From positions 1 through 64,000 of the forward strand of contig JAUNCG010000003.1 of the NCBI GenBank assembly GCA_030526715.1: 64,000 nucleotides of DNA, given 5' to 3'. The position numbers were made by a program, and so were the translations under genes. The notes beneath the pieces were generated by a model, which had not been told where the DNA came from, made no database searches, and was given only the letters and a program-made list of their open reading frames with translations. Positions 1-64,000 of the stretch are shown piece by piece; within the stretch, counting starts at the first letter, position 1, and each line of letters opens with the position of its first letter. This stretch comes from Eubacteriales bacterium. GTDB taxonomy: Bacteria > Bacillota > Clostridia > Lachnospirales > Lachnospiraceae.

Positions 1-54
1 TTGCGAGGTCTGCGAAGCAGGAAGCCCATTGGCTTTAGACAATGGGTAGTTCAC
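1..54 (+). mobile_element. Right end of an IS200/IS605-family element
   Basis: A hairpin with 7-bp arms CCCATTG (25-31) and CAATGGG (40-46) around a GCTTTAGA loop is followed by TAG and a terminal TTCAC (50-54). This is the usual layout of the right end of tnpB-carrying IS200/IS605 elements, where the same hairpin forms the 3' scaffold of the omega RNA. The rest of the element lies before the window. The exact boundary at 54 is inferred from the TTCAC-type end. Confidence 0.7.
2..49 (+). CDS. tnpB: C-terminal tail of TnpB RNA-guided nuclease (partial)
   Basis: Only the last 15 codons are in the window. The frame contains an EAGSPLAL tail ending in TAG at 47-49. Many TnpB proteins end in an EAGSP-type tail encoded by the element's right-end hairpin, as here. 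TnpB is the omega-RNA-guided DNA endonuclease of IS200/IS605 elements. The catalytic RuvC part is outside the window, so intactness cannot be judged. Confidence 0.6.
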   Translation, partial: CEVCEAGSPLALDNG

Positions 55-175
55 ATAAGCAGAGGAATAGTGTAGGATAGAGATACTGTCCGAAACGGGC
101 AGGAAATATAATGAAACAGAAGGCGTAAGTGTTCCAACCGGGCAAAGAGCCTGTACAGAATCAGGGAGGGCGAAC

Positions 176-406
176 ATGAAAGAGTACGAGGTGGTTTGGG
201 AGATTTTTAACAGATGCTCCAATAATCAGATGCGGGATATTTTTATTGAAGAGCTTCAGATCTCGGATATCGAGAGCTATGTGCAGAAAAAGTTTGCAGG
301 CAAGGATGTGAGCTATGAACGTTCGATCTTGGAAAACGGAACGATCGTGTACGATATCATGACTTCTGAAATTAAACAAAGACTTTCCTTTACGGAGATC
401 ATATAA
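176..406 (+). CDS. Small unknown protein upstream of MoxR ATPase
   Basis: This 76-residue protein is not one I recognise. It is acidic to neutral, with no signal peptide, membrane segment or cysteine cluster (a single Cys). The middle looks helical. A good ribosome binding site (GGGAGG) sits just before the ATG. It ends 24 nt before the MoxR ATPase, so the two are probably co-transcribed with the VWA gene. It may be a small partner of the ATPase/VWA pair, but that is inferred only from position. Confidence 0.6.
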   Translation: MKEYEVVWEIFNRCSNNQMRDIFIEELQISDIESYVQKKFAGKDVSYERSILENGTIVYDIMTSEIKQRLSFTEII

Positions 407-430
407 AAGATTGAAAATCATGGAGGAATT

Positions 431-1348
431 ATGGAAGAAATATTTAAGATATATGAGGAACAGGGGATCAGCGGGAGACTGCTCAGGGATATTGCGAGGT
501 TTCGCAAGGAATATCCTGTACCGGAGCAGCTGAAAAACCGCGTGCTCCGTCCGGAAATCGGATTTTATGGAAAAGAGATTTTTGAGATGGCCGCGACCGC
601 TCTTCTGAAGGGGGAGAATATCCTGCTGTCCGGTACGAAGGCTACCGGAAAAAATGTTCTGGCAGAGAATCTGGCATGGGTTTTCGGACGACCGACCTAC
701 AACATTTCCTTCAATATAAATACGGACAGCACCTCATTGATCGGTACCGATACATTTCGCAATAATGAGGTATGTCTGCGTACCGGTCCGGTGTATGACT
801 GTGCAGTGCATGGAGGCTTTGGTATCTTTGATGAGATCAATATGGCAAAAAATGATGCGGTCTCTGTTCTGCATGCGACGCTGGATTATCGTCGTACCAT
901 TGATGTGCCGGGATATGACCGGATCGAGCTCCACGATGCGACACGATTTATCGGAACCATGAACTATGGATATGCGGGCACCAAGGAGCTGAATGAGGCG
1001 CTGGTATCCAGATTTATGGTGATCGATATGCCGCCGGTCGAGGAGGAGACATTACTTTCTATATTAATGACGATGTTCCCGAAGGCGAAGGAGAAGGGAA
1101 TGCGTCAGCTGACAGGACTCTATATGGATCTGCAGACAAAGGCAAGTCACAATGAGATATCCACCAAACCGCTGGATCTTCGTGGTCTGTCCGGTGCCAT
1201 TCGCACCATTGAGGGTGGTCTGTCTCCGAAGCTGGCGATTCGCATGGGTATCGTGAACAAAAGCTTTGATATATTTGAGCGTGAGCTGATCGAGGATATT
1301 GTGGAGACAAGGATTCCGGAGGAATGGGATAGTACGGAACTGTTCTAA
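431..1348 (+). CDS. MoxR-family AAA+ ATPase
   Basis: This 305-residue AAA+ protein is of the MoxR/CbbQ/NorQ type. It has a Walker A-like GTKATGKN at residues 68-75, with Asn at the position usually held by Thr or Ser. The Walker B FDEIN is at 133-137, and a sensor/arginine-finger region reads MNYGYAG followed by LNEALVSRF. Family members act as chaperones that insert cofactors or remodel a client, together with a VWA-domain protein. The VWA gene follows 110 nt downstream. The client is not evident from this window. ATG is preceded by GGAGG. Confidence 0.85.
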   Translation: MEEIFKIYEEQGISGRLLRDIARFRKEYPVPEQLKNRVLRPEIGFYGKEIFEMAATALLKGENILLSGTKATGKNVLAENLAWVFGRPTYNISFNINTDSTSLIGTDTFRNNEVCLRTGPVYDCAVHGGFGIFDEINMAKNDAVSVLHATLDYRRTIDVPGYDRIELHDATRFIGTMNYGYAGTKELNEALVSRFMVIDMPPVEEETLLSILMTMFPKAKEKGMRQLTGLYMDLQTKASHNEISTKPLDLRGLSGAIRTIEGGLSPKLAIRMGIVNKSFDIFERELIEDIVETRIPEEWDSTELF

Positions 1349-1353
1349 CCGAA

Positions 1354-1410
1354 TGAGCAGCTATTCGGTTATGAGTAAGTGGCGAAGCGGATTGCGAATA
1401 TCCGCTTGAC
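1354..1410 (+). repeat. 57-bp dispersed repeat, copy 1
   Basis: This matches 28324-28380 at 56 of 57 positions, the difference being G at 1381 against A at 28351. It contains an 8-bp hairpin, AAGCGGAT (1385-1392) with ATCCGCTT (1400-1407). At this copy a second hairpin is made by CCGAAT (1349-1354) with ATTCGG (1363-1368). The copy lies between the MoxR and VWA genes and encodes nothing obvious. Confidence 0.8.
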
Positions 1411-1458
1411 AATGCAGGAAACGCGCAATGATATATAAAATAGAAGGAATAGAGCAGA

Positions 1459-3225
1459 ATGGACTATGATTTCGAAGAACATAAGGCGGAGATCGAGAAC
1501 CGCATTCGCAATCTGATGTGGACGGTCAGCGGAGACTATAGTCTGGATGTGAAGCCGGATGTAGCCTCCTTTGAAAAAAGTAAATATATTTCCTTATATG
1601 ATGCCATCAAGCAGGGAGCCTTCGCTCGCTATTTTGACGCAGATCTGCTGGCGATGTATGTGGTGAAAAAGCTGTATTACGGAGCGGAGGAAGCGCCGCT
1701 GATGAGTCTTGCGCAGCTCTGTGTGGATGCCGCAGCTTATCCGAAGATCGTGAAGGAACGTCCGGGAGTGGAACAGGTGCGGCGTAAGGCGTTTGACGCC
1801 ATGCTGGATCATGATTATCACAGGATGACACAATCCTACACCGGAAGAGTGAAGATCGCGGTGCTCCGTGACTTCCTGTATCAGAACGGAGGCGGAGAGA
1901 AGAATATCACCTTCACGACAGAGCGTCTGCAGGAGCTTGCCAAAAGTACAGATACGATGGAGATCATTCGGACGATCGATGAGATCTATAATACGAAGCT
2001 GGACGCTACGTTTGAACAAAAGCATGGAGATCTGGAACACGTATTGGCGGTGGAGCTGGAGGAGCTGGCAGAGGCAAACTGGCAGGATCTTTTCAAGGAG
2101 GAGATGTACGAATCCATGCTGGAGGAGTACATGGAGGATATCAGCCGGAAGATGACATCTCTGGAAGAACATGGGACAGAGGAGAAAGAAAAAAAGAAGA
2201 ACTCCTCCAAAAAGAGCATTCTTGTTCTGGATCAGGAAGCCATCGATAAGATGCAGTCTTATATTGAACTGAATTTCGGACGGAGTTATCTGAATGAAAT
2301 AGAGAGTAAGAGACTAAACCACAGATTGTGTCAGGGCGCGCATGCAGATTGTAGCCTTTACTATACGGAAGGAATTCTGGAGAATCCGGTACTATCCAAT
2401 GCGCAGTATGTGAATGCGAAGCGTCAGGCAGAGTTTAATCGCAAGCTGTGCCGAACCAGTAAAAATATGGTGAAACGGAATGTAGATATCCTTACGGCGA
2501 ATCTGAGAAGATCTCTGGTGATACGGATGGAAAAGGACGAGATCCCCTCGGAGTTCGGAACGATCGTGCCTTTTCGTCTGTGGAAGGTGGGGCGGACGGA
2601 TCCGGGAAAGATGTTCACCCGTGTGATCCGCCAGAACAATTCGGAGTTTGTGGTGGATATCCTGATGGATGCGAGCGGGTCCCAGCGTGACCGACAGAGT
2701 CAGGTGGCGCTGCAGGCTTTTATCATCAGCGAAGCATTGAGCAACGTGGGGATTCCTCATCGTGTGATGAGCTTCTGCTCCTTCTGGGATTATACCGTTA
2801 TGCAGCGCTTCCGGGAGTATGACGCGCCCAAGTCTGAAAATCGCAGGATCCTGAATTATACCACTTCATCAAATAACCGCGATGGACTGGCGATCCGGGC
2901 AGCGGGAGATTCGCTGCTACAGCGTGAGGAGGAAAACCGTATCCTGATCGTTCTCAGCGACGGTCGCCCTAATGATGTGATCGTGAACCGGCCGGGCAGC
3001 CGCAATCCCCGATCCTACTGTGGAGATTATGCGGTGATGGACACGGCGCTAGAGGTGAGAAAGCTGCGCAATGACGGAGTGTTTGTGCTCGGAGTATTTG
3101 CAGGGCTGGAGGAGGATCTGGAGGCAGAAAAAAAGATCTTCGGGAAGGATTTTGCATATATCCATGATATACGGAATTTTTCGAATGTCGTGGGACAATA
3201 TTTACAAAGATTACTGGATTGGTAA
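1459..3225 (+). CDS. VWA-domain protein (NorD/CobT-like), partner of MoxR ATPase
   Basis: This 588-residue protein has a long helical, charged N-terminal part (about 1-390), with a Lys-rich stretch near residue 245, and a C-terminal von Willebrand A domain. The MIDAS metal site reads DASGS at residues 404-408, and SDGRPND supplies the downstream loop. MoxR ATPases and VWA proteins work as pairs; NorQ/NorD and CbbQ/CbbO are the best-known examples. Both genes are on the same strand with no other gene between them. No signal peptide is seen, so it is probably cytoplasmic. Its target is unknown. Confidence 0.8.
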   Translation: MDYDFEEHKAEIENRIRNLMWTVSGDYSLDVKPDVASFEKSKYISLYDAIKQGAFARYFDADLLAMYVVKKLYYGAEEAPLMSLAQLCVDAAAYPKIVKERPGVEQVRRKAFDAMLDHDYHRMTQSYTGRVKIAVLRDFLYQNGGGEKNITFTTERLQELAKSTDTMEIIRTIDEIYNTKLDATFEQKHGDLEHVLAVELEELAEANWQDLFKEEMYESMLEEYMEDISRKMTSLEEHGTEEKEKKKNSSKKSILVLDQEAIDKMQSYIELNFGRSYLNEIESKRLNHRLCQGAHADCSLYYTEGILENPVLSNAQYVNAKRQAEFNRKLCRTSKNMVKRNVDILTANLRRSLVIRMEKDEIPSEFGTIVPFRLWKVGRTDPGKMFTRVIRQNNSEFVVDILMDASGSQRDRQSQVALQAFIISEALSNVGIPHRVMSFCSFWDYTVMQRFREYDAPKSENRRILNYTTSSNNRDGLAIRAAGDSLLQREEENRILIVLSDGRPNDVIVNRPGSRNPRSYCGDYAVMDTALEVRKLRNDGVFVLGVFAGLEEDLEAEKKIFGKDFAYIHDIRNFSNVVGQYLQRLLDW

Positions 3226-3251
3226 TAAATTTAATAAATTTGTAAAAATTA

Positions 3252-3280
3252 TTGACAAGCTGATTTCCTTGTGTTAATAT
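3252..3280 (+). promoter_or_regulatory. Sigma-A promoter for the NlpC/P60 hydrolase
   Basis: TTGACA (3252-3257), 17-nt spacer, TAATAT (3275-3280), about 60 nt before the start codon. It lies after the VWA stop, so the hydrolase has its own transcript. Confidence 0.75.
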
Positions 3281-3342
3281 ACAACCGTAATAAATGTAAC
3301 AATTCTGTAATAAACAGTTGAGATATTTGGAGGTTTGGTAAC

Positions 3343-4788
3343 ATGAATCAGGGAATGAAGAAACATGTAATGAGAGCAGCAGCCTGTTTTGCCGTGGGGA
3401 GCATGACGATGGCAGGATTTTCCGGTGCGGTATCCGCAGCGGGAACTGGTCTTGCAGGACTGGATAAGGCTGTGATTACTGCACAGGCGGAGAAGGAGGT
3501 CGCTGCAGATACTGCAGAGCAGACGCAGGAGCAGAAGACAGTAGCTCCGGCAGAGAATGTGATCAATACCTTTGCGGTAGCACAGATAGGGGATGATTCT
3601 TATATAAATATCAGAACCGCAGCAGATGCGGATTCTGAGATCGTCGGTAAGCTTTATCATAACAACGTTGCTACGATCATCGGAGAAGAGGGCGAGTGGT
3701 ACCGTGTACAGTCCGGTAACTGTGAGGGTTATGTAGCAAAATATCTTCTGACTACCGGCAGTGAGGCGGCAGCAGTGGTTGAGAGCGTTGGAACTCAGGT
3801 AGCGCAGGTCAATGCGGAGGCATTGATGGTACGTGCCGATGCATCTGAGGATGCAGAGGTCGTAGATATGGTGACGGCAGATCAGATCGTATATCTGGAA
3901 GAGGATCTGGGAGGCTGGGCGAAGGTGTCCACGGATAACGCGACCGGTTATGTGAGTGCAGACTATGTATCGTATGCGACTTATCTTCCACAGGCCGAGT
4001 CTGTAGAGGAAGAGGCTGCAAGAATCGAAGCAGAGGAGGCAGCATACGCAGAGTGGCTTGCAGAGCAGGAGCGTCTCTATGAGGAGGAGATGGCTCGCCA
4101 GCAGGCAGAGTGGGAAGCGCAGAATCAGGCATGGATCGAGTATTTGCAGAGTCAGGGCAGCTATGCAGATGAGGCGCAGGCTACCGCAGATCAAGCAGCA
4201 GATGCAGCGGCAGCGCAGCAGGCAGCGGACGAAGCAGCACTGTACTATGATGAGGAGACCGCAGCGGCAGCTCAGGCGGCAGCGGATGAGGCAGCTATGA
4301 CTGCAGCCAATGCGCAGGCAGAGGCAGATGCGGCCAATCAGGCAGCGGCTGATTATGCCTCACAGGTACTTGCGGATGCAGGTGTGGATGCTTCCACTGT
4401 AGCAGCAAATGACGGAACCTCTTCCGCAAGACAGGCTATTGTGGACTATGCACTGCAGTTTGTGGGTAACCCATATGTATGGGGCGGCACCAGCCTGACG
4501 AACGGCGCGGACTGTTCCGGATTTACACAGTCTGTCATGGCTGACAACGGTATCAGCATCAATCGTACCGCAGGTGCGCAGTCTCAGGGAGGTACTTCGG
4601 TATCACTCAGTGATATCCAGCCGGGCGATCTGTTATTCTACTCCGGCAGCGGCGACTACGGTATCGGTCATGTATCCATGTACATCGGTAACGGTCAGGT
4701 GGTTCATGCAAGTAACTCTACAGATGGTATCATCGTATCAGATATCAACTACAGAACTCCGGTTTCTGCAAAGAGTTACATCAACTAA
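3343..4788 (+). CDS. Secreted NlpC/P60 peptidoglycan hydrolase with two SH3b domains
   Basis: This 481-residue wall enzyme has an Ala-rich signal peptide (about 1-33) and two bacterial SH3 repeats (about 85-140 and 150-210). Next comes an Ala/Gln/Glu-rich helical spacer (about 225-345), then a C-terminal NlpC/P60 domain. The catalytic Cys is in GADCSGF, the His in IGHVSMYIG, and the third polar residue is probably the His of VVHASN. Family members cut gamma-D-Glu-diaminopimelate peptide bonds in wall peptides, often during cell separation. It has its own promoter and terminator. The spacer DNA is repetitive because of its codon make-up. Confidence 0.9.
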   Translation: MNQGMKKHVMRAAACFAVGSMTMAGFSGAVSAAGTGLAGLDKAVITAQAEKEVAADTAEQTQEQKTVAPAENVINTFAVAQIGDDSYINIRTAADADSEIVGKLYHNNVATIIGEEGEWYRVQSGNCEGYVAKYLLTTGSEAAAVVESVGTQVAQVNAEALMVRADASEDAEVVDMVTADQIVYLEEDLGGWAKVSTDNATGYVSADYVSYATYLPQAESVEEEAARIEAEEAAYAEWLAEQERLYEEEMARQQAEWEAQNQAWIEYLQSQGSYADEAQATADQAADAAAAQQAADEAALYYDEETAAAAQAAADEAAMTAANAQAEADAANQAAADYASQVLADAGVDASTVAANDGTSSARQAIVDYALQFVGNPYVWGGTSLTNGADCSGFTQSVMADNGISINRTAGAQSQGGTSVSLSDIQPGDLLFYSGSGDYGIGHVSMYIGNGQVVHASNSTDGIIVSDINYRTPVSAKSYIN

Positions 4789-4800
4789 AGAGATTTTTGA

Positions 4801-4830
4801 AGAGCTTCGCAGCAGCGGGGCTCTTTTTTT
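4801..4830 (+). terminator. Rho-independent terminator of the hydrolase gene
   Basis: A 10-bp stem (4801-4810 with 4815-4824, including two G-U pairs) with loop AGCA is followed by a run of T. Confidence 0.85.
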
Positions 4831-4852
4831 GCTTTGCAGCAGAGTTTTTTTC

Positions 4853-4881
4853 TTGAATTTATGAAAGACTGATAATATAAT
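4853..4881 (+). promoter_or_regulatory. Promoter for glnN
   Basis: TTGAAT (4853-4858), 17-nt spacer, TATAAT (4876-4881), 46 nt before the glnN start codon. Confidence 0.65.
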
Positions 4882-4927
4882 GAAAACCGATTAGGAACAT
4901 ATACGGACACGATGCGATGGAGGATAT

Positions 4928-7039
4928 ATGAACGATTTTGTGAACGTAGCCGAGATCTTCGGTGAAAATGTATTTAATGACAAGGTGATGCTTGAGAAGC
5001 TGCCCAAAAAAGTATATAAGGAACTGCATAAGACGATCGATGACGGCAAGGAGCTCGATCCCATGACCGCAGAGGTAGTTGCCGCTGCCATGAAGGAGTG
5101 GGCGATTGAGAAGGGAGCCACACACTATACGCACTGGTTTCAGCCGTTGACAGGATTTACTGCGGAGAAGCATGATGCATTTATCACGGCGCCGAAGGCG
5201 AACGGTTCTGTTCAGCTGGAGTTTTCCGGCAAGGAGCTGATCAAGGGGGAACCGGATGCGTCGTCCTTCCCGTCCGGAGGACTTCGGGCGACCTTTGAGG
5301 CGCGAGGATATACGGCATGGGATTGTACTTCACCGGCTTTTGTCCGTCAGGATGAAAAGGGTGCGATTTTGTATATTCCGACCGCATTTTGCTCCTACAC
5401 CGGAGAGGCGCTGGATCAGAAGACTCCGCTGCTTCGTTCCATGGAAGCGATTCAGACACAGACCCTTCGTCTGCTCCGTCTTCTTGGCAATACCACTTCG
5501 AAGAAGGTAAAGCCATCTGTTGGTGTAGAGCAGGAGTATTTTATCGTAGACCGCAAGAAGTATTTAAAGAGAAAAGATCTGATCTTTACGGGACGCACGC
5601 TGTTCGGCGCTATGCCGCCGAAGGGACAGGAGTTGGACGATCATTATTTTGGCGTAATTCGTCCGCGTATTGCAGCATTTATGAGTGATGTCAACGAAGA
5701 ACTGTGGAAGCTGGGCGTATCAGCCAAGACGCAGCATAATGAGGCTGCGCCTGCACAGCATGAGCTGGCGCCGATCTATGCAGAGTGCAACGTAGCGGCA
5801 GATCATAACCAGATCATCATGGAGACCTTGAAAAAGGTGGCGGAAGCGCACGGACTGCAGTGTCTTCTGCATGAGAAGCCCTTTGCGGGAGTGAACGGTT
5901 CCGGAAAACACAATAACTGGTCTCTGACGACGGACGATGGAATCAATCTGCTGGATCCGGGAAAGACGCCGCATGATAATATTCAGTTTTTGATGGTTCT
6001 TATGTGCATTCTGCGTGCGGTAGATCGTCATGCGGATCTGCTCAGAGAATCTGCGGCAGATGTGGGAAATGATCATCGACTCGGCGCACTTGAGGCTCCG
6101 CCTGCAATCATTTCCGTATTTCTGGGAGATCAGCTGGAGGATGTGCTGAAGCAGTTGATCAGTACCGGCGAGGCGACACATAGCATCAAGGGAGAAACAC
6201 TTCATACCGGTGTGAGCACACTGCCGGATTTTGTAAAGGATGCGACGGATCGCAACCGTACCTCACCGTTTGCCTTTACGGGCAATAAGTTTGAGTTCCG
6301 TATGGTTGGCTCCAGAGACTCAGTGGCAGAATGTAATGTGGTACTGAACACGATCGTGGCCGAGGCATTTTCCGATGCCTGTGATATTCTGGAAAAAGCA
6401 GAGGATATCTCCATGGCGGTTCATGATCTGATCAAGAAATATGCCAGTGACCATTATAGGATCGTATTTAACGGCAACGGATATTCAGAGGAGTGGGTAA
6501 AAGAGGCGCAGCGCCGCGGTCTTCCGAATATCAAATCCATGGTGGAGGCGATTCCTGCGCTCGTGACAGATAAATCTGTGGCACTGTTCGAGAAATTCGG
6601 AGTGTTCAACAGAACTGAGCTGGAATCACGCGTGGAGATCCAGTATGAGGCATATTCCAAGGCGCTCAACATTGAAGCGCGCGCCATGATCGATATCGCC
6701 AGCAAGCATGTGATCCCTGCAGTATTGCGTTTTAACCGCAATCTTTCGGACACGGTAAACTCTATGAAGCAGGCGGGTGTGGAGATCGATGTTCCGTTGG
6801 ATATGCTCAAGGAATCCAGTCACCTTCTCGCGACGGCAAAGCATGCGCTGAGCATTCTGGAAAAGGTGGCGGATCAGGCCTCTGCCATGGAGCCGGGACG
6901 TGATCAGGCGGTATATTATTATGAGGTCGTAGCAAAGGCTATGGAGGAGCTTCGGATTCCGGTGGATCAGCTGGAGATGATCGTGGATAAGGAAGAATGG
7001 CCGATGCCGTCTTACGGAGATCTTTTATTCGAAGTGTAG
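4928..7039 (+). CDS. glnN: Glutamine synthetase type III
   Basis: ATP-dependent synthesis of glutamine from glutamate and ammonium. The 703-residue length fits the GSIII class, which is much longer than GSI. Visible signatures are VGVEQEYF (metal-binding Glu residues), NEAAPAQHELAPIY and KPFAGVNGSGKHNNWSL, the last holding the family's metal and substrate site. GSIII is common in Bacteroides and Clostridia. GGAGG lies just before the ATG. It is a single gene with its own promoter. I see no regulator or GlnR-type operator next to it. Confidence 0.95.
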   Translation: MNDFVNVAEIFGENVFNDKVMLEKLPKKVYKELHKTIDDGKELDPMTAEVVAAAMKEWAIEKGATHYTHWFQPLTGFTAEKHDAFITAPKANGSVQLEFSGKELIKGEPDASSFPSGGLRATFEARGYTAWDCTSPAFVRQDEKGAILYIPTAFCSYTGEALDQKTPLLRSMEAIQTQTLRLLRLLGNTTSKKVKPSVGVEQEYFIVDRKKYLKRKDLIFTGRTLFGAMPPKGQELDDHYFGVIRPRIAAFMSDVNEELWKLGVSAKTQHNEAAPAQHELAPIYAECNVAADHNQIIMETLKKVAEAHGLQCLLHEKPFAGVNGSGKHNNWSLTTDDGINLLDPGKTPHDNIQFLMVLMCILRAVDRHADLLRESAADVGNDHRLGALEAPPAIISVFLGDQLEDVLKQLISTGEATHSIKGETLHTGVSTLPDFVKDATDRNRTSPFAFTGNKFEFRMVGSRDSVAECNVVLNTIVAEAFSDACDILEKAEDISMAVHDLIKKYASDHYRIVFNGNGYSEEWVKEAQRRGLPNIKSMVEAIPALVTDKSVALFEKFGVFNRTELESRVEIQYEAYSKALNIEARAMIDIASKHVIPAVLRFNRNLSDTVNSMKQAGVEIDVPLDMLKESSHLLATAKHALSILEKVADQASAMEPGRDQAVYYYEVVAKAMEELRIPVDQLEMIVDKEEWPMPSYGDLLFEV

Positions 7040-7075
7040 TAAAATTTTTAGAAAAATTTCATAAAAGTCAATGAC

Positions 7076-7104
7076 TTGACGGATAATACATTTGGCATTA
7101 TAAT
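7076..7104 (+). promoter_or_regulatory. Promoter for the DUF1858 gene
   Basis: TTGACG (7076-7081), 17-nt spacer, TATAAT (7099-7104). Confidence 0.75.
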
Positions 7105-7157
7105 CTTGAGTGTGTGACAAGTGATACACCAGAGAACGATAATAGGAGGCTAATAAC

Positions 7158-7367
7158 ATGGCAAAAGTAACAAAAGAGATGCTGATCGGAGAGATCCTTC
7201 AGCTTGATCCGAATATGGCAGCAGTATTGATGGGAAGCGGTATGCATTGCGTAGGATGCCCGTCTTCTCAGATGGAGTCTCTTGAGGAGGCAGCAATGGT
7301 TCACGGAATTCCGTCAGACCTGCTGGTTGCAAGACTGAATGCATATCTGGAGAGCACAGGTAAGTAA
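7158..7367 (+). CDS. DUF1858 small redox-disulfide protein
   Basis: This 69-residue protein is of the DUF1858 family, also called hybrid-cluster-protein-associated redox disulfide domain. The telltale stretch is MGSGMHCVGCPSS, which gives a CxxC pair (residues about 33 and 36) after a short helix. The family's exact role is not established; a redox or metal-handling function is generally assumed. It is a monocistronic gene with a strong promoter, a GGAGG site and its own terminator, so it is probably well expressed. Confidence 0.85.
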   Translation: MAKVTKEMLIGEILQLDPNMAAVLMGSGMHCVGCPSSQMESLEEAAMVHGIPSDLLVARLNAYLESTGK

Positions 7368-7401
7368 GCATAGTATTTGCCGCAGACAGCGAGTGGTATA
7401 G

Positions 7402-7433
7402 AAAAGGCACATCCGATTCGGATGTGCCTTTTC
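7402..7433. terminator. Bidirectional terminator between the DUF1858 gene and mecA
   Basis: A near-perfect palindrome with AAAAGGCACATCCGA and its complement, flanked by T runs on both strands. It lies between two convergent genes and can serve both. Confidence 0.85.
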
Positions 7434-7468
7434 TTATGGGAATGTAGATGAAAATTCAGATCACCGTG

Positions 7469-8218
7469 TTAATTCAGAGAAGCCAGTCTCTGGATGGCCT
7501 CATGTTCTACGATCCGCTGTCCATGCTCGATCAGATAAGCTTCGGAACCGGCGGTGTATTTACGCGTGTCTCCATATTCGGAAATCATATTGCAGATACG
7601 GTTAAACTCCTCGGGAGTATGCTCTGACTTGTGGATCAGAAGCTGATATTCTCCGACAGAGGTATTCTTATAGAGCGAATTATCCCCAGTATAATTCCCA
7701 TGGATCATGGCTGCTGCATGGATCACGTCATCAAGACTTCCAAAGGCGAAGATCTTGGCGAGATCTACGGGCGCTTCCTGCTGCTCAGCATCCTCTGTAT
7801 CGGAGGAAGCCTCCGGCTTTTGCGCGAGCGCTTTCTGCGCGTCGCGAATGCGCTGGAACAGATTCAAAATATCATCGGCCCCCTCAAGCTTCAGAGAGGA
7901 GAAGGAACCGGGTTCCTCATCCTCGGAATCAGATGGAGCAAACTTTGCAAATCGGGTATCCAGCTCATCCGGATCCTCGACCTTGGTGATGATCAGCATA
8001 ATGGATTCCGTAGACATTGGAATAGCCTCGATCATCAACGGGATATCGTTGGCCTCAAACCCGAACTCAAGAGCAGCCTGCTGCATCATCTCACGGAACA
8101 GGGATTTTGCCTTTTCGGTACCGTAGGCGAGCTCGCTGAGCTTCAGCTTGCGGCTGATCAGATCCTCGCGGGTAAGGGTACAACGAATCTGGTTCTCGTT
8201 GAGTTTTTCTATTTTCAT
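7469..8218 (-). CDS. mecA: Adaptor protein MecA
   Basis: MecA delivers substrates to the ClpC/ClpP protease. The 249-residue protein has the typical substrate-binding N-domain starting MKIEKLNENQIRC, with LTREDL shortly after. An acidic, low-complexity linker with a run of Asp/Glu/Ser follows (about residues 95-150). The C-terminal ClpC-binding domain has GSLDDVIHAA near residue 155. In Bacillus, MecA controls competence and degrades misfolded proteins. It is monocistronic and divergent from the small gene at 8.6 kb. Confidence 0.92.
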   Translation of the reverse strand: MKIEKLNENQIRCTLTREDLISRKLKLSELAYGTEKAKSLFREMMQQAALEFGFEANDIPLMIEAIPMSTESIMLIITKVEDPDELDTRFAKFAPSDSEDEEPGSFSSLKLEGADDILNLFQRIRDAQKALAQKPEASSDTEDAEQQEAPVDLAKIFAFGSLDDVIHAAAMIHGNYTGDNSLYKNTSVGEYQLLIHKSEHTPEEFNRICNMISEYGDTRKYTAGSEAYLIEHGQRIVEHEAIQRLASLN

Positions 8219-8254
8219 GAAATCACTTCCTTATAACTTAGCTTTTATATCCAC

Positions 8255-8283
8255 AGTATAACCTACTTCCCTATAAAATGCAA
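8255..8283 (-). promoter_or_regulatory. Promoter for mecA
   Basis: On the minus strand TTGCAT (8278-8283), 17-nt spacer, TATACT (8255-8260), about 37 nt before the mecA start. Confidence 0.65.
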
Positions 8284-8325
8284 AGAGAAAGGCTGGAAGA
8301 AAATCATAAAAAAATTATAAAGAGC

Positions 8326-8354
8326 TTGCAATTTGAACTCATACTATATATAAT
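8326..8354 (+). promoter_or_regulatory. Promoter for the 8.4-8.9 kb transcript
   Basis: TTGCAA (8326-8331), 17-nt spacer, TATAAT (8349-8354). It is divergent from the mecA promoter and drives a leader of about 250 nt before the likely start of the small gene. Confidence 0.65.
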
Positions 8355-8393
8355 AACCAATAAGAGAGGATGGGATAAATAAAAAGTGAAAAG

Positions 8394-8461
8394 AAAGGAG
8401 GATATAAGACACATCGCAGATTCTGCTGCATTTTTTCTTACATGTGATATTCTTCACATGT
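8394..8461 (+). other. Leader with an orphan ribosome binding site and inverted repeat
   Basis: A perfect AAAGGAGG (about 8395-8401) has no ATG, GTG or TTG at a usable distance after it. It is followed by a short GCAG/CTGC stem before a run of T. Next comes a perfect 8-bp inverted repeat, ACATGTGA (8440-8447) with TCACATGT (8454-8461). I cannot assign a function; a regulatory leader or a decayed gene start are both possible. Confidence 0.35.
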
Positions 8462-8608
8462 TATTCATTCATTTCGTAGAAGCAACACATGAGATATTGG
8501 TACATAGGATCCTCTCTTAGAAACTGTTTTTGGGCGGTGTTTTTTTGGCGCAGAAAAATATATCACAGGCACCGAAAAGGAGAATCCTGCGCAGAAAAAA
8601 GAAAGAGA

Positions 8609-8866
8609 GTGGTAAAGATCGAGAGAAGACTAGGAAAAAGATATACATATCAGAACAGAGCAGTGGCAAAAAGAACCGATTTATATAAGGAATTGATGGA
8701 ATACCAGAAGGCCGGGATCCCTCTGTGGCTGAATGGAAAACGGAGTTCTTCGGAGAGAATTGCCAGCTCCGTCCGAGAAGAAAACAATTATATGCGTGAT
8801 TACATTGTGGATCAGCAAAATCATATCTGCGGAATCGGATTTGACAGGATCAGATATCAGAAATAG
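8609..8866 (+). CDS. Small conserved-looking protein of unknown function
   Basis: I do not recognise a named family. From the GTG at 8609 it is 85 residues, starting VVKIERRLGK. It is basic at the N-terminus and contains GIPLWLNGKRSS and a helical EENNYMRDYI segment. The frame stays open upstream to an ATG at 8489, which would add 40 residues rich in Trp, Phe, Arg and Cys. That extension looks unlike a protein domain and has no ribosome binding site. The later start is therefore preferred but not certain. It is likely cytoplasmic. Confidence 0.5.
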   Translation: MVKIERRLGKRYTYQNRAVAKRTDLYKELMEYQKAGIPLWLNGKRSSSERIASSVREENNYMRDYIVDQQNHICGIGFDRIRYQK

Positions 8867-9049
8867 ATTGACGAAATCCCCCTGTGCAGTCAAAGCTTAA
8901 GTATTTGTGAAGTTTTTCTGAAAAAGTCGATTTTTGTTAGATGTATCTGATGGATTGTGTTATACTCATACTTAACTATTATAGTGCCTTTGCGTGATAT
9001 TCGGATATTGCATATCACAGGGCGATCATTATTCGGAGGTAGTCAGAAG

Positions 9050-10750
9050 ATGAAGAAAAAGACAGCGCCGATCGTGGCAGCCGTCGTTCTGGTGATCGTG
9101 GTAGCAGTCATCTATATGGTCACAGGTCTGGTTAAGAAGTATACGCCGTCATCAGAGGTGATGAGCGCAGAAGAATATTTTGGACTGACCAATACAGAGA
9201 ATGCGGCTCTGATCGTGGACAGTAAGGTGGCGGAGTATCAGGGCAGAATCTCGGATGGAATTGCATATATAGATTATGCGGCAGTGAAGGAATTACTGAA
9301 TGACCGCTTTTTCTGGGACAAAGAGGCGAATCTGATGCTGTATACGACACCGGAGGATATTATCGAGATTCCGGCAGAAGGAAAAGAGTATACGGCGGGA
9401 GGAAAGAAGCTCACAGAAAATTACGATATTGTGAAGGTGGATGGAACGATGACCTATGTGGCTCTCGATTTCGTACAGAAATACACGAATATCGAGTATT
9501 CCATGTTTCATGAGCCGGATCGTATCGTGATTCAAAGCCGCTGGGGTGAGACCGAGCTTGCCAGCATCCGCAAGAGGGCGAAGGTGCGCTATCAGGGCGG
9601 TATCAAGAGCCCGATACTCCGCGAGGTGGAGAAGAACGAGGTAGTTACGGTATTGGAGCCTATGGAGGACTGGACAGGTATCATGACGTCAGACGGTTAC
9701 ATAGGTTATATTCGTAATGATCGTTTGGTAGATATTCATACCGAGGTTCTCAAACGGGATTTTCAGGAGCCGGTATACACCAGTGTGATCAGAGACCATA
9801 AGATCAATCTGGTATGGCATCAGACGACAAGTATGGATGCGAACTACAACATCATATATGATATCGCGAGTGTGAAGGGTGTGAATGTGATCTCGCCGAC
9901 GTGGTTTACGGTTACGGATAATGAGGGAAGCGTAGATTCTCTGGCATTGGCAGATTATGTAGATACTGCTCACAGGAACGATATGGAGGTATGGGGTCTG
10001 ATCGATAACTTCAGTGAGAATATCGATTTTACGAAGCTGATGAATACGACATCTTCCAGAACGCGGATAGAGAATACGCTGATCGCTCAGTCGATAGAGT
10101 ATAATCTGGATGGAATCAATGTGGACTTCGAGAATATTCCGGAGAGCGCAGCGGACGGATATATACAGTTTATGCGAGAGCTTTCGGTAAAATGTCGGAA
10201 GAACGGACTGGTTCTTTCCGTAGACGTTCCGGTGCCGATGCCTTTTACAGAGCACTATAATCGAAAGGAGCTTGGCACCGTATGTGATTATGTCATCATC
10301 ATGGGCTATGATGAACATTATTACGGATCGGAGGAGGCCGGTTCCGTTGCCAGTCTGAGCTTTGAAAATCAGGGTATTGTAGACACGCTGACAGTAGTTC
10401 CGGCAGAGAAGATCATCAGCGGTGTACCTTTCTACACTCGCCTGTGGAATACCACGATCAATGCGGACGGTACAAAGAATGTGACCAGTGAAGCTATGGG
10501 TATGGCTGCTGCGAAGCAGGTATTGTCGAATAATGATGTGGAAGCGGTATGGGATGAGAGCACCGGTCAGAACTATGCGGAGTTTGAGGGAGATGACGGC
10601 TCATTGTATCAGATCTGGCTGGAGGATACGAAGTCTCTGGAAGAGAAGCTCACGCTTGTCAAAGATTATCAACTGGCGGGCGTGGCGGCATGGAAGCTGG
10701 GCTTTGAGACAGATTCCGTCTGGGATGTCATTTTGAAGTATGTAAGCTGA
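9050..10750 (+). CDS. Membrane-anchored GH18 glycosidase with SH3-like domain (SleL/YaaH-like)
   Basis: This 566-residue protein has an N-terminal membrane anchor (about 5-27), a copper-amine-oxidase-N-like region (about 60-160), an SH3-like stretch (about 170-225) and a GH18 barrel to the end. The catalytic signature is DGINVDFE, with the acid Glu at residue 361. Bacillus relatives cut N-acetylglucosaminyl bonds in spore cortex peptidoglycan. ATG at 9050 follows CGGAGG; an upstream in-frame ATG at 8957 lacks a site. A TATACT -10 lies at 8961-8966 with only a poor -35. The cwlD-like gene follows, which supports a wall or spore role. Confidence 0.82.
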   Translation: MKKKTAPIVAAVVLVIVVAVIYMVTGLVKKYTPSSEVMSAEEYFGLTNTENAALIVDSKVAEYQGRISDGIAYIDYAAVKELLNDRFFWDKEANLMLYTTPEDIIEIPAEGKEYTAGGKKLTENYDIVKVDGTMTYVALDFVQKYTNIEYSMFHEPDRIVIQSRWGETELASIRKRAKVRYQGGIKSPILREVEKNEVVTVLEPMEDWTGIMTSDGYIGYIRNDRLVDIHTEVLKRDFQEPVYTSVIRDHKINLVWHQTTSMDANYNIIYDIASVKGVNVISPTWFTVTDNEGSVDSLALADYVDTAHRNDMEVWGLIDNFSENIDFTKLMNTTSSRTRIENTLIAQSIEYNLDGINVDFENIPESAADGYIQFMRELSVKCRKNGLVLSVDVPVPMPFTEHYNRKELGTVCDYVIIMGYDEHYYGSEEAGSVASLSFENQGIVDTLTVVPAEKIISGVPFYTRLWNTTINADGTKNVTSEAMGMAAAKQVLSNNDVEAVWDESTGQNYAEFEGDDGSLYQIWLEDTKSLEEKLTLVKDYQLAGVAAWKLGFETDSVWDVILKYVS

Positions 10751-10855
10751 GCATGTATCGTTATTGCGAACCGTGGTGATTTGCCGGAAGCTCCGGCTGA
10801 TAGCAACATCCGGCTAATAGGAACGTATGGAATTGTAAGCTATGATTCAAAAGAG

Positions 10856-10896
10856 ACCTTCGCGGCATATACTTAATTAGAATATGTCGCGGAGGT
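10856..10896 (+). promoter_or_regulatory. Hairpin that covers the cwlD ribosome binding site
   Basis: A 15-bp stem (10856-10870 with 10882-10896, two G-U pairs, 11-nt loop) contains the GGAGG (10891-10895) used by the next gene, and ATTTTT follows. It could be a terminator for the GH18 gene, a translation-limiting structure for cwlD, or both. Confidence 0.6.
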
Positions 10897-10902
10897 ATTT
10901 TT

Positions 10903-11613
10903 ATGAGAAAATACAGACGAAAAATGGAGCTGTGTATGACCCTGCTTGTGCTGATCTGTTCTTTCTGCATAGGGCGTCTTGGAGCCAAAATGAAGGCTGA
11001 ACCGGAGGCGGCGGGATCTCACATCATAACGGAAACCATCAAAAGCTGCATTGTGATCGATGCAGGCCACGGAGGGTTTGACTCCGGAAAGATCGGTGTG
11101 GGAGGAATACTTGAGAAGGATATCAATCTGAGCATTGCCCGGAAGCTTCAGAAGCTGTTGGAGGCAGAACATCTGGAGGTGCGGATGACGCGTGAGGAGG
11201 ATGAAGGACTTGCGGGAAGAGAGGAAGATAGAAGAAAACAAAAAGATATGAGACAGAGAGTGGAGAGGATCAATTCCACAAAGCCTGAGCTGGCAGTCAG
11301 CATCCATCAGAACAGCTATACAGACAGCGCGGTCTGCGGTCCTCAGGTATTTTATTATGGCAATTCCGAGGAAGGGAAAAGGATGGCGAAAATATTACAG
11401 GATACGATAAATTCAGAGCTTGCGATTCCACATCCACGCAGGGAGAAGAGCAATATGGAATACTATCTTCTGCGCAGAACCGCGGTTCCCACGGTGATCA
11501 TTGAATGTGGCTTTCTGAGCAATCCGGAGGAAGAAGGGAAGCTGAAGACAGAAGAATATCAGGAGCAGGTGGCAGCTTCCATCTGTCATGGCATTTTGAA
11601 GTGTCTGGACTAA
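10903..11613 (+). CDS. cwlD: N-acetylmuramoyl-L-alanine amidase, CwlD-like
   Basis: Zinc amidase (Amidase_3) that removes the peptide from muramic acid. The 236-residue protein starts with a signal anchor (about 8-27). The zinc ligands are in VIDAGHGG, the Glu of GILEKDINL and SIHQN; the catalytic Glu is in VIIECGFLSN. Length, single-domain build and anchor match CwlD, which starts muramic-delta-lactam formation in spore cortex. Its ribosome binding site is inside a stable hairpin. Confidence 0.85.
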   Translation: MRKYRRKMELCMTLLVLICSFCIGRLGAKMKAEPEAAGSHIITETIKSCIVIDAGHGGFDSGKIGVGGILEKDINLSIARKLQKLLEAEHLEVRMTREEDEGLAGREEDRRKQKDMRQRVERINSTKPELAVSIHQNSYTDSAVCGPQVFYYGNSEEGKRMAKILQDTINSELAIPHPRREKSNMEYYLLRRTAVPTVIIECGFLSNPEEEGKLKTEEYQEQVAASICHGILKCLD

Positions 11614-11704
11614 AGGAAACATTGTCATAAGGAAAAGAATATGATATACTGTTCGTGGATTTATGAAAGTGAAAGCAATAGGAAGAGAAAGAAGCGGGAG
11701 AAAG

Positions 11705-12751
11705 ATGGATACGATCATCTTAGACATGAGAGACGGTATAGAGGAGAACGGAATACACAGAGCCGGTGAGATTCTCAAAAGCGGCGGATTGGTGGCGTTC
11801 CCTACAGAGACGGTCTATGGACTTGGGGCGGATGCGCTGAATGCAGAGGCAGCGGCGAAGATCTATCAGGCCAAGGGCAGACCGTCGGATAATCCTCTGA
11901 TCGTTCACATTGCAGATGTGGAAGCGCTGGATCGGATCGCAGCGAAGATACCGGAGGAGGCTCGGAAGCTGGCTAAGGCATTTTGGCCGGGACCTTTGAC
12001 CATGATTTTTCAGAAGACTCCCACAGTCCCTTATGGGACGACCGGCGGTCTGGATACGGTGGCGGTGCGCATGCCGGATCATGAGATTGCGCTGGCGCTG
12101 ATCCGCAGCGGAGGCGGATATATCGCGGCTCCCAGTGCGAATACTTCAGGCAGACCCAGTCCCACGACTGCGCAGCATGTGGCGGAGGATATGAACGGAA
12201 GGATCGACATGATTCTGGATGGCGGACACGCGGGAATCGGTGTGGAATCTACGATCGTCGATCTGAGCGGGGAGGTTCCCATGATTCTGCGTCCGGGCTA
12301 TATTAATCGAGCTATGCTGGAGCAGGTGATCGGACCGGTGGAGGTGGATCCTACACTGTTGAGCGCCACGGCGAAAGGACGGCCGAAGGCACCCGGGATG
12401 AGATATAAGCACTATGCCCCCAAAGCGGATATGATGATCGTAGAGGGAGAGCAGGAAGCCGTGATTCGTAAGATCAACGAGCTGGTCAAAGAAGAGCTGA
12501 GCAGAGGAGGCCGTCCGGGGATCATTGCATCAGATGAGAGCAGAGCTCGCTATCATCAGGGTGTGATAAGATCTATGGGCAGCCGCAGTGATGAGCTTAG
12601 CATTTCCGGTCATCTATACGAAGTGCTCAGAGAGTTTGATACGGAGAATGTTACGAAGATATTTTCGGAGGCATTCGATACCCCTGACATGGGGATGGCG
12701 ATTATGAACCGTCTGATGAAGGCGGCAGGTCACCAGATTCTTCAGGTATAG
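11705..12751 (+). CDS. tsaC: Threonylcarbamoyl-AMP synthase (Sua5/YwlC type)
   Basis: Makes threonylcarbamoyl-AMP from Thr, bicarbonate and ATP for the t6A37 modification of ANN-reading tRNAs. The YrdC core shows GGLVAFPTETVYGLG and KGRPSDNPLIVHI. The 348-residue length includes the C-terminal Sua5 domain after residue about 215, including PGMRYKHYAPKA in the linker. ATG at 11705 is chosen because the protein then begins MDTIIL; an earlier in-frame ATG at 11663 lacks homology-like sequence. The order with the phosphatase-like gene and rpiB matches Bacillus ywlC-ywlE-ywlF. Confidence 0.92.
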   Translation: MDTIILDMRDGIEENGIHRAGEILKSGGLVAFPTETVYGLGADALNAEAAAKIYQAKGRPSDNPLIVHIADVEALDRIAAKIPEEARKLAKAFWPGPLTMIFQKTPTVPYGTTGGLDTVAVRMPDHEIALALIRSGGGYIAAPSANTSGRPSPTTAQHVAEDMNGRIDMILDGGHAGIGVESTIVDLSGEVPMILRPGYINRAMLEQVIGPVEVDPTLLSATAKGRPKAPGMRYKHYAPKADMMIVEGEQEAVIRKINELVKEELSRGGRPGIIASDESRARYHQGVIRSMGSRSDELSISGHLYEVLREFDTENVTKIFSEAFDTPDMGMAIMNRLMKAAGHQILQV

Positions 12752-12762
12752 AGGTTGAGGAT

Positions 12763-13221
12763 ATGAAAAAATATGATAAAGTGTTATTTGTAAGCCGAAG
12801 CGATACGTGCAGAGGACCCATGGCAGAAGCCATTATGCAGAAGCTGGTGCTTCTGGAGGACATTCTGATCGATTCGAAGGCGATGATCGCTCTGTTTCCG
12901 GAGCCGGTGAATCCGAAGGCGGCAGATGTGCTGCGAATGAACGGCTATGAGTATTCAGAGCATATGGCGCAGCAGTTCTCGGCAGATGATTTTGATGAGC
13001 GGACATTGATCCTGACCATGGAGGAGGCTCAGAAGAATAAGATATTGGAGGATTACGGCGATCGCGTCATGAACCTTTACACATTGGCGGAATATACCGG
13101 ACGCGGCGGCGATATTTATAATCCGATCGGGAAGGATTTGCCGGAATATGACAAATGCTTTCATATATTAGAAGCTATTATTCATGAAACGGTGCGTGTA
13201 CTGAAGGAGGAGAATCAATGA
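12763..13221 (+). CDS. LMW protein-tyrosine-phosphatase-like protein with altered active site
   Basis: This 152-residue protein has the fold signature of low-molecular-weight phosphatases and protein-arginine phosphatase YwlE. The P-loop, however, reads FVSRSDTCRGPMAE where the family has FVCTGNTCRSPMAE. The nucleophilic Cys of CX5R is Ser at residue 11. The general-acid Asp of the DPF/DPY loop is Asn at residue 120 (IYNPIGK). Both catalytic residues are therefore replaced, so it is probably a pseudophosphatase or a binding protein. It sits between tsaC and rpiB, exactly where ywlE sits in Bacillus, and its stop overlaps the rpiB start. Confidence 0.85.
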   Translation: MKKYDKVLFVSRSDTCRGPMAEAIMQKLVLLEDILIDSKAMIALFPEPVNPKAADVLRMNGYEYSEHMAQQFSADDFDERTLILTMEEAQKNKILEDYGDRVMNLYTLAEYTGRGGDIYNPIGKDLPEYDKCFHILEAIIHETVRVLKEENQ

Positions 13222-13646
13222 TAGCGATTGCGTGCGACCACGGTGGATATGTATTAAAGCAGGAGATCATGAAGCATCTGCAGAAGAGAGGACTGGAGTA
13301 TCAGGATTTTGGATGTGACAGCGAAGAGCCGGTAGATTATCCGATCTATGCCAGAAAGGTGACGGATGCGATCACAGGCGGAAGCTGTGACCGTGGAATT
13401 CTCATCTGCGGTACCGGAATCGGCATCTCTATTGCAGCCAACAAGGTTCACGGGATCCGCGCAGCTCTCTGCACAGATTGCTTTACGGCAGAAGCTACCA
13501 GACAGCACAACGATGCGAATATTCTTGCGCTGGGCGGCAGAGTGGTCGGACCGGGGCTGGCTTTGAAGATCGTGGATACGTTTTTAGATACGCCATTTTC
13601 GAATGCAGAGCGTCATCAGAGAAGAATCGATCTGATCGAGCCATAA
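13218..13646 (+). CDS. rpiB: Ribose-5-phosphate isomerase B
   Basis: Interconverts ribose-5-phosphate and ribulose-5-phosphate, or similar sugar phosphates. The 142 residues start IAIACDHGGY, with the phosphate- and substrate-binding HGG. The active-site Cys is in ICGTGIGISIAANK and the His/Arg region in RQHNDANILALGGR. The start ATG overlaps the preceding stop (ATGA), so the genes are translationally coupled. RpiB relatives also act on allose-6-phosphate, but the housekeeping role fits the ywl-type context. Confidence 0.93.
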   Translation: MIAIACDHGGYVLKQEIMKHLQKRGLEYQDFGCDSEEPVDYPIYARKVTDAITGGSCDRGILICGTGIGISIAANKVHGIRAALCTDCFTAEATRQHNDANILALGGRVVGPGLALKIVDTFLDTPFSNAERHQRRIDLIEP

Positions 13647-13710
13647 AGACATCATAAAGATATGGAAGCAATGGAAATTATAAGATAAAGAATTTGGGAG
13701 GATTGTACAA

Positions 13711-14340
13711 ATGGCAAAAGTAATGGTAATGGAGCATCCGTTGATTCAGCACAAGATCGGTATTATCCGTAGAACGGATACCGGATCAAGAGATTTCCGT
13801 CAAATGATCAGTGAGATCGCGATGCTGATGTGTTATGAGGCGACAAGAGATCTGAAGCTTCAGGATGTGGAGATCGAGACGCCGATCTGCAAGACGATCG
13901 TGAAGGAGCTGCAGGGTAAAAAGCTTGCGGTTGTTCCGATTCTGCGTGCAGGTATCGGTATGGTAGAAGGTATGCTGACCATGATTCCGGCAGCCAAGGT
14001 AGGACATATCGGTCTGTATCGTGATCCGGAGACGCTGAAGCCGATAGAGTATTATTGTAAACTTCCGAGAGATTGTGCGGAGCGCGAGGTGTTTGTGGTT
14101 GACCCGATGCTGGCTACAGGCGGTTCCGCAGTGGCAGCGATCCAGATGCTGAAGGATAAGGGCGTGAAGAATATCCGTTTTATGTGCATTATTGCAGCTC
14201 CGGAGGGAATTGCAGCGATGGAGAAGGCACATCCGGATGTGGATATTTATATCGGTGCGAAGGATGATCATCTGAACGAGCATGGTTACATTGTGCCGGG
14301 ACTGGGAGATGCGGGAGATCGTATCTTTGGAACGAAATAA
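13711..14340 (+). CDS. upp: Uracil phosphoribosyltransferase
   Basis: Converts uracil and PRPP to UMP in pyrimidine salvage. The 209 residues match the family length. The PRPP loop reads [14 protein letters not shown], and the uracil-binding C-terminus contains [19 protein letters not shown] lies before the ATG. It follows rpiB by 64 nt and precedes the dCMP deaminase, so it is part of a nucleotide salvage run. Confidence 0.96.
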
Positions 14341-14405
14341 GATTCGCAGGCGGAGCACGGCGATGTGGAGCGTTCCGGGAATCGGCAGAAAGGGAGTGAA
14401 TCGTC

Positions 14406-14909
14406 ATGGAAGAAAAGAGACAGTGTACGGTACATAAAAGAGAAGATTATATATCTTGGGATGAGTATTTTATGGGAGTGGCACAGCTTACGGGTATGCG
14501 TTCTAAGGATCCGAATTCGCAGGTAGGAGCATGTATCGTGAGCAGGGATAATAAAATACTTTCTATGGGATATAATGGTTTTCCTATTGGCTGTTCAGAT
14601 GATGAATACCCTTGGACGAGAGAACCCGGAGTAGATAACAAATATTTTTACGTGACGCACAGTGAGCTGAATGCGATTTTAAATTATCGTGGAGGCAGTC
14701 TGGACGGAGCGATACTTTATGTATCGTTGTTTCCGTGCAATGAATGCGCGAAGGCGATCATTCAGGCCGGGATTCGGGAGATCGTCTATGACAGTGATAA
14801 ATATGCGGATACGCCGGCGGTGATCGCGTCCAAGCGTATGCTGAAGTCGGCACAGGTGACCTTGCGTAAATATAAGAGAAGCGGCAGGGAAGTGCATCTC
14901 ACTCTGTAG
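14406..14909 (+). CDS. comEB: dCMP deaminase (ComEB-like)
   Basis: Zinc enzyme that deaminates dCMP to dUMP for thymidylate synthesis. The 167 residues show SQVGACIV, GYNGFPIGC, the catalytic THSELNAI (His zinc ligand and Glu proton shuttle; Ser replaces the more common Ala) and the zinc pair in FPCNECAK. The gene stands 66 nt after upp with GGGAG before the ATG. ComEB is named for its neighbour in Bacillus competence operons; no competence genes are nearby. Confidence 0.92.
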   Translation: MEEKRQCTVHKREDYISWDEYFMGVAQLTGMRSKDPNSQVGACIVSRDNKILSMGYNGFPIGCSDDEYPWTREPGVDNKYFYVTHSELNAILNYRGGSLDGAILYVSLFPCNECAKAIIQAGIREIVYDSDKYADTPAVIASKRMLKSAQVTLRKYKRSGREVHLTL

Positions 14910-14959
14910 TAGGAGTGTCATTTTCTATGAGGATGATAATAGATATAGGAAGTACAAAA

Positions 14960-14991
14960 AGAGGATGTGGACTTAGTGTTCCACATCCTCT
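14960..14991 (-). terminator. Terminator of the DUF402/phosphorylase operon
   Basis: A 12-bp perfect stem (14960-14971 with 14980-14991) is followed on the minus strand by CTTTTTG. The DUF402 stop codon lies in the 8-nt loop. On the plus strand the T tract is poor, so it mainly serves the minus strand. Confidence 0.8.
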
Positions 14992-15452
14992 ATGTATTTA
15001 CAGAGTGTCGGGAAATCCCCGCGGTAGATGAGCTGCAGCAGCTCGTTGAGCCGATGAAGCGCGGTCAGCAGAAGCTCCTCGGAAATCATATTCTGAGACC
15101 GGGCGTCAGCCAGCTCATCCAGATCAACGACATGAATCGTATGATCCGGATAAATGAGTACGTCGGCGAGAAGATCCGTCATAATATAGGTGTCCGTATC
15201 GGGATCGTAGGTATGAGTGATGATATCACAATACCAGCAGATCAGCCGATCCTCGTGATCGTAGAATTTACTGATCTTGATCCCCTTGTCCCAGAAGAAA
15301 GCCGACAGACCGCGGGCAAGTTCCTTTTTGGGATGAAGCGTGTTCCAACTCGTGATCAGAAGCCGGTCATCACGGTAAATGAATTCATCCTTATCCAAAA
15401 GGACACATTCGTCCGGAATGAGGCGTTTACGATAAAGAATCGGTTTCTTCAT
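14973..15452 (-). CDS. DUF402 domain protein
   Basis: This 159-residue cytoplasmic protein has the DUF402 pattern: DRLICWYCDI, a TDLLADVLIYPD strand pair, and VVDLDELADA with metal-binding acidic residues. Known relatives are nucleoside phosphate hydrolases or cyclases of the FomD type, but the role of this member is not known. It starts 7 nt after the GH94 phosphorylase stop, so the two are co-transcribed. Its last codons form one arm of the terminator. Confidence 0.8.
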   Translation of the reverse strand: MKKPILYRKRLIPDECVLLDKDEFIYRDDRLLITSWNTLHPKKELARGLSAFFWDKGIKISKFYDHEDRLICWYCDIITHTYDPDTDTYIMTDLLADVLIYPDHTIHVVDLDELADARSQNMISEELLLTALHRLNELLQLIYRGDFPTLCKYIEDVEH

Positions 15453-15459
15453 AGGCTTC

Positions 15460-17895
15460 CTACCCCAAAATAACAGTTACGTGATAGTCTTTTTTGTTTT
15501 TCTCTATAGGAATCAAAGTGCCGGTCACAGACTGTCCGTCTACTGTCATAGAGACAACGCCTTTTTCTACATGGTTCGGGTTCTGTACCTCAATATGATA
15601 GAGAGCACCGCGATATTCACGGGTAACCGTAAAGCCATCCAGCTCGGAAGGAATGCACGGATCCACATGCAGTCCGTCATAATCAGGCTGAATACCCAGA
15701 ATATACTGAGAAACATTGACAAAGGTCCATGCGGCGGTACCGGTGAGCCAGCTATTCTTTGCTTCACCATGACGCACAGCATCGGCACCGGCTACCATCT
15801 GGGAATATACATAGGGCTCGGTGCGGTGTATCTCGCTGATATCCTCAATATATGCCGGACAGGTCTTGCGATATACATCAAATGCGCGGTTACCGCGTCC
15901 GATCACGGTCTCTGCGATGGAGATCCATGGATTGTTATGACAGAAGATGCCAGCATTCTCTTTATATCCCGGCGGATAAGAGGAAATCTCTCCGAGATTG
16001 ACATAATATCTGGAATATGCAGGCTGCAGCAGCATAACACCATATTTCGTATCGAGATGCTTTTCTACAGAATCCAGCGCCTTCTGTGCCTCACCGGTCT
16101 CAGTACCGATGCCTGCGATAACACAGAAGCCCTGAGGCTCGATAAAGATCTTACCCTCCTCACACTCCTTAGATCCGATCTTTGCGCCGAAGGCGTCATA
16201 GGCGCGGACAAACCATTCTCCGTCCCAGCCGGCCTCCATAACAGCTTTTTCCATCTCGGCCACTTCCTTGAGCGCCTGCTCCTGTTTCTCATACTCGCCC
16301 ATCAATTCGCAGAGCTTTGCAAATTCACGACCGTATTTCACAAACATTCCGGCGATGAATACGGATTCCGCCACGGGTCCCTCGCTGGGACCGAAGGTCT
16401 GGAAAGATTCCCCCGGAACCTCGGAAAAGCAGTTCAGGTTCAGGCAGTCATTCCAGTCTGCACGCCCGATCAGAGGCAGCTTGTGCGGCCCCTTATGCTC
16501 CACAGTAAAGCGGAAAGAGCGGTTCAGATGCTCAAAGAGCGTCTGCGCCTTACTCTCGTCATTGTCAAAAGGAACCATTTCCTTCAGAATACTCAGATCA
16601 CCGGTCTCGCGGATATAAGCGCCGGTACCGGCGATCAGCCACAGAGGATCGTCATTAAATCCGCTTCCGATATCAGAATTCCCCTTCTTCGTCAGAGGCT
16701 GATACTGATGATATGCACTGCCATCCTCAAACTGTGTGGAAGCGATGTCGATAATACGCTCTCTGGCACGCTCCGGAATCAGATGCACAAAGCCCAGCAG
16801 ATCCTGACAGGAATCCCGGAAGCCCATGCCTCGCCCTGTACCGGACTCATAATAAGAAGCAGAGCGCGACATATTGAAGGTGACCATGCACTGATACTGA
16901 TGCCAGATATTTACCATACGGTTAAGCTTCGTATCAGAGGAGGTAAGGGTATATTTGGAAAGCAGCTTATTCCAGTGCGATGCCAGCTGCGCAAGTGCGG
17001 CATCTACCTGCGCGTCTGTTTTATAACGCTCCAGAAGGGCGCGTGCAGGCTTCTTATTGATGACGCCCGGCGCTTCCCATTTCGCATCGACGGGATTCTC
17101 GATATAACCGAGAACAAAGATCAGAGAGGTTTCTTCCCCCGGCTGCAGGATGAGCCTGATCTGATGTGAGCCTACCGGCGACCATCCGCTTGCGACGGAA
17201 TTGCCTGCCTTTGCAGCGGTGACCACAGCCGGAGCAGCCGGCGTACCATAGGCTCCAAGGAAGGTATCACGATCGGTATCGAAACCGTCGATCTCCCGAT
17301 TTACAGAAAAAACAGCATAATGATTGCGTCGCTCGCGGTACTCCGTCTTGTGATAGATATCGGAGCCGATGACTTCCACCTCACCGATGCTCAGATTTCG
17401 CTGGAAATTCGTCATATCATCCATGGCATTCCAGAGACAGAACTCGATATAAGAGAATAAAGAGATCTCTTTGACCGCATCGGAGGTATTTTTGAGGATC
17501 AAACGGTTTACTTCACAGGTGTCATCTACGGGAACAAACGCCTGAAGAGAAGCCTGCAGTCCGTTCTTGGAAGAGGTCCAGAAGGAGTAACCCATTCCGT
17601 GACGGCATTCATAGGAATCTAATTCCGTCTTGGAAGGCTGCCAACCGGGATTCCAGATTACGCCGCCATCATTAATATAGTAGTATTTGCCGTTGCAGTC
17701 AGCCGGAATATCGTTGTAGCGATATCTGGTGATGCGCAGAAGCTTGGCATCCTTGTAGAAGCTGTATCCTCCACAGGTGTTGGATACCAGAGAAAAAAAA
17801 TCACTGCTTCCGAGATAGTTGATCCAAGGCAGCGGTGTTCTGGGAGTTGTGATCACATACTCTTTACGAGTATCGTCAAAATGTCCGAATTTCAT
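15460..17895 (-). CDS. GH94 cellobiose phosphorylase
   Basis: Phosphorolysis of cellobiose, or a related beta-glucoside, to glucose-1-phosphate and glucose. Taking MKFGHF as start (GGAGG 6 nt before) gives 811 residues, the usual length of cellobiose phosphorylases. The N-terminal region matches the family ([25 protein letters not shown]). The catalytic part has [14 protein letters not shown] with the proton-donor Asp region, and [10 protein letters not shown]. No signal peptide, so it acts on imported sugar. A LacI regulator is transcribed divergently, with operator-like palindromes at both starts. Other GH94 specificities cannot be excluded. Confidence 0.85.
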
Positions 17896-17932
17896 AACGT
17901 CCTCCATTTTCTGAATTGAAATCATATCGTTA

Positions 17933-17947
17933 TTGAAAACGATTAAG
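17933..17947. promoter_or_regulatory. LacI-type operator at the phosphorylase start
   Basis: TTGAAAACGATTAAG shares AAAACGATT with the site at 18144-18157. It lies between the minus-strand promoter and the phosphorylase start, a roadblock position. Its symmetry is weaker than that of the other site. Confidence 0.45.
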
Positions 17948-17982
17948 TAACGGTGTAAAAAATAAAAACAAGATTTTAGTTC

Positions 17983-18011
17983 AGTATAATATAGCCATCT
18001 CTGAAAAGCAA
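17983..18011 (-). promoter_or_regulatory. Promoter for the phosphorylase operon
   Basis: On the minus strand TTGCTT (18006-18011), 17-nt spacer, TATACT (17983-17988). Confidence 0.55.
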
Positions 18012-18106
18012 TAGAAAATATGATGACATATTAGGTGAAAAATACACAAAAAATGCAGATCAAAACTGTCAAATAGGACAGTCTGACGAAAAAAGGGAAA
18101 TAAACA

Positions 18107-18135
18107 TTGAGTTTTGAAAAAAAAGAATCTATAAT
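18107..18135 (+). promoter_or_regulatory. Promoter of the LacI-family regulator gene
   Basis: TTGAGT (18107-18112), 17-nt spacer, TATAAT (18130-18135). The palindromic operator begins 8 nt after the -10. Confidence 0.65.
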
Positions 18136-18143
18136 ATTAAGAA

Positions 18144-18157
18144 CTAAAACGATTTAG
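18144..18157. promoter_or_regulatory. LacI-type operator at the regulator start
   Basis: CTAAAACGATTTAG is a palindrome around a central CG (only the innermost pair mismatches), the classic LacI/GalR form. It lies at about the transcription start, which suggests autorepression. Confidence 0.6.
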
Positions 18158-18205
18158 AACTGAGCGAGTCAGGCACGCATTTTACAGCCGGAGAAGGAGA
18201 GAAAA

Positions 18206-19228
18206 ATGGTATCATTAAAAGACATTTCCCTAAAGTGCGGGGTGTCGGTGGCAACGGTCAGCAAGGCGCTGAATGATCAGAGTGACATCAGTGAAGAGAC
18301 AAAAAAAATGGTGAAGAGGATCGCGGACGAGATGGGATATTTTCCGAACGCATCTGCGAGGGCGCTTCGCACCAGAAGGACGAATTGTATCGGGGTATTG
18401 TTTGTGGATGAGGCGGGCAGCGGACTGACTCATGATTTCTTTGCTCATGTGCTGGATGCCTTTAAGGTGACGACAGAAGCGGGCGGATATGACATGCTGT
18501 TCATTAACAAGAACAATCGTATCGGCAGCCGTCCGATTTCCTATTTGGAGCACTGCAGATACCGCGGAGTGGACGGTGTTGTGATGGCATGTATTGATTT
18601 CCGTGATAAAGAGGTGACCAGATTGCTGGAGAGCGAGATACCGGTGGTGACGATTGACCATGTATTTGACAACCACATGGCCGTGATATCGGATAATGTC
18701 CGGGGAATGCGGGATCTGGTACAGTTTGTATATGATATGGGACATCGCAGGATGGCATATATTCATGGAGCGGATTCCTCGGTAACAAAAAGCAGACTGT
18801 GTAGCTTCTATCGCACGCTGGAGGATCTGAAGGTGCAGATTCCGGACAGCTATATAAGAGAGGGGAATTATCGAGATACGGTTACCGCAGCCAGACTGAC
18901 AAAGGAGCTGCTGGAGTTGGAGATACCGCCCACCTGTATTTTTTATCCGGACGATTTCGCCGCAATCGGAGGTATCGGAATGATACGCTCCATGGGACTG
19001 TCGATTCCGGAGGATATCTCTGTAGTGGGATACGACGGTACGGGGCTGGCCGGTGTGATGATGCCGGAACTGACGACGTTAGAACAGGATACCGGGAAGA
19101 TCGGTGAGCTGGCCGCGAAGGCGCTGATCAATCTGGTAGAACATCCGAAGACTACTCTGATACAAAGCATTGTTGTAGAGGGAAGAGTATCTCCGGGAGG
19201 ATCGGTAAAACGACTGAGACAATCATAG
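18206..19228 (+). CDS. LacI-family transcriptional regulator
   Basis: This 340-residue repressor has an N-terminal LacI helix-turn-helix (LKDISLKCGVSVATVSKALN) with the hinge helix near residue 50. A periplasmic-binding-like sugar domain (about 60-335) follows, with EDISVVGYDG near the C-terminus. It probably senses a sugar or sugar phosphate and controls the divergent phosphorylase operon and itself, since two similar palindromes lie between them. GGAGA precedes the ATG. Confidence 0.88.
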   Translation: MVSLKDISLKCGVSVATVSKALNDQSDISEETKKMVKRIADEMGYFPNASARALRTRRTNCIGVLFVDEAGSGLTHDFFAHVLDAFKVTTEAGGYDMLFINKNNRIGSRPISYLEHCRYRGVDGVVMACIDFRDKEVTRLLESEIPVVTIDHVFDNHMAVISDNVRGMRDLVQFVYDMGHRRMAYIHGADSSVTKSRLCSFYRTLEDLKVQIPDSYIREGNYRDTVTAARLTKELLELEIPPTCIFYPDDFAAIGGIGMIRSMGLSIPEDISVVGYDGTGLAGVMMPELTTLEQDTGKIGELAAKALINLVEHPKTTLIQSIVVEGRVSPGGSVKRLRQS

Positions 19229-19340
19229 AATAAAATGATCGTCTCACTTTCGTGCATACAGGATATAAGAGACGTCATGGAATCCGAAGCTCCATGATGC
19301 TTTCCTGCGCCGGCAAAGCCCGCGAAGAGGGTGTATTTCC

Positions 19341-19369
19341 TTGACAAACAGGGGGGAATGCCCTAAAAT
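19341..19369 (+). promoter_or_regulatory. Promoter for proS
   Basis: TTGACA (19341-19346), 17-nt spacer, TAAAAT (19364-19369). The leader of about 70 nt is too short for a T-box. Confidence 0.75.
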
Positions 19370-19443
19370 GACTGGTAGCAATCGGAGTTCTGAAAATAAG
19401 AGTATCCTGAGCAATATTATATAGAAAAGAAAGAGAGAAGATC

Positions 19444-20883
19444 ATGGCAAAAGACAAGAAGCTTGTAGAAGCGATTACTTCCATGGATGAAGATTTCGCG
19501 CAGTGGTATACAGATGTAGTAAAGAAGGCTGAGCTGATCGATTACACCAGCGTAAAGGGCTGCATGGTGATCAAGCCGGCGGGCTATGCGATCTGGGAGA
19601 ATATTCAGCATGAGCTGGATCGCAGATTCAAAGAGACGGGTGTAGAGAATGTGTATCTGCCGATGCTGATTCCGGAGAGCCTGCTTCAGAAGGAAAAGGA
19701 TCATGTAGAGGGATTTGCGCCGGAGGTGGCATGGGTGACCCACGGCGGACTGGAGAAGCTGCAGGAGCGTCTCTGTGTACGTCCGACCTCTGAGACGTTA
19801 TTCTGCGATTTTTACGCAAACGACATTCATTCCTATCGTGATCTTCCGAAGGTATATAATCAGTGGTGTTCTGTTATGCGTTGGGAGAAGACGACGAGAC
19901 CGTTCCTGCGTTCCAGAGAATTCCTGTGGCAGGAGGGGCATACTGCGCATGCAACGGCCGAGGAGGCTGAGGAGCGCACGATTCAGATGCTGAACGTGTA
20001 TGCAGATTTCTGCGAAGAGATTCTGGCGATTCCGGTGGTTCGCGGACGCAAGACAGATAAAGAGAAGTTCGCAGGCGCAGAAGCCACCTATACGATTGAG
20101 TCTCTGATGCATGACGGCAAAGCACTGCAGTCGGGTACCAGCCACAACTTCGGTGACGGATTTGCAAAGGCATTTGATATTCAGTACACAGATAAGGATA
20201 ATACTCTGAAGTATGTACATCAGACCTCTTGGGGAATGACCACCCGCATGATCGGAGCAATCATCATGGTTCACGGTGACAACAGCGGTCTGGTACTGCC
20301 TCCGCGTATCGCACCTACGCAGGTGATGGTGATTCCGATCCGTCAGCAGCAGGAGGGTGTGCTGGATAAGGCAAATGAGATAAAGAATGCGCTTGTAGCA
20401 GCAGGCTTAAGAGCAAGACTGGACGATGCGGATAAGAGCCCGGGATGGAAGTTCTCCGAGCAGGAGATGAGAGGTATTCCGGTACGTATTGAGCTTGGTC
20501 CGAAGGATATGGAGGCAGGACAGGCGGTGATCGTGCGCCGTGATACGAGAGAGAAGATCGTTGCGCCTATCGCAGAGCTGACACAGAAGGTGGCAGAGGT
20601 GCTGGATACCATGCAGGCGGAGATGCTTGAGAGAGCAAGAGCGCACCGCGAGGCTCATACCTATGAGGCGACAGAGCTTGGAGAGTTCAAGAAGATCGCA
20701 GAGGAGAAGCCGGGCTTTATCAAGGCGATGTGGTGTGGATGTCAGGAATGCGAGGATGCGCTGAAGGAGGAAGCAGGCGTGACCTCCAGATGTATGCCGT
20801 TCCATCAGGAGAAGCTTGCGGATACCTGCATTTACTGCGGCAAGCCGGCCAAGAAGCTGGTATACTGGGGAAAAGCATACTAA
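19444..20883 (+). CDS. proS: Proline-tRNA ligase, short archaeal/eukaryote-like type
   Basis: Charges tRNA-Pro. The 479-residue length and lack of the editing insertion place it in the archaeal/eukaryotic-like class found in some Clostridia. Class II motifs are visible: [11 protein letters not shown] and [26 protein letters not shown] (motif 2 region), and the motif 3 region after VLPPRIAP. The C-terminus has four zinc-type cysteines (CGCQEC and CIYCG) and ends in Tyr, as the class does. It is monocistronic with its own promoter. Confidence 0.95.
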
Positions 20884-20952
20884 GAGGAACGTAATTTACT
20901 TTATGAATCATAGTGATGTGTGATATCCATTATATAAAATAGAGGAATAGGA

Positions 20953-20982
20953 TTGACAAAATGTCCGTCTGTGGAGTATGAT
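20953..20982 (+). promoter_or_regulatory. Promoter for the liv operon
   Basis: TTGACA (20953-20958), 18-nt spacer, TATGAT (20977-20982). Confidence 0.7.
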
Positions 20983-21026
20983 TGTTCACAAAGAAAACAC
21001 AGAGGTTTGTGAAGGAGGAAAGAATC

Positions 21027-22175
21027 ATGAAAAAATTTGGAAAAGTTCTCAGCGTACTGACTGCAGCGGCAATGGTAGCCGGTACGATGGCAGCGCCGGT
21101 TGCTGCAGAAGATACATTTAAGATCGGAAGCTCAGGTCCTCTGACCGGTCCGGCAGCAGTTTATGGTAATGCGGTTATGAATGCGATCCAGATCGCAGTA
21201 GATGAGGTGAATGAGGCCGGCGGAGTGAACGGCGCGAATTTTGAGTTTAATCCGCAGGATGACGAGCATGATGCAGAGAAGGCAGTGAATGCTTACAATA
21301 CTCTGAAGGACTGGGGTATGCAGATGTTCCTCGGAACGGTTACCTCCGCTCCGTGTATCGCCGTAGAGGCAGAAGCAGCGAACGATAACATTTTCCTGCT
21401 GACCCCGTCAGGATCCGCAGTAGATTGTATCACCGGAGGCGACAACGCATTCCGCGTATGCTTCTCTGATCCGTCTCAGGGTACTGCATCCGCACAGTAT
21501 ATTGGTAACAACGGAATCGGTGAGAAGGTAGCTGTGATTTATGACAGCTCTGATGTATATTCTTCCGGTATCTACGGAACGTTTCAGGCAGAGGCAGCGA
21601 ATCAGCCGTTTGAGATCGTAGCGGCAGAGGCGTTTACCGCAGACAGCAAGTCTGATTTCTCAGTGCAGCTTCAGAAGGCGAAGGATGCAGAGGCTGATCT
21701 TGTATTCATGCCGATCTATTACAATGAGGCAGCGCTGATTCTGCAGCAGGCTGATCAGATGGGTTATGCTCCGACATGGTTCGGCGTGGACGGTATGGAC
21801 GGTATCCTGAGTCTTGAGGGATTCGACACCAGCCTTGCAGAAGGACTGATGCTCCTGACACCGTTCTCTGCTGACGCAGATGATGAGTTGACCAAGAACT
21901 TTGTAGCAAAATACGAAGAGAAGCACGGTGAGGTGCCGAACCAGTTCGCAGCGGATGCATACGACGGCGTTTATGCGATCAAGGCAGCTCTGGAGCAGAG
22001 CGGCGCTACTCCGGATATGGATGCAAGCGAGATCTGCGATCTGCTGAAGGTCGGCATGACAGAGATCACTATCGACGGTGTAACCGGCGTAGGTATGACA
22101 TGGTCAGCAGACGGTGAGCCGAGTAAAGAGCCGAAGGCTGTTGTGATCGAGAACGGCGCTTACAAGGGAATGTAA
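21027..22175 (+). CDS. livK: Branched-chain amino acid ABC transporter, substrate-binding protein
   Basis: Extracellular receptor of a Liv-type importer (Leu/Ile/Val family). It is 382 residues with a signal peptide ending near APVAAED, then a Peripla_BP_6 domain starting FKIGSSGPLTGPAA. There is no lipobox Cys, which is unusual for a binding protein in a monoderm. ATG at 21027 follows AAGGAGG. It is the first gene of a five-gene operon and is followed by a strong hairpin that probably keeps it expressed above the membrane parts. Confidence 0.9.
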   Translation: MKKFGKVLSVLTAAAMVAGTMAAPVAAEDTFKIGSSGPLTGPAAVYGNAVMNAIQIAVDEVNEAGGVNGANFEFNPQDDEHDAEKAVNAYNTLKDWGMQMFLGTVTSAPCIAVEAEAANDNIFLLTPSGSAVDCITGGDNAFRVCFSDPSQGTASAQYIGNNGIGEKVAVIYDSSDVYSSGIYGTFQAEAANQPFEIVAAEAFTADSKSDFSVQLQKAKDAEADLVFMPIYYNEAALILQQADQMGYAPTWFGVDGMDGILSLEGFDTSLAEGLMLLTPFSADADDELTKNFVAKYEEKHGEVPNQFAADAYDGVYAIKAALEQSGATPDMDASEICDLLKVGMTEITIDGVTGVGMTWSADGEPSKEPKAVVIENGAYKGM

Positions 22176-22194
22176 AATTCCAATATTATAGATG

Positions 22195-22266
22195 CAGGCA
22201 TATTAAAATGCCTGTGATCAAGAATAAGAACCCGACAGGGGGGTTGCATGAGCACCCCCCTGTTTT
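22195..22266 (+). terminator. Partial terminator pair between livK and livH
   Basis: A 7-bp hairpin (22195-22201 with 22208-22214) is followed by a 10-bp GC-rich one, ACAGGGGGGT (22235-22244) with ACCCCCCTGT (22254-22263), then TTTT. Sitting inside the operon, it likely ends some transcripts after livK. Confidence 0.8.
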
Positions 22267-22305
22267 GCAAACTATACGGAAAGAGATCCGAAAATGAGGT
22301 GTACA

Positions 22306-23190
22306 ATGAGTTTTTTATCCTATTTAATTAATGGTATCAGCCTCGGCAGTGTCTATGCCATAATTGCGTTAGGCTATACAATGGTTTATGGAATTGCCAA
22401 GATGCTGAATTTTGCACACGGCGATGTCATCATGGTGGGTGGCTATGCGGCTATCACGATGATGATGAGTTTGAATGCGAACCCGTTTGTTGCGGTGCTC
22501 GTAGCCATTGTGGTATGTACAGTGCTGGGTATTGTGATCGAGGCGGTGGCTTATCGTCCGCTGAGAAACGCGGCTTCACCGCTGGCGGTGCTGATCACGG
22601 CGATCGGCGTCAGCTATCTCTTGCAGAACGTGGTTCTGCTGATCTTTGGTTCCAGTCCGAAGAGCTTCCAGTCGGTAGTTCCGGTGCCGGATCTGAAGCT
22701 GGCGGATGGCGCCTTGACCATTACGGGTGAGACGATGGTAACGATCCTGAGCAGTATGGTGATCATGATCGTGCTGACATTGTTTATTAATAAGACAAAA
22801 GCGGGTCAGGCTATGCTCGCAGTGGCGGAGGACAAGGGAGCTGCGCAGCTTATGGGTATCAATATCAACGGAACGATCGCTCTGACCTTTGCGATCGGCT
22901 CCGGACTGGCGGCGATCGCCGGTGTATTGCTGTGCTCCGCATATCCGTCCCTTTCTCCATATACCGGAGCAATGCCGGGTATCAAGGCCTTCGTCGCGGC
23001 GGTATTCGGTGGTATCGGATCTGTTCCGGGAGCTATGATCGGCGGTATTCTGCTGGGTATTATCGAGATTCTGGGAAAGGCATATATTTCTTCACAGCTT
23101 GCGGACGCTATCGTATTTGCGGTGCTGATCGTAGTGCTTTTGGTGAAACCGACCGGTCTGCTCGGAAAGCAGATTCAGGAAAAGGTATAG
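22306..23190 (+). CDS. livH: Branched-chain amino acid ABC transporter, permease LivH
   Basis: Membrane permease of the Liv importer, 294 residues with about eight hydrophobic segments. The start MSFLSYLINGISLGSVYAII and the MLNFAHGDVIMVGGY stretch are family hallmarks. ATG at 22306 is chosen over 22294 because GAGGTG lies 5 nt before it. It pairs with LivM. Confidence 0.92.
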   Translation: MSFLSYLINGISLGSVYAIIALGYTMVYGIAKMLNFAHGDVIMVGGYAAITMMMSLNANPFVAVLVAIVVCTVLGIVIEAVAYRPLRNAASPLAVLITAIGVSYLLQNVVLLIFGSSPKSFQSVVPVPDLKLADGALTITGETMVTILSSMVIMIVLTLFINKTKAGQAMLAVAEDKGAAQLMGININGTIALTFAIGSGLAAIAGVLLCSAYPSLSPYTGAMPGIKAFVAAVFGGIGSVPGAMIGGILLGIIEILGKAYISSQLADAIVFAVLIVVLLVKPTGLLGKQIQEKV

Positions 23191-23208
23191 GTGGGAGGAG
23201 TTAGGAAG

Positions 23209-24255
23209 ATGAATAAAAAATTAAAATCAAATCTGATCACCTACGGAATGGTGCTTGTAGCCTTTGTGATCATGCAGATCCTGCTCAGTACAGGGCACAT
23301 TTCCAGTCTGTTTAAGGGACTGCTGGTGCCGATCTGTGTATATGTGGTACTGGCGTTATCTTTGAATCTGGTAGTAGGTATTTCCGGTGAGCTGAGTCTG
23401 GGACATGCCGGTTTTATGTGTGCCGGCGCGTTTGCCAGTGCATTTTTCACCAAGTGTACGATGGATACCATTACAGTTTCCGGACTGCGCTTTTTCCTTG
23501 CGATCCTGATCGGTGCGGCAGTGGCAGCCGTGTTCGGTATTTTGATCGGTATTCCGGTTTTGAGACTGAAGGGGGACTATCTTGCCATCGTGACGCTGGC
23601 CTTTGGCGAGATCATCAAAAATGTGGTGAACGCATTCTATATCGGACTGGACAGCAAGGGATTTCATTTTTCCATGAAGGATCAGTTTTCTATGGGAATG
23701 GAACCGGACGGTCAGATCATTCTGAACGGACCGCAGGGAATCACAGGAGTGTCCAAGGATTCTACGTTTATTATCGGTGTCGTGCTGATATTGCTCACAC
23801 TGTTTATTGTGCTGAATCTGATTGATTCCCGTGACGGACGCGCGATTCAGGCGATTCGTGACAACCGCATTGCGGCAAGCTCTGTGGGATTGAATATTAC
23901 AAAGTATAAGCTGATGGCGTTTACCGTCTCCGCAGCATTGGCCGGTGCGGCGGGCGCGCTGTATTCTCATAATCTGGCAACACTGCAGGCATCAAAGTTT
24001 AACTTTAACACATCGATTCTGGTGCTGGTATTTGTTGTGCTTGGCGGTATCGGCAATATGCGCGGATCTGTGATCGCGGCAGTGATCCTGACAGCGCTCC
24101 CGGAGATGCTGCGCGGTCTGGCAGATTATCGTATGCTGATCTATGCGATCGTACTGATCGTTATGATGCTGTTCAACTGGGCGCCCAAAGCGCTTGAGTG
24201 GAGAGAACGCTATCTCGGACAGCTGTTCAAAAAAACTGCGAAGGAGGGCAAATAA
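23209..24255 (+). CDS. livM: Branched-chain amino acid ABC transporter, permease LivM
   Basis: Second permease of the importer, 348 residues with many hydrophobic helices. Typical stretches are [17 protein letters not shown] and [17 protein letters not shown], and a cytoplasmic ATPase-contact loop [22 protein letters not shown] at 23209 follows GGGAGG. It starts 18 nt after livH and ends one base before the livG start codon. Confidence 0.93.
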
Positions 24256-24256
24256 T

Positions 24257-25018
24257 ATGGCACCAATGCTGGAGACAAGAAATCTGGGCATCTCCTTCGG
24301 AGGACTTCGCGCAGTAAATGAGTTTAATATTAAGATTGAAAAAGGGGAGCTGTACGGACTGATCGGACCGAACGGTGCGGGCAAGACCACACTGTTCAAT
24401 CTGCTGACCGGAGTTTATAAGCCGAGTGAGGGCTTCGTGTTTCTGGACGGCGAGGACATTACAGGGAAATCCACCATTGAGATCAACAAAAGCGGTATTG
24501 CACGTACCTTCCAGAATATCCGTCTGTTTAATAAAATGACGGTGCTGGATAATGTCAAGGTGGGACTGCACAATCATCATCCCTATTCTACATTGGCAGG
24601 AATTTTCCGCACACCGTCCTATCGGAAGGTGGAAAAAGAGATGAATGAGCGCGCTATGGAGCTGCTGCATGTGTTTGATCTGGATGGAGAGGCGGACTAT
24701 CTGGCATCCAATCTTCCCTATGGTAAACAGCGTAAGCTAGAGATTGCCCGCGCGCTTGCGACGGATCCGAAGCTGCTGCTTCTGGATGAGCCTGCAGCGG
24801 GTATGAATCCGAATGAGACAAAGGAATTGATGAATACGATCCATTTTGTAAGGGATCATTTTGATATGACCATCCTGCTGATCGAACATGATATGAAGCT
24901 GGTGTCCGGTATCTGTGAGAAGCTGACAGTGCTAAACTTCGGCGAGGTTCTTTGTCAGGGGGAGACTGCACAGGTGCTTCAGAATCCGCAGGTGATCAAG
25001 GCATATCTTGGAGAATAG
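24257..25018 (+). CDS. livG: Branched-chain amino acid ABC transporter, ATPase LivG
   Basis: Cytoplasmic ATPase, 253 residues. Walker A is GPNGAGKTT. The signature region reads [15 protein letters not shown] instead of LSGGQ, as in other LivG proteins, and Walker B is [16 protein letters not shown] at 24257 follows GGAGGG, almost touching the livM stop. Confidence 0.93.
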
Positions 25019-25031
25019 GAGGAAATAACAG

Positions 25032-25742
25032 ATGGCAATGCTTGAGATTAAAGACTTGGAGGTATATTACGGTATGATCCAAGCCATTAAGGGAGTTTCC
25101 TTCGAAGTTAAGGAAGGGGAGGTCATTGCGCTGATCGGTGCGAACGGCGCGGGTAAGACCACCATCCTTCATACGATCACAGGTCTGCTTTCTCCTAAAA
25201 AGGGAAGCGTGATCTTTGAGGGAAAGGATATCACCAAGGTTCCGGCACACAAGATCGTATCCATGGGAATGGCGCATGTCCCGGAGGGACGAAGGGTGTT
25301 TGCGCAGCTTTCGGTCTATCAGAATCTGAAGATGGGCGCTTATACAAGAAGCGATAAGAATGAGATCGAGGAGAGCCTGCAGGCAGTGTATAAGAGATTC
25401 CCACGTCTGGAGGAGCGTAAGAATCAGCTGGCGGGGACGCTTTCCGGTGGTGAACAACAGATGCTGGCGATGGGGCGTGCGCTGATGTCCAAGCCGAAAA
25501 TCATTGTGATGGATGAGCCGTCGATGGGACTGTCTCCGATTTTTGTAAATGAGATCTTTGATATTATTCAAAAGGTGAGTGCAGGCGGAACGACGGTATT
25601 GCTGGTAGAACAGAATGCAAAGAAGGCGCTCAGTATTGCAGATCGTGCCTATGTGCTGGAGACCGGCAAAATCGTTCAGTCCGGAGATGCCAAGGTATTG
25701 ATGAATGATGATTCTATTCGAAAAGCGTACCTTGGAGAATAA
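25032..25742 (+). CDS. livF: Branched-chain amino acid ABC transporter, ATPase LivF
   Basis: Second ATPase of the importer, 236 residues, the usual length. Walker A is GANGAGKTT, the ABC signature LSGGEQQMLAMGRAL, and Walker B IIVMDEPSMGLSP. It is 13 nt after livG with AGGAGG before the ATG and closes the operon; a new promoter starts 6 nt after its stop. Confidence 0.94.
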   Translation: MAMLEIKDLEVYYGMIQAIKGVSFEVKEGEVIALIGANGAGKTTILHTITGLLSPKKGSVIFEGKDITKVPAHKIVSMGMAHVPEGRRVFAQLSVYQNLKMGAYTRSDKNEIEESLQAVYKRFPRLEERKNQLAGTLSGGEQQMLAMGRALMSKPKIIVMDEPSMGLSPIFVNEIFDIIQKVSAGGTTVLLVEQNAKKALSIADRAYVLETGKIVQSGDAKVLMNDDSIRKAYLGE

Positions 25743-25747
25743 AACAT

Positions 25748-25776
25748 TTGACGTAATTCTATGCAAATACTATAAT
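25748..25776 (+). promoter_or_regulatory. Promoter for the cytidylate-kinase-like gene
   Basis: TTGACG (25748-25753), 17-nt spacer, TATAAT (25771-25776). Confidence 0.75.
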
Positions 25777-25841
25777 AGAAATATAAAAATATTCCAAAAA
25801 CAAGACAGAATGACGGAATATTTGCAGATGGGAGGGGTTTT

Positions 25842-26465
25842 ATGAGCAAGGTAATCGTAACGATCTCAAGACAATATGGCAGCGGCGGCAAGACCATTGG
25901 TGAGATGTACGCGAAGAAGAATAACATACCGTGTTATGGCAGAGATATTATTCGGCGTGCTTCTGATGTGAGCGGAATTAATGAATTGCTGTTTGCACAG
26001 GTAGATGAGAAGCTGACGAACGGAACGCTGTTTGGGATTTCCAAAAAGATCTACAAGGGCGGCTTGCTTCCGCCGAGCAGCAGTGAGTTTACCTCTCCGT
26101 ATAACCTGTTCAACTATCAGGCGAAGGTGATCCGTGATCTGGCGCAGGAGGGCTCCTGTGTATTTATCGGCAGATGTGCGGATTTCGTACTGGCAGATCA
26201 GCCGGAGGTTGTGAGCGTGTTCATACATGCGCCGAAGGACTATTGTCTGGAGCAGGCGAGACTGCGTAATCCCATGAGTGGAGCGGATCTGGAGAAATTC
26301 ATTGCGAAGACGGATAAGTTCCGGGGAGATTTTTATCGGTACTATACAGGACGCGAGTGGAACGATGCGCGTAACTTTGATCTGTGTCTGGACAGTAGCA
26401 AGCTGGGATTTGACAAATGTGTAGAGGAGATCGAGGCATACATTAAGGTGCGTTTCGGAGAATAG
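25842..26465 (+). CDS. Cytidylate-kinase-like family protein
   Basis: This 207-residue P-loop protein is of the Cytidylate_kin_2 type common in Firmicutes. The nucleotide loop is ISRQYGSGGKTIG near residue 10, and a second conserved stretch is CVFIGRCADFVL. The family resembles Cmk but is not the essential housekeeping enzyme, and its substrate is unproven. It has its own promoter and terminator. GGGAGG lies 9 nt before the ATG. Confidence 0.82.
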   Translation: MSKVIVTISRQYGSGGKTIGEMYAKKNNIPCYGRDIIRRASDVSGINELLFAQVDEKLTNGTLFGISKKIYKGGLLPPSSSEFTSPYNLFNYQAKVIRDLAQEGSCVFIGRCADFVLADQPEVVSVFIHAPKDYCLEQARLRNPMSGADLEKFIAKTDKFRGDFYRYYTGREWNDARNFDLCLDSSKLGFDKCVEEIEAYIKVRFGE

Positions 26466-26510
26466 AGCAGAGAGATATGAAATCCTCTTAAATGAAATAA
26501 GTGAAACATT

Positions 26511-26535
26511 AGCCCCGCTCATGCGGGGCTTTTTG
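26511..26535 (+). terminator. Rho-independent terminator
   Basis: AGCCCCGC (26511-26518) pairs with GCGGGGCT (26523-26530), loop TCAT, followed by TTTTT. Confidence 0.9.
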
Positions 26536-26603
26536 CATGCCTGCAGAGTATAAGAAGCTTTGCGTGTGATTACTTATACCTTTTCAAAACGGTCATTATC
26601 GCA

Positions 26604-26609
26604 TATAAT
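26604..26609 (+). promoter_or_regulatory. -10 element of the deoB promoter
   Basis: TATAAT at 26604-26609. At 17-nt spacing only a weak TTTTCA (26581-26586) is found for the -35, so activation or weak basal activity is possible. Confidence 0.4.
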
Positions 26610-26663
26610 AGATACCATAGCAGTAAATGAGTTGGGTAAATGCTGATACAGGAGGAAGATGCT

Positions 26664-27836
26664 ATGGATGTAAATCGCGTTTTTGTGATCGTATTAGATA
26701 GCTACGGGATCGGGCATGCGCCGGATGCTGCGGCATTTGGAGATGAAGGGGCGAATACCCTCGGGACAATTCGCAGGTCGGAAAAATATCATACACCGAA
26801 TATGGAGAAGCTTGGATTATTTTGCATTGACGGTGTAGAGCCAATGGCTGATCAGCCGGAGTTGATCGGAAGCTACGGCAGACTTTGCGAGGCATCCAAA
26901 GGGAAAGATACTACGATTGGTCACTGGGAGATCGCAGGCATTATTTCGGAAAAGCCGCTTCCGACCTATCCGGATGGATTTCCGCGAGAGGTGCTGGAAG
27001 CATTGGAGAAGGCGACGGGACGAGGAATTCTGTGCAACAAGCCTTATTCGGGAACGGATGTAATCCGCGACTATGGAGATGAGCATGTGAAGACAGGGAA
27101 GCTTATCGTCTATACCTCTGCGGACAGCGTGCTGCAGATCGCGGCGCATGAGGAGGTGGTTCCGCTGGAGGAGCTGTATGAGATCTGCCATAAGGCGCGA
27201 GAGATCATGTTGGGTGAACACAGTGTTGGTCGTGTCATTGCGCGTCCTTTCGTGGGTGAGAGTGGAAATTATACCAGAACTCCCCATCGCCACGATTATT
27301 CTCTGAACCCGCCCGGACAGACCATGATGGATGCTATCGTGGAGCATGGGCTGGATACGCTGGGTGTGGGTAAGATCTACGATATTTTTGCGGGAAGAGG
27401 CATCTGCAAGACGATCAGCATTGAGAACAATGTGGATGGTATGAATAAGACGCTGGAGTTTCAGAAGGAAGATTTTCACGGACTTTGCTTCGTGAATTTG
27501 GTAGACTTTGATATGCTGTACGGTCATCGCAACGATATCGATGGATATGCCAATGCAGCGACGGTATTTGACGGACAGCTTGGAGAATTTATGAGCAGGA
27601 TGCGTGAGGATGATGTGGTCATCATCACCGCTGATCATGGCTGTGACCCGGGCTTTAAGGGGACAGACCACAGTAGAGAATGCATTCCGGTGCTGATTTA
27701 CGGAAAAGCCGTAAAAGCAGGCGTGAATCTGGGGACAGAGCATACCTTCGCCAACATCGGAGCCTCCGTGCTGGATATGCTCGGGGTACCGGGCGAGATC
27801 CGCGGGGAGAGCTTCTGGAAGAAGATCTGTAGGTGA
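26664..27836 (+). CDS. deoB: Phosphopentomutase
   Basis: Interconverts (deoxy)ribose-1-phosphate and (deoxy)ribose-5-phosphate in nucleoside breakdown. The 390-residue length fits. The alkaline-phosphatase-fold metal sites are visible in VLDSYGIG and in the C-terminal ITADHGCDPGF and GTDHSRE; TTIGHWEIAG matches the family core. ATG at 26664 follows GGAGG. It leads a run of nucleoside genes: cdd lies 72 nt on and pdp follows. Its product could feed the deoC at 39.4 kb. Confidence 0.95.
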   Translation: MDVNRVFVIVLDSYGIGHAPDAAAFGDEGANTLGTIRRSEKYHTPNMEKLGLFCIDGVEPMADQPELIGSYGRLCEASKGKDTTIGHWEIAGIISEKPLPTYPDGFPREVLEALEKATGRGILCNKPYSGTDVIRDYGDEHVKTGKLIVYTSADSVLQIAAHEEVVPLEELYEICHKAREIMLGEHSVGRVIARPFVGESGNYTRTPHRHDYSLNPPGQTMMDAIVEHGLDTLGVGKIYDIFAGRGICKTISIENNVDGMNKTLEFQKEDFHGLCFVNLVDFDMLYGHRNDIDGYANAATVFDGQLGEFMSRMREDDVVIITADHGCDPGFKGTDHSRECIPVLIYGKAVKAGVNLGTEHTFANIGASVLDMLGVPGEIRGESFWKKICR

Positions 27837-27908
27837 TCGGATCGAATTCATGGCGGGAATGCACAGTATCATGGCACGCTCGCAAAGCGCGGGGAAAGGA
27901 GGATGTGT

Positions 27909-28352
27909 ATGGAAATAAAAGAGATGATTCGACTTGCATTTGAAGCGCGCGAAAAAGCGTACACTCCATACTCGGGATTTAAGGTAGGAGCTGCACTACT
28001 GGCGAAAAACGGAGAGGTATATCAGGGCTGTAATATTGAAAATGCAGGTTATACCCCCACAAACTGTGCGGAGCGTACGGCATTTTTTAAAGCAGTGTCA
28101 GAAGGAATCATGGAGTTTGAGCGTATTGTGGTCGTCGGCGGAGCGGAAGGAACAGAGATGGGGGAATTTGACCTCTGTCCTCCCTGTGGCGTGTGCAGAC
28201 AGGTGATGCGGGAATTCTGTGATCCGGACAGCTTTGAGATCATTCTTGCCAAATCGGAGGAAGAATATAAGAGCTATCTGTTGAGGGAGATTCTGCCTCT
28301 TGGATTTGGACCGGATAAGCTGCTGAGCAGCTATTCGGTTATGAGTAAGTAG
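27909..28352 (+). CDS. cdd: Cytidine deaminase
   Basis: Zinc enzyme that deaminates cytidine and deoxycytidine. The 147 residues contain the catalytic CAERTAFFKA and the zinc Cys pair in PPCGVCRQVM. ATG at 27909 is preferred because AAAGGAGG ends right at an earlier ATG (27903), which is too close. The last nine residues (SSYSVMSK region) and the stop are supplied by the dispersed repeat at 28324-28380. With the base found in the other repeat copy, the stop would become Trp and add nine more residues. Confidence 0.94.
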   Translation: MEIKEMIRLAFEAREKAYTPYSGFKVGAALLAKNGEVYQGCNIENAGYTPTNCAERTAFFKAVSEGIMEFERIVVVGGAEGTEMGEFDLCPPCGVCRQVMREFCDPDSFEIILAKSEEEYKSYLLREILPLGFGPDKLLSSYSVMSK

Positions 28353-28380
28353 CGAAGCGGATTGCGAATATCCGCTTGAC
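28324..28380 (+). repeat. 57-bp dispersed repeat, copy 2
   Basis: It differs from 1354-1410 at one base (28351 A, making the cdd stop codon TAG). It overlaps the 3' end of cdd, and its internal hairpin (AAGCGGAT/ATCCGCTT) follows the stop. The two copies lie 27 kb apart next to unrelated genes. Confidence 0.8.
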
Positions 28381-28445
28381 TATACGTATGAGAATAAAGG
28401 AAACTCTCATAAAATGCAGCGTTATGAAACATGGAGGAAATCACT

Positions 28446-29768
28446 ATGAGAATGGTAGATTTGATTGAAAAGAAACGTGATGGAGGCGAGCTGGACGAAC
28501 AGGAAATACGCTGGATGATCCGGGGCTATGTGGATGGCGAGATTCCGGATTACCAGATGTCGGCGATGCTGATGGCAATTTATTTTCAGGGAATGACAAA
28601 AAAAGAGACGTCCGTGATGACGGACGCAGTGACGCATTCCGGAGATGTGGTGGATCTTTCGTCGATCCGTGGCGTGAAGGTGGATAAGCATTCTACCGGC
28701 GGTGTGGGAGATAAGACCACACTGGCTATCGCGCCGATCGTGGCGGCCTGCGGGGTAAAGGTGGCGAAGATGTCCGGAAGAGGCCTCGGACATACGGGCG
28801 GAACCGTGGATAAGATGGAGAGTATTCCGGGAATGCGGACAGATCTGAATGAGGAAGAGTTCTTTTCTGTGGTAAACCGTACCGGGATCAGCGTGATCGG
28901 ACAGTCCGGGAATCTGACTCCCGCAGATAAGAAGCTGTACGCGCTTCGGGATGTGACTGCGACCGTCAACAGTATTCCGCTGATTGCAGTATCCATCATG
29001 GGGAAAAAGCTGGCGGCGGGCAATGATGCCATTCTGCTAGATGTGACGACGGGAAGCGGCGCATTTATGAAGACGATGGAGGAAGCGGTGGCATTGGCGA
29101 AGGAGATGACAGCCATCGGTGAGAGCGCCGGGAAGCGTACCGTGGCGCTGATTACGGATATGGATCAGCCTCTGGGAAATACCATCGGTAATATTTTAGA
29201 GGTGCAGGAGGCAGTGGAAATCCTGCGAGGCGGCGGTCCGAAGGATCTTCAGGAGGTATGTCTGGCGCTGGCGGCCGATATGCTTTTTCTGGCAGGACAG
29301 GGGGATATGCAGACCTGTCGTGATAAGGTGCATGAGGTGATACGAGATGGTCGTGCTCTGGAAAAACTCGTCGAGATGGTGGAAGCGCAGGGCGGCGACA
29401 GCAGCTATATTCGTGATACAACGAAGTTCCCGAAGGCGCCCTATGAGACAGATGTCCTTGCAGACAGGGACGGCTATATTGTACATATGAATGCGCAGGA
29501 ATGCGGTGTGGCATCCTCCATGCTGGGAGCGGGTCGTGAGACAAAAGAGAGCGTTATTGATATGACGGCAGGTATCGTGCTTTTGAAAAAGACCGGAGAT
29601 GAGGTCAAAAAAGGTGATGTGCTCGCCAGACTCTATACCTCGCAGAAGGAGCGTCTGGAGGGGGCGTCAAAACGTTATCAGCAGGCGATCGAGATCGGTG
29701 AAAACCGCCCGGAGCACAGAAAAGAGATCCTTGCGAGGGTTGAGAAAGAGGAAGTAGTATATTTTTAA
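28446..29768 (+). CDS. pdp: Pyrimidine-nucleoside phosphorylase
   Basis: Phosphorolysis of uridine, thymidine and deoxyuridine to base and (deoxy)ribose-1-phosphate. It is 440 residues starting MRMVDLIEKKRDG, with GGVGDKTTLAIAPIVAA (phosphate site) and KMSGRGLGHTGGT. The family's C-terminal part ends near residue 440. ATG at 28446 follows GGAGG; an upstream ATG at 28431 has no site. Products go to DeoB two genes upstream. Pdp is more likely than thymidine-specific DeoA by this sequence type. Confidence 0.94.
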   Translation: MRMVDLIEKKRDGGELDEQEIRWMIRGYVDGEIPDYQMSAMLMAIYFQGMTKKETSVMTDAVTHSGDVVDLSSIRGVKVDKHSTGGVGDKTTLAIAPIVAACGVKVAKMSGRGLGHTGGTVDKMESIPGMRTDLNEEEFFSVVNRTGISVIGQSGNLTPADKKLYALRDVTATVNSIPLIAVSIMGKKLAAGNDAILLDVTTGSGAFMKTMEEAVALAKEMTAIGESAGKRTVALITDMDQPLGNTIGNILEVQEAVEILRGGGPKDLQEVCLALAADMLFLAGQGDMQTCRDKVHEVIRDGRALEKLVEMVEAQGGDSSYIRDTTKFPKAPYETDVLADRDGYIVHMNAQECGVASSMLGAGRETKESVIDMTAGIVLLKKTGDEVKKGDVLARLYTSQKERLEGASKRYQQAIEIGENRPEHRKEILARVEKEEVVYF

Positions 29769-29791
29769 AATATAAGGTTAAGCAATGTAAG

Positions 29792-29833
29792 AGGAGTGCC
29801 GCAAACTAACGGATGTAGGTTTGCGGCACTCCT
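29792..29833. terminator. Bidirectional terminator between pdp and the minus-strand sugar operon
   Basis: A perfect 15-bp stem (29792-29806 with 29819-29833). It lies between two convergent transcription units; T tracts on either side are moderate. Confidence 0.8.
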
Positions 29834-29842
29834 TTGTTTACA

Positions 29843-30766
29843 TCAATGATCAGCAAGAAAAGCATCAACTTCTGTACGTGTCGGCATAGAAGGAGTGGTT
29901 CCTAATTTCTGAACGGAAAGTGCAGCGGTGGCATTTGCAAATCTTGCGGCATCCCATTCACTGTACCCTTCGGAAAGTGCGGTGAGAAATCCACCGTTAA
30001 AGGCATCGCCGGCTCCGGTAGTATCCAGTGCGTCTACGTGAAAAGCAGGAACTATTTCCTGACGACCGTCAGCTGAAATAAAAACGCCTTGCGAGCCCAT
30101 GGTGATCAATACTTTTTCCACTCCTTTATTGTGGAACACTTCAGCAGCTTTTTTTGCGCCTTCAAGATTTTTTACTGGAATACCGGTCAATTCTTCGGCT
30201 TCCACTTCGTTAGGTGTAACCATATAGACTTTAGATAAAAACTCATCGGAAATAGGAGCGTATGGAGCAGTATTTACGATGACTTTGGAACCATAACGAT
30301 TAGCAAGCTCGATAATCCTTTCGTTTGCATCTTGATTTACTTCCAATTGAAGAAGGACATAGGCGGCATCCTTGATAAAGTTTATCGTGCGGTCTGTATC
30401 TTCTTTAGTAATGGTTGCGCATGCACCGGGAACGATGACGATTTCATTTTCGCTGGTGTTTTGATCCACCAGAATGAGTGCGATGCCGGTGTCAGTATCA
30501 TCGGCAAAGAAAATACCGTCTTTGGGCATTCCTAATTCTGTCATGGTATTCAGTGCAACATCTGCAAAGGAATCGCGTCCCAGCTTGGTGATCATAGTCA
30601 CGTTGGCACCGGTCTTATGGGCGGCAACGCATTGGTTGAATCCTTTGCCGCCCGGTCCCATTTTGAAGAAGGAGCCCTTTACTGTTTCGCCCGAAATTGG
30701 CAGATGAGGGGTACGCCCCATCAGATCGACGACAAAACTTCCGAAAACTACGATTTTCTTTTTCAT
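29843..30766 (-). CDS. PfkB-family sugar kinase (ribokinase-like)
   Basis: ATP-dependent sugar kinase of the ribokinase family, 307 residues from MKKKIVVFG, preceded by AGAGG. The substrate-binding GGKGFNQCVAA and the catalytic motif DTTGAGDAFNGGF are intact. It is the last gene of the minus-strand operon, 19 nt after the aldolase. Ribose or deoxyribose are the obvious substrate guesses, but the neighbours (class II aldolase, DhaK-like proteins) suggest a ketose or an unusual sugar. The plus-strand arm has its own PfkB kinase. Confidence 0.88.
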   Translation of the reverse strand: MKKKIVVFGSFVVDLMGRTPHLPISGETVKGSFFKMGPGGKGFNQCVAAHKTGANVTMITKLGRDSFADVALNTMTELGMPKDGIFFADDTDTGIALILVDQNTSENEIVIVPGACATITKEDTDRTINFIKDAAYVLLQLEVNQDANERIIELANRYGSKVIVNTAPYAPISDEFLSKVYMVTPNEVEAEELTGIPVKNLEGAKKAAEVFHNKGVEKVLITMGSQGVFISADGRQEIVPAFHVDALDTTGAGDAFNGGFLTALSEGYSEWDAARFANATAALSVQKLGTTPSMPTRTEVDAFLADH

Positions 30767-30785
30767 ATCAAATCCTCTGTGCAAA

Positions 30786-31634
30786 TCAGAACTTAGAAAG
30801 CTCCAGCTTTTTGACAAGATAATTCATTAAGATTTCCTGTGCGTATCTGGCATAATCAAAGATAGCGCCGCCATCTGGATGCTCCTGAGTGTACTGTTTC
30901 ATGGTATCGTGATATAAGTGGAAAAATTCTGTTCCGACATTAAACTTGTTAATACCGTGTAAAAATGCCTCATTCAGTTGGTCGTCTGGAATGCCACTTC
31001 CGCCATGAAGGACGAGTGGAGTGTCAATAGTGTCGTTGATCTCACGCAGACGTTGAATATCAAGATGCGGAGTTTCTTTATATACTCCGTGTGCGCTTCC
31101 GATAGCAACTGCGAGTGCGTCAGCGCCGCTCTCGGTTACATATTTCTTAGCTACTTCCGGCTTTGTATACATATCAAGATTGGACTGATCATCACGATTT
31201 GCGGCGAAACCGACATGTCCGAGTTCTCCTTCTACTGCAACATTGAATGCATGAGCAATCTCGGTTACCCTTTTGGTGTTTGCGATATTTTCCTCCAGCG
31301 GAAGCATGGAACCGTCGTACATAACACAGGAAAAACCGGCCTTGATCGCGCGGATGATGTAGTTGATATCCTGACAGTGGTCGAGATGCAGGCCGACCGG
31401 AACGGATACTTCTTCGGCAACACTTTTTACTGCTGCGGCAAAAGTCTCTGGATTACACCAGTTATTCAATTCTGCGTGTTCCGGATATAACATGCAGAGA
31501 ACCGGTTTATTTACTTTCTCAGCAGCATGTACTACGGAGTCGATCATGTTATAGTCGATACAGTTGAATGCAATTACAGATGTGTTAGCATCGCTGGCCA
31601 TTTTAAGAATTTCTTTTACAGGTACAAGTGACAT
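30786..31634 (-). CDS. Class II (zinc) ketose-bisphosphate aldolase
   Basis: Cleaves a ketose-(bis)phosphate, releasing DHAP or DHA as one product in the family. It is 282 residues with zinc ligands in LHLDHC, VEGELGHVG (Glu), AIGSAHGVY (His) and LHGGSGIPDD (His). This is the FbaA/GatY/KbaY-like class. Substrate specificity cannot be read. It lies between dhaL-like and kinase genes in one operon, so its product may be passed to the DhaK-like proteins. Confidence 0.88.
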   Translation of the reverse strand: MSLVPVKEILKMASDANTSVIAFNCIDYNMIDSVVHAAEKVNKPVLCMLYPEHAELNNWCNPETFAAAVKSVAEEVSVPVGLHLDHCQDINYIIRAIKAGFSCVMYDGSMLPLEENIANTKRVTEIAHAFNVAVEGELGHVGFAANRDDQSNLDMYTKPEVAKKYVTESGADALAVAIGSAHGVYKETPHLDIQRLREINDTIDTPLVLHGGSGIPDDQLNEAFLHGINKFNVGTEFFHLYHDTMKQYTQEHPDGGAIFDYARYAQEILMNYLVKKLELSKF

Positions 31635-31686
31635 ATTGTTTTCCTTCCTTTCTTATAAAAAAATATATGTTTTCTGCCGACGTGTA

Positions 31687-32328
31687 TCAAGCTTCGGCAG
31701 TGAAACTCTCTGCAAGCGCTTTGAAAATAATAGTTACGGATACAGCTCCGGTATCCGGATGCCCGATCGTCTTTTCGCGAAAATTTTTGGAGCGCCCCAT
31801 CCGGGAAATCATGGCCTTGGTGTTCTCCATTCCGCAGACAGATGCTTTTGCGGCTTCGTTAAGCGCGGATTCAAAAGAAAGATGTTCAACGACAGAATGC
31901 TTCAGTGATTCGGATGCCTCGATCAAAGCGTCATACATGGTTTTGTCGCCGCGATTTACACGACCACGTTTTTGGATGGCTTCGGTTCCTCCGCTGATGT
32001 ATGCGGAAAAATCGGCTAGCGTCAAGGATTCCTTTGATTCGATTGCGGAAAGTCCGCCGATAAAAAGTGTGCCGAAGATAACACCGGAAGTACCGCCCAT
32101 TACACGGATCAGTGTCATACCTGCTTCGTGAAGCAGATGATAGGGCGACTCATAGGTCATAACGGAAAGTTGTTTGTGAAGCGCTGTGAATCCGATGCGC
32201 ATCCCAATGCCGTGATCGCCATCGCCGATGACGGTATCCAGCTCTGTAAGCATGGGTTCTGCCTGAATAATAGAATCACAGACATGAAGAAGCGCGGATT
32301 TTAATTGCGCTGTGGTAATATCATGCAT
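31687..32328 (-). CDS. dhaL: DhaL-like ADP/ATP-binding kinase subunit (minus arm)
   Basis: This 213-residue protein is of the DhaL/Dak phosphatase-like family, the nucleotide-binding half of dihydroxyacetone kinases. It has the Mg-binding IGDGDHGIGM motif near residue 33 and a GGTSGVIFGTLF glycine stretch near residue 98. In DhaKLM systems DhaL carries a tight ADP that is re-phosphorylated by DhaM; no dhaM-like gene is in this window. It sits directly after the two DhaK-like genes. Confidence 0.88.
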   Translation of the reverse strand: MHDITTAQLKSALLHVCDSIIQAEPMLTELDTVIGDGDHGIGMRIGFTALHKQLSVMTYESPYHLLHEAGMTLIRVMGGTSGVIFGTLFIGGLSAIESKESLTLADFSAYISGGTEAIQKRGRVNRGDKTMYDALIEASESLKHSVVEHLSFESALNEAAKASVCGMENTKAMISRMGRSKNFREKTIGHPDTGAVSVTIIFKALAESFTAEA

Positions 32329-32356
32329 AATAAATTCCTCCTTTGGAATGTAGAAT

Positions 32357-33325
32357 TTATAAGATGAAAGATTCTGTATAAATCCGTTTGCTCAGATAGT
32401 TTTCCACGGATTTGTCCGCACAGAGAAGTGTAACGGAAAAACCATACGAAATATCCATGCGAAGATAGTGTCCGGCACTGGTCTGCTTGATCGGATGCAC
32501 GGTGCTTGCATACTGATGAAAATACTTTACAAAGGAAAATAAATCTTCGTAAAGCGTGGAAAATGTTCGACTGACGACTAAGTGAAGATTTTCATCTTTA
32601 CAGGGCTTCAGATCCTGATAAAGATAATTGTACGCAAGCTTTACGGAATCTTGAAGCGTGAAACAATTTTGATGGATGATACGGGCTTTTTCTCCGGAAA
32701 TACCTTCGCCAAGCATGATAGTCTGATTTTGAAAATCGTATGTAACATTTAGGCTGCTCATGCGATTGCCGACGTGAGAAAGCAAACTTGCTATTTCATC
32801 TAGGGACTGTCCTTCTTTTGCGGCAGCCGAGGCAATCTTGGTAGTTAAAAGAGAACCGCCGATCAATCCTGTGCGTTCGTCGCGCGGAGCATTTGCATCG
32901 ACAGACAGACAATCGTCATGTACAGGTACGAGACGACCGCGATAACCCTCTAATTCTAATAATTCCAGAGCAAGATCATTGTTTAGTCCGTCTCCCATGA
33001 AATTGTTGTAGATTAGGATGTATCCGTGCGGGCTGTTGATATATTTGGCTGCTTCGTAAATATCGTAGGCGCTTGGTGCAGCACATGGACCGCCGTTAAT
33101 CCCGACATCACAAAAATCTTCTCCGGTAGGAAAACCGACGGCAAAAGGACCACCAAGTCCGCCGGCGCTGGTAATGATATTTACACGATTAGCATGAATG
33201 GGGTTGTGTAAAAGAGCTCGTCCGTTATATGAGGATTTAAGCGTCTGTACACGATCGGGATAGATCAATGCCATGCCATCGATGCAGTCTTTTGTAAGGC
33301 GATCCGGATTGGTCAGATATCCCAT
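32357..33325 (-). CDS. DhaK-like kinase subunit lacking both histidines (copy B)
   Basis: This 322-residue protein is recognisable as DhaK by YNNFMGDGLNNDL (the conserved catalytic Asp) and the overall order. Where active DhaK has GGGxGHxP, this has AGGLGGPF (no His). Where DhaK has GMGIHGEPG with the His that binds substrate covalently, it has GEGISGEK, Ser at about residue 210. Start at ATG 33325, with AGGAGG 8 nt before; an earlier in-frame GTG overlaps the site. The tandem copy at 33360 shows the same losses, so this looks like a distinct lineage rather than decay. Confidence 0.8.
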   Translation of the reverse strand: MGYLTNPDRLTKDCIDGMALIYPDRVQTLKSSYNGRALLHNPIHANRVNIITSAGGLGGPFAVGFPTGEDFCDVGINGGPCAAPSAYDIYEAAKYINSPHGYILIYNNFMGDGLNNDLALELLELEGYRGRLVPVHDDCLSVDANAPRDERTGLIGGSLLTTKIASAAAKEGQSLDEIASLLSHVGNRMSSLNVTYDFQNQTIMLGEGISGEKARIIHQNCFTLQDSVKLAYNYLYQDLKPCKDENLHLVVSRTFSTLYEDLFSFVKYFHQYASTVHPIKQTSAGHYLRMDISYGFSVTLLCADKSVENYLSKRIYTESFIL

Positions 33326-33359
33326 TTTTTCCACCTCCTGTTTTGGAAAATGTGTTTGG

Positions 33360-34316
33360 TTATAGAGTGATCGGTGAATCTTCTATCCAGAATGGCTGCA
33401 GTATATCATCGACGCAGAGCATACTGACGAAAAAGCCGTGTGTATTTAGAAGATAAGTATAATAATCAATGTTGATATCAGTAATTTGATGAAGGTGTGA
33501 AGCGTATTTTCTGATCTCATTTGTAAAAATATAGGCTTCTTCGCAGCGGGTCTGTTCCAGTCGGCTGACCAGAATACTGAGTTTGTTTCCGGATTGTGGC
33601 AGCAGATCGGAGGTTAAGAGATCATATACTGTTGATGCAGCCTGACTCATATGAAAACGATCGGGATAGGTCAATACCGGAGGCTCTCCGGAAAAACCGT
33701 TTCCCAGACAGATTGCATGCTGATGAAAATCAAAAGTGATGGTTACGGAGCTGATGCGATCGTTAGCATGTAGAAGAATACGGTGAGTTTCATCGAGCGT
33801 TAATCCTTTGCGCACACAGACGGAACCGATCTTAAGTAAATAAAGCAAGCCTGTGAGCCCGGTTCGTTCGTGACGGGGAGTGCCGGCAGGAACGGAGAGG
33901 CAGTCATCGGTACAGGGACAGAGCCTGCTTTCTATATTCTCAAGATGAAGCAGCTCACATGCAAGATCGTTGTTGAGATAGTCACCCATGAAGTTGTTAT
34001 AAATAAGAATGCTTCCCTTGTCTCGACCGATGGCCTTCGCAGTTTCATAAATATCGTAAGCGCTTGGAGCGGAGCGGATATTTCCGTTGACGGAAGCATC
34101 AGCCAGTTCTTTGCTCAGATATCCGGCGGACAAGGGGTAACACCCGCCTCCGCTGCTGACAATGAGTCGCACCTTGTGCTCCGGAAGATTTCTGCGAATC
34201 AAGACTCCTCCGTTGTGGGAGGTGTTGAGTGTCCGGTATTTTTGAGGATAAAGTGCGGCTAAACTGTCGATGCAATCGCGAGTGAGAGTATCGGTTTTGG
34301 TTAAATATTGATCCAT
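33360..34316 (-). CDS. DhaK-like kinase subunit lacking both histidines (copy A)
   Basis: First gene of the minus operon, 318 residues, paralogous to copy B (shared IYNNFMGD, LNNDLA, DDCLS, HERTGL). The His of GGGxGH is absent (SSGGGCYPLSAG) and the covalent substrate His is Ser at about residue 209 (LGNGFSGEPP). Asp of MGD is kept. It may form a heteromer with copy B and DhaL. The ATG at 34316 is preferred over the GTG at 34328, which overlaps the GAGG. Promoter 34354-34382. Confidence 0.78.
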   Translation of the reverse strand: MDQYLTKTDTLTRDCIDSLAALYPQKYRTLNTSHNGGVLIRRNLPEHKVRLIVSSGGGCYPLSAGYLSKELADASVNGNIRSAPSAYDIYETAKAIGRDKGSILIYNNFMGDYLNNDLACELLHLENIESRLCPCTDDCLSVPAGTPRHERTGLTGLLYLLKIGSVCVRKGLTLDETHRILLHANDRISSVTITFDFHQHAICLGNGFSGEPPVLTYPDRFHMSQAASTVYDLLTSDLLPQSGNKLSILVSRLEQTRCEEAYIFTNEIRKYASHLHQITDINIDYYTYLLNTHGFFVSMLCVDDILQPFWIEDSPITL

Positions 34317-34353
34317 ATGCTCCGTCACCTCATTTTCCTTAATAATTAATTTG

Positions 34354-34382
34354 AATATATCATTTTAGAATATCAAAGTCAA
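34354..34382 (-). promoter_or_regulatory. Promoter of the minus-arm sugar operon
   Basis: On the minus strand TTGACT (34377-34382), 17-nt spacer, TATATT (34354-34359). Confidence 0.65.
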
Positions 34383-34398
34383 GATAGATAATAACAAA

Positions 34399-34442
34399 AA
34401 CGAAAGCAAATAAAATCAACAAAGAAATGTTTGTTTTCGTTT
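34399..34442. promoter_or_regulatory. Candidate DeoR operator, inverted repeat
   Basis: AACGAAA (34399-34405) and TTTTCGTTT (34434-34442) form inverted half-sites just upstream of the minus-arm promoter. A single related GAAACGAAATG lies at 34606-34616. The rest of 34329-34700 is AT-rich with promoters but no gene. Confidence 0.4.
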
Positions 34443-34546
34443 GAGTGTGAAAGAAGGGGTTAGGTCAATATGCTGCAAAAATATAAACACAAACTGTGAA
34501 AAGCGTCAAAATGACAAATATTAAAAGAAAAAATATTAAAATACTA

Positions 34547-34576
34547 TTGACATTTTATGAAAAGTGGGATAGATTT
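34547..34576 (+). promoter_or_regulatory. Promoter of the regulator and plus arm
   Basis: TTGACA (34547-34552), 18-nt spacer, TAGATT (34571-34576). Confidence 0.55.
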
Positions 34577-34651
34577 AGTGCATAAAGAAAAGAAAATGAA
34601 ATTTGAAACGAAATGAAAGGAAAATATCAAGAGAAATAAAACAAAAGCATT

Positions 34652-34667
34652 CGAAATAACGTTTTCG
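34652..34667. promoter_or_regulatory. Candidate DeoR operator, palindrome
   Basis: CGAAATAACGTTTTCG has CGAAA/TTTCG arms around a 6-nt centre and lies in the leader of the DeoR-family gene, a position suited to autorepression. Confidence 0.45.
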
Positions 34668-34700
34668 TAAGCCGGAGGGACTTGATAACTAAAGCAGGAT

Positions 34701-35468
34701 ATGTTTACGGATGAACGACAGGAAAAGATAGAGCAGTATATTTTAAAAAATGATTCGGCAAGTGTACAGGAATTGAGTACGCTGTTTTCTGTATCAGAAG
34801 TTACGATACGGAAAGATCTGGAGGAGCTTCAAAAAGGAAACCGAATCGTACGTACCCACGGTGGGGCAAGAGTAAAATACTCAAATTCATCGTTATTTTA
34901 TTTTCAGGATCTTGTAGTGAAATGTCCTGAGGAGAAACATATCATTGCGCAAAAGGCACTGGAATTTATAGAGGATGGAGACACGATTTTCCTGGATGGC
35001 TCTACTACTACGAATGAACTGGCTTTTCTGATTCAGGACAGTGATTTGAAGGAATTGAAGGTGATTACCAGTTCGCTGTCGGTGGCGATGCTGTTTCAGG
35101 AGAATGAATCATACTCGGTTATGGTAATAGGCGGTTCTCTGAATAAGAGAATGAACACTGTGGAAGGGGCTTTTATGGAGCTGCAGATGTCGTATCTGAC
35201 AGTAGAGAAAGCGTTCATAGGAATCAATGGAATTGATGCTGAGTTTGGGTTTTCAACATCGGAAGTTACGGAAGCATCGGCAAAAAGGGCAATTTGCCGC
35301 TCGGCCAATCGCTGTTTTGTCATGGCAGATCACACAAAGTTTAATAAAAGGTATTTTATAAAGGCTTTTGATATAGACGGCGGTGCAGATTATCTGATCA
35401 CAAATGACAGGTCTGATCTGATAGATTATTCACCATATGAGGAAAAAATAAGCCTCATTTTGGCATAA
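34701..35468 (+). CDS. DeoR/GlpR-family transcriptional regulator
   Basis: This 255-residue repressor type has an N-terminal DeoR helix-turn-helix (VQELSTLFSVSEVTIRKDL, then VRTHGGA) and a sugar-phosphate-sensing domain (about 75-235) with FLDGSTTTNELA near residue 95. Such proteins bind phosphorylated sugar intermediates. It lies at the divergence point of the two arms and just before the transporter, so it is the likely local switch. CGAAA/TTTCG repeats are found around it. Confidence 0.9.
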   Translation: MFTDERQEKIEQYILKNDSASVQELSTLFSVSEVTIRKDLEELQKGNRIVRTHGGARVKYSNSSLFYFQDLVVKCPEEKHIIAQKALEFIEDGDTIFLDGSTTTNELAFLIQDSDLKELKVITSSLSVAMLFQENESYSVMVIGGSLNKRMNTVEGAFMELQMSYLTVEKAFIGINGIDAEFGFSTSEVTEASAKRAICRSANRCFVMADHTKFNKRYFIKAFDIDGGADYLITNDRSDLIDYSPYEEKISLILA

Positions 35469-35570
35469 TTGCAGCGGCAATGCCGCATAAAAAGAGAATA
35501 TTAAGGCGATGTGGGGACATTGCTTTAGTAGCAAAAACTATTTAATATTTTAATTCAAGGAGGAAAAAAC

Positions 35571-36548
35571 ATGAAACTGAAGAAAATTGCAGCATCTACA
35601 TTAGTTGGAGTTATGATGGTGACTTCACTGTCAGCAGTAGCGATGGCAGGAAACAGCAAACCTCTCGAGATTGAGGGTGATTTTTCTGAAATGAATTGGG
35701 GCTTTATAGTTGGATCTTATGAGCATGTGTTCTATCAGAAGGTTGACGAAGGAATCCGTTTGGGATGTCAGGAGATCGGTTTGCAGGAGGATCAGTACAA
35801 TATCACAGACTGTAATCTGGAAGCGGATAAGGCAATTAATGCGATTCAGAATTTCACAGCAAACAAATGTAACGCCATTGCACTTGCATGCAATGATGCA
35901 GCAGGCTGCGTACCGGGTATCAATGAGGCGGCAGCAAACGGTGTGGCAATGTTTAACTTTGACTCTAAGGCAGCAGATCTGACAAATGTTATTTCTTTCG
36001 TTGGTACAGACAATTTTCAGGGTGGTGTACTTGGCGGAGAAGAACTGATCAGATTGTCAGAGGACGGAGATACGGTAGCGATTATAGGCAATCCGGAATC
36101 AGTTTCTACACTGGATCGCGAGAATGGCGCACTTCAGGCGTTGGAAGAGGCAGATCGTAATGTGCTTTCAGGCTATAACTATGAAGGCGACGCAAACCGC
36201 GCACAGGAAATCATGGAGACGATCCTTGTAGCAAATCCGGATTGTGCAGCAGTATTCTGCGCAGGCGATCCGGCGGCAACCGGAGCTATGGCAGCGATTA
36301 AGGCGGCAGGTTCTGACTGTAAGGTCGTTGGATTTGATGGAAATCCGGAAGCGCTTGAAGCTATGCTTGATGCAGAGAACGGCAAGACATGGGTATCCGA
36401 GATCGCACAGGATCCTGTTGGTATCGGCAGAGGTATCGTTGAACAGATGGCGAAATATTTCACCACAGGTGAAGTTGATGATCAGGTTATCATGATCAAT
36501 CCGTATATCATCACTGCTGAAAATGCAGCAGAGGAGTTGGGTAAATAA
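35571..36548 (+). CDS. Ribose-type sugar ABC transporter, substrate-binding protein
   Basis: This 325-residue Peripla_BP_4 protein of the RbsB class binds a sugar outside the cell. The signal peptide ends near AVAMAG, with no lipobox Cys. Binding-cleft regions such as ALACNDAAG, SFVGTDNFQGG and CKVVGFDGNPEAL are typical. AAGGAGG lies before the ATG. A strong hairpin follows, then the ATPase gene. The neighbouring DhaK, aldolase and kinase genes suggest a pentose, tetrose or branched sugar. Confidence 0.88.
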   Translation: MKLKKIAASTLVGVMMVTSLSAVAMAGNSKPLEIEGDFSEMNWGFIVGSYEHVFYQKVDEGIRLGCQEIGLQEDQYNITDCNLEADKAINAIQNFTANKCNAIALACNDAAGCVPGINEAAANGVAMFNFDSKAADLTNVISFVGTDNFQGGVLGGEELIRLSEDGDTVAIIGNPESVSTLDRENGALQALEEADRNVLSGYNYEGDANRAQEIMETILVANPDCAAVFCAGDPAATGAMAAIKAAGSDCKVVGFDGNPEALEAMLDAENGKTWVSEIAQDPVGIGRGIVEQMAKYFTTGEVDDQVIMINPYIITAENAAEELGK

Positions 36549-36607
36549 TCCAGCAGGAGTTTATTTTGAAAACGGTATAGTTTTATAAACTGCTTATTAT
36601 AAGTTGA

Positions 36608-36641
36608 GAATATGCCGGGCAGTTATGCCCGGCATATTCTT
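36608..36641 (+). terminator. Intra-operon hairpin after the binding-protein gene
   Basis: A perfect 14-bp stem (36608-36621 with 36626-36639), loop GTTA, weak T tract. It probably gives partial termination or protects the upstream mRNA so that the binding protein is made in excess. Confidence 0.75.
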
Positions 36642-36722
36642 ATGAAAAGAAGGTTCAGTGTCACCGATGAGCGGTGTCCGTGCTCGCTGGCATTATAGAA
36701 AACAACGAAAGGAATGAAGAAA

Positions 36723-38213
36723 ATGGAAGCTTGTTTACAGGTAAAAAACATCTCCAAGACCTTTCCCGGTGTAAAAGCACTTACAGACATCAGCATTGAT
36801 TTTTATCCCGGAGAAGCACATGCGCTTGTTGGAGAAAATGGTGCCGGAAAGTCAACTCTGATAAAAATAATTGCATCTGTATATACGGCAACGGAGGGAA
36901 AGATATATTTAGAAGGAAAGGAATGTACATTTAAATCACCGAAAGAGGCATTGGATGCAGGGATTTCTGTTATTCAGCAGGAACTTAGCATTGCACCAGA
37001 TCTGACGGTTGCGCAGAATATTTATCTTGGGTGCGAACCGCGCAAAGGTATTTGCCTTGATTATAAATTAATGGAGAAGAATGCACAGAAGGTTCTTGAT
37101 GAAATGGGATTGTCCATTGATGTGAAAGCCTATTGCCGTGATCTGTCGGCGGCAGAACAACAGATGGTTGAGATCGCCAAGGTAGTATCGAAAAATTCAA
37201 AAGTAGTGATTTTGGATGAGCCGACATCTTCACTTTCTGAAAAGGAGATCACATCATTGTTCCGACAGGTTCAGAGAATGAAGGAAAAAGGGGTTGCCCT
37301 GATTTATGTAACACACCGTATGAAAGAATTGTTTGAAATCTGCGATCGTGTCACAATATTCCGCGACGGTTGCAAAACAAAAGAAATGATGATCAAAGAT
37401 ACGAATGAAAAAGAAATCGTAGCGAATATGATCGGAAGAGAGAATCTGACAGATTATTATAATCGTCACAAACATACAATCGGAGAAGAAGTATTCCGCG
37501 TAGAAGACTTTTCTAGTGGAAAGCTTTTTCAGAATATTAATTTTCATCTTAATAAAGGAGAAATTTTAGGTTTTTATGGTCTGGTAGGAGCAGGCCGGAC
37601 GGAGACGATGGAGGCTATTTTTGGTGCAACGACACATGAAAGCGGTAAAATGTATCTCCATGGAAAAGAAATTGTTTTCCGTAAACCGTCAGATGCGATA
37701 GCGAAAAAGGTCGGTTTTGTGACGGAGGATCGTCGACGTACGGGGTTACTTCTTGAAAAGGCTATTTCAGAAAATATTGGTCTTCCCAGTCTTTTAGCAC
37801 ATGGACACAGAGGGCTGGTGAATACGAAATGGGAAGCGGATGTATCGTCGGAATATAAAGAAAAGCTGGCGATCAAAGCGCCTGATATATCAAGTATTAC
37901 GTCCACCCTTTCCGGTGGTAATCAGCAAAAAGTGATCCTTGCAAAGTGGCTTGCAGCCAATTCGGAGATTCTGATATTGGATGAGCCAACTAGAGGAATT
38001 GATGTAAATGCGAAATCGGAGTTCTATTCACTAATGTACAAGTTTGTGGAAAACGGCGGATCGATTATCATGATTTCTTCGGAAATGCCGGAAATCATCG
38101 GTATAGCGGATCGTGTATATGTTATGCGTGAGGGCAGGATCAGCGGAGAACTCGAAGCAGATGAATTATCTGAAGCATCGTTGATTGGAGCAGCAAGTAT
38201 TACCTCTGCATGA
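36723..38213 (+). CDS. Ribose-type sugar ABC transporter, ATPase
   Basis: This 496-residue RbsA-type protein has two ABC domains. The first has GENGAGKST, LSAAEQQMVEIAKVV and VILDEPTSSL. The second has a degenerate Walker A (GLVGAGRTE), which is normal for RbsA, then LSGGNQQKVILAKWL and LILDEPTRGID. AAAGGA precedes the ATG at 36723; an ATG at 36714 directly abuts the site and is less likely. It energises import with the permease downstream. Confidence 0.93.
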   Translation: MEACLQVKNISKTFPGVKALTDISIDFYPGEAHALVGENGAGKSTLIKIIASVYTATEGKIYLEGKECTFKSPKEALDAGISVIQQELSIAPDLTVAQNIYLGCEPRKGICLDYKLMEKNAQKVLDEMGLSIDVKAYCRDLSAAEQQMVEIAKVVSKNSKVVILDEPTSSLSEKEITSLFRQVQRMKEKGVALIYVTHRMKELFEICDRVTIFRDGCKTKEMMIKDTNEKEIVANMIGRENLTDYYNRHKHTIGEEVFRVEDFSSGKLFQNINFHLNKGEILGFYGLVGAGRTETMEAIFGATTHESGKMYLHGKEIVFRKPSDAIAKKVGFVTEDRRRTGLLLEKAISENIGLPSLLAHGHRGLVNTKWEADVSSEYKEKLAIKAPDISSITSTLSGGNQQKVILAKWLAANSEILILDEPTRGIDVNAKSEFYSLMYKFVENGGSIIMISSEMPEIIGIADRVYVMREGRISGELEADELSEASLIGAASITSA

Positions 38214-38249
38214 TCATACATCATATTTTATCATAGAAAGGGAAAACTA

Positions 38250-39242
38250 ATGAAAGAAATAAAGGTCAAAAAAATAATTTCGAATAATGTGATAGTTGTA
38301 TTTCTAGTGTTGCTGTGCTTATTTTTCGGCATCATGAATACGAACTTTTTCTCAAGTATAAATGTTATGAATCTTTTGTCCCAGATGTGTGTAAATGCAT
38401 TACTGGCCTCGGGTCTGTCCTTTGCCATTATTCTTGGCGGTATTGATATTTCCGTAGGATCGCAGATGGCGGTAACGGGCGTTGTGGCAGCGCTGATCGC
38501 ATCCAAGGTGGGGCAGATGAACTCTCTGACAGCGTTATTTATTCTGATCCTGTCAGCGATAGTAATAGGTGTGATCATTGGCGGAGTGATCGGCAGTTTG
38601 ATAGCATATGGTGGTTTGATCCCCATGATCTGTACACTGGCATTTTTGACGATACTCAGAGGTCTGGCCTATATCATCAGTGGAGGCGGTCCGATCTATG
38701 GACTGGATTCTAATTTCGGATGTCTCGGGGCAAAGCGCCTGATCGTTACCGGGAATTTTCCAAACGGTATGATTCCGACGAGTGTAATTTTTACGGTTAT
38801 CATTGTATTTATCATGCACTTTATTCTGTCAAAGACGATTTTCGGACGGCACGTTTTTGCCGTTGGCTCAAATAAAAATGTGGCGCATCTGGCAGGTATT
38901 GATGTAAAAAAAGTAACACTGATCAGCCATATGCTCTGTTCTGTCACGGCATGTATGGCGGGTGTGGTTACGGCATCTAAATTACAGAATGGTCAGCCGA
39001 ATATTGGTGAAGGATACGAGATGTTTGCGATTGCTTCCTGTGTACTTGGCGGTACTTCCCTAAATGGTGGACGTGGCTCTGTTGCGCGTGCGATGTTTGG
39101 CGTAGCAGTGATTGCAGTCATTAATAACGGAATGAATCTTCTGAATATTTCCGCTTACTGGCAGAAGGTCGTTATTGGCACGATCATCATCATCGCGGTG
39201 CTAGCAGATACCTTACAGCAAAAGCGCACGCAGAAAAACTAA
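38250..39242 (+). CDS. Ribose-type sugar ABC transporter, permease
   Basis: This 330-residue RbsC-type membrane protein has 8-10 hydrophobic helices. ILGGIDISVGSQMAVTGVVAA is the family signature, and the ATPase-contact loop reads GRHVFAVGSNKNVAHLAGIDV. It lies 36 nt after the ATPase gene with GAAAGGG upstream. It completes a standard three-gene importer. Confidence 0.92.
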   Translation: MKEIKVKKIISNNVIVVFLVLLCLFFGIMNTNFFSSINVMNLLSQMCVNALLASGLSFAIILGGIDISVGSQMAVTGVVAALIASKVGQMNSLTALFILILSAIVIGVIIGGVIGSLIAYGGLIPMICTLAFLTILRGLAYIISGGGPIYGLDSNFGCLGAKRLIVTGNFPNGMIPTSVIFTVIIVFIMHFILSKTIFGRHVFAVGSNKNVAHLAGIDVKKVTLISHMLCSVTACMAGVVTASKLQNGQPNIGEGYEMFAIASCVLGGTSLNGGRGSVARAMFGVAVIAVINNGMNLLNISAYWQKVVIGTIIIIAVLADTLQQKRTQKN

Positions 39243-39354
39243 GGGTCATTCTGTTGTTGCTATCAGCGGTGTATGGAAGGATGACTACGGAAAATAGTAT
39301 ACAGAATTTGGATCAGTGAAGACGATATGTCGGTGGGATGGGTTCGTGAAATGA

Positions 39355-39383
39355 TTGACAAACATAAAGGGAAGTATCATAAT
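39355..39383 (+). promoter_or_regulatory. Internal promoter before deoC
   Basis: TTGACA (39355-39360), 17-nt spacer, CATAAT (39378-39383). The 172-nt gap after the permease otherwise shows no gene. Confidence 0.55.
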
Positions 39384-39414
39384 ACTACTAAATAAATTAT
39401 TGGAGGAAATAGAA

Positions 39415-40074
39415 ATGCAGCCAAAAGAAATGTTACATTATGTAGATCATACATTATTAAAGCCAACTGCGACATGGGAGAGCATTAAGCATCTATGTGA
39501 TGAGGCGATAGAGTTTCAGACCGCATCGGTATGTATTCCGGCGTGCTATATTAAGAGAGTGCATGATACTTATGGTGAGAAGATCAATATCTGTACAGTT
39601 GTCGGTTTTCCGCTGGGCTACAGCGTGACGGAGGCGAAGCTTGTGGAGACACGTCAGGCGCTGGCAGACGGTGCAAACGAAGTGGATATGGTGGTAAATA
39701 TTACAGATGTGAAAAACGGTGATTTTAAAGCGGTTGAGGAAGAAATCGCAGCGCTGAAAAAAGAAGTGGGAGATAAGATTCTGAAGGTTATTATTGAGAC
39801 CTGCTATCTGACAGAAGAAGAGAAGATCGCACTTTGTAAAGCTGTAACCAATGCAGGCGCAGATTTTATTAAGACATCAACGGGCTTTGGTACTGGAGGC
39901 GCAACATTGGAAGATATTTTGCTGTTTAAGAAGAACATCGGACCAAACGTGAAGATGAAGGCAGCAGGCGGTGTGCGTAGCATAGAAGATCTGGAAGCGT
40001 TTATTGAAGCCGGATGTGCGCGTGTGGGTACCAGTTCTGCTGTAAAACTGGTAAAAGAAGTATTAGATAAATAA
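39415..40074 (+). CDS. deoC: Deoxyribose-phosphate aldolase
   Basis: Class I (Schiff-base) aldolase that splits 2-deoxyribose-5-phosphate into glyceraldehyde-3-phosphate and acetaldehyde, though relatives use other substrates. It is 219 residues. The Schiff-base Lys is in DFIKTSTGFG and a second conserved Lys in LKVIIETCYL; the N-terminus reads YVDHTLLKPTATW. TTGGAGG lies before ATG 39415. It is the first enzyme gene of the plus arm, followed by dhaK. Deoxyribose-5-phosphate from deoB/pdp could also feed it. Confidence 0.92.
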   Translation: MQPKEMLHYVDHTLLKPTATWESIKHLCDEAIEFQTASVCIPACYIKRVHDTYGEKINICTVVGFPLGYSVTEAKLVETRQALADGANEVDMVVNITDVKNGDFKAVEEEIAALKKEVGDKILKVIIETCYLTEEEKIALCKAVTNAGADFIKTSTGFGTGGATLEDILLFKKNIGPNVKMKAAGGVRSIEDLEAFIEAGCARVGTSSAVKLVKEVLDK

Positions 40075-40086
40075 CAAAAGCTGAGG

Positions 40087-40126
40087 AAATCCTGACAGGG
40101 CATAGAGAGTGGCGCTGTCAGGATTT
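40087..40126 (+). terminator. Intra-operon hairpin between deoC and dhaK
   Basis: A perfect 12-bp stem (40087-40098 with 40115-40126) without a strong T run. Likely a processing or attenuation structure. Confidence 0.55.
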
Positions 40127-40161
40127 CTGTGCTTTTGAAAAAAATAAAGGAGAAAAAGAGT

Positions 40162-41154
40162 ATGAAAAAAATTATGAATCGTGCAGAAGACTACACAGAT
40201 GAGATGCTCAGAGGTATTTACGAGGTACATCGGGGGAGAGTGAAATGTGCTGCAGATGATCTGAGATGCTATTGCACGGCAGAGAAGGTGGAAGGCAAGG
40301 TTGCCATCGTTACGGGAGGCGGAAATGGTCATCTTCCTTTATTTTTGGGCTATGTCGGAAAAGGAATGCTGGATGGATGCGGTGTTGGAGATGTATTCCA
40401 GTCGCCTTCCGGAAAACAGATTTATTACATTGCGAAGGAAGTGGAAGCGGGAGCGGGAGTCCTTTTTCTATATGGAAATTATACCGGAGATATTATGGTG
40501 TTTGATGATGCTTCGGAACGTCTGGAAATGGATGATATTGAGACGATGTCTATTGTTGGGGCGGATGATGTGAACAGCAGTGATGATGTGAATGTTCGTC
40601 GTGGTGTGGCGGGAATTTTCTTTATGTACAAAGCAGCGGGAGCGAGAGCAATGTCAATGGGGAATCTTCAGGAGGTTTATGATGCGGCCCAGAAGGCCAA
40701 AGAGAATACCCGGACGGTAGGATTTGCACTGACACCGTGTATTATTCCTGAGAAAGGCAAACCGAATTTTGAATTACAGGAAAATGAAATGGCGATGGGT
40801 ATGGGAATTCATGGAGAGCCCGGAGTCTGGAATGGACCGATCATGACATCATCAGAGATTGCAAAAGAGAGTTGTGATACGATTTTAAAAGATATGGAAG
40901 TAAAAGAGGGCGAGGAAGTTGCAATTTTGATCAACGGTCTTGGAAGTACCCCTTTGGATGAACAGTATATTCTTGCAAATGACGTCATTTGCTATTTAAA
41001 TTCCAGAGGGATCCGGGTTTACAGAAGCTGGGTTGGTGAGTTTGCAACCAGTATGGAAATGGCAGGTGCATCTATCACAGTATGCAAAGTAGATGAGGAA
41101 TTGAAAGCGTGGTTTGAGATGCCGGTGGATACGCCGTTTTATAAACAGAACTGA
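40162..41154 (+). CDS. dhaK: Dihydroxyacetone kinase subunit DhaK
   Basis: Substrate-binding half of a DHA-type kinase, 330 residues. All catalytic landmarks are present: GGGNGHLP (His57), NYTGD (Asp110) and GMGIHGEPG (His217, which binds the keto-sugar covalently in the family). AAGGAG precedes the ATG. DhaL is encoded 30 nt downstream. No DhaM phosphoryl donor gene is in the window, so the donor may be ATP or a DhaM encoded elsewhere. The substrate may be DHA or a related short ketose such as erythrulose. Confidence 0.92.
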   Translation: MKKIMNRAEDYTDEMLRGIYEVHRGRVKCAADDLRCYCTAEKVEGKVAIVTGGGNGHLPLFLGYVGKGMLDGCGVGDVFQSPSGKQIYYIAKEVEAGAGVLFLYGNYTGDIMVFDDASERLEMDDIETMSIVGADDVNSSDDVNVRRGVAGIFFMYKAAGARAMSMGNLQEVYDAAQKAKENTRTVGFALTPCIIPEKGKPNFELQENEMAMGMGIHGEPGVWNGPIMTSSEIAKESCDTILKDMEVKEGEEVAILINGLGSTPLDEQYILANDVICYLNSRGIRVYRSWVGEFATSMEMAGASITVCKVDEELKAWFEMPVDTPFYKQN

Positions 41155-41184
41155 TGATATGATTCAAAAATGGAGAGGAATATT

Positions 41185-41823
41185 ATGGAAAGGATAACGA
41201 TAGAACAGCTGCCGGCACTTTTTCGCTCAATTGCGTTACAGTTTGAAAAAAATGAGGAATTATTGTGTGAGATGGATAGTCGGATGGGAGACGGTGATCT
41301 TGGATTAACCATGAGAAAAGGATTCTGCGCTATGCCAAAGATACTTGAGGAAATGGATGAATCGGATTTTGCAAAAAAAATTCGCAAAATTGGAATGGAA
41401 ATGACAGATATTGTTCCGTCTACCATGGGAATGTTGATGGGAACCGGAATTGCATTCGGAGGAAAAAATCTTGCGGGGAAAGACGGTATGGATGCAGAAG
41501 GTGTTGTTCTGTTTCTTGAAGGATATAGTGCAGGAATTGTGAAACGCGGAAAATGTGAGCGTGGAGACTGTACCGTGTTGGATGCCATTGCTGCTGCAGC
41601 GGATGAAGCAAGAAAAGCGGCCGAGGAAGGAAAAAATCTTGCCGGTGTATGTGTAGCGGCGCGGGATGGAGCGGAGAAAGGAGCTGAAGCAACCAGAGAA
41701 ATGTTGCCGAAATTTGGGAAAGCAGCCGTACACAGAAATGTTGCGCTAGGGGTCATGGATCAAGGTGCAATGGCCGGATTGCTTTTTGTAAAAGGGCTGA
41801 CAGATTATATTTTAAAGAAATAA
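41185..41823 (+). CDS. dhaL: Dihydroxyacetone kinase subunit DhaL (plus arm)
   Basis: Nucleotide-binding partner of DhaK, 212 residues. The Mg-phosphate motif is MGDGDLGL near residue 34; the Asp residues are kept, with Leu in place of the common His. GRxxxxGDCTVLDA-like and GAxxTREMLPKFG-like stretches follow the family. ATG at 41185 follows GGAGAGG. It is clearly distinct from the minus-arm DhaL at 31.7 kb. Confidence 0.9.
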   Translation: MERITIEQLPALFRSIALQFEKNEELLCEMDSRMGDGDLGLTMRKGFCAMPKILEEMDESDFAKKIRKIGMEMTDIVPSTMGMLMGTGIAFGGKNLAGKDGMDAEGVVLFLEGYSAGIVKRGKCERGDCTVLDAIAAAADEARKAAEEGKNLAGVCVAARDGAEKGAEATREMLPKFGKAAVHRNVALGVMDQGAMAGLLFVKGLTDYILKK

Positions 41824-41878
41824 AATTATTTTTTGTGAATAAAAGTTTGGTCTGGTCGGAGACGCAGATGGAGGAAAC

Positions 41879-42769
41879 ATGAAGGTATTAAATTTCGGTT
41901 CACTGAATGTGGATTATGTCTATCAGGTAGATCATATGGTGACGGCCGGGGAGACGTTGACATCGGATGGGAGAAGTATTTTCTGTGGTGGAAAGGGGCT
42001 GAATCAGTCGATTGCGTTGTCCCGCGCGGGAGTGCCGGTCTATCATGCCGGGATCATCGGAACGGACGGGGATATTCTGCTGGAAAAGTGTAGAGAAAAT
42101 CACGTGGATACCGAGTTTATCAGCAAGCTGGAGGAACCGGGTGGTCATACGATTATTCAGGTCGACAGAACCGGTCAGAACTGTATTTTGCTGTATGCGG
42201 GAACCAATCGCCGGATTACAAAAGAATACGTGGATGGCGTTTTGGAGAATTTTGAAGCGGGAGATATCCTTGTGCTTCAGAATGAGATCAGTTCACTGGA
42301 TTATATCATTGATCGAGCATACGAGAAGAAGATGATGATTATACTGAATCCGTCACCTTTTGATGCATTGCTGGATGCCTGCGACTTAAAAAAAGTAAGC
42401 CTGTTTATGGTGAATGAGATCGAGGGATATCAGATGACAGGGGAACAGGATCCGGATAAGATTCTTGAAAAAATGAAGGAATTATATCCGGAAGCAGGGG
42501 TTGTACTCACGCTGGGCAGCCATGGATCCGTATATCAGGATCAAATGGGAAGATATTATCAGGATATCTGTAAAGTGAAAGTGGTAGATACGACTGCTGC
42601 GGGAGATACTTTTACCGGATACTTTGTAGCAGCTATGTTAAAGCATATGCCGGTGCAGGATGGACTGGCGTTGGCTGCCAAGGCATCTGCGATCACGGTT
42701 TCCAGATCCGGTGCGGCAGACTCTATTCCAAGTGTGCAAGAAGTAGAAAGCTGGGCTTTCGGAGAATAA
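41879..42769 (+). CDS. PfkB-family sugar kinase (plus arm)
   Basis: Ribokinase-family kinase of 296 residues. The sugar-binding region CGGKGLNQSIALSRAG and the catalytic motif DTTAAGDTFTGYF (Asp base) are intact. ATG follows GGAGG. It closes the plus arm and is followed by a terminator. Substrate unknown: with DeoC upstream a deoxyribokinase-like job is possible, but other ketose or aldose sugars fit as well. Confidence 0.88.
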   Translation: MKVLNFGSLNVDYVYQVDHMVTAGETLTSDGRSIFCGGKGLNQSIALSRAGVPVYHAGIIGTDGDILLEKCRENHVDTEFISKLEEPGGHTIIQVDRTGQNCILLYAGTNRRITKEYVDGVLENFEAGDILVLQNEISSLDYIIDRAYEKKMMIILNPSPFDALLDACDLKKVSLFMVNEIEGYQMTGEQDPDKILEKMKELYPEAGVVLTLGSHGSVYQDQMGRYYQDICKVKVVDTTAAGDTFTGYFVAAMLKHMPVQDGLALAAKASAITVSRSGAADSIPSVQEVESWAFGE

Positions 42770-42777
42770 GATAGCGG

Positions 42778-42813
42778 AAAGAGCTAATGGCGGTTTGCTG
42801 TTGGCTCTTTTTT
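42778..42813 (+). terminator. Terminator of the plus-arm sugar operon
   Basis: AAAGAGCTAA (42778-42787) pairs with TTGGCTCTTT (42801-42810, one C/A mismatch), followed by T residues. Confidence 0.8.
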
Positions 42814-42901
42814 GAATGAATATTCTGACAGTGATGTGAGATTGTATATTGAGAAAATAAAAATACATGCTATGATGTTTGAAAAACATGTGGAGGGTAA
42901 A

Positions 42902-43498
42902 ATGAAAAACAAAACAGGACTCAGTACTCTGTGTTATATAGAAAAAGACGGGAAATATCTGATGCTGCACCGTACTGTGAAGAAAAATGACGTCAATAAA
43001 GATAAGTGGATCGGTGTGGGAGGGCATTTTGAGGAAAATGAGAGTCCGGAGGAATGTCTGCTGCGGGAGGTTCTGGAGGAGACGGGATATACGTTGACCT
43101 CATATAAATATCGTGGAATTGTGACGTTTGTATCCGGCGGTGGAGTGACGGAATATATGTCGCTTTTTTCGGCGGACGGATTTGAGGGAACCCCGATCGC
43201 ATGTGATGAGGGGGAACTGGAATGGGTGGATATCGAGGCGGTATGGAATCTGAATCTCTGGGAAGGAGATAAGATCTTCTTTCGCCTGATGGATGAAGAT
43301 TATCCGTTTTTCTCTTTAAAGCTGGTTTATGATGGTGTAGACGGACTGGTATCGGCGACACTGAACGGGCAGCCCATGGAGCTGGTGGAAGCACGGGATA
43401 CGCAGGGACGCAGGATTCTCAGAGAGCGGGGAGTAGATCTGCGGGAAAAAGCCCGGAAAAGTGCGGAAATCTCTCAAGGTAAATTGTCACAAATTTAA
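42902..43498 (+). CDS. NUDIX hydrolase (MutT-like)
   Basis: This 198-residue protein has an intact Nudix box, GGHFEENESPEECLLREVLEETG (residues about 41-63). It is of the 8-oxo-dGTP diphosphatase-like group, with a C-terminal extension (about 150-198) that I cannot assign. ATG at 42902 follows GGAGGG; the frame is open upstream to 42812, but that part has no site. It stands between the sugar operon and the atp operon. Confidence 0.88.
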   Translation: MKNKTGLSTLCYIEKDGKYLMLHRTVKKNDVNKDKWIGVGGHFEENESPEECLLREVLEETGYTLTSYKYRGIVTFVSGGGVTEYMSLFSADGFEGTPIACDEGELEWVDIEAVWNLNLWEGDKIFFRLMDEDYPFFSLKLVYDGVDGLVSATLNGQPMELVEARDTQGRRILRERGVDLREKARKSAEISQGKLSQI

Positions 43499-43530
43499 CA
43501 GTATATTTTAGCACATGTTGCACAAAATCA

Positions 43531-43559
43531 TTGCTATTTGTCAAAATTCATGATAGTAT
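43531..43559 (+). promoter_or_regulatory. Candidate promoter of the atp operon
   Basis: TTGCTA (43531-43536), 17-nt spacer, TAGTAT (43554-43559), 87 nt before the first gene. Confidence 0.5.
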
Positions 43560-43645
43560 TTGACTATATGGGTTCTTGAGAAAGAGAGATTTGATAGAAA
43601 CATATTTTAGGAGATTTACCAATTATGCAGACAGGAGGGCGGGGC

Positions 43646-43909
43646 ATGAAGCACTGGATGAATATATCAAAGCAGCTGACCATGCTGACGCAGTTTGGTC
43701 TTTCGTTTATTACTCCTCTGCTGGTCTGCATCGGGGTCTGCTGGTGGCTGACGGATTCCTTCGGATTCGGGGAGTGGATCTATATTCCCGGATTCTTTTT
43801 TGGACTGGGGAGCTCTTTCATGGTCGCGTATAAGCTGTACCTGACCGTGACGAAGCGCGAGAAGAAGGAGAACAGAAAGAAAAAGGTCTCCTTTAACAGA
43901 CATTTATAA
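43646..43909 (+). CDS. AtpZ/AtpI-type small membrane protein
   Basis: This 87-residue protein has two hydrophobic helices (about 15-37 and 43-65) and a very basic C-terminus (KREKKENRKKK). It matches the AtpZ-like putative F0F1 subunits found at the head of atp operons, which are linked to Mg/Ca transport or c-ring assembly. GGAGGGCGGGGC lies before ATG 43646; an earlier ATG at 43625 is in frame. It is the first gene of the operon. Confidence 0.72.
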   Translation: MKHWMNISKQLTMLTQFGLSFITPLLVCIGVCWWLTDSFGFGEWIYIPGFFFGLGSSFMVAYKLYLTVTKREKKENRKKKVSFNRHL

Positions 43910-43925
43910 AGTGAGGACGGAAGAT

Positions 43926-44351
43926 ATGGGGAAGATGTTTGCAAAGCTGCAGCCGGCAGTGAGGACGGAGACGAAGCGGGTAGCTGTGGGGACAGGGATC
44001 GGCGTGGTACTGATGTGGATCGCCTTTGGCGTATTTCATCTGCTGGTGCCGGATCAGGTGCCCTTTGATTATCGTGTGATGCTCGGAGGACTGGGCGGCG
44101 GTTTTGTTGTGGTGCTGAACTTTTTCCTGATGGCATTGACGGTGCAGAAGGTCGTGTCCATAGAGGATGAGTCTGCGGCGAGGAACCATATGAAGGCGAG
44201 TTATACCCAGCGAATGATGATGCAGGGACTTTGGTGCATTGTGGCGATCGTGGCTCCGTGTTTTCAGTTTGCGGCAGGACTGCTTCCGCTGTTGTTTCCG
44301 ACAGCGGTGATCAAGCTGGTGGGCATCATCGGAAGAGGCAGGAAGCTGTGA
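43926..44351 (+). CDS. atpI: ATP synthase subunit I
   Basis: This 141-residue membrane protein has four hydrophobic helices, like AtpI, the non-structural assembly factor for the c-ring. GTGAGGACGG lies just before ATG 43926, preferred to an in-frame GTG at 43911. It is 16 nt after the AtpZ-like gene and 109 nt before atpB. Confidence 0.75.
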   Translation: MGKMFAKLQPAVRTETKRVAVGTGIGVVLMWIAFGVFHLLVPDQVPFDYRVMLGGLGGGFVVVLNFFLMALTVQKVVSIEDESAARNHMKASYTQRMMMQGLWCIVAIVAPCFQFAAGLLPLLFPTAVIKLVGIIGRGRKL

Positions 44352-44460
44352 CAAAGTGAATTCTCCCACATGGGATAATATATAGGAGAATTTGTAGCTG
44401 TGAAGGAATTGAGCAGTTACGCAAATATTAAGACACAGCCGGATAGGAGGTGGAAAAGAA

Positions 44461-45219
44461 ATGGACATAAATATCACCGGGGGACGGATATTTTACACGT
44501 TTCCCATTGATTTTCCGATTTTGGGAAAATTCCAGATTACCGAGACGCTGGTGGTAAGCTGGCTGATCATGCTGCTGATCACAGGTTTGTGCATATGGCT
44601 GACGCACGACCTGAAGGTGGAGAAGATCTCCAGACGGCAGGCCGTGGCAGAGATGCTGGTAGAGACGGCAGACAAGTTTGTCATCGGAAACATGGGTGAG
44701 AAGTTCCGCTACATGATTCCCTTTGTGGCGGCTTTATTTACAACAAGTGTGGTATCCAATCTGATCAGTCTGATCGGACTGCGAAGCCCGACATCAGATC
44801 TTTCGACTGAGGCGGCATGGGCAGTAGTGGTCTTTATCATGATCACAGCGCAGAAGATCAAGACGAGCGGCTTTGGCGGATATCTGAAAGGATTTACGAC
44901 ACCTATCGCAGTCATGACGCCGTTTAATATTCTGTCAGAGCTTGCAACACCGGTCAGTATGGCATGTCGTCACTTTGGCAATATCCTGTCGGGTGTTGTT
45001 ATCAACGGATTGATCTACGCAGCGCTCGCAGTGGCCAGCTCCGCATTGCTGGGACTGCTTCCGGGCGTACTCGGAGACGTACTTGCACAGATCCCGATTC
45101 TGGATGTCGGTATTCCGGCGATCCTTTCCGTCTATTTTGACTGGTTCTCGGGCGTCATGCAGGCGTTTATTTTCTGTATGCTGACGACGATGTATATCGC
45201 AAATGCAGCAGAGGGTTAA
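44461..45219 (+). CDS. atpB: ATP synthase F0 subunit a
   Basis: Stator membrane subunit that forms the ion half-channels against the c-ring. It is 252 residues with five to six helices. The essential Arg is in ACRHFGNILSG, and the C-terminal helix has FCMLTTMYIANA. AGGAGG lies before the ATG. It is the first structural gene of the ATPase. Confidence 0.95.
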   Translation: MDINITGGRIFYTFPIDFPILGKFQITETLVVSWLIMLLITGLCIWLTHDLKVEKISRRQAVAEMLVETADKFVIGNMGEKFRYMIPFVAALFTTSVVSNLISLIGLRSPTSDLSTEAAWAVVVFIMITAQKIKTSGFGGYLKGFTTPIAVMTPFNILSELATPVSMACRHFGNILSGVVINGLIYAALAVASSALLGLLPGVLGDVLAQIPILDVGIPAILSVYFDWFSGVMQAFIFCMLTTMYIANAAEG

Positions 45220-45254
45220 TGACAACAGACAGAATTTTTATAGTTGAAAATTGA

Positions 45255-45566
<312 letters not shown>

Positions 45567-45631
45567 TAAAAACAACATTATTCTGCAGAATACCGCGGTA
45601 TGCGGTAAATGTGAGAACAGGAGGTTAGAGC

Positions 45632-46135
45632 ATGCAGGTACAGGAACTCGTAGGAATTGTGCCATGGAACTTCATTGCACAGATTTGTAACCTCTTTATC
45701 CAGATGTATCTGATCAAACGTTTTTTATTCAAGCCTGTAAAGGAGATGCTGAAAAAACGTCAGGAGATGGCGGACGCTCAGCTGCAGGATGCAGCAAAGG
45801 CAAAGGAAGATGCCATGGCCATGAAGACGGAATATGAGCAGAATATGCAGGACGCAAAGAATAAGGCGAATGAAATCATGACCACTGCACAGAGAACAGC
45901 GACGCTTCAGAGCGAGGAGATGATCAGGGAAGCCCAGAGACAGGCGGCTGCCATCAAAGAGAAGGCTGAGATCAATATTGCGCAGGAGAGACGCAAGGCA
46001 GTCAATGAAGTCAAGAACGAGATTGGTGAAATTGCAGTGGAGATTGCCGGTAAGGTGATTGAACGTGAGGTAAGTGAAGAGGATCACGCGAAACTGATTG
46101 ATGAATTTATTGCGAATGTAGGTGAGGCATCATGA
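45632..46135 (+). CDS. atpF: ATP synthase F0 subunit b
   Basis: Peripheral stalk subunit, 167 residues. An N-terminal membrane helix (about 10-30) is followed by a long charged coiled coil. A family marker is FLFKPVKEMLKKRQEM near residue 31. Its stop overlaps the atpH start (ATGA), giving translational coupling. Confidence 0.94.
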   Translation: MQVQELVGIVPWNFIAQICNLFIQMYLIKRFLFKPVKEMLKKRQEMADAQLQDAAKAKEDAMAMKTEYEQNMQDAKNKANEIMTTAQRTATLQSEEMIREAQRQAAAIKEKAEINIAQERRKAVNEVKNEIGEIAVEIAGKVIEREVSEEDHAKLIDEFIANVGEAS

Positions 46136-46671
46136 CGCAGACTGCCAGACTGTATGGCGGCAGCTTATATGAACTTGCCGCCGAAGAGCAGCTTACGGAC
46201 ATCATTATGGAGCAGATGAAGGAGATCCGGCAGCTTTTCCGGGAAAATCCGGACTATATGAGACTGCTGTCAGAGCCGTCCATTCCGAAGCATGAACGGA
46301 CGGAGATGATCGAGACTGCCATGGGTGCCCGGGTACAGCGCTATTTAGTGAATTTTTTGAAGATATTGTGTGAACGGGGGATTCTGCGGGAATATGCAGG
46401 ATGCTGTGAGGAGTTCACACGCAGATACAATGCAGACCAGAATATAGCGGAGGCCGTGGTGACTGCAGCGGTTCGCCTGAGCGAATCACAGATGCAGGCT
46501 TTGACGGAGAGACTGGAGAAGATCAGCGGAAAACGGATTTCTCTGATCCAGAAGACAGATCCGACGGTGCTCGCAGGTCTGCGGGTAGAACTGGAAGGCA
46601 GACAGATGGACGGCACGATTTCCGGCCGCTTGTCCGGTATTTCCAGAAAATTAAATGAGTTGGTAGTGTAA
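46132..46671 (+). CDS. atpH: ATP synthase F1 subunit delta
   Basis: Connects the b stalk to the top of F1. It is 179 residues, starting [14 protein letters not shown] and ending in a typical delta C-terminus ([22 protein letters not shown] region). It overlaps atpF by four bases. Confidence 0.93.
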
Positions 46672-46699
46672 CAGATCTTATGATAAGGATGGAATAGTT

Positions 46700-48229
46700 A
46701 TGCAGTTAAAACCTGAAGAAATTTCAAAGGTCATCCGAAGCCAGATCAAATATTATGAGAACGCTATTCAGCAGGATGAGACAGGCACCGTTTTGATGGT
46801 TGGTGACGGTATCGCGAGAGCGAGCGGTCTGATCAACTGTATGGCAGGTGAATTGCTGGAATTTGAGGATGGCAGCTTCGGAATGGCACAGAATCTGGAG
46901 GAAAACAGTGTCTCCATTGTATTGTTCGGAGACGATTCCGGAATCGGTGAGGGACAGACGGTAAAACGTACCGGCAAGGTTGTATCCGTACCGGTAGGCA
47001 AGGCGATGATCGGCCGCGTAGTGAATGCGCTGGGACAGCCGATCGATGGTGCAGGTCCGATCGCGACCGATGAGTTTCGGGCGATCGAGAGTCCGGCTCC
47101 GGGTATCTGTGAGAGAAAGGGAGTAAATCAGCCGCTGCAGACCGGTATCAAGGCCATCGACTCCATGGTACCGATCGGAAGAGGACAGCGTGAGCTGATC
47201 ATTGGCGACCGTCAGACCGGTAAGACGACTCTGGCGGCAGATACGATCATAAATCAGAAGGGTGAAGATGTGATCTGTATCTATGTAGCGATCGGACAGA
47301 AGCGTTCCACCGTAGCGACACTGGTGGAGAATCTGACTAAGAACGGCGCAATGGATTACACCATCGTCGTGGCAGCTACGGCATCGGAGGCGAGTCCGCT
47401 GCAGTATATTGCACCGTATTCCGGGTGCGCAATGGGCGAATACTTTATGAATCAGGGCAAGGATGTGCTCATCGTTTATGATGATCTGAGCAAGCATGCG
47501 GTAGCTTACCGTGCGCTGTCCCTGCTGATCCGTCGTCCGCCCGGACGTGAGGCTTATCCGGGTGATGTATTCTATCTGCACTCCAGACTTTTGGAGCGTG
47601 CAGCGAAGCTGGATGACGCACATGGCGGCGGCTCACTGACGGCTCTGCCGATCATTGAGACTCAGGCCGGAGACGTATCCGCGTATATTCCGACCAACGT
47701 GATCTCTATTACGGACGGTCAGATCTTTCTGGAGACCGAGCTTTTCCACTCCGGCGTTATGCCGGCGGTAAACCCGGGTATTTCTGTATCCCGAGTGGGC
47801 GGCAACGCTCAGATCAAGGCGATGAAAAAGGTAGCGGGAACCTTGAAGCTGATCTATTCTCAGTATCGTGAGCTGCAGAGCTTCGCACAGTTCGGTTCCG
47901 ATCTGGATGCCGACACAAAGGCTCGTCTGGATCAGGGCGCACGTATCGTTGAGGTACTGAAGCAGAATCAGAACGCGCCGGTTCCGGTAGAGAAGCAGGT
48001 GGCGATCCTGTATGCGGTAACGAAGGGTGTTCTGTCTGAAGTGGCGGTAGAGGATGTCAGAAGCTATGAATCCGGACTGTTCACATGGCTTGATACGGAT
48101 GTTGACGGGGCTGCAGCGATGCAGGAGATCCGCTCGACCGGTAAGCTAGAGGCAGATACCGAGGAAAAAATGAAGAAGTCTCTGGAGGCGTATACACGAC
48201 AGTTTCTGGATACGCGCCCAGCGAAATAG
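46700..48229 (+). CDS. atpA: ATP synthase F1 subunit alpha
   Basis: Regulatory nucleotide-binding subunit of F1, 509 residues. Walker A is GDRQTGKTT, and [18 protein letters not shown] precedes it. The arginine finger region is in the conserved [17 protein letters not shown] stretch. It forms the alpha3beta3 hexamer with AtpD. Confidence 0.97.
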
Positions 48230-48251
48230 AGAGTGATCGGAGGAGTTATAG

Positions 48252-49109
48252 ATGGCTGCAAACATGAAAGCGGTAAAACTGCGTATCAAGAGCGTGCAGA
48301 GCACGATGCAGATTACCAAAGCTATGGAGCTTGTAGCATCCTCCAAGCTGCGCAGGGCAAAGGAGCGGGCTGATGCCTGCCGCCCGTATTTTCAGACGCT
48401 GCACAGGACTTTGCAGGAGATTGCCAATGGAAATACTGATTTTTCCTCAGTATATGCCAAACAGTCGTCTGAGAATAAATGCTGCTATGTGATGATCGCG
48501 GGCGATCGCGGACTGGCCGGTGGATATAACGCCAACCTGTTCAAGCGTCTGGAGGCAGAGGTGCAGGGAAAGGATTTTATGGTGCTGCCTATCGGTAAGA
48601 AGGCGGTGGAGTATGCCAGACGTCGTGGTATAGAATGTCTGACGGAGGAATTCGCGGAGATTGCGGATGTATCTGTGGCTGACTGCTTTGAGATGGCGAA
48701 TCTGCTGTGCAGGGCGTATCGCGAGGGTCGGTTTGGACATGTGGATCTGTGCTATACACGTTTTCTGTCGATGCTTTCACAGCAGGCAGACGTGCTGGCG
48801 GCGCTGCCGTTGGCGGATCTTGTGGTGAAGGAAGAGGAAAAGAAGCCCATCAGAGATCTGATCCTATATGAACCGAATGCATCCGAGGTATTTGATGCGA
48901 TTGTGCCGGAATATCTTGCAGGTCTGATCTATGGCGGTGTATGTGAGAGCGTGGCGAGTGAGCTGGCTGCGAGACGTACGGCCATGGAGGCGGCAACCAG
49001 CAATGCAGAGGAGATGATCGATCGTCTGAATCTGCATTATAACCGCGCACGTCAGGCAAGCATTACGCAGGAAATCACAGAGATTGTTGGAGGTGCGGAA
49101 GGCATCTGA
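48252..49109 (+). CDS. atpG: ATP synthase F1 subunit gamma
   Basis: Rotor shaft of F1, 285 residues of mostly coiled coil with a central globular part. The N-terminal RIKSVQSTMQITKAMELVASSKL and the C-terminal ATSNAEEMIDRL/YNRARQASITQEI regions are hallmark sequences. Confidence 0.96.
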   Translation: MAANMKAVKLRIKSVQSTMQITKAMELVASSKLRRAKERADACRPYFQTLHRTLQEIANGNTDFSSVYAKQSSENKCCYVMIAGDRGLAGGYNANLFKRLEAEVQGKDFMVLPIGKKAVEYARRRGIECLTEEFAEIADVSVADCFEMANLLCRAYREGRFGHVDLCYTRFLSMLSQQADVLAALPLADLVVKEEEKKPIRDLILYEPNASEVFDAIVPEYLAGLIYGGVCESVASELAARRTAMEAATSNAEEMIDRLNLHYNRARQASITQEITEIVGGAEGI

Positions 49110-49168
49110 TACAGAGAAAATGCAAGCGATGCTTGATAAATAGATGAATCTAAGATGAAACAAAATAA

Positions 49169-50575
<1,407 letters not shown>

Positions 50576-50587
50576 AGGAGGCTGTCT

Positions 50588-50989
50588 ATGAGGACATTTC
50601 CGATCAGCATCGGTACACCGGACGGTCTGCTGTTTCAAGGCGACGCAGAGCGTATTGTCTGCAGAAGCATTACCGGAGATCTGGCGATCCTTGCGGGACA
50701 CTGTAATTTCTGTACAGCGCTGGGTATGGGTGAGGCACATCTTGTGCTGGAGGACGGTACGAGACGTGAGGCGGCCTGCATCGGCGGAATGCTGACCATG
50801 ATGGATGGCAGCTGCCGACTGCTTGCGACTACTTGGGAGTGGAAGGAAGATATTGACGCAGAGCGTGCGAGTCGCGCGAAGGAGCGTGCTTCCGCAAAGC
50901 TTGCTCAGGGTGGTCTGACCGATCAGGAGTATAAGCTTGTACAGGCGAAGCTGCAAAGAGCGTTGGTTCGTCTGAGTGTAAAGGAATAA
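50588..50989 (+). CDS. atpC: ATP synthase F1 subunit epsilon
   Basis: This 133-residue subunit has a beta-sandwich N-domain (TPDGLLFQGDAERIVCRS, GDLAILAGH) and a C-terminal helical hairpin rich in Ala/Arg that can inhibit ATP hydrolysis. It lies 12 nt after atpD, with AAGGAGG before the ATG, and ends the operon before a strong terminator. Confidence 0.94.
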   Translation: MRTFPISIGTPDGLLFQGDAERIVCRSITGDLAILAGHCNFCTALGMGEAHLVLEDGTRREAACIGGMLTMMDGSCRLLATTWEWKEDIDAERASRAKERASAKLAQGGLTDQEYKLVQAKLQRALVRLSVKE

Positions 50990-50996
50990 TAAAATG

Positions 50997-51027
50997 AAAG
51001 CCGGGCAATGCAAAGCCCGGCTTTTTA
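50997..51027 (+). terminator. Terminator of the atp operon
   Basis: AAAGCCGGGC (50997-51006) pairs with GCCCGGCTTT (51015-51024), followed by TT. Confidence 0.92.
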
Positions 51028-51084
51028 CAAAGATAGGAGCGTTCGCGAATAGGCGGAATACTGTAAAACAGAAGGTGGAAACGA

Positions 51085-51795
51085 ATGTTCATAGCTATTT
51101 GTGATGACGATAAAATCTGGTCCGGAACCGTGGAGAAGATTCTGGAAAATTATGGAAAGATAAGAAAACTGGAGATAGAGACCAAGTGCTTTTGGTCGGG
51201 ACAGGAATTGCTGGAAAAGCTTGAAACGGCACCGGACGTGCTTTTTCTGGATATACAGCTGGAGAATGAAATCGGTATCAAGCTTGCGTCAGAGGTGAAT
51301 GAACGCTGGCCGCATTGTCAGATCGTGTATTTGACAGACTACCTTCATTATGCGACGGAGGTTTATCATACAAAGCATGTGTTTTATGCATTAAAGAAGC
51401 AGTTTGCGGATCGTGTGGATGAGATCATGAATAAGGTATTGCATGAGCGGGCTCAGCATCAAAAGAAAATTCTTTTTACGATGTACGGCGCAAGAGAGCT
51501 TTTGCTGAGTCAGGAAGAAATCCTTTATTTTGAACGTATGGGACGAATCACTATGGTCGTGACCGTACATGGAAATTTTGAGGTACACAATTCGTTACAG
51601 GAAATCGAGAAACGTATTTTGCAGATGGATTTCTGCAGATGCCATAACAGCTACATTGTCTATTTTCCGGCAGTGCTGAGAAGGGATCGCGAAGGCTTTG
51701 TGATGAAAAACATGGAGCGGGTGCCTATCAGCAGAGGATATATGAAAAAGACAAAGGAAGCGTTTCTGCGTTGGGCTATGATGCAGGTGATATAA
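51085..51795 (+). CDS. LytTR-family response regulator
   Basis: This 236-residue protein has an N-terminal receiver domain (about 1-120) with acidic CDDD, the phospho-acceptor Asp in LFLDIQL, Thr in VYLTDY and Lys in ALKK, so the pocket looks intact. A C-terminal LytTR DNA-binding domain follows (about 135-236; ILYFERMGRIT, FCRCHNSYIV, VPISRGYMKKT). The AgrA-like class is often encoded next to AgrC-type sensors; the next gene is a degenerate one. GAAGGTGG precedes the ATG. Confidence 0.88.
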   Translation: MFIAICDDDKIWSGTVEKILENYGKIRKLEIETKCFWSGQELLEKLETAPDVLFLDIQLENEIGIKLASEVNERWPHCQIVYLTDYLHYATEVYHTKHVFYALKKQFADRVDEIMNKVLHERAQHQKKILFTMYGARELLLSQEEILYFERMGRITMVVTVHGNFEVHNSLQEIEKRILQMDFCRCHNSYIVYFPAVLRRDREGFVMKNMERVPISRGYMKKTKEAFLRWAMMQVI

Positions 51796-51881
51796 TGCGG
51801 AGATTACGGGAAAGTGTCGGACGAATATAATGTATGAGGTACGGCAGCCGATAAACGAAACCCATAAAAGACATAAGAGAG

Positions 51882-53198
51882 GTGAAAATACTGGAATCAA
51901 TGATAGCATTTCTTCAGGAAAACGGTCGCTTTATGCTGAATATAGCTATGGGCTTTACCTGCATGTGGATTATGCTGTGTACGATGCTGGAAAGGCGCAA
52001 GCATCTCTGGATCGCCATTGTGTTCTCATCTGTGAAATCCTTTTATGCGCAATTTCTGACAACCGCAATTCTGGCAAATATGGGATCAGAGAGCGCCGCG
52101 GGCATGTATCTGCAGTTGGCAAACGCCATTGCATTGCCGCTGGCAGATGCCGTGATGCTATGCTGTTTTTTTAAGGCGGAGCCCCCGAAGGTCCTGATTG
52201 CGGCCATAATCAGTGAAATGGTCGGAGGCGGTGCGATTGCATCAATCGCTGTGATGATTGTAAATCTGATTGAGGGCAGGAGCAATCCGGTTATGGGACA
52301 GGCAGATCTACAGTGGGCAGATCTGCTGCTGATTCCGGTATGTGCGGCGGTTTTTGCCGCATTTTACCTACCGACCCGCTCACTGCTATTAAAGTACCGC
52401 AGCTTTGAGATCCGTCATAAAAAGATATTCAGCGTGTTATTTATCGTATTTTTGTGGTCAACTTCATGGTCATACTTTGTGAGCATGATAGACAAGCGTC
52501 AAATGTCTGCAGCCTATATGTTTGCTTTCATGGTGCATTTGCTGCTGATATTAAGTATCGGATATCTGCTGATACGGTATCAACGCAGAAAAATAAAGGA
52601 AGAGTCGGAATATTTACTGCATCAGCAGGAATTGATCGAGACACATGCGATCGTATTGAAGCAGAATACATTGGATGAGTGTCAGCGGGTGCTGGAAGAA
52701 CAGATGAGGGAGCTTGCTGCGCTCGAACAGGGACACCGTTTGATACAGAGTGACCGCCTGCAGCGATATCTGTCAGAGCTGAAGCAACAGTATGAGAACC
52801 TTCGGGCCGGAGCATTTTGCAGGGACGCTCTGGTGGACGCCATCCTGTATTACCAGAGTGAGCGCATGGAAAAGCAGGGGCTCATCCTCGAATGCAGCTG
52901 TCACGGATATGATGCCGGAAAAATCGAACAGACAGATCTGGCACAGCTCCTGTTTCGCCTTCTGGAAACGGTGTGTCAGGAGAAAAACAGGCAGACGTGT
53001 ATAGCGCAGGAGCCGGTACGACTGACATTGACGAGCTTAGGACAACAGCTGCTGATTGCCTTAAGCTGGCAGCAGGAGCAAAAAAAGAAATTACATAAAC
53101 CACGATGGCTGCGTTCATACCTGAAAAAATACGACGGAACCATGCGGATGGAAGAAAACGACGGAAGGACAGAACTGCAAATAGGACTGATGAAATAA
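51882..53198 (+). CDS. AgrC-type sensor-kinase-like membrane protein lacking kinase motifs
   Basis: This 438-residue protein has six or seven N-terminal membrane helices (about 1-235), a coiled-coil linker and a C-terminal region that follows GHKL kinases in outline. The expected RHDxxNH phospho-acceptor box reads AALEQGHR. The NLLDNAIEA nucleotide box reads RLLETVCQE. The GIGL glycine loop is absent before YDGTMRMEENDGR. It is therefore probably a non-catalytic sensor. It starts at GTG 51882, which touches the AGAGG; ATG 51900 or CTG 51891 are alternatives. Confidence 0.72.
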   Translation: MKILESMIAFLQENGRFMLNIAMGFTCMWIMLCTMLERRKHLWIAIVFSSVKSFYAQFLTTAILANMGSESAAGMYLQLANAIALPLADAVMLCCFFKAEPPKVLIAAIISEMVGGGAIASIAVMIVNLIEGRSNPVMGQADLQWADLLLIPVCAAVFAAFYLPTRSLLLKYRSFEIRHKKIFSVLFIVFLWSTSWSYFVSMIDKRQMSAAYMFAFMVHLLLILSIGYLLIRYQRRKIKEESEYLLHQQELIETHAIVLKQNTLDECQRVLEEQMRELAALEQGHRLIQSDRLQRYLSELKQQYENLRAGAFCRDALVDAILYYQSERMEKQGLILECSCHGYDAGKIEQTDLAQLLFRLLETVCQEKNRQTCIAQEPVRLTLTSLGQQLLIALSWQQEQKKKLHKPRWLRSYLKKYDGTMRMEENDGRTELQIGLMK

Positions 53199-53267
53199 GA
53201 ATCCATAATATAAAACATGCAAAGTATTACAAAAAATGCTATTTTTGAAAATATTATAAAGAATAAT

Positions 53268-53332
53268 AAAACACCGGGCATTCGTTTCCGACAGAGACCT
53301 ATCTGTTTGCGGAAATGGATGTCCGGTGTTTT
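53268..53332. terminator. Large hairpin terminator between convergent genes
   Basis: AAAACACCGGGCAT (53268-53281) pairs with ATGTCCGGTGTTTT (53319-53332), one mismatch, with an inner TTTCCG/CGGAAA stem. It can serve the sensor gene and queT. Confidence 0.82.
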
Positions 53333-53370
53333 GTGTTAATAGAGTGCTTATAAAATACAGTAGTTATCGT

Positions 53371-53871
53371 TCACGCATTTGTGTATGATGTATTTTTAAA
53401 AAGTACATTCTGATAGCGTTCCAGAGCCAGCAGCACGACCATTCCGAGAATACCGCTGGAGATGATCTCGCCGATACCAACAGTCAGCATCATGAACGGG
53501 ATCGGAAGATTCACGCCGTATCCGTAGAAAAGTACAAACGGAACAACGAGCACATTTGCTGCGATCGGCGGAAGCGGAACCAGCCACTTGTTAAAACGAA
53601 GCTGTCTGGAAATCATAGCCGCAACCAGAGTTGCCAGACTCCCGCAGATGATATCGATCGGAATCGCACCACCGAAGAAGTTGCCAAGCAGACATCCCAC
53701 AAATAATCCCGGGATCGCTGCCGGTGTGAAGAACGGCAGAATAGTCAGAGCTTCCGCAAAACGGATCTGCACTTCTCCGAAGGATAACGGTGCAAATACC
53801 ACTGTCAACACCACATAGATTGCAGCGATGGCTGCAGCCTGAACAGTAAACAACACTTTCTTATCTTTCAT
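53371..53871 (-). CDS. queT: QueT-family queuosine precursor transporter
   Basis: This 166-residue membrane protein has five to six helices and is the substrate-binding (S) component of an ECF-type importer for preQ1/preQ0-like precursors. The conserved FGEVQIRFAEALTILPFF near residue 31 and FVGCLLGNFFGGA near residue 57 mark the family. It works with an ECF energising module that is not in this window. A candidate preQ1 riboswitch covers its ribosome binding site, which supports the assignment. Confidence 0.9.
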   Translation of the reverse strand: MKDKKVLFTVQAAAIAAIYVVLTVVFAPLSFGEVQIRFAEALTILPFFTPAAIPGLFVGCLLGNFFGGAIPIDIICGSLATLVAAMISRQLRFNKWLVPLPPIAANVLVVPFVLFYGYGVNLPIPFMMLTVGIGEIISSGILGMVVLLALERYQNVLFKNTSYTNA

Positions 53872-53880
53872 ATTCAGTTA

Positions 53881-53925
53881 CTCCTTTAGTTTTGTTTTAC
53901 GTGAGGAAGGTCTCGAACTCACGTG
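53881..53925 (-). promoter_or_regulatory. Candidate preQ1-I-type riboswitch upstream of queT
   Basis: On the minus strand a CGTGAG/CTCACG stem closes a 12-nt loop beginning TTCGAG, followed by the A-rich tail AAAACAAAACTAAAGGAG that runs into the ribosome binding site. Stem size, TTCxAG loop start and A-rich tail resemble preQ1-I aptamers. CCTT in the loop can pair with AAGG of the tail, which would hide the site. Confidence 0.55.
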
Positions 53926-53970
53926 TAGATTTGCTCAAAATGCCATATTTATCATCCTTGAGCGATTTGC

Positions 53971-53999
53971 AGTATAGCACATGGAGATGGGAAAATCAA
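53971..53999 (-). promoter_or_regulatory. Promoter for queT
   Basis: On the minus strand TTGATT (53994-53999), 17-nt spacer, TATACT (53971-53976). From here to 54266 on the plus strand I see only a TATAAT at 54188-54193 that may serve the GNAT gene. Confidence 0.6.
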
Positions 54000-54266
54000 G
54001 GCTTGTCAAAGATTCGAAAAATCAATTGAAGAAGAATGATATTGGTCAAGGAAGCGAAAACGATCTACAAAATGTTCACGCAAATCCTTATGGAGGAAAA
54101 AGGCGGAGATTACAGTCAATCGTAAAAACACAGTGACGGTGTTTTGTATGAATAAATTTAAGGTGGAACTAATATAAGTCAGCATGTTATAATTAAAGCA
54201 AATGTAGAAAAAATGGTATGTATATGCAACAACGGGAAGACGTTTTAGAATTTGGAGGACATTGCA

Positions 54267-54761
54267 GTGTCAATTATTATAAAACAGCTTGATAAAACAT
54301 TTGTAAAGGGAGCGATGGAGATATGGAATGAGGTTATTCGTGAAGGTATTGCCTTTCCACAATTAGATCTTCTAACTGAAGAAAATGCAGAAAATTTTTT
54401 TTCAGAGCAAACATACACTGGCATTGCAGTAGATGAATATTCGGACGAGATATTGGGTCTATATATTCTCCATCCAAATAATGTTGGAAGATGTGGTCAT
54501 ATTGCAAATGCAAGCTATGCCGTAAGCGCAAAGGTAAGAGGACAGCATATTGGAGAAAAGCTGGTTATGGATTGTTTAAGTAAAGCAAGAGATAACGGAT
54601 TTTCACTAATGCGGTTTAAGGCTGTTGTAGATAGCAATGTTCATGCGAGGCATCTGTATGAGCGATTAGGATTTTATGAGCTGGAAAAAATACCGAACGG
54701 CTTTTTGAAGAAAGATGGTCATTATGAAGATATTCATGTTCTATATAAAGAATTGCGATAG
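54267..54761 (+). CDS. GNAT-family N-acetyltransferase
   Basis: This 164-residue acetyltransferase uses acetyl-CoA. The CoA-binding loop is VRGQHIGEKLVMD near residue 90, and MRFKAVVDSNVHARHLYERLGF near the end is typical for the PhnO/Pat-like class. The acceptor is unknown. The GTG at 54267 is chosen because GGAGG lies 8 nt before it. The gene is more AT-rich than its neighbours, a possible sign of recent arrival. Confidence 0.85.
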   Translation: MSIIIKQLDKTFVKGAMEIWNEVIREGIAFPQLDLLTEENAENFFSEQTYTGIAVDEYSDEILGLYILHPNNVGRCGHIANASYAVSAKVRGQHIGEKLVMDCLSKARDNGFSLMRFKAVVDSNVHARHLYERLGFYELEKIPNGFLKKDGHYEDIHVLYKELR

Positions 54762-54797
54762 AACATGACAGCGGCAATAACGCTAATTTGTATACTT

Positions 54798-54836
54798 AAA
54801 ACACCTGTCGGATAGCAAGAATCCGGCAGATGTTTT
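54798..54836. terminator. Terminator between the GNAT and glycerate kinase genes
   Basis: AAACACCTGTCGGAT (about 54798-54812) pairs with ATCCGGCAGATGTTT (about 54820-54834) with one mismatch and a G-U, followed by TT. Confidence 0.75.
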
Positions 54837-54867
54837 TTGTGGTTGAAACAAAAGTCAGGGGATTTCG

Positions 54868-56103
54868 TTATAATTTTCTGATAAGTAAAACAGAGAAATC
54901 ATTTACATTTGTTCCGGTGGCTCCGGTGATGATCAGACCATTAGTTAGCTTTAGAGCATGATAAGAATTATTTTCCTTCAGGATATCATAGACATTCAAG
55001 CCGTTTTGCTTGAGAGTCTCACATGTTTTGCTATCTACATAACCACCAGCAGCCTCTGTTGGACCATCGGTACCGTCACTTCCTACACTGAAAATGACGG
55101 CATTGGGGATACCGGAAAGAAATGGTGCCGCGGCTAAAGCTAGTTCCTGATTGCGACCGCCTTTTCCTTTACCTGTGATATGGACAACAGTTTCTCCGCC
55201 GACAATAAAGGCAAGTGATTCATTGGAATATCGATGTGTCCGAGCGATAGAAGCAAGAAAAGAACCGGCCTCCCTTGCTTCACAAGTAAGTTGGTCGCTA
55301 AGTATAATTGGCCGATAACCGAGAGAAGCACAGCTTATAGCAGCAGCTTCGCAAAGGCTATGAACATTTCCGGTGATGATTGTTTCAACATTCGTTATAT
55401 TTTTAATTGTTTCAGTTTTTAGAAGATCCCAAGCTTTCGCAGAAAGCTTTAAGTTGTATTTGTGAGCAATGCGTAATGCTTGTTCGCATGTAGATGAATC
55501 GGGATACACCGGGCCAGATGCAATCATATCGAGTGGATCGCCAATAATATCGCTTAATACGATACAATAAATATGAGCAGGTTCACAAAGCCTTGCAAAT
55601 TTTCCTCCTTTGACGGCAGAGAGACGTTTACGTAAAGTATTCATTTCCACGATATCCGCTCCACAAGAAAGCAACTGATTCGTAATATCTGCGAGTTCTT
55701 CACTAGGAATCAAAGGCTTCTCAAAAAGAGCGGAAGCACCACCTGAAAGGAGAAAGATAACAGTATCTTTTGCAGTTAGATTGCGAACAAGTTGAATGGC
55801 TGCTTCTGTAGCACGAAAAGAATTCTCATCCGGAATTGGATGACCGGCCTCAATGCAAGTTAACTTAGGTATTGGGGACTTTATGTGGTTATATTTTGAA
55901 ATTACAATTCCGCCGTCAAGCCTAGAGGATAGAATTTTCTCTGTGGTATAAGCCATTTGCCATGCTGCTTTTCCGGCTGCCACAAGAAAGAGCTTCCCAG
56001 AATCAAACTTTTTATTTTCCAGAGCTCTGGATACAGCTTCATCCGGAAGAACCGCTTGGATGGAAGCTTGGATAATAATTTCAGCATCATGTCGTAGATT
56101 CAT
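54868..56103 (-). CDS. Glycerate kinase (GckA/MOFRL type)
   Basis: Phosphorylates D-glycerate, usually to 2-phosphoglycerate in this family (DUF4147 plus MOFRL domain). The 411 residues show FLVAAGKAAWQMA, LLSGGASALFEKP, VLSDIIGDPLDMIASGP and, in the C-terminal MOFRL part, GKGGRNQELALA and FSVGSDGTDGPTEAAGGYVD. It is monocistronic. The site before the ATG is weak (GGCGGTG). Confidence 0.9.
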   Translation of the reverse strand: MNLRHDAEIIIQASIQAVLPDEAVSRALENKKFDSGKLFLVAAGKAAWQMAYTTEKILSSRLDGGIVISKYNHIKSPIPKLTCIEAGHPIPDENSFRATEAAIQLVRNLTAKDTVIFLLSGGASALFEKPLIPSEELADITNQLLSCGADIVEMNTLRKRLSAVKGGKFARLCEPAHIYCIVLSDIIGDPLDMIASGPVYPDSSTCEQALRIAHKYNLKLSAKAWDLLKTETIKNITNVETIITGNVHSLCEAAAISCASLGYRPIILSDQLTCEAREAGSFLASIARTHRYSNESLAFIVGGETVVHITGKGKGGRNQELALAAAPFLSGIPNAVIFSVGSDGTDGPTEAAGGYVDSKTCETLKQNGLNVYDILKENNSYHALKLTNGLIITGATGTNVNDFSVLLIRKL

Positions 56104-56122
56104 ATAAACACCGCCATTAAAA

Positions 56123-56338
56123 CTATTTAAATGAGAACCAGCGGCCGTTGATCTTCACGTGTTTGCTTTTAACATACGTTTGCTTATTCCGCTGAAATCT
56201 GATTTCTGATCCGGAGCGGATCTATGTGCCGTCCGGTGTGGTGAGCGCGGTGGTTGCCTGCGCCGGGATATGGCATAACATAATGCAAAGAAAAAGTATC
56301 ATAAAGCTATGTAGGATCTTGTGAACGGTAAGCTGCAT
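56123..56338 (-). pseudogene. Remnant of a secreted or membrane sensor protein N-terminus
   Basis: With a good site (AGGGAGG) the frame opens at 56338 with a clear signal peptide ending near IPAQA, then TTPDGT and a TAG at 56222-56224. The frame stays open for 33 more codons, including VKINGRWFSF, before the next stop at 56123. The residue after DGT in related proteins is not known to me. It looks like the start of an extracellular sensor domain that has been truncated. It might instead be a very short secreted peptide of 38 residues. Confidence 0.45.
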
Positions 56339-56387
56339 GTGTTATCCTCCCTTTATTTATCCGGTAATTAGGATGTTATTATGGCTG

Positions 56388-56483
56388 TCAGGCTCGACGC
56401 TCGTGTTTTTTGTCGGCATAGTATTTCTCTTTTTCACGATACATCTGTTCGTCTGCGAGTCGCAGAATTTCCTGAGTATCCAT
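56388..56483 (-). pseudogene. C-terminal fragment of a GGDEF (diguanylate cyclase) protein
   Basis: The 31 codons contain LRLADEQMYREKEKYY, the usual last helix of GGDEF domains, then a basic tail and TGA. A stop lies 5 codons upstream in the same frame and no other GGDEF parts are seen, so the gene has lost its front. It is on the same strand as, and just upstream of, the signal-peptide fragment, as if two tandem sensor genes had decayed. Confidence 0.6.
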
Positions 56484-56594
56484 TAAATGAAGAACATATT
56501 AAACGCTAAAAAATAACTGGTGTTTTGCCTTGATTTTTGATGCCAATAATGTTATCCTATCTAAGGCACTTTAGGGGTTTAAAGACTTAAAACT

Positions 56595-57066
56595 TTAAAC
56601 TATTGAAAGAAGCCGTTGTGCATTTTTATAGAAGATGTTTTCTTCCTCTGCTTTATCAAGCGCAAAGGATTTGAGCAGATTCACATAGAATACGAAGATA
56701 ACGTTTATCATGAAAATAGACACCTTGATAATCAGGGTGGATTTTTATTCCGAACAGACCGTGCGCTTTGATGTCATCCAGTATTTCCTCTACATTTTCG
56801 CAGTCAGGATGGATTGCGCCGGAGAAATACAGGCGGTCTTTTTTATTCAGCTGATAAGATATCCGGTTGATGGTCTCTACCTGTGTGGGGGAGGTGGCCA
56901 CCGGAAGCACGACGCTGATATCGATACCGCAAAGCTGCATGGATTCCTTCAGAGAATCTACGGTGCCGCTTCTGTGGGCGGATATTTTGCCGATGTCGGA
57001 GAGCGCAGCGATAGTTTTTTCGGCGATTTTATCAGGAAAAGTGTGTGTATGAAAATCAATAATCAT
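56595..57066 (-). pseudogene. Amidohydrolase-family gene with internal out-of-frame deletion
   Basis: The N-terminal part reads MIIDFHTHTFPDKIAEK with the metal-binding HxH, and continues to GLFGIKIHPDYQGVYFHDKRYLR. Reading in that frame then ends after 136 codons. The next frame directly gives FYVNLLKSFALDKAEEEN and NAQRLLSIV, a normal C-terminus of TIM-barrel amidohydrolases. The middle of the barrel (about 110 residues in full-length members) is missing at a junction near 56696-56705. No function is expected. Confidence 0.75.
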
Positions 57067-57134
57067 AGTAAAATACTTCCTTATGTTTGCTGTGGTTATT
57101 ATAGCATAAATAAATGAAATAATAAGGAGAAATT

Positions 57135-58769
57135 ATGACAATCGTAGATTTATTAGAAAAAAACAGCCGAGAGCATGGAGAGGAGATTGCTTTAGTGGAG
57201 ATCAATCCGGAGGCCGGCGATAATCGCAGATTTTCATGGCGGGATTATGATCTTGTACAGGCAACCAAAAGAGATTTTGAACGACGGGAGATCAGCTGGG
57301 CGGTGTTCAACGAAAAGGCCAATCGATTTGCTCATGCGCTGATGGATCTCGGTATCGGCAAGGGGGATAAGGTAGCGATCCTGCTGATGAACTGTCTGGA
57401 ATGGCTGCCGATTTATTTTGGCATTTTGAAGACGGGAGCCATGGCGGTTCCATTGAATTTTCGATATGCTGCCGATGAGATCAAGTATTGTATAGAGCTT
57501 GCAGAGGCAGATATGCTGGTTTTCGGACCGGAATTTATCGGCAGGGTAGAGCTTATCGCGGATGAGGTCAGTGAAAACCGGCTGCTCATTTTTGTCGGGG
57601 ACGGATGTCCTTCTTTTGCAGAGAATTATCATCATCTGACAGCAGATTGCTCCAGCACAAACCCTGAGGTCACCTTGACGGAGGATGATTATGCCGCAAT
57701 TTATTTTTCATCCGGCACCACGGGCTTTCCTAAGGCCATTCTGCACAAGCACAGAGCGCTGCTTCATGCCGCAAGGGTAGAGCAGAAGCATCACGGACAG
57801 ACGCATGAGGATGTATTCCTATGCATTCCTCCGCTGTATCATACAGGAGCGAAGATGCACTGGTTCGGTTCACTTATCAGCGGTTCCAGAGCGGTACTTT
57901 TAAAAGGAACTAAGCCGAAGGCGATTCTGGAGGCTGTATCGAATGAAAAATGTACGATTGTATGGTTGCTGGTTCCATGGGCACAGGATATTCTCAATGC
58001 TCTGGACAGCGGTGAATTGAAGATAGAGGATTATTCGCTGTCTCAGTGGAGGCTGATGCATATTGGAGCTCAGCCGGTGCCGAAGAGCCTGATCAAGCAT
58101 TGGATGAGGTATTTCCCGAATCATCAGTACGATACCAACTACGGATTATCAGAATCCATCGGTCCGGGTGCAGTACATCTCGGTGTGGAGAATATACATA
58201 AGGTCGGCGCTATCGGTGTTCCCGGTTACGGCTGGGAGGTAAGGATCGTGGATGAGAACGGCGTTGACGTGGAAGGCACGGAGGTAGGAGAGCTGATACT
58301 GAAGGGCGACGGCGTGATGATCTGCTATTATAACGATGAGCAGGCGACGGCGAACACGCTGAAGGATGGCTGGCTGTATACGGGAGACATGGCTATGAGA
58401 GATGAGGATGGCTTTATCTTTCTGGTAGACAGAAAGAAAGATGTCATTATCACAGGCGGTGAAAATCTCTATCCTGTACAGATCGAAGATTTTATGCGCA
58501 CGAATGACAAGATCAGCGACGTTGCCGTGATCGGTCTTGCAGATGAGCGGCTCGGTGAGATCGCGGCGGCGATCATCCAGATTAAGGATGGTATGTCTGC
58601 GACAGAGGAGGAGATCAATACGTTCTGTAAGGCACTTCCGAGATATAAGCGTCCCAGAAGGACCATCTTTGCGGATGTCCCGAGAAATCCTACGGGTAAG
58701 ATCGAGAAGCCGCTCCTTCGCAAACGATACGGTGCGGATCATCTGGTAAACGCACAGAATAACAGCTAA
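57135..58769 (+). CDS. AMP-binding acyl-CoA synthetase
   Basis: Forms (or, in reverse, uses) an acyl-CoA through an acyl-adenylate, 544 residues. The motifs are YFSSGTTGFPKAI (phosphate loop), YGLSES, GWLYTGD and the catalytic Lys in NPTGKIEK. An insertion near residues 33-52 (SWRDYDLVQATKRDFERRE) precedes the usual N-terminal FNEKANRFAHALMDLG. First gene of an operon with a sodium symporter, iorAB and a phenylacetate-CoA ligase, so an aryl or branched acid substrate is likely. AAGGAG lies before the ATG. Confidence 0.87.
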   Translation: MTIVDLLEKNSREHGEEIALVEINPEAGDNRRFSWRDYDLVQATKRDFERREISWAVFNEKANRFAHALMDLGIGKGDKVAILLMNCLEWLPIYFGILKTGAMAVPLNFRYAADEIKYCIELAEADMLVFGPEFIGRVELIADEVSENRLLIFVGDGCPSFAENYHHLTADCSSTNPEVTLTEDDYAAIYFSSGTTGFPKAILHKHRALLHAARVEQKHHGQTHEDVFLCIPPLYHTGAKMHWFGSLISGSRAVLLKGTKPKAILEAVSNEKCTIVWLLVPWAQDILNALDSGELKIEDYSLSQWRLMHIGAQPVPKSLIKHWMRYFPNHQYDTNYGLSESIGPGAVHLGVENIHKVGAIGVPGYGWEVRIVDENGVDVEGTEVGELILKGDGVMICYYNDEQATANTLKDGWLYTGDMAMRDEDGFIFLVDRKKDVIITGGENLYPVQIEDFMRTNDKISDVAVIGLADERLGEIAAAIIQIKDGMSATEEEINTFCKALPRYKRPRRTIFADVPRNPTGKIEKPLLRKRYGADHLVNAQNNS

Positions 58770-58794
58770 AAATCATACAGGAGGGCTACGAGAA

Positions 58795-60372
58795 ATGAAT
58801 GCACAGACAACAACGATGGTTTTGACAGGCTGTCTGATCATATGCTTTTTTGCGCTGATGGTCGGCATCGGCTTAAATTCAAGAAAACACGCGAGAGATA
58901 TTAACGGGTTCGTGCTCGGTTCGCGAAGTGTCGGCCCATGGCTCAGTGCGTTTGCGTTTGGTACCAGCTATTTTTCGGCGGTAATTTTTGTAGGCTATGC
59001 GGGACAGTTTGGATGGAATTTTGGTCTGGCTTCTACATGGATCGGTCTCGGAAACGCATTTATCGGTTCGCTTCTGGCATGGTCTATCCTTGGCAGAAGA
59101 ACCAGAATCATGACACAGCATCTTGCCTCCAAGACCATGCCGGACTTCTTCGGCGCGCGTTTTGAAAGCAGAGGCCTGCGCGTTGCGGCATCTGCCATTA
59201 CCTTTGTGTTTTTGATTCCGTATACGGCATCGCTTTATAACGGACTGTCAAGATTATTTTCCATGGCGTTTCCGGCCATTCCCTACTGGGTATGCGTTAT
59301 CGTTATGGCTGTACTTACCGGTGTCTATGTACTGTTTGGCGGCTATATGGCAACTGCGATAAACGATTTTATTCAGGGTATCATTATGCTGTTTGGTATT
59401 GTAGCGGTTATTGCAAGCGTGCTTGCGGATAACGGCGGACTCATGGAGGCGACAAAGACGCTCGCGCAGACTACCGGTGACGCGGGCTGGCAGGGGGCGT
59501 ATACAGCCTTCCTTGGACCGGATCCGGTATTCCTGTTATTTGTAGTAGTTCTTACCTCTCTGGGTACATGGGGACTTCCCCAGATGGTTGGCAAATTCTA
59601 TGCTATCAAAAATGAGGATTCCATCAAAAAGGGTACCTTGATCTCTACATTTTTTGCCATTATCGTGGCAGGCGGATGTTATTTCCTTGGCGGCTTCGGA
59701 AGATTGTATGATATTGATGTCAAGGCTACCGGCTTCGATGCGATCATTCCGACGATGCTCTCGACGCTTTCTCCGGTGATTATCGCGGTGGTGATCGTAC
59801 TGGTATTGAGCGCTTCCATGAGTACACTGTCCTCACTGGTTCTCACAAGCGGTTCTACTATTACACTGGACTTCATTGTTCCGTTGAACAAGAAGAAGAT
59901 GTCCGAGATGAGAAAAATGACGATCATGAGAGTGTTTATTGTAGTTTTTATTTCGGTATCTGCTATAATAGCTATTAAGCAGGCAACGAACAAGAGCTTG
60001 TTCATTGCTCAGATGATGGGCGTTTCATGGGGAGCGCTTGCAGGCGCGTTCCTTGCGCCGTTCTTGTACGGTCTATATTCCAAAAAAACGAGCAGATGTG
60101 CGGTAGTCGTATCCTTCCTCTTTGGCATCGGACTGGAGATCATTCAGCTCTGCATTTCGCTTGGGCTGCTTGATGTCAGCGATTCTGCATTATTTAGCTT
60201 TGTATTCAGGAATTCACTGTACTCAGGTGTATTTGCAATGGTCGGCGGACTGGTGATCGTACCTGTGATCAGCTTGCTTACGCAAAAGTCCTGTCCGGCA
60301 GATGTTGAACGGATGTTCAGCTGTTACAATGATACGAAGACTGTGGAAATTACAGACAGTCTGGGTGAATAG
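58795..60372 (+). CDS. Sodium:solute symporter (SSS family)
   Basis: This 525-residue membrane transporter has about 13 helices. A typical SSS start is GSRSVGPWLSAFAFGTSYFSAVIFVG, and GGYMATAINDFIQGIIMLFG is a conserved stretch further on. It couples Na+ entry to uptake of an organic substrate, which would fit the predicted sodium-type ATPase. It lies 25 nt after the acyl-CoA synthetase and 21 nt before iorA, so the substrate may be an aromatic or keto acid handled by these enzymes. Confidence 0.88.
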   Translation: MNAQTTTMVLTGCLIICFFALMVGIGLNSRKHARDINGFVLGSRSVGPWLSAFAFGTSYFSAVIFVGYAGQFGWNFGLASTWIGLGNAFIGSLLAWSILGRRTRIMTQHLASKTMPDFFGARFESRGLRVAASAITFVFLIPYTASLYNGLSRLFSMAFPAIPYWVCVIVMAVLTGVYVLFGGYMATAINDFIQGIIMLFGIVAVIASVLADNGGLMEATKTLAQTTGDAGWQGAYTAFLGPDPVFLLFVVVLTSLGTWGLPQMVGKFYAIKNEDSIKKGTLISTFFAIIVAGGCYFLGGFGRLYDIDVKATGFDAIIPTMLSTLSPVIIAVVIVLVLSASMSTLSSLVLTSGSTITLDFIVPLNKKKMSEMRKMTIMRVFIVVFISVSAIIAIKQATNKSLFIAQMMGVSWGALAGAFLAPFLYGLYSKKTSRCAVVVSFLFGIGLEIIQLCISLGLLDVSDSALFSFVFRNSLYSGVFAMVGGLVIVPVISLLTQKSCPADVERMFSCYNDTKTVEITDSLGE

Positions 60373-60393
60373 GCATGTAAAAGGAGTGATAAA

Positions 60394-62130
60394 ATGAGAA
60401 AATTGATGTTAGGCAACGAAGCCGTTGCCAGAGGGTTGTATGAAGCAGGGGTAAAGGTGGTTTCCAGCTATCCGGGTACACCGTCCACGGAGATTACGGA
60501 ATACGCGGCCAAATATGATGAGATTTACTGTGAATGGGCGCCAAACGAGAAGGTTGCCACAGAGGTTGCGTTCGGTGCATCCCTGCGTGGAGTACGTACA
60601 GCCTGTGCCATGAAGCACGTTGGTTTGAATGTAGCGGCAGACCCGCTATTTACGCTTTCCTATACCGGAGTCAATGGAGGCTTTGTTCTTTTTGTGGCGG
60701 ATGATCCTGCAATGCATTCTTCTCAGAATGAGCAGGATTCCAGACACTATGCGATCGCAGCCAAGGTTCCCATGCTGGAGCCGGCAGATTCCACAGAGGC
60801 GAAGGAGTTCGTCAAGCAAGCATATGAGATCAGTGAAGAGTATGATACGCCGGTGATCGTTCGCATGTGTACCCGCATCGCGCACAGTCAGAGCAGCGTC
60901 GAGCTGTGTGAGAGAAAGGATCTTCCGCTTCCCGCTTATGAGAAAAATCCGAGAAAATACATCATGGCGCCGGCGAATGCCATTGCCCGTCATCCGTTTG
61001 TAGAGGAGAGAACCCAAAAGCTTGCAAAGCTGGGTGAGACGAGCTCCCTGAACAGAGTGGAAATGGGCGGAACGGAAAAGGGTATCATCTGTTCCGGTAC
61101 CTGCTATCAGTATGTAAAAGAAGTATTTGGTGATAGCGTCAGTGTGTTAAAGCTTGGCATGGTGAATCCGCTGCCGACTGATCTTATAAAAGACTTTGCA
61201 GCGAAGGTAGATACCCTCTATGTGATCGAGGAGTTGGATGGCATCATCGAGTCTCATCTGCATTCGATCGGTGTGAAGTGTATCGGTAAGGAGATGTTCC
61301 CGCCGATCGGAGAGTTCTCTCAGGCGAGTATCAGGGCTGCCTTCGGTATGCCGAAGCCGGACAGTGAGACCGCGGACAGTGAGATTCCGGTGCGTCCTCC
61401 GGTAATGTGTCCGGGATGTCCGCACAGAGGTCTGTTCTATATGTTGGCTAAGCATAAGATCACAGTGCTCGGAGATATCGGATGCTATACCCTCGGTAGT
61501 GCCGCGCCGCTGTTTGCACTGGATTCCACACTTTGTATGGGCGCGTCCATTTCCGGTATCCATGGCTTTAATAAGGCCGGCGGAGCTGAATCAGAGAAAA
61601 AGACCGCCTGCGTGATCGGGGATTCTACCTTTATGCACAGTGGCATGACCGGTCTGGTCAATATCGCTTATAATGCGTCCAACTCTACGGTGATTATTCT
61701 GGATAACTCCATTACAGGTATGACAGGACATCAGCAGAATCCGACTACCGGTTACAATATCAAAGGAGATCCGGCAGCTAAGGTCGATCTTGAGGCGCTT
61801 TGTCATGCGCTTGGTATCGAGAGAGTCAGAGTGGTGGATCCATATGATCTGAAAGAGTGTGAGGAGGCGATTCTGGAAGAAATCGCGGTGGAGGCTCCCA
61901 GCGTGATCATTTCCCGCCGTCCGTGTGCGCTTCTGAAATATGTGAAGGCGAAACCTCCGGTTACGGTAGATGAGGATAAGTGTGTTGGCTGTAAAATGTG
62001 TATGAAGATTGGATGTCCTGCGATCAGTATGAAAAATGGCAAGGCACATGTGGATCCGACGCTGTGCGTAGGCTGTGATGTATGTACACAGCTTTGCAGA
62101 CCGAATGCCATGCAGAAGGGAGAGAGATAA
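60394..62130 (+). CDS. iorA: Indolepyruvate:ferredoxin oxidoreductase subunit alpha
   Basis: TPP-dependent enzyme that turns aryl pyruvates (indole-, phenyl-, hydroxyphenyl-pyruvate) into arylacetyl-CoA, CO2 and reduced ferredoxin. It is 578 residues. The N-terminal pyrimidine-binding part has YPGTPSTEITEYA, the TPP domain has GDIGCYTLGS and GDSTFMHSG, and the C-terminus carries two 4Fe-4S motifs (CVGCKMCMKIGCP and CVGCDVCTQLC). Partner iorB starts one base after its stop. Confidence 0.94.
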   Translation: MRKLMLGNEAVARGLYEAGVKVVSSYPGTPSTEITEYAAKYDEIYCEWAPNEKVATEVAFGASLRGVRTACAMKHVGLNVAADPLFTLSYTGVNGGFVLFVADDPAMHSSQNEQDSRHYAIAAKVPMLEPADSTEAKEFVKQAYEISEEYDTPVIVRMCTRIAHSQSSVELCERKDLPLPAYEKNPRKYIMAPANAIARHPFVEERTQKLAKLGETSSLNRVEMGGTEKGIICSGTCYQYVKEVFGDSVSVLKLGMVNPLPTDLIKDFAAKVDTLYVIEELDGIIESHLHSIGVKCIGKEMFPPIGEFSQASIRAAFGMPKPDSETADSEIPVRPPVMCPGCPHRGLFYMLAKHKITVLGDIGCYTLGSAAPLFALDSTLCMGASISGIHGFNKAGGAESEKKTACVIGDSTFMHSGMTGLVNIAYNASNSTVIILDNSITGMTGHQQNPTTGYNIKGDPAAKVDLEALCHALGIERVRVVDPYDLKECEEAILEEIAVEAPSVIISRRPCALLKYVKAKPPVTVDEDKCVGCKMCMKIGCPAISMKNGKAHVDPTLCVGCDVCTQLCRPNAMQKGER

Positions 62131-62131
62131 T

Positions 62132-62704
62132 ATGCAAACAAAGAATATCATGATCGTTGGTGTCGGCGGACAGGGGAGTCTGCTGGCAAGTAAGCTCCTC
62201 GGCGCACTTCTTACGGAAGAAGGCTATGATGTAAAGGTAAGCGAGGTACATGGCATGAGCCAGAGAGGTGGTTCTGTCGTTACTTATGTCAGATATGGCG
62301 ATAAGGTGTATTCCCCTGTGATCAGTGCCGGTGAGGCAGATTATATTATTTCCTTTGAAAAACTGGAGGCAGCCCGTCATGCAGCGTGTCTGAAGGAAGG
62401 CGGTAAGATCATTGTGAATTCACAGCAGATCGATCCCATGCCGGTGATCACGGGAGCTTTTGAGTATCCGGTGAATGTGCTCGATGAGCTGAAGGCCAAG
62501 GGCGTTTTTGTGGACGACATTGACGCGCTGGATATGGCAAGGCAGGCAGGCAACGCCAAGAGTGTGAATATTGTTTTGATGGGAAGACTGGCAAAGTATT
62601 TTGACATTGAAAAGGAAAAGTGGATCGAAACGATCAGAAAAAATGTGAAACCTCAGTTTATTGATATTAATTTAAAGGCATTTGACCTTGGATATAATTC
62701 ATAA
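62132..62704 (+). CDS. iorB: Indolepyruvate:ferredoxin oxidoreductase subunit beta
   Basis: The gamma-type pyruvate oxidoreductase domain partner of IorA, 190 residues. VGVGGQGSLLASKLLG and SEVHGMSQRGGSVVTYVR are family hallmarks. ATG 62132 follows GGGAGAG; upstream in-frame starts lie within iorA. CoA binding and subunit contact are its usual tasks. Confidence 0.93.
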   Translation: MQTKNIMIVGVGGQGSLLASKLLGALLTEEGYDVKVSEVHGMSQRGGSVVTYVRYGDKVYSPVISAGEADYIISFEKLEAARHAACLKEGGKIIVNSQQIDPMPVITGAFEYPVNVLDELKAKGVFVDDIDALDMARQAGNAKSVNIVLMGRLAKYFDIEKEKWIETIRKNVKPQFIDINLKAFDLGYNS

Positions 62705-62727
62705 TTAATTTACCACAGGAGGACGAT

Positions 62728-64000
62728 ATGGAGAATTATTTCCAAAAAGAGATAGAAACGGCATCAAGAGAGGAAATACTTGCGCTTCAGAATGAGAAAA
62801 TCAAAAAGCAGGTAAAGCATGTTTACGAGAATGTGGAATACTACCGTAAGCTCATGGATGAAAAAGGAGTGAAGCCTGAGGATATCCAGAGTGTTGAGGA
62901 TATCAAAAAGCTTCCGTTTTTGACAAAGGCAGATTTAAGAGAGGCATATCCCTATGGATTGCTGGGAACGCCTCTGAACGATTGTGTACGTATTCACTCG
63001 ACATCAGGAACTACAGGCAAAAGAGTCGTTGCGTTTTATACCCAGCATGACGTAGATCTGTGGGAGGAGTGCTGCGCAAGAGCCATTATGGCAGCTAGCG
63101 GCACCAGTGAGGATGTGGTTCAGGTAGCTTATGGATACGGACTCTTCACGGGCGGTGCGGGTCTGCACGGCGGTTCTCATAAGGTAGGAAGCCTGACGCT
63201 TCCTATGTCCTCCGGAAATACGGACAGGCAGATCCAATTTATGATGGATCTGAATGCGACGATTCTCTGCTGTACCCCATCCTATGCGGCGTATATCGGA
63301 GAGACGCTTGCGGAGCAGGGCTATCAGCCTAAGGACAATAAGCTCAAGGCCGGTATTTTCGGTGCGGAGCCGTGGACAGAGGAGATGCGCCAGAGCATTG
63401 AGAAGAGTCTGGGTATCAAGGCTTACGACATTTACGGACTGACAGAGACCAGCGGTCCGGGAGTGGCTTTCGAATGCAGTGAACAGTCCGGTATGCATAT
63501 CAATGAGGATCATTTTTATGCGGAAATCATTGATCCGGATACGGGAGAGGTGCTTCCGGAGGGCTCCAAGGGTGAGCTTGTATTTACGGCGCTGGACAAA
63601 GAGGCCTTTCCGCTGCTGAGATACAGAACTCGTGATATTTGTGTACTTACCAGAGAAAAATGCTCCTGTGGCAGAACCTTTGTCAAGATGTGTAAGCCAA
63701 TGGGAAGAAGTGATGATATGCTTATCATTCGCGGTGTAAATGTATTCCCGAGCCAGATAGAGACCGTACTTCTCAATGAGGGATATTCACCGAATTATCA
63801 GATCGAGATCGATCGAAAGAACAATACAGATACGCTTGACGTGATGGTCGAGCTGACACAGGAGCAGTTCTCCGATAAGGTGGCAGATACCCAGAGAAGA
63901 GAGCGTGAGCTGGAAGGAGCTATGCGTACCATGCTCGGCATCGGAGCTAAGATTCATCTGGTTCCGCCTAAGAGTGTAGTTCGCAGTGAGGGTAAAGCAG
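62728..64000 (+). CDS. paaK: Phenylacetate-CoA ligase (partial, runs off the window)
   Basis: AMP-forming ligase that makes phenylacetyl-CoA (or another arylacetyl-CoA). The first 424 codons are present. The motifs are HSTSGTTGKRVVAFY (phosphate loop), YDIYGLTETSGPG, LRYRTRD and MGRSDDMLIIRGVNVFPSQIE; KCSCGRT fits a PaaK zinc-like site. AGGAGG lies before the ATG. Last of five co-directional genes with iorAB. With IorAB making arylacetyl-CoA, this enzyme could run either way to link it to free arylacetate. Confidence 0.93.
   Translation, partial: MENYFQKEIETASREEILALQNEKIKKQVKHVYENVEYYRKLMDEKGVKPEDIQSVEDIKKLPFLTKADLREAYPYGLLGTPLNDCVRIHSTSGTTGKRVVAFYTQHDVDLWEECCARAIMAASGTSEDVVQVAYGYGLFTGGAGLHGGSHKVGSLTLPMSSGNTDRQIQFMMDLNATILCCTPSYAAYIGETLAEQGYQPKDNKLKAGIFGAEPWTEEMRQSIEKSLGIKAYDIYGLTETSGPGVAFECSEQSGMHINEDHFYAEIIDPDTGEVLPEGSKGELVFTALDKEAFPLLRYRTRDICVLTREKCSCGRTFVKMCKPMGRSDDMLIIRGVNVFPSQIETVLLNEGYSPNYQIEIDRKNNTDTLDVMVELTQEQFSDKVADTQRRERELEGAMRTMLGIGAKIHLVPPKSVVRSEGKA

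Follow-up and report, generated by a model that had tools for sequence, protein, structure and literature searches.

The window, by which we mean the whole 64,000-nucleotide stretch of DNA analyzed here, belongs to a 2.4-Mb draft genome; among relatives, those assigned to a named family are mostly Lachnospiraceae. The genes of interest form two divergent arms, with the following features.

29843 to 30817, minus strand: PfkB-family kinase, ribokinase-like, at the end of the minus arm (TIGR02152, 320.6 bits; cut-off 299.65)
30786 to 31634, minus strand: class II aldolase, predicted ketose-1-phosphate aldolase (PF01116, 6e-82)
31687 to 32328, minus strand: DhaL, intact ATP-binding partner (TIGR02365, 165 bits; cut-off 138; GDGDHG kept)
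32357 to 33334, minus strand: His-less DhaK paralogue A (Dak1, PF02733, E = 7e-33)
33360 to 34328, minus strand: His-less DhaK paralogue B (Dak1, E = 2e-39), from a GTG; the likely start is the ATG at 34316
34398 to 34442: inverted repeat AAACGAAAGCAAA/TTTGTTTTCGTTT separating the two gene arms, a candidate operator for DeoR (13-nt arms, 92% complementary)
34701 to 35468, plus strand: DeoR-family regulator (PF00455/PF08220)
35571 to 39242, plus strand: ribose-type ABC importer (SBP, PF13407)
39355 to 40074, plus strand: deoxyribose-phosphate aldolase DeoC (TIGR00126, 232.9 bits; cut-off 117.3)
40129 to 41154, plus strand: canonical DhaK of the GHLP type with both histidines (Dak1, 7e-108)
41170 to 41823, plus strand: DhaL partner of the canonical DhaK (PF02734, 9.5e-35)

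The importer consists of genes for the SBP (35571 to 36548), an ATPase (36714 to 38213) and a permease (38250 to 39242), all on the plus strand, and the plus arm also encodes a second PfkB protein. Upstream of the A/B loci, no common operator motif was found beyond the single inverted repeat of the window. Positions 26640 to 29768 hold phosphopentomutase-like, cytidine deaminase-like and pyrimidine phosphorylase-like genes, named by sequence inspection. Among the neighborhoods read, this deo gene set and DeoC flank the system only in the window and at its nearest relative, L098, and a nucleoside-derived sugar was therefore rejected as the general substrate.

Active sites of the minus-arm DhaK paralogues

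A and B belong to the Dak1 family (PF02733), for which they score 114 and 136 bits (cut-off 31.4). With 95.9 bits (A) and 109.7 bits (B), both stayed below the cut-off of 406.25 of the DhaK equivalog TIGR02363, as did the canonical DhaK of the window, at 337 bits. The canonical protein reads GGGNGHLP and GMGIHGEP at the two histidine motifs. The corresponding motifs are AGGLGGPF and GEGISGEK in A, and SGGGCYPL and GNGFSGEP in B. The roles given here to DhaK residues follow the work on the E. coli protein. The original prediction held that in both proteins the covalent substrate histidine is replaced by Ser, the histidine of GGGxGH is missing, the Asp of the GD motif is kept and the DhaL neighbor is intact. 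All four statements agreed with the alignment: the E. coli H218 position is Ser in both (S213 at 32696 to 32698 in A; S213 at 33690 to 33692 in B), the H56 position is G61 in A (33152 to 33154) and C63 in B (34140 to 34142), the catalytic D109 is retained as D115 in A and D116 in B, and the DhaL encoded at 31687 to 32328 carries GDGDHG. The further statement that both histidines had been lost in the same way applied to H218 only, since the H56 position is Gly in one copy and Cys in the other.

The AlphaFold models of A and B had pLDDT values of 94.1 and 92.6, and for both the best PDB match was L. lactis DhaK 3ct4 (TM 0.85 and 0.83, respectively). Selection was estimated from the closest sister pair; between the window and L098, dS was saturated. 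In the sister pair, dN/dS was 0.154/1.57 (approximately 0.10) for A and 0.142/1.99 (approximately 0.07) for B. Judged from these sequences, both A and B look functional and under purifying selection.

A profile search of genome contigs yielded 41 loci of the Ser type; a single-protein search of the same contigs gave no match. These loci, the matches of whole-genome searches and E. coli DhaK were combined in an alignment of 137 DhaK homologues, a sample that is biased because it was drawn with a divergent profile. At E. coli positions 56, 109 and 218, the alignment contained 81 His/Asp/His proteins, 48 proteins with Asp and Ser at the last two positions, and 7 with Asp and Asn. No protein of the Ser or Asn class had His at 56, and D109 was present in 137/137. 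Loss of only one histidine was seen in no full-length homologue; one truncated sequence lacked the 56 region.

The pocket is changed beyond the two histidines. With the canonical DhaK of the ATP- and PTS-dependent dihydroxyacetone kinases (E. coli, L. lactis, C. freundii), A and B share the Dak1 fold, D109 and a DhaL, but they lack H56 and H218 as well as a 13-residue loop, and they carry S80A, K104N and F113N. In the Ser class, the substitutions were S80 to Ala (common to the Asn class too), K104 to Asn, F113 to Asn and N183 to Arg, and the loop ahead of the H218 strand had 16 residues instead of 29. A clade-wide check of the alignment columns detected no conserved replacement His, Lys or Cys. 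The highest frequencies in any column were 24% for His, 76% for Lys and 67% for Cys, and with this low value for His a conserved replacement histidine from elsewhere in the sequence was rejected. Four of the six B-clade proteins have GGGCHP, with a His one residue off the H56 position; B of the window has Tyr there.

Inheritance of the histidine loss

The tree was computed with the two trait columns (56 and 218) left out. All Ser-type proteins, including A and B, fell on one side of a branch with an SH-aLRT of 100. A second branch (SH-aLRT 86) likewise had all Asn-type proteins on a single side. The Ser-type proteins thus form one clade, and the histidine loss was therefore inherited from one ancestor. 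Parallel changes in A and B, as originally predicted, were thereby ruled out. Within the clade, support was 99 for the A-type group, 90 for the B-type group and 99 for the two joined; on this tree, the tandem pair is one later local duplication that came after the histidine loss.

The prediction that the changes are conserved and are not random decay fared better: Ser was found at 218 in 45/45 clade members of the tree and His at 56 in none, the dN/dS is approximately 0.1, the fold is confident, and the clade spans two phyla, Bacillota and Synergistota. Many of its members are from rumen and gut. The class is rare: among 299 genomes belonging to the same bacterial family, we detected two more strong matches (G226 and G038) and one weaker match (G170). 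A search of openly available literature found no account of a His-less DhaK or a DhaK-type ketose kinase. Within that literature, this branch of the DhaK family without the histidines is previously undescribed.

Linked DhaL and aldolase genes

The DhaL metal-binding motif GDGDH was retained in 39/39 loci. Mirror-tree correlations were 0.90 for DhaK and DhaL, 0.84 for DhaK and the aldolase, and 0.85 for DhaK and the SBP. Among DhaK, DhaL, aldolase and SBP, r ranged from 0.83 to 0.90, and none of 2,000 Mantel permutations was as high. Of the Ser loci, 36/41 had an aldolase gene within 6 kb, as did 6/7 Asn loci; the figure for canonical DhaK loci was 0/20, and 12 of these 20 carry DhaM instead. 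DhaK was the sole basis for choosing the loci, so this linkage was not built into the sample. A DhaM (TIGR02364) search of the window's genome gave no match; PTS dependence of A and B was therefore rejected, and ATP is the likely donor. Importer orthologues adjoin the His-less DhaK in most relatives, and a canonical DhaK is adjacent in 8/41 relative loci. The DeoR gene, divergent in the window, lies between DhaK and DhaL in L114, L116, L118 and L121-L124.

Aldolase residues were numbered as in Giardia FBPA, in which R259 and R280 contact the C6 phosphate of the substrate; the R280 column falls in a gappy loop. R259 and R280 of this enzyme bind fructose bisphosphate, and the kcat/Km of 2.4e6 falls to 866 in the R259A mutant (PMC6692403). 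In the aldolase of the window, N253 and T256 are retained, and D255 is changed to Gly, R259 to Phe and R280 to Phe. The same pattern was found in all DhaK-linked aldolases of the Ser class: N253 and T256 were retained in 36/36, position 255 was Gly in 36/36, position 259 was Phe or Leu in 36/36, and position 280, with the reservation that this column is gappy, was Phe, Leu, Gln or Ala in 36/36. The class II tagatose/fructose-bisphosphate aldolases KbaY and GatY share with the linked aldolase the PF01116 family and the metal and DHAP-side residues. In contrast to its Phe or Leu, however, E. coli KbaY and GatY, as well as KbaY-like paralogues near several of the loci, have Lys or Arg at both positions. 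The residues there are Cys and Leu in E. coli YdjI, whose annotation is octuluronate-1-phosphate aldolase. Loss of the basic C6-phosphate residues together with retention of the DHAP side, seen in 36/36, leads us to predict from sequence that the linked enzyme splits a sugar phosphorylated at C1 only, i.e., that it is a ketose-1-phosphate aldolase. This aldolase is the strongest clue. At L111, L116, L119 and L124, genes for a KbaY-like aldolase, a KbaZ-like protein and a PfkB kinase lie after the aldolase on the opposite strand, beside the Ser-type operon.

The second His-less class carries Asn in place of H218 and was found at L143-L148 and L037. Its operons contain, in varying order, a regulator, DhaK(Asn), DhaL, a 1-phosphofructokinase, a GatY-like aldolase and an importer. 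The 1-phosphofructokinases scored 297.5, 293.4, 293.0, 290.8, 289.2 and 267.7 bits against a TIGR03828 cut-off of 292. The aldolases retain R259 and have Lys at 280, with the exception of an extra aldolase in L146; the L037 aldolase is a partial match only. The two classes offer an independent comparison: the C6-phosphate site is kept where a second kinase is present, as in the Asn class, and is lost in most of the Ser class, whose operons lack that kinase. Both classes fit a common first step, conversion of a ketose to a ketose 1-phosphate by His-less DhaK and DhaL.

Several other genes were observed near these operons. At L130, a gene for D-psicose 3-epimerase, which acts on free ketoses, begins 46 bp downstream of the aldolase (431 bits; cut-off 300), a hint from one locus, pointing to a free ketohexose substrate. 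The genome of the window encodes two D-psicose 3-epimerases above the curated cut-off, on another contig (G000:C79:27614-28468 and 48226-49083). In a Ser-class subgroup (L132-L135), genes for a MalE-type importer, a rhamnulokinase-like FGGY kinase and an AraD-type protein are located upstream of DhaK-DhaL-aldolase. Uroporphyrinogen decarboxylase-like genes, recognized by sequence inspection, are present in or beside the DhaK operons of L143 (5259 to 6506), L144 (4482 to 5723) and L145 (12798 to 14833).

A proposed ketose 1-kinase and its alternatives

We propose that His-less DhaK and DhaL probably constitute an ATP-dependent ketose 1-kinase, which binds the sugar non-covalently and whose 1-phosphate product is split by the linked aldolase. 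Substrate, C1 regiochemistry and non-covalent binding are what we infer, beside the sequence, tree, synteny, selection and fold, which are observed. The adjoining ABC transporter would import a free ketose, and A/B, with the adjacent DhaL as the ATP carrier, would phosphorylate it on the hydroxyl of C1, adjacent to C2, the counterpart of the position that DhaK phosphorylates in dihydroxyacetone. DhaK holds dihydroxyacetone as a hemiaminal to His (PMC6429413), and the hydroxyl that it phosphorylates adjoins the carbonyl. The ketose would be mostly in ring form, without a free carbonyl, so that in our proposal the hemiaminal to H218 would not be used and the His pair would be dispensable. Ser (or Asn), together with the pocket altered at H56, S80 and K104 and the 13-residue loop deletion, would hold the ketose non-covalently. 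D109 would still be the catalytic base, and D109 and the DhaL-ATP site would transfer the phosphate to O1. The aldolase would then cleave the ketose 1-phosphate to DHAP and an unphosphorylated aldehyde. Since human TKFC and the Citrobacter DHA kinase, both of the canonical type, also phosphorylate glyceraldehyde (PMC6429413), the canonical DhaKL of the window and of the 8/41 loci may use this aldehyde product.

With some reserve, we lean toward a wider reading, in which the Ser and Asn classes are both non-covalent ketose 1-kinases and define undescribed bacterial ketose-1-phosphate routes, the Ser class via a ketose-1-phosphate aldolase and the Asn class via 1-phosphofructokinase and a ketose-1,6-bisphosphate aldolase. 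In the mammalian route, ketohexokinase, aldolase B and triokinase (a DhaK-DhaL fusion) convert a ketose via its 1-phosphate to DHAP and glyceraldehyde; its 1-kinase is a PfkB protein, whereas the one proposed here would be of the DhaK family. E. coli YdjH/YdjI (octuluronate kinase and 1-phosphate aldolase) follow the same logic with a PF01116 aldolase lacking both basic residues, although YdjH is a PfkB-type kinase, unlike the DhaK-type kinase here. Some observations speak against a ketose 1-kinase. The ribokinase-like PfkB protein of the minus arm is unexplained by the Ser-class model and could add a second phosphate, and the gene content of L132-L135 may mean that the substrate there is another one or an intracellular intermediate.

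The latter point bears on a related reading, that A/B are an active kinase whose substrate is not a neutral free ketose but some other small or unusual compound (tetrulose, keturonate, deoxy-sugar or polyol), and that the aldolase cleaves the 1-phosphate of this compound. YdjI, the nearest functional parallel of the aldolase site, is annotated for octuluronate 1-phosphate, some loci have AraD-type and rhamnulokinase-like genes, and the importer matches no specific sugar assignment; however, the pairing of the Asn class with 1-phosphofructokinase and the epimerase at L130 suggest ordinary ketohexoses, and we regard this reading as rather unlikely. Division of labor between the copies is a separate question. 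Most Ser-type loci have a single DhaK copy with DhaL and aldolase. A occurs without B at L099 and L103-L105 (and G226, which contains L103, has no B elsewhere), B occurs without a neighboring A or DhaL at L107, and in intact pairs B always precedes A and has a distinct motif, GGGC[HY]P. We infer that A would be the copy able to stand alone and B a duplicate, serving as heterodimer partner or for wider specificity. Occurrence of A alone, the fixed gene order and the motif of B would also suit the possible, if doubtful, arrangement in which kinase activity belongs to A alone, with B as the non-catalytic subunit or allosteric partner of an A/B heterodimer. Against this, B retains D116, S213 and the remaining residues that are invariant in the clade, and selection on it is purifying; the arrangement is compatible with a ketose 1-kinase.

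The original prediction had left the choice between a new kinase chemistry and a regulatory pair. Changed chemistry or substrate is the best reading, with no replacement His conserved, and the regulatory half, modeled on DhaQ/DhaS, was not supported. In this improbable alternative, A/B would be paralogues with a regulatory role, comparable to L. lactis DhaQ or to E. coli DhaK in its action on DhaR, and would sense a sugar for DeoR. A DeoR gene is present within 6 kb in 23/41 loci and in several of them sits between DhaK and DhaL, E. coli DhaK binds DhaR (structure 4lrx), and B is alone, away from DhaL, at L107. DhaQ, the coactivator of the L. lactis dha genes, is itself a DhaK paralogue, and A and B have folds similar to it (TM 0.80-0.84). 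However, A and B scored 61.1 and 73.3 bits against the DhaQ cut-off of 413.25 (TIGR02362), the adjacent regulator is DeoR rather than a DhaS-type (TetR) protein, and DhaQ retains the His at 56 that A and B lack. Moreover, most loci have one copy only, D109 is always present, the aldolase is tightly linked, and the dedicated DhaL is coinherited (r = 0.90) and intact, with GDGDH in 39/39. That A/B are decaying pseudoenzymes, as absence of both classical active-site histidines might suggest, is very improbable given their full length, high-confidence fold, dN/dS of approximately 0.1 and conservation across two phyla.

Among kinases, DhaK is the textbook example of substrate recognition by a covalent bond to His. 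If the proposed ketose 1-kinase is correct, the coordinated loss of this bond and the matching change in the aldolase would show how the family shifted from trioses to larger sugars, and proteins whose best family matches all say dihydroxyacetone kinase would be given a function. It would also mean that gut and rumen anaerobes have an unrecognized route for free ketoses, possibly including rare ones such as allulose.
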